In this document: piece by piece, positions 1 to 21,774 of the stretch
How positions within the stretch are numbered: the first letter of the stretch is position 1
Layout of the letters: each line of letters opens with the position of its first letter
Source of the DNA: a virus
Length of the DNA stretch: 21,774 bases
Direction: 5' to 3' (one strand)
Virus record (IMG/VR): IMGVR_UViG_3300042544_003899
Span: 1-21,774 of that record
The notes under the pieces: model-generated
What the model was told of the DNA's origin: nothing
Databases searched by the model: none
What the model saw: the letters and a program-made list of their open reading frames with translations, nothing else
Translations under genes and position numbers: made by a program

Positions 1-28
1 GGGTAATCAATAAGGTTATTAAATAATT

Positions 29-1189
29 TTGAACATAAGAAAAGTCATAAGAGAAACTTTGGAGGCGCTCTTAATTGAGAGTGCCCCAAAAAATTCTATG
101 TCTTTAAATGAAAAAAAGAAAAAGAAGAAAAAGACTACACAATCATTAATGGCAACACCAACAGGTTCCATATTTTTTATGGATGCAGCTGTAGGTGAAA
201 TTTCTGAAAATAGAGAAGTTAAAAAAAAAGTTTTAACCGAATCGCTAGCAAATAGAAAAGTTCCAAAAACATTTAATCATTTAAAGTGGAGTCTAAACCA
301 ACAACAAAAACATTTCCTGCAAGATTTTATAGATACTCATCCAAATACGATGAAAGAGTCTGATTATGAGTACGCTTCAAAAATGACAGGTATACCAACA
401 AAAAATATAAAGTCTATACAGAATACTTATGGTTCTTGGAATGGAAAGAGTAATGAGTTGGATCCCCATGATATTAATTCATATGGCAAATTTGCCTTTG
501 GAAAAGGAAATGTGTTTAATGCTAAGGATTATGATTTCCCTCAAAAAAATAGAGAAGATGTTGTAAATTTTAAGACAATATCAAAAGAAGAGGCTGATGC
601 ATTAAGATATCCAAAAAAATCTCTAAGGCAAAAGAAATATGAATCTGACCTAGCAGGTTCTGTTGGTGGTGCTATTCGTAAATCAGATGTAAAAAAATCT
701 GAGGATAATTATGATGAGTGGTTAAAGTACTATATCATAGGGGAGGCAAAACCTAAGGCGTGTAAATTAAATAGTGAAAAGAAGCAGATAGAAGTTGATT
801 TCGAGCCATCTGAAGATTATTATGATTTTCATAAGTCTATGATGAACTCAAATAAGAAAAGCAAGTTTTGGATTGCTGTAGAAAGTCTGATTAATCAATT
901 TAATGACACTTTTGGTACTTACTATATTATAGAAGATCAACATGATTTAACTCAAGCCAAAAGTAATTGTATAAGATTGATTGTAAAAGAAATGGCTGTC
1001 TCAGATAAAGTGTTGTGGGATTCCGACAGCAAGACCTATGTTCCTTGGGAATATGCTCCTGAAGATTTGAGAAAACAACACTTGGCTCATAAGTCTTGGA
1101 ATTTGGCAAAGCCAGCTACAAGCGTAGACTTTAATGAGCTTTTAGATAAATATTTAAACTTCCACCACTCAATGTTTCAAGGCCTATGA
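29..1189 (+). CDS. Unknown 386-residue phage protein with capsid-targeting-like N-terminus
   Basis: I do not recognise the family. The start is TTG: an in-frame TAA lies 9 bases upstream at 20-22, and the N-terminus MNIRKVIRETLEALLIES lines up with that of the next gene (MKNLRHIIREAIEESL), which supports this start. The shared amphipathic helix is followed by a lysine-rich linker (residues about 29-35) and then a mainly hydrophilic body without membrane segments or recognisable catalytic motifs. By analogy with T4 internal proteins, whose N-terminal targeting peptide is cut after a hydrophobic-x-Glu sequence, the LLIE segment at residues 14-17 could be a prohead protease site; this is inference. 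The stop overlaps the next start as ATGA, so the two genes are probably translationally coupled. It could equally be a virion structural or head-packaged protein. Confidence 0.75.
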   Translation: MNIRKVIRETLEALLIESAPKNSMSLNEKKKKKKKTTQSLMATPTGSIFFMDAAVGEISENREVKKKVLTESLANRKVPKTFNHLKWSLNQQQKHFLQDFIDTHPNTMKESDYEYASKMTGIPTKNIKSIQNTYGSWNGKSNELDPHDINSYGKFAFGKGNVFNAKDYDFPQKNREDVVNFKTISKEEADALRYPKKSLRQKKYESDLAGSVGGAIRKSDVKKSEDNYDEWLKYYIIGEAKPKACKLNSEKKQIEVDFEPSEDYYDFHKSMMNSNKKSKFWIAVESLINQFNDTFGTYYIIEDQHDLTQAKSNCIRLIVKEMAVSDKVLWDSDSKTYVPWEYAPEDLRKQHLAHKSWNLAKPATSVDFNELLDKYLNFHHSMFQGL

Positions 1190-1713
1190 AAAATTTAAGA
1201 CATATTATAAGAGAGGCTATTGAGGAGTCTTTATTCGGTTCAGGAAAAGAACAAGTAAGAATAGATATAGATACTGGTGATATATTCTTGGGAGATGAAT
1301 TGATTGGTGATTTTCATTTGTTTAAAACTAAAAGTGGATTTTTAAATCTAACTAAAATAGAAATATTCGAAGCTTATAGAAAAGAGGGTTATGCGACTCA
1401 GGTGATGAATCAAATAATTGATTATGCTAATGATAAAGGAGCAACAATTATCTTAACTCCAGATCCATATTTAAAAAACATTTCTAAGAAAAATTTAGTG
1501 GATTGGTATAAAGACTTTGGGTTCGTAATGAATAAAGGTAAAAATAAAGATTTCACTCATCAAGAGTTGATGCAGAAGTTTCCTGATTCATTAGATGAAA
1601 GTAATTGGCCTCAAAGTAATATGAGAAATTTTATTCCACCACAATATCCAACATTCCCAAATCCATCAGACTATGATCAGTTTGGTAATAGATTGGATGA
1701 CATAAATAGATAA
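1186..1713 (+). CDS. GNAT-family N-acetyltransferase with shared N-terminal helix
   Basis: This 175-residue protein has the GNAT core: strand LTKIEIFEAYRKEGYATQVM at about residues 56-75, where RKEGYA is the motif A acetyl-CoA pyrophosphate loop (R/Q-x-x-G-x-G/A), and LVDWYKDFGF at about 105-114, the usual motif B end. It should transfer an acetyl group from acetyl-CoA to an unknown amine. The first 20 residues (MKNLRHIIREAIEESLFGSG) are not part of a GNAT fold and resemble the start of the upstream gene. I infer a packaging or scaffold-binding tag, so this may be an acetyltransferase carried in the virion and delivered with DNA, as T4 Alt is. The C-terminal tail from about residue 140 is proline-rich and low in structure. 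It overlaps the upstream gene by 4 bases. Confidence 0.8.
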   Translation: MKNLRHIIREAIEESLFGSGKEQVRIDIDTGDIFLGDELIGDFHLFKTKSGFLNLTKIEIFEAYRKEGYATQVMNQIIDYANDKGATIILTPDPYLKNISKKNLVDWYKDFGFVMNKGKNKDFTHQELMQKFPDSLDESNWPQSNMRNFIPPQYPTFPNPSDYDQFGNRLDDINR

Positions 1714-1766
1714 AAAAATCTATTTTTCCGCCTATAAATAAGGAAAAAACTAATCAACATCTTGTT

Positions 1767-1798
1767 GAAAAAAAGCTTTAAAAAAAGTCTTTTTTTTC
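1767..1798 (+). terminator. Possible weak AT-only hairpin terminator
   Basis: GAAAAAAAG at 1767-1775 can pair with CTTTTTTTTC at 1789-1798 across a short loop, placed after the acetyltransferase gene. There is no GC stem, so this is a weak call. A second weak pairing, TTTTTCC at 1723-1729 with GGAAAAA at 1742-1748, lies just upstream. The rest of 1714-1889 shows no gene and no copy of the TGTAAC promoter motif. Confidence 0.3.
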
Positions 1799-1889
1799 TG
1801 AATATTCGGTTCATATTATGAAAATATATCTATTTATAAACAGAAGGTAAGCGTTCTTTTTATAGTATGAAATTTAAATTTAGTCAAGT

Positions 1890-2213
1890 ATGAAAACAGC
1901 GATTAAAGTTGTTAAACCAAATGTGTTTAACTATGGTGATGATTGGAAAGATTATTTTGTGAAGATTAAAGATTTGAGAAAGGGTGACATTTTTTATGAG
2001 TGCTCTGGAAGTGGTGAAAATTATGAGTTAAGGGTTATTGAAAATCCTAAAAAAACAAAAGAAGGTTGGTTTTGTTTAGTGGAAAATACGAGCAAAGAAG
2101 TTTTTGATTTTTTCGTATCATCAAATACAAATTATTTAGAGCCAAATTTATTTTGGGCTCCAATACATTTATCTCAACTAGAAAATGGTGAGTATGTGTA
2201 TATGATACAGTGA
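1890..2213 (+). CDS. Small hypothetical protein (107 aa)
   Basis: I do not recognise it. The protein is acidic and aromatic-rich, begins MKTAIKVVKPNVFNYGDDWKD, and has the segment LRKGDIFYECSG at about residues 29-40, which reads like a small beta-barrel fold often found in phage accessory proteins. There are no membrane segments or cysteine motifs. It stands alone between two intergenic stretches, with a hairpin downstream at 2244-2268. A nine-codon reading frame at 1867-1893 overlaps its start codon in ATGA fashion and might be a leader peptide, but that is unproven. Confidence 0.65.
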   Translation: MKTAIKVVKPNVFNYGDDWKDYFVKIKDLRKGDIFYECSGSGENYELRVIENPKKTKEGWFCLVENTSKEVFDFFVSSNTNYLEPNLFWAPIHLSQLENGEYVYMIQ

Positions 2214-2243
2214 GTTCTGTTCAGTTAATATATAAAAGTTATT

Positions 2244-2268
2244 AGTCACTCTATTTTTTGGAGTGATT
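2244..2268 (+). terminator. Hairpin terminator candidate after the 107-aa gene
   Basis: TCACTC at 2246-2251 pairs with GAGTGA at 2261-2266 around a T-rich loop, extendable by an A-T and a G-U pair. It is followed at 2275 by a run of seven T, which however belongs to the next promoter. Position between two transcription units supports termination. Confidence 0.45.
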
Positions 2269-2296
2269 GGTAACTTTTTTTGTTTTATATCGTATG
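2269..2296 (+). promoter_or_regulatory. Phage promoter motif copy 1 (GGTAAC-N16-CGTATG)
   Basis: The boxes GGTAAC and CGTATG are exactly 16 bases apart, as in the six other copies, with one substitution in each box. This copy overlaps a host-type Bacteroidota promoter: TTTG at 2279-2282, 20 bases, then TAATTTTG at 2303-2310. It drives the membrane-peptide genes from 2350. The right half lies in a nested inverted repeat (2282-2342). Confidence 0.6.
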
Positions 2297-2342
2297 ATAT
2301 ATTAATTTTGTCAGAATTATTCTGACTAATACGATATAAAAC
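2282..2342. repeat. Nested perfect inverted repeats over a promoter
   Basis: The outer arms are 14 bases each (2282-2295 and 2329-2342, left arm GTTTTATATCGTAT) and match perfectly. Inside lies a second palindrome with 8-base arms, GTCAGAAT at 2310-2317 and ATTCTGAC at 2319-2326. The outer left arm covers the second box of the phage promoter motif, and the inner palindrome begins where the host-type promoter predicts transcription to start. It could be an operator for a dimeric repressor or a 5' hairpin protecting the transcript. Confidence 0.7.
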
Positions 2343-2349
2343 ATAGTTT

Positions 2350-2520
2350 ATGAAAATTTTATTATTATCTATTTGGCTATTAACCTCTCTCATACTTTGG
2401 TTATTGGCTGTTGCTGTAAAAATTGATAACCCAAAGTACAAACGCTACGAGTTTAGAATAAGAAGTGTATTCTACTTTTTTGCTGTATTATTCTCACTTT
2501 TAATCGGAATTGCTATATGA
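2350..2520 (+). CDS. Small two-helix membrane protein (56 aa)
   Basis: A 56-residue reading frame starts with ATG 54 bases after the promoter motif. It has a hydrophobic N-terminal helix (about residues 3-22, rich in Leu/Ile/Trp), a short charged loop with KIDNPKYKRYEFRIR, and a second helix (about 37-55) at the end. The stop overlaps the next start as ATGA, which supports it being real and co-translated with the following membrane peptide. The function is unknown; small paired membrane peptides in phages are often inhibitors, holin-like or exclusion proteins, but nothing here decides between these. Confidence 0.65.
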   Translation: MKILLLSIWLLTSLILWLLAVAVKIDNPKYKRYEFRIRSVFYFFAVLFSLLIGIAI

Positions 2521-2744
2521 GTAAAGAAAAATTGAAGTATGTACCATTTAATCTTTTTTGGTGCTCATCCACTTTTATTGTTTCATTTTTTATTTTAACA
2601 CAAATATTAAATTTTGGGACATTAGAAAGTTCTATGGTTGCACTTTATATTTATTTGGTGGATGTAAGAAATCAGACTGATGTGGATTATTTATCCGATA
2701 GAATTAGAGAGTTGGAAGATTATTTTAAAGTAGTTAAATTATAA
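2517..2744 (+). CDS. Small membrane protein with coiled-coil tail (75 aa)
   Basis: Residues about 10-46 are hydrophobic (FNLFWCSSTFIVSFFILTQI and on to LYIYLV), giving one or two membrane segments. The C-terminal part, with DYLSDRIRELEDYFKVVKL, has the heptad pattern of a short coiled coil and should lie in the cytoplasm or periplasm. It overlaps the previous membrane peptide by 4 bases, so the two probably act together. No known family was recognised. Confidence 0.65.
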   Translation: MSKEKLKYVPFNLFWCSSTFIVSFFILTQILNFGTLESSMVALYIYLVDVRNQTDVDYLSDRIRELEDYFKVVKL

Positions 2745-2754
2745 ATAAAACAAT

Positions 2755-3177
2755 ATGAGTTTAGATGTTTATTTAAGTAGAAAGAGATGGGTTAGCTACG
2801 ATGAGGGCAAAACATATGAAGTAGATAATGAAGGTGTTTACTCAGCAAATATAACTCATAGTTTAGGTGAGATGGCTGATAAAGCTGGAATTTATGAAGC
2901 CTTGTGGAGACCTCATAGGTTGAGAGAAGATTATGCTGTTGCTGAAGGAGATCACGATGCAGAATATGAATTTGAAGACAACGTTACAATAGTTGCTTCT
3001 GAAATTATACCCATCCTGGAAAAGGGATTGGCGGATTTAAAATCAAGGCCTGATTATTTTAAAGAATTTGATTCTCCTAATGGTTGGGGATTGTACGTTC
3101 ATTTCGTACCTTTTGTTGAAAAATATTTGGAAGCTTGCAAGGAATATCCAGAATCTATTGTAGAAACCTCAAGGTAA
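2755..3177 (+). CDS. Conserved phage protein, MSLDVYL family
   Basis: This 140-residue protein belongs to a family common in phages of many hosts, recognised by the start MSLDVYL, the block ANITHSLGEMADKAGIYEALWRP (here residues about 31-53), the helix with EIIPILEKGLADLKSRPDYF, and the end with NGWGLYVHFVPFVEKYLEAC. The function of the family is unknown to me. The block with NITH and the LWRP element is the most conserved and likely forms the active or binding face. It starts 10 bases after the preceding gene in the same unit. Confidence 0.8.
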   Translation: MSLDVYLSRKRWVSYDEGKTYEVDNEGVYSANITHSLGEMADKAGIYEALWRPHRLREDYAVAEGDHDAEYEFEDNVTIVASEIIPILEKGLADLKSRPDYFKEFDSPNGWGLYVHFVPFVEKYLEACKEYPESIVETSR

Positions 3178-3197
3178 AATAAAGCAAAGTTAGAATT

Positions 3198-3428
3198 ATG
3201 ACACCAAAAGAAAAAGCAAAAGAGTTATTCTTAAAATTTAGACAAATTCCACCATCAAGTCCTTATACAGGTATAGATGATGGTGAAGCAAAAGAATGCG
3301 TTAAGGTATTGATTAATGAGTTAATCAATCACTCAAAAGAAATGGCAATGGTATATGATTTATCTTTTGATGAATCTAGTAATTTTTATACTAAAGTTAA
3401 AAACGAAATAGATAATATAAAATTATAA
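3198..3428 (+). CDS. Small conserved phage protein (76 aa, MTPKEKAKEL type)
   Basis: It matches from memory a small-protein type frequent in Bacteroidota phages: an N-terminal helix MTPKEKAKELFLKF, a short loop, the helix AKECVKVLINELINH (commonly AKQCALIAVDEI in relatives), and a terminal helix ending VKNEIDNIKL. It is probably a small helical bundle of unknown role. It sits 20 bases after the previous gene and 4 bases before the next. Confidence 0.7.
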   Translation: MTPKEKAKELFLKFRQIPPSSPYTGIDDGEAKECVKVLINELINHSKEMAMVYDLSFDESSNFYTKVKNEIDNIKL

Positions 3429-3432
3429 AAAT

Positions 3433-3690
3433 ATGAAAATGTATTATTACAACCCAAACGATTACGGTGACCAATTTTTCGTTATGGCTGAGAACAAAAC
3501 AGAAGCACACGAATGCTTATTGAAACACCTTGAAAATAAAATTTTAACTGAAAGTTGTTACTCTGAAATGTATCAAGAAGATTTAGAAATATGGAAAAAG
3601 GTAAATCCTTTGGATGGTAAATCTTTCCCAAAAAAATACACTTTGGATGAACATGAGGTTGGGTCAGTTATTCAATCTGAAATTGCTTAA
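3433..3690 (+). CDS. Small hypothetical protein (85 aa)
   Basis: Not recognised as a named family. The start MKMYYYNPNDYGDQFFVMAENKTEA looks like a small beta strand pair followed by a helix, a pattern of many phage accessory proteins that report on or bind another protein. It is acidic, has no membrane segment and sits in a run of co-directional genes with short spacers. Confidence 0.65.
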   Translation: MKMYYYNPNDYGDQFFVMAENKTEAHECLLKHLENKILTESCYSEMYQEDLEIWKKVNPLDGKSFPKKYTLDEHEVGSVIQSEIA

Positions 3691-3732
3691 TATAAGTACT
3701 TGTTTTTACTAAAGTTAAAAAAGAAATTTGAT

Positions 3733-3960
3733 ATGGAAAAGCCTTGTCCATTTTGTTGTAATCCAAATGCTCTAGATCATAATACTGGAGAAGCATGTTG
3801 CTTTTGTGATTATGAAGGTGTGGTTTCTATTGGTAAATATGGTATGTTTACAGACTTAGAACAGTACAATAAAATATATTTTGCATCGAATCACAAAAGT
3901 AGATTAGATGAACTTCACGGTAGAAACGATAATGTTGAAAGAAGATTTAACTTAGGCTGA
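3733..3960 (+). CDS. Zinc-ribbon small protein (75 aa)
   Basis: I place the start at the ATG at 3733, preceded by an A-rich leader, not at the TTG 33 bases upstream. The protein begins MEKPCPFCCNPNALDHNTGEACCFCDYEG: CPFC at residues 5-8 and CCFC at about 22-25 make a four-cysteine zinc-binding knuckle like those in DnaJ-type zinc fingers. The rest is a short charged tail ending RRFNLG. The role is unknown; it is one of several zinc proteins in this stretch. Confidence 0.65.
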   Translation: MEKPCPFCCNPNALDHNTGEACCFCDYEGVVSIGKYGMFTDLEQYNKIYFASNHKSRLDELHGRNDNVERRFNLG

Positions 3961-4010
3961 CAATATTATGAAGAAGATTAAATGGTTACAAAAAAAATAA
4001 ATTTATAAAG

Positions 4011-4247
4011 ATGGATTTAAAAGAGAAAAAATCAAAAGTTGCTTTATGTAAAGGTTGTAAAGGTTTTATATTAGCATCGCATACTGACTATATGAGTAAA
4101 GCATCAGAAAAAGAATTTACTCAATTTACAAATGAGAGTTTCGAAGTTAAAATTGAAACATTAGAGAAAACGAGAAGTCGAAACCTTGTTTTTTATTCAG
4201 ACAAGAAAAATGGTAAATGCGAAGACTGTAACAAGCCTAAAGCTTGA
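4011..4247 (+). CDS. Small protein with paired CxxC motifs (78 aa)
   Basis: CKGC at residues about 13-16 and CEDC at about 70-73 form two CxxC pairs at the two ends of the protein, suggesting one zinc site that closes the fold. The middle is a charged helix-rich segment (SEKEFTQFTNESFEVKIETLE). No family name is known to me. It lies in the zinc-protein run. Confidence 0.65.
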   Translation: MDLKEKKSKVALCKGCKGFILASHTDYMSKASEKEFTQFTNESFEVKIETLEKTRSRNLVFYSDKKNGKCEDCNKPKA

Positions 4248-4292
4248 TTTTAGTGGACATTTTTATTGATTAATAACCAAAATTAAAATATA

Positions 4293-4607
4293 ATGGGATT
4301 AAAAATTTTTAAAGAATGTTGCAAAAACTGTCTTTTGTCAGAAGATAGAATTGTAAGTTCAAAAAGAGCAAAAGAAATTATAAAAGATTGTACAGAAAAT
4401 CAAACTCACTTCATTTGCCACAAAGCAACTATGGGTGGTGATGAAGAAATAGTTTGTAAAACGTTCTTTGACACCATTGGTCATAAAAGTCAAATGGTAA
4501 GAATTGCACAAAGGTTAAATGTTTTGGAATTTGTTGAGCAGTCGGATACCGAAAAGCTACCAACTTTCAAAGAAATGTCAACTCGTCAAAGGTCTATTGT
4601 AAAATGA
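4293..4607 (+). CDS. Conserved cysteine-rich protein (CKNCLLSEDRIVS type, 104 aa)
   Basis: The N-terminal block FKECCKNCLLSEDRIVSSKR, followed by CTENQTHFICHKATM, is a pattern I recognise from hypothetical proteins in Bacteroidota genomes and phages. Cysteines at about residues 9, 10, 13, 33, 42 and 55, with a His near 43, suggest a metal site, possibly zinc or an iron-sulfur cluster. The C-terminal part (MVRIAQRLNVLEFVEQ) is helical. The biological role is unknown. Confidence 0.65.
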   Translation: MGLKIFKECCKNCLLSEDRIVSSKRAKEIIKDCTENQTHFICHKATMGGDEEIVCKTFFDTIGHKSQMVRIAQRLNVLEFVEQSDTEKLPTFKEMSTRQRSIVK

Positions 4608-4643
4608 GGTATAATGTTTTACTAATTTTAAATACAGTAAATT

Positions 4644-5243
4644 ATGAGTGATGAAAAAATAATATTATTAGAAGATGTAAAAGTTGAATACAGAACTAAT
4701 TTAGAAGGATGGACTGGTGAAAATAATCTTTATTACGGCAAAGGTGATGAAGGTAAAAGAAGAGCTATCGAAGCTAATTATACACATAAGAAGTGTGAGT
4801 GTGGAAATATATTTGTAAAAAACAGTTATTGTAAACCTTGTTATGATAAAAAAAGTAAAGAAAACTTTCTTAAATTAGAAGCAGTTGAGTGGGACGGTGA
4901 ATCTTATATGTGTTTAAGAAACGACGATAGATTCTTTTGTGATATGGACGAGTTTATTGAATGGTGTATTGATGAAGAAATTGAAGATCCCACAGAAGTA
5001 CAACTAATGCTATGTGAACAAGAAGTAAAAATTTCGGAAATAAACATTGATGAACTTAATGAAGAATATTGTTCAGGCGATGGAGAGGAAGGTGTTTGTT
5101 ATCATCATCCTGAAATATCTGAAAAAGTTGAAGAATTAAATGAGTTAATTAGAAACGCTAAACCTAAACTTTGGTTTCAGTCTAATAAAAGAATTATAAT
5201 TCCGTCTACATTGGCATCTGAAATAAGAAGTGAGACTGATTAG
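4644..5243 (+). CDS. Phage zinc-ribbon protein (199 aa)
   Basis: A central zinc ribbon is visible: CECG at about residues 51-54 and CKPC at about 68-71, followed by KKSKENFLKLEAVEWDG. The order (TNLEGWTGENNLYYGKG, then zinc ribbon, then EWDGESY, then a region with FFCDMDEFIEWC) is characteristic of a protein family widespread in phages. The C-terminal half is acidic, with another Cys/His group around VCYHHPEISEKVEELN. The function is unknown; a role as a nucleic-acid or protein adaptor is a guess. Confidence 0.7.
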   Translation: MSDEKIILLEDVKVEYRTNLEGWTGENNLYYGKGDEGKRRAIEANYTHKKCECGNIFVKNSYCKPCYDKKSKENFLKLEAVEWDGESYMCLRNDDRFFCDMDEFIEWCIDEEIEDPTEVQLMLCEQEVKISEINIDELNEEYCSGDGEEGVCYHHPEISEKVEELNELIRNAKPKLWFQSNKRIIIPSTLASEIRSETD

Positions 5244-5335
5244 AATATTTTCAACTAGATATTTGACATTCCTGGGAGTGTTAGAATTCAATCTCAATCA
5301 TTAGGCGTTTTTAATTCACTAATAAATTAATTAAA

Positions 5336-5530
5336 ATGTTAATACAAAGAAATGATAATGAAATTTTGACATGTGGTGAAGCTGCTTTAATTGGTTTTTG
5401 CACTCATTTATTGGAACATATTCCTCCATCAAAAAGAGAGGAGAAAATTAAGTCTTTTGAAAAATTAAAAGACATGTTTCAGTTAAACTATTGTGTTGCG
5501 ACAGGGGAAATAATTAAAAGAAAAAGATAG
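5336..5530 (+). CDS. Small hypothetical protein (64 aa)
   Basis: Not recognised. The sequence is helical with a hydrophobic middle (EAALIGFCTHLLEHI) and a lysine/arginine-rich end (GEIIKRKR). There is an AT-rich 92-base gap before it with no clear promoter; the start follows the A-rich leader aattaattaaa, typical for the host group. Confidence 0.55.
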   Translation: MLIQRNDNEILTCGEAALIGFCTHLLEHIPPSKREEKIKSFEKLKDMFQLNYCVATGEIIKRKR

Positions 5531-5556
5531 TCTGTTTACAGTACAAAATTGTATAT

Positions 5557-5913
5557 ATGTATAAAACAAAAAGCGGAAGAATAGTTATGAAAAACAATGA
5601 CGGTTTTGATTACAAAGAAGTTTTTGAAAGTAATAGAAACTGGAATGATGTATCAAGCATATATTTAAACCATTGTAAAGATTGTGATAAAAAATTCTTC
5701 GGTAATAAGTATAGAATTGTTTGTAAAGAATGTCATCCAAACCCAAACCACTTTCCACAAGATGGAAAGTATTTCAATACATTTAGTCAAACACCTGTTG
5801 ATGGTAAAAGTAATCAGTTGGTTTGTAATATGTGCGGAAGCTCTAAATTAGAAGATTGTGGGAGTGGTGAATATGCTTGTGAAGATTGCGGACATTTCCC
5901 TATTACAAGTTAA
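5557..5913 (+). CDS. Double zinc-ribbon protein (118 aa)
   Basis: Two zinc ribbons are visible. The first has CKDC at about residues 41-44 and CKEC at about 57-60. The second has CNMC at about 90-93 and CEDC at about 108-111, resembling the zinc ribbons of TFIIB or transposase-type proteins. Such double ribbons usually bind nucleic acid or another protein. An alternative start is the ATG at 5587 (MKNNDGF); the first 10 residues are not needed for either ribbon, so the start is uncertain. Confidence 0.65.
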   Translation: MYKTKSGRIVMKNNDGFDYKEVFESNRNWNDVSSIYLNHCKDCDKKFFGNKYRIVCKECHPNPNHFPQDGKYFNTFSQTPVDGKSNQLVCNMCGSSKLEDCGSGEYACEDCGHFPITS

Positions 5914-5960
5914 ATACTACCAATAATAGGTTGATCAACTAATTTAAAATAAATAGAATT

Positions 5961-6152
5961 ATGAAAGTGGAAATTGGAGATATATTAGAATTGAGACACT
6001 ATGATACTAATGAAATTATACTTGAGAGAGTTACAAGTGTAGAAAATAAGGATACAGATGATGAGATGTTTCAAGTTAGAACCGAAAATATGTATTATGA
6101 TTTCATAAACTTTTATGAAGTAGTAAATATCTATAATAGATACAAACCTTAG
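5961..6152 (+). CDS. Small hypothetical protein (63 aa)
   Basis: Not recognised. MKVEIGDILELRHYDTNEIILERVTSVEN reads like a small SH3-like beta barrel, a common fold of very small phage proteins. It is acidic, without cysteines or membrane segments, and stands 47 bases after the double zinc-ribbon gene. Confidence 0.55.
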   Translation: MKVEIGDILELRHYDTNEIILERVTSVENKDTDDEMFQVRTENMYYDFINFYEVVNIYNRYKP

Positions 6153-6198
6153 TTTCTCTTATGCGCTATTATCGTTTAGTGTTTTAAAAAATAATATT

Positions 6199-6702
6199 AT
6201 GGAAAAATACAACAAAGAAGAACTTAGAAAAATTGCTCATTCATTAGGAATTAGACTTTTTGAAAGTGTTATGTCGCACAACAAAAAAGACAAAAAATTA
6301 CCAAATGAATTTTATCGAAATTATTATCAATCGGAAACAGACAACACATTTGAAAAGATGATTGAAAAAGGCTTTGCGACAAAAGATAAAAGGCTGAATT
6401 TAAACTACTACTTTATTACTGACTTAGGAATTGAAAAATTCAGAAAAGAATTTACTGAATTGGTTAATTATAAGCCAAAAAAAGAAAGAGATTTAAACTA
6501 TTTGAAAAACCGCATTAATTTCTATTGTGATTTTTATAATTATAGGTTTTGCGAAGATAATTCAGAACACGTTATTTCAGCTTATGTAAATTATTTTTTG
6601 AAAGGGTTTTATATGTCACATACTACGACTGATTGCGTGACTATATTTAGGCGGGAATTACGTTCTTTTAAAAACGTTCTCGTTGCTAAAGAGTTTGTTT
6701 AA
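6199..6702 (+). CDS. Hypothetical protein with winged-helix-like segment (167 aa)
   Basis: No named family recognised. Residues about 50-90 (NTFEKMIEKGFATKDKRLN, then LNYYFITDLGIEKFRKEF) resemble a winged helix: two helices, a wing with a beta hairpin, and a terminal helix, as in small DNA-binding proteins that sense whether a site is occupied. The C-terminal part is aromatic and cysteine-containing, with no clear motif. It ends 56 bases before the first gene of the cassette-like array, and I cannot tell whether it belongs to that array. Confidence 0.6.
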   Translation: MEKYNKEELRKIAHSLGIRLFESVMSHNKKDKKLPNEFYRNYYQSETDNTFEKMIEKGFATKDKRLNLNYYFITDLGIEKFRKEFTELVNYKPKKERDLNYLKNRINFYCDFYNYRFCEDNSEHVISAYVNYFLKGFYMSHTTTDCVTIFRRELRSFKNVLVAKEFV

Positions 6703-6758
6703 TATTAACGCCAGTGGACATCGATAGATCATGATAATAAATAAAAATTGGAAAAAAT

Positions 6759-6977
6759 ATGAATTGGAAAAAAGTGGAAGATGAATTACCTAAAAAAGAT
6801 GGTAATAGTAGTATTATGTGTATAGTATATGATATGTACAATGGTGTAGTTGTAAGACCATATAATGAATATCATAAATGTTGGGATGGTGAAGATGGTG
6901 ATGATTATTATTGCGATGCTATTGGTGGAAAGATAACTCATTGGATGGAGTTACCGTGTCCGCCAGCTTGCAACTAA
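6759..6977 (+). CDS. DUF551-family protein (cassette 1, 72 aa)
   Basis: The start WKKVEDELPKKDG, the middle with a variable strand region and the end KITHWMELPCPP match the DUF551 pattern, in which a W-x-x-V-x-D-x-LP start and a THWMPLP-x-PP end bracket a small beta domain. The function of DUF551 is unknown; it is common in phages and mobile elements. The stop codon TAA lies within the left box of the downstream attC-like site, as often seen in cassettes. Its own left cassette edge (expected GTTAGTTGC) is not found upstream. Confidence 0.75.
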   Translation: MNWKKVEDELPKKDGNSSIMCIVYDMYNGVVVRPYNEYHKCWDGEDGDDYYCDAIGGKITHWMELPCPPACN

Positions 6978-7048
6978 CGTTTCGCAACTAGCCGATGAGG
7001 GCTAACAAAAGATACTAATTCGCCCTTATTGGCTAGTTGCTGTTGGGC
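6972..7048 (+). other. attC-like site A
   Basis: The left box is AACTAAC (6972-6978), spacer GTTTC, left arm GCAACTAGCC (6984-6993), inner arm GAGGGC (6997-7002), a loop, inner arm GCCCTT (7022-7027), right arm GGCTAGTTGC (7031-7040, a perfect match), T, and right box GTTGGGC (7042-7048). Recombination would be expected after the G at 7042. The stem is the clearest of the set. Confidence 0.7.
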
Positions 7049-7076
7049 GCAGTTTTTTAATTTTAAATTTAATAAT

Positions 7077-7301
7077 ATGTCAGAAAGATTAACACAAAAA
7101 GAATTTATTGGACTATCACAAGATGAAGTTTTATTACTTAATGGTCATAGTTCAGATGAAAATGTAACAGAGGCTTGGAGAGGTGGTTATATTTATTTAA
7201 AAGAAAAACTTTCAAACTTCTATAATACATTAGAACAACATGAATTTTTTGAACAAATTGAAAATATAATCGAAGCAGACTTAAATGAGTTTGAAGATTA
7301 G
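7077..7301 (+). CDS. Hypothetical acidic protein (cassette 2, 74 aa)
   Basis: I place the start at ATG 7077, after an AT-rich leader 34 bases into the cassette; the upstream TTG at 7029 falls inside the attC-like site and is unlikely. The protein, from MSERLTQKEFIGLSQDEVLLLNG to the end EADLNEFED, is helical and acidic and has no known motif. The cassette ends are perfect 10-base complements. Confidence 0.6.
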   Translation: MSERLTQKEFIGLSQDEVLLLNGHSSDENVTEAWRGGYIYLKEKLSNFYNTLEQHEFFEQIENIIEADLNEFED

Positions 7302-7334
7302 CAATAGTTAGTTCGGGTATAGTTATCCAATTGC

Positions 7335-7400
7335 GCCCAACATTTTGCAACTTGGCGAATCTTGGATATGTACTTTTTTCTCGCCAAATTGCTGTTATGC
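7335..7400 (+). other. attC-like site B
   Basis: The left box is GCCCAAC (7335-7341), spacer ATTTT, left arm GCAACTTGGCGA (7347-7358), a 22-base centre, right arm TCGCCAAATTGC (7381-7392), T, and right box GTTATGC (7394-7400). The arms pair over 12 bases with one mismatch. The arm sequence is of a type common between genes in Flavobacteriia. Confidence 0.7.
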
Positions 7401-7431
7401 GACGTATTTTTAACAATTAAAATTAATTAAA

Positions 7432-7785
7432 ATGATAAAAGCAAACGAATTAAGAATTGGGAATTTAGTAAAAAACGGGTTAGGAGAATTTATAATAATT
7501 AAAAATAACATAAACGAAAGAAATACAGGTGGTTATATTTTAAAAACATTAGAACCTGTTCCACTAACAGAAGAATGGTTAATTAAGTTTGGGTTTATAA
7601 ATGATGAAGAAATAGGATATAGGTGGTATATTGAATGGGAAGGTTGTGTTATTTTAGCTTATGACTTAGACGATAAAGGTATTAGAGTTTCTGACACATG
7701 GGAATTTGGAAAACGTGAATACGTTCATCAACTTCAAAACTTATACTTCGCTTTAACAGGGTGCGAACTTCAATATGTTGCATAA
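7432..7785 (+). CDS. Conserved KANELRIGN/YVHQLQNLYFALTG protein (cassette 3, 117 aa)
   Basis: This is a very common small protein of Bacteroidota phages and mobile regions, recognised by MIKANELRIGNLV at the start, PVPLTEEWLIKFGF in the middle (about residues 43-56) and YVHQLQNLYFALTGCEL at the end (about 98-114). The function is unknown. The gene starts 37 bases into its cassette. Its stop codon TAA (7783-7785) lies in the left box of site C. Confidence 0.8.
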   Translation: MIKANELRIGNLVKNGLGEFIIIKNNINERNTGGYILKTLEPVPLTEEWLIKFGFINDEEIGYRWYIEWEGCVILAYDLDDKGIRVSDTWEFGKREYVHQLQNLYFALTGCELQYVA

Positions 7786-7873
7786 TGTTTTCGGGCTTGG
7801 CGAAGTGCCGCTACTCGAAACTTAAATTTTAGCACTAACTGTCCTGCGGCATTTTGCCAAACCCGTGTTATGG
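7780..7873 (+). other. attC-like site C
   Basis: The left box is GCATAAT (7780-7786), spacer GTTTT, left arm CGGGCTTGGC (7792-7801), inner arm TGCCGC (7806-7811), a central loop of about 34 bases, inner arm GCGGCA (7846-7851), right arm GCCAAACCCG (7856-7865), T, and right box GTTATGG (7867-7873). The outer arms have a single C/A mismatch in the same position as in site B. Confidence 0.7.
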
Positions 7874-7920
7874 GATAGTTTTAAAAACCTTTTAGGGTGG
7901 GTATTTAAACAACAATTAAA

Positions 7921-8235
7921 ATGGATTGGAAAAAAGAAAATCCCAAAAGCCGTTACATAGACGATATAAAATGGGAAGAAGCAAAGAAAATAGCTTTTTT
8001 AGCAGCAGGTAAACCCGAAGATTTTGAACTGGAGGAATTAAAAGCTGAATGTAATGGCAATAATATACCACACGTAAAGCTATTTTACAGATATTATGAG
8101 CCTATACTTGGCAATGGTGAAACAAATTTCATAGGGATATTTCATAACTTAAATACCTACTTAGGTAGAGGATTCGGAAGTGTATATTGCCAAGTAGAAT
8201 TATTCAAGGCTTTTGATGAAATGAAATTTGATTAG
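7921..8235 (+). CDS. Hypothetical protein (cassette 4, 104 aa)
   Basis: Not recognised. MDWKKENPKSRYIDDIKWEEAKKIAFLAAG is a helix-rich start; the rest has the aromatic segment VKLFYRYYEPILG and a glycine-rich turn YLGRGFGSVY, suggesting a compact alpha/beta domain. The gene begins 53 bases into its cassette. Both cassette ends match over 8 bases (GTTATGGG and CCCATAAC). Confidence 0.6.
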   Translation: MDWKKENPKSRYIDDIKWEEAKKIAFLAAGKPEDFELEELKAECNGNNIPHVKLFYRYYEPILGNGETNFIGIFHNLNTYLGRGFGSVYCQVELFKAFDEMKFD

Positions 8236-8268
8236 TAGGGTGCGGTGGGAAAAGGTTTTTAAAATTTC

Positions 8269-8400
8269 CCATAACGTTTTGCAGATTTGCGAGGGTTGGG
8301 GCTTTTACCACAGAATTAAATTTGAAACACAAAATTATGGATTTACTAAAAATATTATTTGAAAAACGACACCCCAACTCTTGCAAATGTGCTGTTAGTG
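8269..8400 (+). other. attC-like site D, with a long centre that contains a gene start
   Basis: The left box is CCATAAC (8269-8275), spacer GTTTT, left arm from 8281 (GCAGATTTGCGAGGGTTGGGG) and right arm ending at 8392 (CCCCAACTCTTGCAAATGTGC). They pair over about 21 bases with three mismatches. A T and the right box GTTAGTG (8394-8400) follow. The roughly 70-base loop is longer than in the other sites and contains the ATG of the next gene. Confidence 0.65.
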
Positions 8401-8573
8401 GCTGGGTGTCTTATGATTGGGATAAACCCGAAACCCGACCAACTAAATACGGTAAATACTTTGTTCACCGTAAAGATGGTAAAACACATTGGGAAACTTG
8501 GAACGGTTCGGGTTGGGCGTATAATGGAAATGTAATCACGTTTTGGATGGAGGTCTTCCCACCTTGCCACTAA
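8337..8573 (+). CDS. DUF551-like protein (cassette 5, about 78 aa), start inside attC-like site D
   Basis: The C-terminal part, with KYGKYFVHRKDGKTHWETWNG and then ITFWMEVFPPCH, has the layout of a DUF551 domain (a tyrosine-valine strand, W-N-G-S-G-W, a tryptophan-methionine strand, a double proline end), related to but distinct from cassette 1. The ATG at 8337 lies in the loop of site D and reading continues across the recombination point at about 8394. A GTG at 8406 is another possible start and would keep the protein within its cassette. Either the cassette lost its 5' part, or a fusion start has been captured from the preceding site. Confidence 0.6.
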   Translation: MDLLKILFEKRHPNSCKCAVSGWVSYDWDKPETRPTKYGKYFVHRKDGKTHWETWNGSGWAYNGNVITFWMEVFPPCH

Positions 8574-8590
8574 CTAGTTACTATGCGAAA
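8566..8590 (+). other. Truncated attC-like site E at the right end of the array
   Basis: GCCACTAAC (8566-8574) is a perfect 9-base complement of the right box that opens cassette 5, so this is the left box of the cassette. The stem arms and a clear right box are missing: the next bases (TAGTTACTATGCG) look like a collapsed remnant. The array apparently ends here by deletion. Confidence 0.55.
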
Positions 8591-8625
8591 CATTTTGTCA
8601 AATCAATACTGAATATTAATGTGTT

Positions 8626-8868
8626 ATGATTGTACAGGAAGTAAAAAAGAAAGCAATTTTTGAATTTAAAGACTTACCTATAGTAATGTTTGAAGATAAG
8701 TCTATTTATCACACTAAAAGAAAAAAAATAATAAATAAAAAACTAAATTGTAGATCTATTGGTTATTGGATTGATAGAAGGTTTTTTACATTAAGAAAAT
8801 TGAATAGTATTGCTTTTAAATCAAAAAAAGAAATTTTAATTGCAGAAATAATAGATTGTCCATTTTAA
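8626..8868 (+). CDS. Small basic phage protein (80 aa)
   Basis: The segment around NKKLNCRSIGYWIDRRFFTLRKLN is a pattern I recognise from small hypothetical proteins of phages and mobile elements in this host group: a lysine-rich two-strand unit followed by GSIGY-type and a basic strand. It is highly basic and could bind nucleic acid. No catalytic residues are evident. It lies after the end of the cassette array with its own A-rich leader. Confidence 0.6.
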   Translation: MIVQEVKKKAIFEFKDLPIVMFEDKSIYHTKRKKIINKKLNCRSIGYWIDRRFFTLRKLNSIAFKSKKEILIAEIIDCPF

Positions 8869-8874
8869 AAAAAT

Positions 8875-9474
8875 ATGATGATAGAAAATATAAAAATTAC
8901 AGATTTTGCCAAGAGGCATTTTGATTCAAAATTTGGAGGTACAAAGATTTTAAATGTTACTCCTGAAGATTTTGAACATATGATAAATACTTTACATACA
9001 TCAGCTCATACAGAGCATTTGTTTGAGCGTGTTATTCCAGGTTATGCTGATTTTTGTAAACTATTAGTTGTGAAAAATTTTACAAATGCAAAAACTGGTA
9101 CTTTGCCTATTACGTTGGAAAATTATCAATATCTTAGAACTGGTTATTCTGCTAGAACAGAAAGTGAACTTCCTATTATGGAAAGATGGTTTGAATTGCC
9201 AATCCCAGCCCCAACTGCAAAATATCTAGTTCTTGTATTATATTCAAAAGAACAATTAGATAAAGAGAGAAAAGAGGGTGAAGAAGAATTTGATGGAGAT
9301 TTCGGGGTGGTGGCAATACTAGCTCAAATGTCTGCGGAAGAGGAAGTTATGAAACCTATAACTATGATGCGAAATGCATTGGGTATAGAAGAAGGAGGAT
9401 CTGGAGTTCCAATAGATAGAGATGCTTATAAAAAGTCAGTCGAATTTTGGTCTAAGAATGCTACGGTAAAATAA
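8875..9474 (+). CDS. DUF3228-family protein (199 aa)
   Basis: The family is recognised by a string of conserved blocks: ERVIPGYADFCKLLVVKNFTN (about residues 51-71), PITLENYQYLRTGYSARTESELPIMERWF (about 78-106), LVLVLYSKEQLDKE (about 118-131) and PITMMRNALGIEEGGSGVPIDRDAY (about 160-184). DUF3228 occurs in bacteria, plants and some phages; no reaction is established to my knowledge. The length fits a complete protein. The start is one of two adjacent ATG codons (8875 or 8878). It is the last gene before promoter copy 2. Confidence 0.85.
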   Translation: MMIENIKITDFAKRHFDSKFGGTKILNVTPEDFEHMINTLHTSAHTEHLFERVIPGYADFCKLLVVKNFTNAKTGTLPITLENYQYLRTGYSARTESELPIMERWFELPIPAPTAKYLVLVLYSKEQLDKERKEGEEEFDGDFGVVAILAQMSAEEEVMKPITMMRNALGIEEGGSGVPIDRDAYKKSVEFWSKNATVK

Positions 9475-9477
9475 AAT

Positions 9478-9505
9478 TGTAACTTTTTGTGTTTATATGC
9501 GTATA
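9478..9505 (+). promoter_or_regulatory. Phage promoter motif copy 2 (TGTAAC-N16-CGTATA)
   Basis: Both boxes match the consensus exactly with 16 bases between them. The gene start is 29 bases downstream of the second box (lipoprotein at 9534). As in copy 1, the second box is in an inverted repeat: GTTTATATGCGTA (9491-9503) with TACGATATAAAC (9507-9518), one extra base in the left arm. Confidence 0.7.
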
Positions 9506-9533
9506 GTACGATATAAACATAAAAACAAGTTAT

Positions 9534-9986
9534 ATGAAAAATTTAATTTTTATTACTGCAACTTCTCTATTTTTGTTCTCTTGCGGACAAAAGGAAGTTA
9601 AGAGTGTAAACGAGCCAGTTGCTGAAGTTTCTGAAGAAGTAAGTGTAGACCCTTCAATGTCAAACCCTGAATTGTTTTTGGGTAGTGGTGTAGGCCCTGC
9701 ATTTATGTCTTTTGTTAAGACACAAAACTTTGAGATAGCACTTCAGTTTACTTCTAAGGTGTCAATTGACAAACATGGTCGTGAGGTGATTTTAGATAAA
9801 TACAAAAGTCTAAAAACAAACTATACTTTGAAAAAAGTTTCCACTTCTAAAAATAGTGCTGAAACTATATTGAGGTATACGACTAATGAATTTGCCACAA
9901 GTAAGTTTAAAGACTTTGTGGTGGTTGTTGAAAATGATTCTTGCAAGATTTTATTGCCTGATAATTTAGAAGAGTTCTTAAAATAA
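9534..9986 (+). CDS. Predicted lipoprotein (150 aa)
   Basis: The N-terminus MKNLIFITATSLFLFSCGQK is a lipoprotein signal peptide with lipobox LFSC, so Cys17 should be lipidated after cleavage by signal peptidase II. The acidic linker after it (EVKSVNEPVAEVSEEVSVD) is typical of Bacteroidota lipoproteins. The mature domain is a small alpha/beta domain with LDKYKSLKTNYTLKKVST and a beta-rich end; I do not recognise it. It has its own promoter motif and is followed by a palindromic A8-TA-T8 hairpin, so it may be a single-gene unit. A phage lipoprotein could alter superinfection or the envelope, but that is inference. Confidence 0.75.
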   Translation: MKNLIFITATSLFLFSCGQKEVKSVNEPVAEVSEEVSVDPSMSNPELFLGSGVGPAFMSFVKTQNFEIALQFTSKVSIDKHGREVILDKYKSLKTNYTLKKVSTSKNSAETILRYTTNEFATSKFKDFVVVVENDSCKILLPDNLEEFLK

Positions 9987-10002
9987 AAAAAATATTTTTT
10001 TT
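9985..10002 (+). terminator. A8-TA-T8 palindrome (possible weak terminator)
   Basis: Eight A, TA, then eight T directly follow the lipoprotein stop codon and lie just before promoter copy 3. A pure A-U hairpin ending in U-run may stop transcription or melt the promoter region. Confidence 0.35.
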
Positions 10003-10006
10003 ATAT

Positions 10007-10034
10007 TGTAACTTTTTGTAGTTTTGTTCGTAAA
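10007..10034 (+). promoter_or_regulatory. Phage promoter motif copy 3 (TGTAAC-N16-CGTAAA)
   Basis: Spacing is 16 bases; the second box has one change (CGTAAA). The ATG of the coiled-coil gene is 17 bases downstream. It probably drives the 10051-13759 unit. Confidence 0.65.
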
Positions 10035-10050
10035 GTAAAAAAAAAGTCAA

Positions 10051-10782
10051 ATGAGTTGGAAAGATTTATTCATTGTAAACAATGAAGAAGAAACAAAAAA
10101 GGAAGCACTTGTTACCAATGGTGGTGAACCTGTAAAGTTTCCTAGTGGTGATCCTGTAAAGTTTCCAGGCACAAATGTGAATGTTACAATGGCTCCTTCG
10201 GGATTTGGAACACCACAAATGGGAGTCCCAAGTGCAGGAATACCAATAGAGAGCAATCCGATGTGTCAGCCACATATGGAAAAAATCATGCAGATGTATG
10301 AAGTTGGTTTTGATGGGCTGAATATGGAAGGATATGATTTCTTTGAGTTCTATAAAGCTATTTTATCCGCTGGAGCTGATGTTCCTGCAGTTTATCCTAT
10401 GGCTTTCACAATGGCACAGTCAATGGACAAGAAGATAACAAAAGATTTGCTGGTAACTCAATCAGATTTTTATGTTCAAGAAATTTCTAAAGTTCATACC
10501 AAATATGTAGAGGGTGGAAGTGGAAAGAAAAATGAACTCTTAAGTAGAAAAGAAAATGAGAGAGAACAATTGGGCACAGAAGTTCAAAATTTAAGAATGC
10601 AAATTGAAGCATTGACAAATCAAATGAATAACGCTCAAAACAATTTGACTCAAATAGATAATAAGTATGCCAATGACTTGATGGAAGTTGAATGCAAGTT
10701 GATGGCTAATGATGTTGCTAAGAATAATTTATTAGCTTCGATTGATAAAGTAAAACAAGGTTTAATTAATAATGTTAAGTAA
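10051..10782 (+). CDS. Coiled-coil protein of the ABC/envelope block (243 aa)
   Basis: The N-terminal 70 residues are low-complexity with proline and glycine, including an 8-residue tandem repeat (EPVKFPSG then DPVKFPG). Residues about 70-150 are a folded, methionine-rich helical region (QPHMEKIMQMYEVGF and MEGYDFFEFYKAILSAG). From about 160 to the end is a predicted coiled coil (GTEVQNLRMQIEALTNQMNNAQNNL). There is no signal peptide or membrane segment, so it is cytoplasmic and probably a partner of the membrane coiled-coil protein encoded 8 bases downstream. I do not know a family name. Its promoter makes it the first gene of the unit. Confidence 0.75.
   Translation: MSWKDLFIVNNEEETKKEALVTNGGEPVKFPSGDPVKFPGTNVNVTMAPSGFGTPQMGVPSAGIPIESNPMCQPHMEKIMQMYEVGFDGLNMEGYDFFEFYKAILSAGADVPAVYPMAFTMAQSMDKKITKDLLVTQSDFYVQEISKVHTKYVEGGSGKKNELLSRKENEREQLGTEVQNLRMQIEALTNQMNNAQNNLTQIDNKYANDLMEVECKLMANDVAKNNLLASIDKVKQGLINNVK
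10121..10168 (+). repeat. 24-base tandem repeat inside the coiled-coil gene
   Basis: Two in-frame copies of a 24-base unit, differing at 3 positions (GTGGTGAACCTGTAAAGTTT and GTGGTGATCCTGTAAAGTTT at their starts), encode EPVKFPSG/DPVKFPG. This is an expansion-prone linker in the protein. Confidence 0.7.
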
Positions 10783-10790
10783 AAAGTAAA

Positions 10791-11894
10791 ATGGAGACAC
10801 AGAGCACATACATGAATCTTCCTATTATGAAACACTTTAATGAAGGTGAAATTTCTAGTAAGGTTGATAAATTTAGAAAAGGAGAAAAAGGACTTTTTTG
10901 GTTCTTAAAGTTGGGAGCATTAATTGGGTTGGGTTATTTAACATGGGTGTATGTATTGCCACCATTGTTCTTAGCTATTGGTCAATTCTTAGCTGTTGCT
11001 GCAACAGGAATATTATTGGTCGGGTTGATTATAGCAATGCCAGTTATTTTGAAAGGTATTCGTGTTCTTACACGAAACTTGCATAAGGCAATAATTAAGC
11101 ATGATCCTTTTGCTGAATTGGAAAATCAAAAACAACTGATGGTTGCGAACCAACAAAAATTTAGACAGGCTAAAGGTAAAATTGCAAACCTTAGACAAGA
11201 TATGGAAGTTGAAGCTTCTCAATCAGAGAAGGATGCTAAAGAAATGCAAAACCGTATTGTATCATTACAAACTAAAGCTCAAAAATTAAAAGCTCAGTTG
11301 GATGAAATGGTTGCGAAAGGCGGTGCCGCAGCTAGAGGTTCTGATGAATATGTAAACGGTAATGCTGAACTTATGAAGTTGTTGTCTGAAGCACAACGTG
11401 TAGGACACCAAATGGAGCAATCTAAAGACTTCGTTACTAAATACGGAACAAGAGCCAATATTATGAAGAAATTCGGACAAAAATTGGTGATGGTTGAAAC
11501 AAGTATGGACATTAAAGTATTGGACTTCGATGCTACAATTGAAATCTTGAAGAAAGATTACGCATTTGCTCAGAAATCTAAAGAAGCAACTGAAAGCGCA
11601 AAATCAGCAATGTTGTTTACTAAGAGTTGGGAACTTGATTACGCATTGGATGTTGTAACAAGTACAATTGCTGAAGATATCGCAGTTACAGCTGGTAACT
11701 TGAATGATATCGACACATTGACAAGCAAATACTCATTGGATAGTGATGAGTTGTACGCTAACCTTGATGCGTTGGCAAATCAAATCAAAATTGGCGCTGA
11801 AGCTGTACCATCAGCTAAGGCATACAATAACCCTGAATACCAACTTACTAGTGATGACAAACTAAAAAGTGGTGGATTTGGGGATTTATTTTAA
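10791..11894 (+). CDS. PspA-like membrane coiled-coil protein (367 aa)
   Basis: After a short hydrophilic start there are two hydrophobic segments, about residues 34-56 and 58-88, that should form a hairpin in the inner membrane. Residues about 105-180 are a long charged coiled coil (LENQKQLMVANQQKFRQAKG, then EMQNRIVSLQTKAQKLKAQL), similar in style to PspA/IM30-type proteins. A second helical part follows (about 200-310), and the C-terminus is acidic and ends GGFGDLF, a possible short binding peptide. It lies between the coiled-coil gene and the SBP-OmpA gene in one unit, and I infer a cytoplasmic scaffold that links the ABC complex to partner proteins or supports the membrane. Not a known PspA by sequence alone. 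Confidence 0.75.
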   Translation: METQSTYMNLPIMKHFNEGEISSKVDKFRKGEKGLFWFLKLGALIGLGYLTWVYVLPPLFLAIGQFLAVAATGILLVGLIIAMPVILKGIRVLTRNLHKAIIKHDPFAELENQKQLMVANQQKFRQAKGKIANLRQDMEVEASQSEKDAKEMQNRIVSLQTKAQKLKAQLDEMVAKGGAAARGSDEYVNGNAELMKLLSEAQRVGHQMEQSKDFVTKYGTRANIMKKFGQKLVMVETSMDIKVLDFDATIEILKKDYAFAQKSKEATESAKSAMLFTKSWELDYALDVVTSTIAEDIAVTAGNLNDIDTLTSKYSLDSDELYANLDALANQIKIGAEAVPSAKAYNNPEYQLTSDDKLKSGGFGDLF

Positions 11895-11944
11895 TAACAA
11901 ATAAATAAGTGTAATTAGATTTAAATTAATTAAAAAAAAGAAAA

Positions 11945-13759
11945 ATGGGAAAAATTTTAAGAACAAAAAATTTAACAACAGGTTTTGAAGCTATTATTGT
12001 TGTTTTTGGACTGGCAATTATCTTGACTGGTGTATACTATTTAGCGCCTGGACTTCGAGTGGATGATTCTAAAAAGTTAAACGGAATGGAGTTGAGTGAT
12101 GATAATATCGACAACAACACAAAGAGTGCATTGATTGAGTTGCCTTCGACTGAATTGTCTAGCGTGGCTTCTGAAAGACCGCTTGTAAGAGTTGCTGGAT
12201 ATGCTTGGAATAGCCAATCTGGTATTATCGTTGCAAATGGAGGACCTAAGACTACAGAGGGTTCAATTATGGAAAAGAATGGTCTTAATGTTGAGATTAT
12301 TCGTCAGGATTGGGTTTCTGAGTTGAGAAATATGCAAATGAAGTTTATTGAGGAATTTGATCGTGGTGTTGAATATCCTAAGTCTAACAAAAGTGCATAT
12401 GCTGTAATGATTATGGGTGATGGTGCTCCGTTCTATATTTCAACTATGCAAGCTGCATTGGATGAGAAATTTGGTGAGGGTAAATATCATGTAGAAGTAC
12501 AAGGGTGTTTCGGTATGTCAAATGGAGAAGATAAATTGATTGGTCCTAAAGAGTGGAAAACAAATCCTCAAACAATGAAAGGTTCTCTTATTTCAGCAGT
12601 TCTTGGTGATGGTGACTGGGTTGTTGCATTAAATTACGCATCAGCTAATGGTTTGAAAGTAAATCCTGATGTAACTACTTATGATCCTGAGGCTGTAAAC
12701 TTCTATCCTTCTGAAGATGATGATTATATTAACTCTGCAAAAGAATTGATTAAATCTCAAAACAGTGGATTTGCAGTTGACTTGAAAGAAATTAAAGATG
12801 GTAAATTGACAGGTAAAACTATTAAGAAGAAAATTGATGGCTGTTCAACTTGGACTCCTGGTGATAAAATGGTTTTTGATGCTGTAGCTGGAGTTACTGA
12901 TATCGTATCTACTAGAGAGTTTAAAAACCAAATGCCTACAACGTTTATTGGTGTTAAAGAGTGGGCAAGCAAACACCCTAAGACAGTTTCTAATATCTTG
13001 AAGTCAGCATTAACCGCATCAAACCAAATGAAACAATATGATTCTTGGAGAGTTCGTGCTTCTGAAGCTGTATCTGAAACGTTTAATCTTGAAACTCCTA
13101 AATATTGGTATAATATGTTTAAGGGTGAAAAAATTACTAAGAATGGTATGACATATAATGTTGGAGGTTCTAAAGTTCTTAACTACGCAGACGTTATGCA
13201 ATATTATGGAATTACTGATGGAGTTGACAGATACAAAGCAGTTTATAATCAAGTATCTACTTATCTTACAGAGTTGAACCCATTTGGATTTAATGAGTCA
13301 GTAAAAGGTGTTGTTCCTTATAGCGAAGCAGTGAACTTGTATTACTTGAAAAATATTGAAGATATTGAAGTGGGTACTGCAGAACACTCGGACTATACGG
13401 AAACTAAAACTAAGGTAATGGCATCAGGAAACTGGTCAATTAACTTCTCAACTGGTAGTGCAACTATTGAGTCTGTTTCTTACAAGGATCTTGAGAAAAT
13501 CTATAACTTGTTAATTCAAGCGGAGGATGCTAAATTGAGAATTGTTGGTCACACAGATAACGTAGGTAATCCTGCAAGCAACAAGACTTTGTCTAGAAGT
13601 AGAGCAAATTCAGTTGTTGAATACCTTGAAAGTCGTGGAATCCCTTCATCTCGTATTCAAGAAATTGATGGTAAAGGTGATGCTCAGCCAGTGGCTTCAA
13701 ATGCAACAGCTGCAGGTAAGGCTAAAAACCGAAGAGTAGAAGTTACATTGCTACAATAA
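11945..13759 (+). CDS. ABC substrate-binding protein fused to OmpA peptidoglycan-binding domain (604 aa)
   Basis: The protein has an N-terminal membrane anchor (about residues 14-34, not a cleaved signal), a periplasmic ligand-binding domain and a C-terminal OmpA-like domain. The ligand-binding part is of the nitrate/taurine type and has the string MIMGDGAPF, then EDKLIGPKEWKTNPQTMKG, then VLGDGDWVVALNYASANGLK, then TYDPEAVNFYPSEDDDY, then STWTPGD and VSTREFKNQMPTTFIGV, as in bacterial proteins annotated as phosphate ABC transporter substrate-binding/OmpA. OmpA signature residues are at about 535-545 (VGHTDNVGN), 548-556 (TLSRSRANS) and the end NRRVEV. The anchor holds it in the inner membrane while OmpA binds peptidoglycan. 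The substrate is unknown. A strong terminator follows. Confidence 0.85.
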   Translation: MGKILRTKNLTTGFEAIIVVFGLAIILTGVYYLAPGLRVDDSKKLNGMELSDDNIDNNTKSALIELPSTELSSVASERPLVRVAGYAWNSQSGIIVANGGPKTTEGSIMEKNGLNVEIIRQDWVSELRNMQMKFIEEFDRGVEYPKSNKSAYAVMIMGDGAPFYISTMQAALDEKFGEGKYHVEVQGCFGMSNGEDKLIGPKEWKTNPQTMKGSLISAVLGDGDWVVALNYASANGLKVNPDVTTYDPEAVNFYPSEDDDYINSAKELIKSQNSGFAVDLKEIKDGKLTGKTIKKKIDGCSTWTPGDKMVFDAVAGVTDIVSTREFKNQMPTTFIGVKEWASKHPKTVSNILKSALTASNQMKQYDSWRVRASEAVSETFNLETPKYWYNMFKGEKITKNGMTYNVGGSKVLNYADVMQYYGITDGVDRYKAVYNQVSTYLTELNPFGFNESVKGVVPYSEAVNLYYLKNIEDIEVGTAEHSDYTETKTKVMASGNWSINFSTGSATIESVSYKDLEKIYNLLIQAEDAKLRIVGHTDNVGNPASNKTLSRSRANSVVEYLESRGIPSSRIQEIDGKGDAQPVASNATAAGKAKNRRVEVTLLQ

Positions 13760-13780
13760 CAAACATAAAACCATACGAAA

Positions 13781-13809
13781 GGAGAGTGAGTTTTTGCTCT
13801 CCTTTTTTT
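13781..13809 (+). terminator. Strong Rho-independent terminator
   Basis: GGAGAG (13781-13786) pairs with CTCTCC (13797-13802) around a 10-base loop, followed by seven T. It ends the unit that includes the SBP-OmpA gene, just before promoter copy 4. Confidence 0.85.
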
Positions 13810-13818
13810 GTGTAATAT

Positions 13819-13846
13819 TGTAACATTTTTTTATTACATTCGTATA
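13819..13846 (+). promoter_or_regulatory. Phage promoter motif copy 4 (TGTAAC-N16-CGTATA)
   Basis: Both boxes match the consensus exactly at a 16-base spacing. The ligase ATG is 17 bases downstream. It follows the strong terminator, so ligase starts a new unit. Confidence 0.7.
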
Positions 13847-13862
13847 AAAAAGAAAAACATTT

Positions 13863-15260
13863 ATGGAGATAAAGCAAATTCTAGATGAGATTTCAAGTGA
13901 ACCTGGAAAGAATCAGAAAATGGTTATTCTAGGAAAGTATGCAGACAATGAACTATTGAAGCGTGTGTTGTATATGGCAAACTCTAGTCGAGTGAAGTTC
14001 TATATCAAGCAAATTCCTGAGTATACTCGTAAAAATGAGCAAACAAATACGTTGGACTTTGTTATCAACGAACTAGGTCATATCTCAAGAAGAGAGGTGA
14101 CTGGAAATGATGCGTTGCGTTTCTTAAGTGATTTGTTGTCCACATTGAGTCCAAATGATGCTTATGTGATTGAGCGCATTATCGAAAAGGATCTTAAAAT
14201 TGGAATGGATTCTAGCATTAATAAAGTTTTCAAAAACCTTATTGAAGAAACTCCTTATATGGGTGCAGTTTCTTTTGATGAGAAGAAAGCTAGAAAGTTG
14301 TTTGAGAAAGGCAGTAAAGCATATTCTCAAGTTAAGATGGATGGTAGATATTGCAATGCAACTATTAATGGCGGAGTGGTATATTTAGAAAGCCGTCAAG
14401 GTGAGCCAACAATTGTAACTGGTGCAAAATTCCTAGAAGAATTGGCATTGCTGAATGACGTTGTTCTAAATGGGGAATTGACGATGGATGGGGTTCCTCG
14501 TTATGAGTCAAACGGAATCATTGCCTCAATTATTGATATTTGCGGAAAGCGTGGTGAGAGAACTGAGCAAGAAAATTCTAAAAAACTTTCTACATTTGAA
14601 AGCAAGCATGGAAACTTTGAAGAAGCATTGTCTAAAATTCGTTATACAGTATGGGACATGATTACTGTTGATGAATATAATGCAGCTAGTTCAAAAACTC
14701 CATACATCACAAGGTTGAAAAATTTAGAAGGTGTTTTGTTTGGAAATGAAAACCTTTTAAGCATGGTTTCAATTATTGAAAACAGAGAGGTGAATACTTT
14801 CGAAGAAGCAATGGAACACTTCAAGGAAATGTTGGGTCGTGAAGAAGAAGGAACAATTCTAAAAGCACAGATTGGCGAATGGAAGGATGGCAAGCCCTTG
14901 TGGCAATTGAAATTAAAACTAGAATTGACATTAGATTTGGTTATCACAGGTTTCAATTACGGAACAAAAGGTACAAAAAATGAACATGTTGTTAGTTCTT
15001 TGAATGCTGAAACATCTTGTGGTCTTTTAAAAACAAGACCTCAGGGTTTGAAAGAAGACTTGATGAAAGAAATCACTGAAAACCAAGAAAGCTTATTGGG
15101 TACAATTATTGAAGTTAAATGCTCAGGGCTTTCATTTGACAATACAGGTGCATACTCATTGTTGTATCCCGCATTTAAACATTTCAGAGACGATAAGGGT
15201 ACAGCCAATTCACTGGAAGAGTGCATCGAAATACAAAACGCAGCTTTAGGCTTAGAGTGA
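13863..15260 (+). CDS. ATP-dependent DNA ligase, T4 gp30 type
   Basis: This 465-residue enzyme seals nicks in DNA by forming an enzyme-AMP, then a DNA-AMP intermediate. The adenylation motif I is KMDGRYC, with Lys158 as the predicted AMP-bearing residue, close to Lys159 of T4 ligase (487 residues). Motif III is around LNGELTMDG, motif IV EEGTILKA (about residues 322-330) and motif V around LWQLKLKLELTLD (about 342-354). Motif VI, RDDK (residues 442-445), is in the last 45 residues. The N-terminal region up to about 140 is a helical DNA-binding domain. It has a promoter of its own. Its stop codon (15258-15260) abuts the stop of the inverted endonuclease gene with no gap, and its last 39 codons have a diverged second copy at 16387. 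Confidence 0.93.
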   Translation: MEIKQILDEISSEPGKNQKMVILGKYADNELLKRVLYMANSSRVKFYIKQIPEYTRKNEQTNTLDFVINELGHISRREVTGNDALRFLSDLLSTLSPNDAYVIERIIEKDLKIGMDSSINKVFKNLIEETPYMGAVSFDEKKARKLFEKGSKAYSQVKMDGRYCNATINGGVVYLESRQGEPTIVTGAKFLEELALLNDVVLNGELTMDGVPRYESNGIIASIIDICGKRGERTEQENSKKLSTFESKHGNFEEALSKIRYTVWDMITVDEYNAASSKTPYITRLKNLEGVLFGNENLLSMVSIIENREVNTFEEAMEHFKEMLGREEEGTILKAQIGEWKDGKPLWQLKLKLELTLDLVITGFNYGTKGTKNEHVVSSLNAETSCGLLKTRPQGLKEDLMKEITENQESLLGTIIEVKCSGLSFDNTGAYSLLYPAFKHFRDDKGTANSLEECIEIQNAALGLE

Positions 15261-16016
15261 TTATAATTTAATTGCATACCAATTAATATAATTTTTATTT
15301 TTTACTAAAACTTCTTTTTTTATTGTCTTACCAATATAAATTGGTTTACCGTTATTGTAATAAGATTTTCTTAGAGCTTTAGTAGGTAAACCATTTTCTT
15401 TACATGTACTCTCAAAATTGCCATTGCATTCAAACAATAAAATCCCTTCACTGTTGTAGATATTAACTTTAATAGCTGCAGGGTTATTATGTTTTAAATT
15501 CTTACCTTTCATGCGTTCTGACATCTTTAATCTATCTTCTTCAGACCGTTTTAGTCCAGTTATTGATTTTATAACATTTAGTTTATGCTCCTCTGATTTA
15601 GGTTTATTTATTAAGGATTTTGAAATATTGTTTTTATGAGTATCGCTTTGTTTAGTTCCTATTTTAGAAATGCTCATTTTCTGTTTAGATTCAATAGAAT
15701 GTTTAAACTCACCACGATTTCCACCACCTTTTGTCATATTATATCCATTGACATAAGAATCAAATTTTGAAACATAATAAATTTCCAATAAATTAGCTTC
15801 AGTTTTGTATTTAATGTTTTCCATTAAAATTTCTTCATTAAAATTATCGATACCATATTTTTTAATAGCTTGATGAAATTTAAATTTAGGTGACTTATTG
15901 CTAGCTAGTATATGTTCATATTTTCTAGTTTTAAAACTACGATTAGTCAATCCAATGTAGATTTTCCCATTTACTTTATTTGTAAATTTATATATGATAT
16001 AATACTTATTTTCCAT
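15261..16016 (-). CDS. GIY-YIG homing endonuclease with NUMOD repeats
   Basis: On the minus strand, the 251-residue protein starts with the GIY-YIG nuclease domain (YYIIYKFTNKVNGKIYIGLT, residues about 5-24, with Arg at about 31 and the Glu in NLLEIYYVSK as catalytic candidates). It continues with two or three NUMOD3-like helix-turn-helix repeats (FKHSIESKQKMSISKIG and KPKSEEHKLNVIKSITG, about 108-170) and a NUMOD1-like DNA-binding end (IKVNIYNSEGILLFECNG... IYIG). Such genes cut DNA at a target and spread by repair. It is convergent with the ligase, stop to stop, and overlaps the start of a small RHH gene, which is read in the same direction. Probably a selfish element inserted just after the ligase stop. 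Confidence 0.9.
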   Translation of the reverse strand: MENKYYIIYKFTNKVNGKIYIGLTNRSFKTRKYEHILASNKSPKFKFHQAIKKYGIDNFNEEILMENIKYKTEANLLEIYYVSKFDSYVNGYNMTKGGGNRGEFKHSIESKQKMSISKIGTKQSDTHKNNISKSLINKPKSEEHKLNVIKSITGLKRSEEDRLKMSERMKGKNLKHNNPAAIKVNIYNSEGILLFECNGNFESTCKENGLPTKALRKSYYNNGKPIYIGKTIKKEVLVKNKNYINWYAIKL

Positions 16017-16149
16017 TATTTACAATCTCTTTTTCAAGAAAATTTCTAATTCTCTGACTCATATTATATCCATTAATTTTACAAATTTCTTTGTATTTAA
16101 CAAACAAACTTTCTTCAATCCTTATTATAATTGTTTTTTCTTTTTTCAT
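16006..16149 (-). CDS. Small ribbon-helix-helix protein (47 aa)
   Basis: I place the start at ATG 16149; a longer frame to 16188 exists but its first part is hydrophobic and unlikely. MKKEKTIIIRIEESLFVKYK has the strand-helix pattern of the CopG/Arc family (IIIRIEESL forms the DNA-binding strand) followed by a second helix (GYNMSQRIRNFLEKEI). It overlaps the downstream endonuclease start by 11 bases, so the two form one unit. A likely role is to repress the endonuclease promoter upstream or to mark the site; this is inference. Confidence 0.65.
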   Translation of the reverse strand: MKKEKTIIIRIEESLFVKYKEICKINGYNMSQRIRNFLEKEIVNNGK

Positions 16150-16240
16150 ATATATAATGTTTATACATTTATATATAAATATAAACAAATTTGTAAAAAC
16201 AATAAATAAAAAAATAATTTAATTTTTATTATCTAGATAA

Positions 16241-16268
16241 TGTAACTTTTAGTGAAAGATTCCGTATA
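16241..16268 (+). promoter_or_regulatory. Phage promoter motif copy 5 (TGTAAC-N16-CGTATA)
   Basis: Both boxes match the consensus exactly at a 16-base spacing. The ATG of the chimeric ORF is 20 bases downstream. It probably drives the chimera, OMP, permease and ATPase genes and lies just outside the endonuclease module. Confidence 0.7.
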
Positions 16269-16287
16269 ATTATTTAAAACAGAAAAA

Positions 16288-16506
16288 ATGAAAAATTTAA
16301 TTTTAGTATTATTCGTTGCGATGAGCGCAATGTTGTTTAGTCAAAACAAAATCAATTATTACGCTTCTGCGGGATTATCAATCTCAAACACAGGTGCTTA
16401 CTTATTGCTATACCCCTCATTCAAGCATTTTAGAGATGATAAGGGTACAGCAAATTCTTTAGAAGATTGCGTTGAAATACAAAACGCAGCTTTAGGTTTA
16501 TCTTAA
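16288..16506 (+). pseudogene. Chimeric remnant: OMP signal peptide fused to the ligase C-terminus (72 aa)
   Basis: The first 33 residues (MKNLILVLFVAMSAMLFSQ, then NKINYYASAGLSIS) resemble the start of the OMP gene that follows (MKKLLVVLFLAVSTASWTQC). From Asn34 (NTGAY) the sequence is the ligase tail: 34 of 39 residues match residues 427-465, including ligase motif VI (RDDK). At the DNA level 22 of 117 bases differ, mostly at silent positions, so the copy diverged while still coding for ligase, probably in another phage. The joint sits at a stretch shared by both parents (G-L/I-S... and NTG-A/S-Y). It has a good promoter and may still be translated, but lacks a ligase core and a barrel. Confidence 0.8.
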
Positions 16507-16522
16507 TTTAAAAAGTAAAAAA

Positions 16523-16978
16523 ATGAAAAAATTATTAGTTGTTTTGTTTTTGGCTGTTTCAACAGCATCGTGGACTCAGTGTACTGAAAATGCTTTAAAT
16601 AAGTATGTTTCTTGGGGAATTTCAATGTCAAATAACTCAAAGTTTAACACTGGGTCATATAGTTCTTTGGAGTTTGGTGTCATTTATAATGATGTAGGTG
16701 TTGGTTTAGTTATAGGTAGAGGTAATCTAGAGAGCATCTTTAAAAATGATGATATTAGAAATTACTTTTATGAATTAAAAGTGTCCCCATCATTTCCTAT
16801 GGGTAAGGTTTATGGTAATATTATTTTAGGGGTTGGTAGTTATATAGATACTAGGCACAATTTTATTGAATATGGATTTGGTACATCATATACTTATAAA
16901 AAACTTAGCTATGGTGTATCAGCAAGTAATTGGGATGGGTGTTGGTATGTAACTCCTAGTATTTCTTATAATTTTTAA
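16523..16978 (+). CDS. Predicted outer-membrane beta-barrel protein (151 aa)
   Basis: The protein begins with a signal peptide (MKKLLVVLFLAVSTASWTQC; cleavage near residue 19) and continues with alternating hydrophobic strands (SYSSLEFGVIYND, VGVGLVIGRG, GKVYGNIILGVGSYI, YGFGTSYTYKKLSYGVSAS) and a terminal SISYNF, ending in Phe as outer-membrane barrels do. The size fits a small barrel of about eight strands. A phage-encoded OMP may change the receptors of the host cell, block superinfection, or act with the envelope ABC block. It lies 16 bases after the chimera, which carries a related N-terminus. Confidence 0.75.
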   Translation: MKKLLVVLFLAVSTASWTQCTENALNKYVSWGISMSNNSKFNTGSYSSLEFGVIYNDVGVGLVIGRGNLESIFKNDDIRNYFYELKVSPSFPMGKVYGNIILGVGSYIDTRHNFIEYGFGTSYTYKKLSYGVSASNWDGCWYVTPSISYNF

Positions 16979-16989
16979 ATAAAAAAAAT

Positions 16990-17757
16990 ATGAATATTTT
17001 TAAACCTTTTGAAAGTGTTAGCGGTAAAACAAAAACACTAATTTTAGCAGGATGGTTATCGTTTATAGCTGCTATTTGGATTTTGTCTTCTTTCGGTGAA
17101 ACACATATGTTCCCAACACCTAGTCAGGTGTTTAGTGGAATATCTGAATTATATAAAGAAGGTCTTATTGTTCACATATTCAGCTCTCTTGGTTTGTGTG
17201 CCAAGGCTGTATTAATTGCGATTATTATTTCTTTATCATTCGCATATCTATCAACTCTTCCAATCATATCACCAATTTCAAATGCATTGAGCAAATTCAG
17301 ATACCTACCACTTACAGGTATTTCATTTTATATTGCAATTCTTTTAAGTGATGGTAGAGCTATTCAAGTTTGGGTTCTTGTAACCTTCATGACAACGTAT
17401 CTAACAACATCAATGCTTGCAATGATTAAAGATATTCCTCAAGAAGAATTTGACCACGCTAGAGCGCTTGGATGCAATAGATGGGAGATATTGTGGGAAG
17501 TTGTAATCAAGGGTAGATTTGATTATGTAATCGAAGTTATTCGTCAAAACCTTGCCATTGTTTGGATGATGATAGTAGTTGTTGAGGGTATTTTAGCTGC
17601 AGCAGGAGGTCTAGGGTTCTTAATTAAGAATTCAGATAAGATGATGAATCATGGAAGAATAATCGCACTACAATTAGTGATTTTGTTTGTTGGTTTATTT
17701 ATGGACTTTGCTCTTACATTCCTTAGAAAAAGATTATTCAGATACTCAAAAATTTAA
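16990..17757 (+). CDS. ABC transporter permease, nitrate/taurine type (255 aa)
   Basis: About six membrane segments are visible, the first at residues about 14-34 and others at about 60-80, 100-125 and 130-145, with the last two after about 185. The cytoplasmic EAA loop is DHARALGCNRWEILWEVVIKG (about residues 156-176), the site that couples to the ATPase, and is followed by the typical IRQNLAIVWMMIVVVEGI. This matches the SsuC/TauC group (BPD_transp_1). The length fits a complete permease. It lies 11 bases after the OMP gene and two bases before a small membrane ORF. Its partners are the ATPase at 17909 and probably the substrate-binding protein at 11945. Confidence 0.88.
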   Translation: MNIFKPFESVSGKTKTLILAGWLSFIAAIWILSSFGETHMFPTPSQVFSGISELYKEGLIVHIFSSLGLCAKAVLIAIIISLSFAYLSTLPIISPISNALSKFRYLPLTGISFYIAILLSDGRAIQVWVLVTFMTTYLTTSMLAMIKDIPQEEFDHARALGCNRWEILWEVVIKGRFDYVIEVIRQNLAIVWMMIVVVEGILAAAGGLGFLIKNSDKMMNHGRIIALQLVILFVGLFMDFALTFLRKRLFRYSKI

Positions 17758-17759
17758 TC

Positions 17760-17912
17760 ATGGTTAACTATATTGTAGGATTATTAAAAGGTGTGATAAT
17801 CGGTATATGCATCTCAAGTTTAGATGAACCATATTGGGGTTATCCTTTAGTTATAGGAATAATAACATTAATAGGTGCAACAATTGAAATTAAAAACATA
17901 TATAGAAAATGA
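17760..17912 (+). CDS. Small membrane protein (50 aa) between permease and ATPase
   Basis: A 50-residue frame, beginning ATG two bases after the permease stop, encodes two hydrophobic segments (VNYIVGLLKGVIIGICISS and YPLVIGIITLIGATIEI) and ends with a basic tail. It ends in TGA overlapping the ATPase start as ATGA, so it is probably a real gene, maybe a small subunit of the transporter. No homolog is known to me. Confidence 0.55.
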   Translation: MVNYIVGLLKGVIIGICISSLDEPYWGYPLVIGIITLIGATIEIKNIYRK

Positions 17913-18727
17913 AATACGAAATTAAAGATACAATCTTATATTTAGAGAATATAAGTGTTGCATATGATGGAAAGACAATTATTAAAGACATTAATCTTTG
18001 TGAAAAAGATGTGATATCTGCTGGAAAAGTTGTTGGTCAAACAATCGCAGTAGTTGGAAGATCGGGTAGAGGTAAGTCAACATTGTTTAAAGTATTGACA
18101 GGTCTTGTGAAGCCAACAACTGGTAAAGTGCTAATTGCAGATGTCAATAGCGATATTCAAGATGATGCAAAAATTGTATCTGAAGGGGATGTTGGTTTTG
18201 TAGATCAAAAATACACTTTGTTCCGACACAAGACAATTCAACAAATTTTCAACTTTGCACTTCGAAATAAAAAAATCTCAAAAGAAGATAAAAATAAGAT
18301 GATAGACCAATATCTTACTGAATGGGGACTTTTTGAACATAAGGATAAATACTCAAATGAACTAAGTGGGGGGCAGAGGCAGAGAGTTTCAATTGTTGAA
18401 CAATTACTTTCTTCTGGTCACTTTATGGTTTTTGACGAACCGTTCAGTGGCTTAGACGTACTCAATATAGAGAGTGTTAAGAATGCATTTTCAACAATTC
18501 AGAAGAGTCATGAGTTGAATACTATCATATTTTCAACTCACGATATTAACCTGGCAGTTGAATTAGCAGATTCAATTTATGTAATAGGTCATAAAGATGA
18601 TTGTAAGGACTATAGCACAATTGTTAAGCATTATGACTTAAAAGAAATGGGATTAGCTTGGGAAGAGTTTGGAGTGAACCACCTAAATTTGGTTAAAGAG
18701 CTTAAAGAGGTTTTGGCAAGTTCATAA
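17909..18727 (+). CDS. ABC transporter ATP-binding protein, nitrate/taurine type (272 aa)
   Basis: A complete ABC ATPase: Walker A GRSGRGKST (about residues 49-57; Arg replaces the usual Ser/Cys in GxSGSGKST), Q-loop region with VDQKYTLF (about 98-105), signature LSGGQRQRVS (about 151-160), Walker B MVFDEPF (about 173-179), D-loop SGLD and H-loop STHD (about 209-212). It should power substrate uptake or another membrane task through the permease at 16990. The helix after the signature (IVEQLLSSGHF) lacks the common ARAL sequence. It is the last gene of its unit. Confidence 0.9.
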   Translation: MKYEIKDTILYLENISVAYDGKTIIKDINLCEKDVISAGKVVGQTIAVVGRSGRGKSTLFKVLTGLVKPTTGKVLIADVNSDIQDDAKIVSEGDVGFVDQKYTLFRHKTIQQIFNFALRNKKISKEDKNKMIDQYLTEWGLFEHKDKYSNELSGGQRQRVSIVEQLLSSGHFMVFDEPFSGLDVLNIESVKNAFSTIQKSHELNTIIFSTHDINLAVELADSIYVIGHKDDCKDYSTIVKHYDLKEMGLAWEEFGVNHLNLVKELKEVLASS

Positions 18728-18787
18728 TTTTATTTTAAATATAATCAAAATAAATTAAAAAACAAATATAGTTTTTTTATAAAATAT

Positions 18788-18815
18788 TGTAACTTTTTTA
18801 ATTATAAAACGTATA
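18788..18815 (+). promoter_or_regulatory. Phage promoter motif copy 6 (TGTAAC-N16-CGTATA)
   Basis: Both boxes match the consensus exactly at a 16-base spacing. The gene start is only 8 bases downstream of the second box, so the transcript would be leaderless or nearly so. Confidence 0.7.
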
Positions 18816-18822
18816 TGTTTAT

Positions 18823-19278
18823 ATGGAAGAAGAAGTAGATTTGGCTTATTTTTTAGGTGAATATATGGGTGAATACATTGTTTCCAAACACCTACCAACT
18901 CTTAGTTGTGATGGTATTAAAACTAGAAGAGTTATACAGGTAACTATAGGTGAAGCTGATAGATTAAAAAATCTTGAGGATATTTGGCATTCTTATTATT
19001 CTAAAAATAAAGACTCAAAAGAAGCTAAAGAAAGTTGGAATTATTTTAGGGATTTTTCAGAAGAACTAAGTCAAAAATATTTACCTCATACACTTAGGTG
19101 TATTTTACCTAAAATTTCTTTTAAAGATTCAGATGTTGAATCTATTAAAAACGGAATAAAAGATTCTCTTTGGCAATCTGATTGTTGCTCATATGAAATT
19201 AGAGATATAGATGAAATTGAATTATATAATGAAGAATTGTGTACAATTGTAGAGTTAAAATTAAGAATTAATAAATAA
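18823..19278 (+). CDS. Unknown acidic protein upstream of AAA+ ATPase (151 aa)
   Basis: Not recognised. It starts MEEEVDLAYFLGEYMGEYIVSKHLP and contains a helical middle (ADRLKNLEDIWHSYYSKNK) with cysteines at about residues 29, 94, 126, 127 and 142. There is no signal peptide or membrane segment. It ends 5 bases before the AAA+ gene and shares its promoter, so it may be a partner or substrate adaptor of that ATPase. A start at the internal ATG (MGEYIV, 14 residues later) would leave a normal leader. Confidence 0.7.
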   Translation: MEEEVDLAYFLGEYMGEYIVSKHLPTLSCDGIKTRRVIQVTIGEADRLKNLEDIWHSYYSKNKDSKEAKESWNYFRDFSEELSQKYLPHTLRCILPKISFKDSDVESIKNGIKDSLWQSDCCSYEIRDIDEIELYNEELCTIVELKLRINK

Positions 19279-19283
19279 AAGTT

Positions 19284-20744
19284 ATGGCAGAAGAAAAATC
19301 AAAAGCAAGAAATCAAAGAGACATTATTATTAGTGTTTTACGTTCTAAATTTAACGAATATTCAAATCCAGATTTATATCCAACAGCAGCGATGGATATA
19401 CAGATAGATATGTACCAACTTAGAAAAGCATGTGCAAAAAGCTTTAGAACAAAAGTTGACCCAAATACAAAAAACTTTAAACCATACAAAATTGAATCTG
19501 TAAAAAATGATATTCTTCCGAATATGATTTTACAGTTTGGTTTTAGTGCTAAAGAAAAAGGAATACAAATTCGTAGTGAGGCAGGTATGTTTGCTTTAAG
19601 ATTTACGGATGATTCTGTTATGTTATTCGCCCAACGTGTTGTCGGAATGGGTAGAAATCAAAACGTTGAAACTTATGCGGTTGCTACAAAACAAACAATT
19701 AACAAGTATTATTCATATCTTAATAAAGAAGCGAAAATAAACTCAAAACCAAAAGTAGGATTATTTAGAGTTTCGATAAAATCAACTCCAACAGGAGAAA
19801 ATAAATTAAACTATTCACCAGTTAGGCTAAAGCTTAGTGGTAAACAAGTTTATCATCAAAACAAAAAATTAGTCGAACAAGATGTAAGTCAATTTTTTGA
19901 TAATATTGATTTATATACACGATTTAATCAACCTGGATCTAGAAGACTTCTTTTAGTTGGAGAACCTGGTGGGGGAAAAACAAGTGCCGCAAACGAAATT
20001 GCAACAAAATATGCAGAAAATATGTGTGTTGTAATCGCAACAGACTTAAAAGCTGTAATGATGCATACATACAATATATCAAAGGCAAATATGCCAACTC
20101 TTATTATATTGGAAGATGCTGAATCAACAATTCCTTGGGGTAATTCAGATGTTTTAAATTATCTAGATGGTATAAACCAACCAAGAACTGAAAAGGGTTG
20201 TTATATGATTTTAACAACAAATTTTCCTCAAAGAATTGAGCCAAGAATTTTAAAAAGACCAGGAAGAATTGATAAGATTGTTAAATTCGGAGTTTTAGAT
20301 CAAGTTAATTCTATTATGTGTACTAAACATTATTTCAGCGGAATTTTATTTGATGTTGAAAAAGACACTGCTTCAAAAATTGAAGAAATGTTAAAGCAAG
20401 TATATGAAAAAATTATTGCTGTTGATAATGAAACAGGAATGACTGGAGCTCAAATTAAAAACTTATCTGAAGCAACTATTTCTTATGCTATTTCTAATAA
20501 AGTTGAAAAAATTACCATTGATACACTAATTAAAGTTAGAGAGCAATTAAGTAAAGACTTGAAAGATGTTTATGAAATGGCGGATGATGAAAGTATGACA
20601 ACCAATAAACCATCTCCGATTGGTTTTGATACAACAGGTCATACTAAGAGACATCATTGGGATGAAAAATTGGATTGGGATTCTATCATAAATCCTAAAA
20701 CAAATAGTCCACAAAGAAATGGAGATGAACTTCCTAATTTTTAA
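19284..20744 (+). CDS. AAA+ ATPase (486 aa)
   Basis: The C-terminal half is a classical AAA module: Walker A GEPGGGKT (about residues 226-233), Walker B LIILED (about 272-277), sensor 1 LTTNFP (about 309-314), and second-region arginines in RILKRPGRID (about 320-329), as in proteasome- and FtsH-type AAA proteins. The N-terminal 190 residues are a separate domain that I do not recognise, starting with MAEEKSKARNQRD, and likely the substrate-recognition part. No protease domain is present, so it may unfold or remodel proteins or nucleic acid complexes. The 75-residue tail is acidic. It is preceded by a co-transcribed small gene at 18823. Confidence 0.85.
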   Translation: MAEEKSKARNQRDIIISVLRSKFNEYSNPDLYPTAAMDIQIDMYQLRKACAKSFRTKVDPNTKNFKPYKIESVKNDILPNMILQFGFSAKEKGIQIRSEAGMFALRFTDDSVMLFAQRVVGMGRNQNVETYAVATKQTINKYYSYLNKEAKINSKPKVGLFRVSIKSTPTGENKLNYSPVRLKLSGKQVYHQNKKLVEQDVSQFFDNIDLYTRFNQPGSRRLLLVGEPGGGKTSAANEIATKYAENMCVVIATDLKAVMMHTYNISKANMPTLIILEDAESTIPWGNSDVLNYLDGINQPRTEKGCYMILTTNFPQRIEPRILKRPGRIDKIVKFGVLDQVNSIMCTKHYFSGILFDVEKDTASKIEEMLKQVYEKIIAVDNETGMTGAQIKNLSEATISYAISNKVEKITIDTLIKVREQLSKDLKDVYEMADDESMTTNKPSPIGFDTTGHTKRHHWDEKLDWDSIINPKTNSPQRNGDELPNF

Positions 20745-20787
20745 AAAAAATTCATACTGATTATCAGACATTTAAATAATATTTTTA

Positions 20788-20803
20788 TTTTTTTTAAAAA
20801 AAA
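20788..20803 (+). terminator. T8-A8 palindrome (possible weak terminator)
   Basis: Eight T followed by eight A lie between the AAA+ gene and promoter copy 7. It can only form an A-U hairpin; position, as with 9985-10002, is the main support. Confidence 0.3.
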
Positions 20804-20816
20804 GTTTTGTTTTTTG

Positions 20817-20844
20817 TGTAACTTTTTTTAATTTTGTACGTATA
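20817..20844 (+). promoter_or_regulatory. Phage promoter motif copy 7 (TGTAAC-N16-CGTATA)
   Basis: Both boxes match the consensus exactly at a 16-base spacing. It is followed at 20894 by a short ORF and then by a terminator at 21053, so its transcript is about 200 bases. Confidence 0.7.
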
Positions 20845-20893
20845 AATTAAAGAAAACAAAATTTTATAACTATTTAAGATAAACAATTTAAAG

Positions 20894-21022
20894 ATGAAAA
20901 CAGTATTAACATATACAGCAAATATCCCCGCTATGCCGATGAACGGCTTAGGGAATGGGTATGCCCCTGCCGATTATAGCTTGGGAGAAGCGAGTGTGTT
21001 ATACTTTAAAGTAATCTTATGA
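20894..21022 (+). CDS. 42-codon ORF or structured small RNA
   Basis: The frame (MKTVLTYTANIPAMPMNGLG, then NGYAPADYSLGEASVLYFKVIL) has an A-rich leader (aaag before ATG) and is bounded by promoter copy 7 and a strong terminator. It is richer in G+C than the neighbours and its RNA could fold: CGGC (20943-20946) with GCCG (20969-20972) and an inner AGGG/CCCT pairing. So either a small peptide or a small RNA is made. I cannot decide. The peptide has no signal or membrane segment. Confidence 0.45.
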   Translation: MKTVLTYTANIPAMPMNGLGNGYAPADYSLGEASVLYFKVIL

Positions 21023-21052
21023 TAGATTAGATTTAAATAAAAAAAATATAAC

Positions 21053-21084
21053 AAAAGCTCGTTTCGAAAGATTCGAGCTTTTTT
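21053..21084 (+). terminator. Rho-independent terminator after the 42-codon ORF
   Basis: AAAAGCTCG (21053-21061) pairs with CGAGCTTTT (21074-21082), followed by more T. It separates the short unit from the tRNA cluster. Confidence 0.85.
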
Positions 21085-21126
21085 GTTTTACAAACGTTTT
21101 TTGACATATTGGTGATGAAATTGAAA

Positions 21127-21141
21127 GCTAACAAGGTTAGC
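21127..21141. repeat. Palindrome GCTAAC-AAG-GTTAGC before the tRNA genes
   Basis: A perfect 6-base inverted repeat with a 3-base loop lies 6 bases before tRNA-Pro. It may be a processing hairpin or protein site. No promoter of the TGTAAC type was found here. Confidence 0.4.
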
Positions 21142-21147
21142 AAATTT

Positions 21148-21223
21148 CTGGGTGTGGAGGAATTGGTGCCTCGCCTGCTTTGGGAGCAGGAGCTTAATGC
21201 AGGTTCGAGTCCTGTCACCCAGA
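21148..21223 (+). tRNA. tRNA-Pro (anticodon TGG)
   Basis: Acceptor arms CTGGGTG and CACCCAG pair fully; D stem GAGG/CCTC, anticodon stem CCTGC/GCAGG with loop TTTGGGA (anticodon TGG), T stem GCAGG/CCTGT with loop TTCGAGT. C1-G72 and A73 are the bacterial Pro identity set. The variable loop is 8 bases, a little long. CCA is not encoded. Confidence 0.9.
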
Positions 21224-21233
21224 CAAATAAAAT

Positions 21234-21306
21234 GGATTAGAGGTGTTAGTGGTAACATGTCGCCCTGTCACGGCGAAGATTGTGGGTTCAATCCCCATGT
21301 AATCCG
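21234..21306 (+). tRNA. tRNA-Asp (anticodon GTC)
   Basis: Acceptor GGATTAG pairs with GTAATCC over six bases (position 7-66 is G-G), D stem GTGT/ACAT, anticodon stem TCGCC/GGCGA with loop CTGTCAC, T stem GTGGG/CCCAT. G73 fits Asp. A 5-base variable loop makes it an ordinary class I tRNA. CCA is not encoded. Confidence 0.88.
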
Positions 21307-21321
21307 CTGGAAATAAATAAT

Positions 21322-21405
21322 GGCCACGGCGCATAACGGCTGGTGTATCCGACTGTCTATCGGACGTGAATAACGAAGAGGGTTCGACTCCCTTCGTGGC
21401 CGCCA
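21322..21405 (+). tRNA. Class II tRNA with anticodon GTC (Asp-like)
   Basis: Acceptor GGCCACG/CGTGGCC pairs fully, anticodon stem TCCGA/TCGGA holds loop CTGTCTA (anticodon GTC), T stem GAGGG/CCCTT with loop TTCGACT. Between them is a 13-base variable arm with a stem CGT/ACG, which is class II. Position 37 is T, unusual. Discriminator G and an encoded CCA follow. By anticodon it reads Asp codons, but the long arm is expected only for Leu, Ser and Tyr. Confidence 0.8.
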
Positions 21406-21448
21406 TAGCCTTAAATATCCAAGTAACCCCTTGGTGGCTTTTATAAAT

Positions 21449-21531
21449 TGGAGTGTGGGTGAGTGGTTAAAACCGACAGACTGTAAATCTGTTCTCGCAA
21501 GAGTACGGCGGTTCAAATCCGTCCGCTCCAA
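21449..21531 (+). tRNA. tRNA-Tyr (anticodon GTA)
   Basis: Acceptor TGGAGTG/CGCTCCA (one wobble), D stem GGT/ACC around GAGTGGTTAAA, anticodon stem ACAGA/TCTGT with loop CTGTAAA (GTA), a long variable arm with CTC/GAG, T stem GGCGG/CCGTC and A73. This is the normal class II tRNA-Tyr of bacteria. Confidence 0.9.
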
Positions 21532-21538
21532 CAAACAA

Positions 21539-21633
21539 CGGGAAATGCACGAGATGGTTGAAGTGGCTGGTCTTGGAAACCAGTGCGGGCACACAGTAGG
21601 TGTCTGCCAGGGGTTCGAATCCCCTTTTCCCGA
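21539..21633 (+). tRNA. Class II, Ser-like tRNA with anticodon TGG
   Basis: Acceptor CGGGAAA/TTTCCCG pairs fully. The D arm (CAC, GAGATGGTTGAA, GTG) and the 25-base variable arm are Ser-like, T stem AGGGG/CCCCT. The anticodon stem CTGGT/ACCAG holds loop CTTGGAA, so the anticodon by position is TGG, a Pro anticodon; a Ser GGA anticodon overlaps it by one base and would need a 9-base loop. C1-G72 and A73 are also Pro-type. The amino acid is therefore uncertain. Confidence 0.75.
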
Positions 21634-21774
21634 CTAAATTTAAAAACGATTAAAATGATAGGTCAAGGAGGCAACAGCTTGGACGCCTGAGTAAGCACGA
21701 TAGGGTCGAGCTAAGAAAAAAAGAAATTGGAAGTAAGAATCATCGAAAGCTTAGAAAATATTCTGATGGTTTTA
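21634..21774 (+). other. Unassigned stretch after the tRNA genes
   Basis: No gene longer than 11 codons is seen. A mini-frame at 21656 (ATGATAGGTCAAGGAGGC) ends at once; the segment around 21669-21690 can form AGGC/GCCT and GCTT/AAGC pairings and is richer in G+C than its surroundings. It may be a small RNA or the leader of a gene beyond the window. Confidence 0.3.

Follow-up and report, generated by a model that had tools for sequence, protein, structure and literature searches.

Cassettes, sites and boxes of the window

The window, that is, the whole stretch of DNA analyzed here, is an entire IMG/VR record of 21,774 bases and represents a linear phage fragment. Four small open reading frames (ORFs), each with an attC-like site, follow one another between a DUF551 ORF and a flank resembling an attI site (Table 1). 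Since the natural indels of relatives fall at the AAC box, we prefer to read the array as four complete cassettes, each consisting of an attC and then an ORF, which end at this box and close exactly at position 8574. Cassette ends at GTT were also considered, and were dropped in favor of AAC ends after the comparisons with the Freya phages and the relative L082 described below. On this reading the array does not end in a truncated fifth attC. The DUF551 ORF is probably the remainder of an older cassette, minus its attC. The region 3178–6975 was rejected as a run of cassettes, since no convincing site lies there, though it is also absent from the relative L002. The genes of the array are co-linear with the surrounding phage genes.

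Table 1. Features of the cassette array and its flanks in the window (bit scores are those of the covariance model R2).
Feature	Positions	Strand	Description
DUF551 ORF	6759..6977	+	Ends in the first AAC box
attC-like site 1	6969..7051	+	AAC 6976-6978, 5-nt spacer, G.T at stem positions 11 and 14, T, GTT 7042; 51.0 bits
Cassette A, 363 bp	6979..7341	+	attC 1 and ORF 7080-7301 (73 aa, no family)
attC-like site 2	7332..7403	+	AAC 7339-7341, C.A mismatch at stem position 5, GTT 7394; 46.8 bits
Cassette B, 445 bp	7342..7786	+	attC 2 and ORF 7432-7785 (117 aa, phrog_10066, function unknown)
attC-like site 3	7777..7876	+	AAT 7784-7786, C.A at 5, G.T at 11 and 14, GTT 7867; 69.1 bits
Cassette C, 489 bp	7787..8275	+	attC 3 and ORF 7921-8235 (104 aa, no family)
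attC-like site 4	8266..8403	+	AAC 8273-8275, G.G at 4, G.T at 11 and 14, GTT 8394; 88.9 bits
Cassette D, 299 bp	8276..8574	+	attC 4 and ORF 8337-8573 (78 aa)
Closing R box GCCACTAAC	8566..8574	+	L082 homology starts here
attI-like flank TAGTTACTATGCGAAACATTTTGTCAAATCAATAC...	8575..8625	+	Conserved in L082; 51 nt to the next start codon
80-aa ORF at the integrase position	8626..8868	+	Conserved in L082 (79% aa); no Pfam or PHROG match

Each of the four sites is composed of a 5-base left spacer, pairing arms, a single T and then GTT, and displays the R''/L''/L'/R' layout of attC with AAC...GTT ends. The earlier note had described a strict layout of AAC, five bases, stem, T and GTT at all four; the positions and the layout are confirmed, except that site 3 begins with AAT instead of AAC. 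In a layout scan, sites 1 and 2 reach 10 of 11 paired arm bases while sites 3 and 4 reach 9, and a shuffled window is expected to yield 0.19 sites at 10 or more and 2.4 at 9 or more. The layout by itself is only suggestive, and it is the pairing of the boxes that carries the weight. The boxes that open and close one cassette are complementary at 10/10, 8/10 (the AAT box), 9/10 and 9/10 bases; beyond GTT, 25 of 28 bases pair, and the true pairing ranks first among all 24 permutations. Boxes within one site match at only 3–4 of 7 bases. The pairing within a cassette and the mismatch within a site, as read in the earlier note, thus stand, and both the sites and their paired boxes are directly observed.

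The protein of cassette B has homologs in Bacteroidota genomes and in other Bacteroidota phages, while a search of viral contigs with that of cassette C found no relative. None of the cassette proteins matched a defence system, and megablast against phage records returned nothing. The ORF of cassette D starts within the attC loop, as does that of cassette c7 in the Freya phages. No match to a tyrosine recombinase (PF00589) was found within the 21.8-kb fragment. With four sites and no integrase nearby, the window corresponds to a CALIN (at least two attC without a nearby integrase); the record being a fragment, an integrase may lie elsewhere. The 80-aa ORF at position 8626 was rejected as an integrase remnant, since it matches no family and its sole relative among the fetched loci is in L082.

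Two related loci differ from the window in this region. In L002, window positions 3178–8874 (5.7 kb) are missing, and the flanks are homologous (76–92% at the nucleotide level). In L082, homology runs from window position 8570 onward and takes in both the attI-like flank and the 80-aa ORF. To the left of the AAC box L082 is unrelated; a different cassette lies there, whose own box matches (8/10). The homology thus breaks exactly at the last AAC box of the window. The earlier claim of integron-like cassettes inside a phage genome, including their acquisition, gains support from both loci, and the comparison of close relatives that it called for reveals turnover of whole cassettes.

The site family and its recombinase in Bacteroidota chromosomes

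Then, where else do such sites occur? The earlier note had proposed a search of related bacteria with a model trained on the four window sites. This covariance model (R1) found matches in 130 of 295 genomes of the sampled class, a single Bacteroidota class, that of a Flavobacteriales MAG. The matches often form arrays of sites of about 138 nt, and some weak covariance-model matches may be false. A second model (R2) was built from bacterial matches only, which had themselves come via R1, and it detects the four window sites with E-values of 3e-19, 3e-14, 9e-10 and 1e-8. The AAC-to-GTT span of site 4, 121 nt, is the most frequent length among the bacterial sites. The pairing of neighboring boxes provides an independent test, because it is not part of the covariance model. 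Among 125 bacterial sites, boxes of the same cassette match at 6.22 of 7 bases (n = 97), boxes within a site at 3.18, and boxes that skip one site at 3.07. The bacterial stems have conserved mismatches, namely G.G at position 4 or C.A at position 5, and G.T at positions 11 (43%) and 14 (80%). The arms are equally long, and these mismatches stand in place of the extrahelical bases of the classical bulged L'', which choose the recombining strand. Judged by sequence, the window sites belong to a family common to the chromosomal arrays of Bacteroidota and many Bacteroidota phages.

Hairpins of other kinds, such as intrinsic terminators, REP- or MITE-type repeats mobilized by a transposase, or structured RNAs, could be suspected, since the sites are inverted repeats between genes and attC sites can serve as weak terminators (PMC9892861). 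Such a reading is hardly credible. The Rfam search gave a chance match only, with no significant family, and the AAC...GTT layout, the conserved mismatch positions and the pairing of boxes between neighbors but not within sites are an integron signature that none of these elements predicts.

In the bacterial arrays, 70 of 78 cassette ORFs run opposite to the site, on its minus strand. Along the ORF direction the layout is conventional, with the recombinase first and the cassettes downstream. An arrangement with the recombinase downstream of the cassettes was rejected, since the bacterial ORFs face the opposite way and place it upstream.

The array genomes hold a tyrosine recombinase, usually of 340–375 aa, and most of these enzymes are extended at the N terminus by about 75 aa. 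The enzyme aligns with TIGR02249 on either side of the IntI-specific insert, not inside it, and scores below the cut-off. In a joint alignment, residues of about 200–230 and 242–252 of IntI1 are without counterpart. For all these recombinases the top-scoring NCBI family is XerA / NF040815, "site-specific tyrosine recombinase/integron integrase". Of 395 genomes of the sampled class, one has a canonical IntI above the TIGR02249 cut-off, and R1 found no site of the window type around it. The search for an IntI-type recombinase that the earlier note had suggested as a check would have failed, because the recombinases concerned have no IntI-specific insert. The insert is thought to be necessary for attC binding, so that its absence, like that of the bulge in the sites, speaks against the mechanism proposed below, and no recombination assay of the insert-less enzyme family is known to us.

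The genomic association of sites and recombinase is observed directly. Sites are present in 53 of the 67 genomes with a strong recombinase match versus 77 of the 228 others (odds ratio 7.4, p = 3.6e-11, uncorrected for kinship). In 20 recombinase neighborhoods picked by recombinase score, 31 sites were found in 283 kb, whereas control loci of Bacteroidota, 358 kb in all, hold 2. Sites occur in 12 of the 20 neighborhoods, and in all 12 the recombinase is on the same (GTT) side.

Arrays, integrases and cassette turnover in phages

An exact 22-base core pattern has matches in 25 contigs of IMG/VR, which are metagenomic, compared with about 0.02 expected in random sequence by our own estimate. R2 finds arrays in most of the 25, for example up to 18 sites in several clusters in a 62-kb record and 8 sites in a 310-kb record. 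That array-bearing records are viral finds support in terminase, capsid or crAss-type genes: a terminase large subunit on G407, G411, G417 and G436, a terminase and a major head protein on G410, and a muzzle protein of crAss type on G419. Among the ligase relatives of the window phage, only one other (G424, a 136-kb record) has an array, of 6 sites, and another (G421) has one weak match; 83 loci of ligase or DUF3228 relatives contain no site.

Boxes pair in the phage arrays as well (own-cassette boxes 5.42 of 7 versus 3.48, p = 4e-8, the window not being counted). In phage cassettes, 52 of 53 ORFs share the strand of their site, versus 8 of 78 in bacterial ones (52:1 vs 8:70; p = 1e-26), and the median cassette length is 470 nt in phages versus 1084 in bacteria. 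No protein is common to the sampled phage cassettes and the 78 sampled host cassettes, while some are shared between phages. The window follows the phage pattern, in that its sites are found by the bacterial-trained R2, its ORFs come after the site on the same strand, and its cassettes are short.

The window array might be a piece of a host array, captured once by illegitimate recombination and now an immobile passenger. No integrase lies in the window fragment, the site family is common in Bacteroidota chromosomes, and published phage CALINs have been accounted for in this way (PMC9892861). However, phage arrays are not simply captured host arrays, because their ORF polarity is opposite and they have no protein in common with the sampled host cassettes. 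In addition, the phage cassettes are half as long, L082 differs from the window exactly at a cassette boundary, and many phages have several arrays as well as an integrase. We therefore regard passive capture as unlikely, and a mobile array as the better reading.

A tyrosine recombinase of 263–286 aa is encoded by 7 array-bearing phage records. In 6 of the 7 this insert-less integrase gene starts 41–67 nt past the AAC box that closes the last cassette; the opening box of that cassette matches at 9/9 bases. The 51 nt of the window flank fall within this range, and there the integrase position is occupied by the 80-aa ORF. The suggestion of the earlier note that the phage has no integrase of its own, and uses a host enzyme or has lost it, is only half borne out: it agrees with the 21.8-kb fragment, but does not extend to these 7 other records. 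The catalytic residues are invariant in the alignment of the phage integrases. Structure prediction (mean pLDDT 86, pTM 0.64) gives a fold nearest to 2a3v (IntI4), followed by XerA. In the tree, whose deep support is weak, the phage integrases fall into at least two clades separate from the recombinases of bacterial arrays. Since they are set apart in this way, the phages have probably not taken up the host enzyme recently.

The same enzyme was found by a protein search of cultured phages, in the Polaribacter phages Freya_1 to Freya_10 and in the Cellulophaga phage Ingeline. The Freya isolates vary at one point, between a common left flank ending TTTACAAC and the sequence ACCCCTATAAC... just ahead of the integrase. 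The insert at this point measures 0 bp in Freya_1, 842 bp in Freya_2, 1744 bp in Freya_5, a further 472 bp in Freya_6, and 4942 bp in Freya_10. Freya_9 is without the last block, of 307 bp, and Freya_8 without one interior block of 902 bp. All blocks end in AAC, and each has a GTT box complementary to its own end (9–10 of 11 bases), while the compared flanks are 99.8–100% identical. Whole units are thus gained or lost among the Freya isolates, as between L082 and the window, and these cassette-precise differences between relatives are directly observed. The Freya sites are a divergent branch, barely detected by R2 (24.5 bits), and the Freya phages back the proposed mechanism by analogy within the enzyme family. 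The Freya insertion point and the ends of the phage arrays adjoin an integrase, and the window has an attI-like flank without one.

Could the phage integrases be ordinary lysogeny integrases that lie near the arrays by accident? Bartlau et al., who reported genome sizes of 44.0–48.9 kb for the Freya phages and in whose paper the word "integron" is absent, took the integrase to indicate a temperate lifestyle (PMC8776804), and PHROGs files the phage enzymes under phrog_1 integrase. Nevertheless, incidental nearness is improbable given the 41–67 nt to the closing box in 6 of the 7 records and the variation of the Freya isolates exactly at the integrase-adjacent point. Furthermore, in the sister phage Danklef the integrase frame is disrupted, and two compared isolates are identical over 5.5 kb around it.

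Ordinary mosaicism, in which co-infecting phages recombine through the hairpin repeats as short homologies without any integrase, is more doubtful still. The sites are indeed repeats, mosaicism is seen among phages of the window lineage, and the difference in L002 spans 5.7 kb, not a single cassette. Such recombination would leave unexplained the complementarity of boxes within a cassette, the constant Freya insertion point beside the integrase with the empty form in Freya_1, and the integrases at array ends.

Proposed mechanism and relation to known integrons

Based on the above evidence, window positions 6979–8574 very probably constitute an integron-type array of four cassettes at an attI-like site, whose partner enzyme is of the insert-less type and whose cassettes are probably moved by an enzyme supplied in trans. 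A cassette would be a circle with a single hairpin site and a single small ORF; in the array, each cassette is bounded by AAC boxes (G^TT on the opposite strand). The insert-less integrase, related to XerA and IntI, would bind the hairpin that the cassette site may form by single-stranded folding, and would recombine the AAC/GTT core with the attI beside its own gene. Excision would occur between sites, and whole cassettes could be gained beside the integrase and lost from the interior of the array. With the ORF after the site, the genes of the phage arrays point at the integrase, an orientation that may be selected for expression. For the window, supply of the enzyme in trans, by a co-infecting phage, a host array or a gene elsewhere in the phage, is probable because the attI-adjacent gene of this lineage is the 80-aa ORF. 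More generally, it seems likely that Bacteroidota phages, including jumbo and crAss-like ones, possess an integron class of their own, built from an XerA/IntI-like integrase without the insert, a short attI and small cassettes of reversed polarity from a pool confined to phages, and that they gain and lose accessory genes through it as they circulate, independently of the host arrays with their sister enzyme.

This system shares with canonical integrons, such as class 1 integrons and the Vibrio superintegron, the cassette made of an ORF and a hairpin, the complementarity of R boxes within a cassette, the array beside an integrase and a putative attI, and the AAC/GTT core; IntI4 (2a3v) is the best fold match of the phage integrase. 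However, canonical IntI has the insert and passes the TIGR02249 cut-off, and the classical attC has a bulged L'' where the sites here have equal arms with mismatches, followed in phages by the ORF. The system would be integron-like in its working, as far as sequence comparison can tell, yet the IntI insert and the bulged attC are absent. XerA / NF040815, the family to which the recombinases here are closest, is a different case: XerA resolves chromosome dimers at dif, whereas these enzymes sit at cassette arrays.

Clusters of attC without an integrase have been described in virulent phages, including a Polaribacter phage, and IntI1 recombined 5 of 6 tested phage sites with attI1 (Qi et al., 2023; PMC9892861). 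Those CALINs also have attC-type sites and small cassettes, but were found with canonical attC models and interpreted as captured pieces, while a distinct site family, its own recombinase, a phage polarity and natural gain and loss are seen here; the Polaribacter phage P12002L of that study gives only a weak R2 match (19.8 bits). Vibrio phages and prophages do have an integrase with cassettes (Qi et al., 2023), these being pieces of canonical, IntI-type host integrons carried by temperate phages. Within Bacteroidetes, IntegronFinder 2.0 reported a complete integron in Salinibacter only (PMC9024848), and standard integron searches as published, being based on IntI and on models of canonical attC, can be expected to overlook the Bacteroidota system. 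In the open-access literature searched, neither this system nor phage integrons whose enzyme is of this type were described. Phage attC clusters are already published, while the insert-less integrase system, the phage-specific polarity and the natural cassette turnover appear to be new.

Integrons have been regarded as rare in Bacteroidota, whereas here a large part of the genomes sampled from one class, as well as phages of these bacteria, contain a distinct integron-type system. This puts the "integrase" of cultured flavophages in a new light, and the system offers a natural test of cassette recombination without the IntI insert. Since cultures are available of Freya isolates that differ by whole cassettes, the mechanism is directly testable. 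For the phages, such arrays would provide a modular means of trading accessory genes.

Sequences adjoining the cassette array

One side of the array in the window is occupied by a stretch of about 3.8 kb of small ORFs, which is missing from L002, one of the three closest relatives, and in which no convincing attC-like site was found. This stretch is a variable region of a separate kind. The DUF3228 protein (see table) is conserved both in L002 and in L082, a relative with a different cassette.

Features considered here, with positions in the window unless stated otherwise
Feature	Position	Strand	Remark
Small ORFs	3178-6975		adjoins array
DUF3228 protein	8875-9474		match 1.4e-61; adjoins array
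Membrane protein, OmpA-type fusion, ABC permease and ATPase, AAA ATPase	9534-20744		cluster flanking ligase
Ligase locus	13863-16506
GIY-YIG endonuclease gene	15261-16016	minus	directly behind DNA ligase
ORF with near-copy of ligase C-terminus	16288-16506
tRNA gene cluster (Pro, Asp, Tyr, Pro)	21148-21634		end of fragment
Recombinase and sites	L216, 7983-15077

The ligase locus

The cluster flanking the ligase is common to the closest relatives, L001-L003, and was not seen in those of the fetched ligase relatives that are more distant. Within the ligase locus, the end of ORF 16288-16506 is a near-copy of the ligase C-terminus, over about 45 aa; the locus looks like a homing endonuclease insertion with duplication or replacement of the ligase gene's end. 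A small minus-strand ORF is also seen directly behind the ligase.

Recombinase-bearing loci and a candidate attI core

The contig L216, listed as viral, carries a long-form recombinase and five sites with ORFs of bacterial polarity (ORF and site on opposite strands); it may come from a bacterium or from the border of a prophage. In the phage arrays of loci L323-L328, the stretch between the final AAC box and the start of the integrase often opens with TAYYATATA or similar, while the cultured Polaribacter phages Freya have ACCCCTATAAC in its place. The TAYYATATA-like start may represent a conserved attI core.
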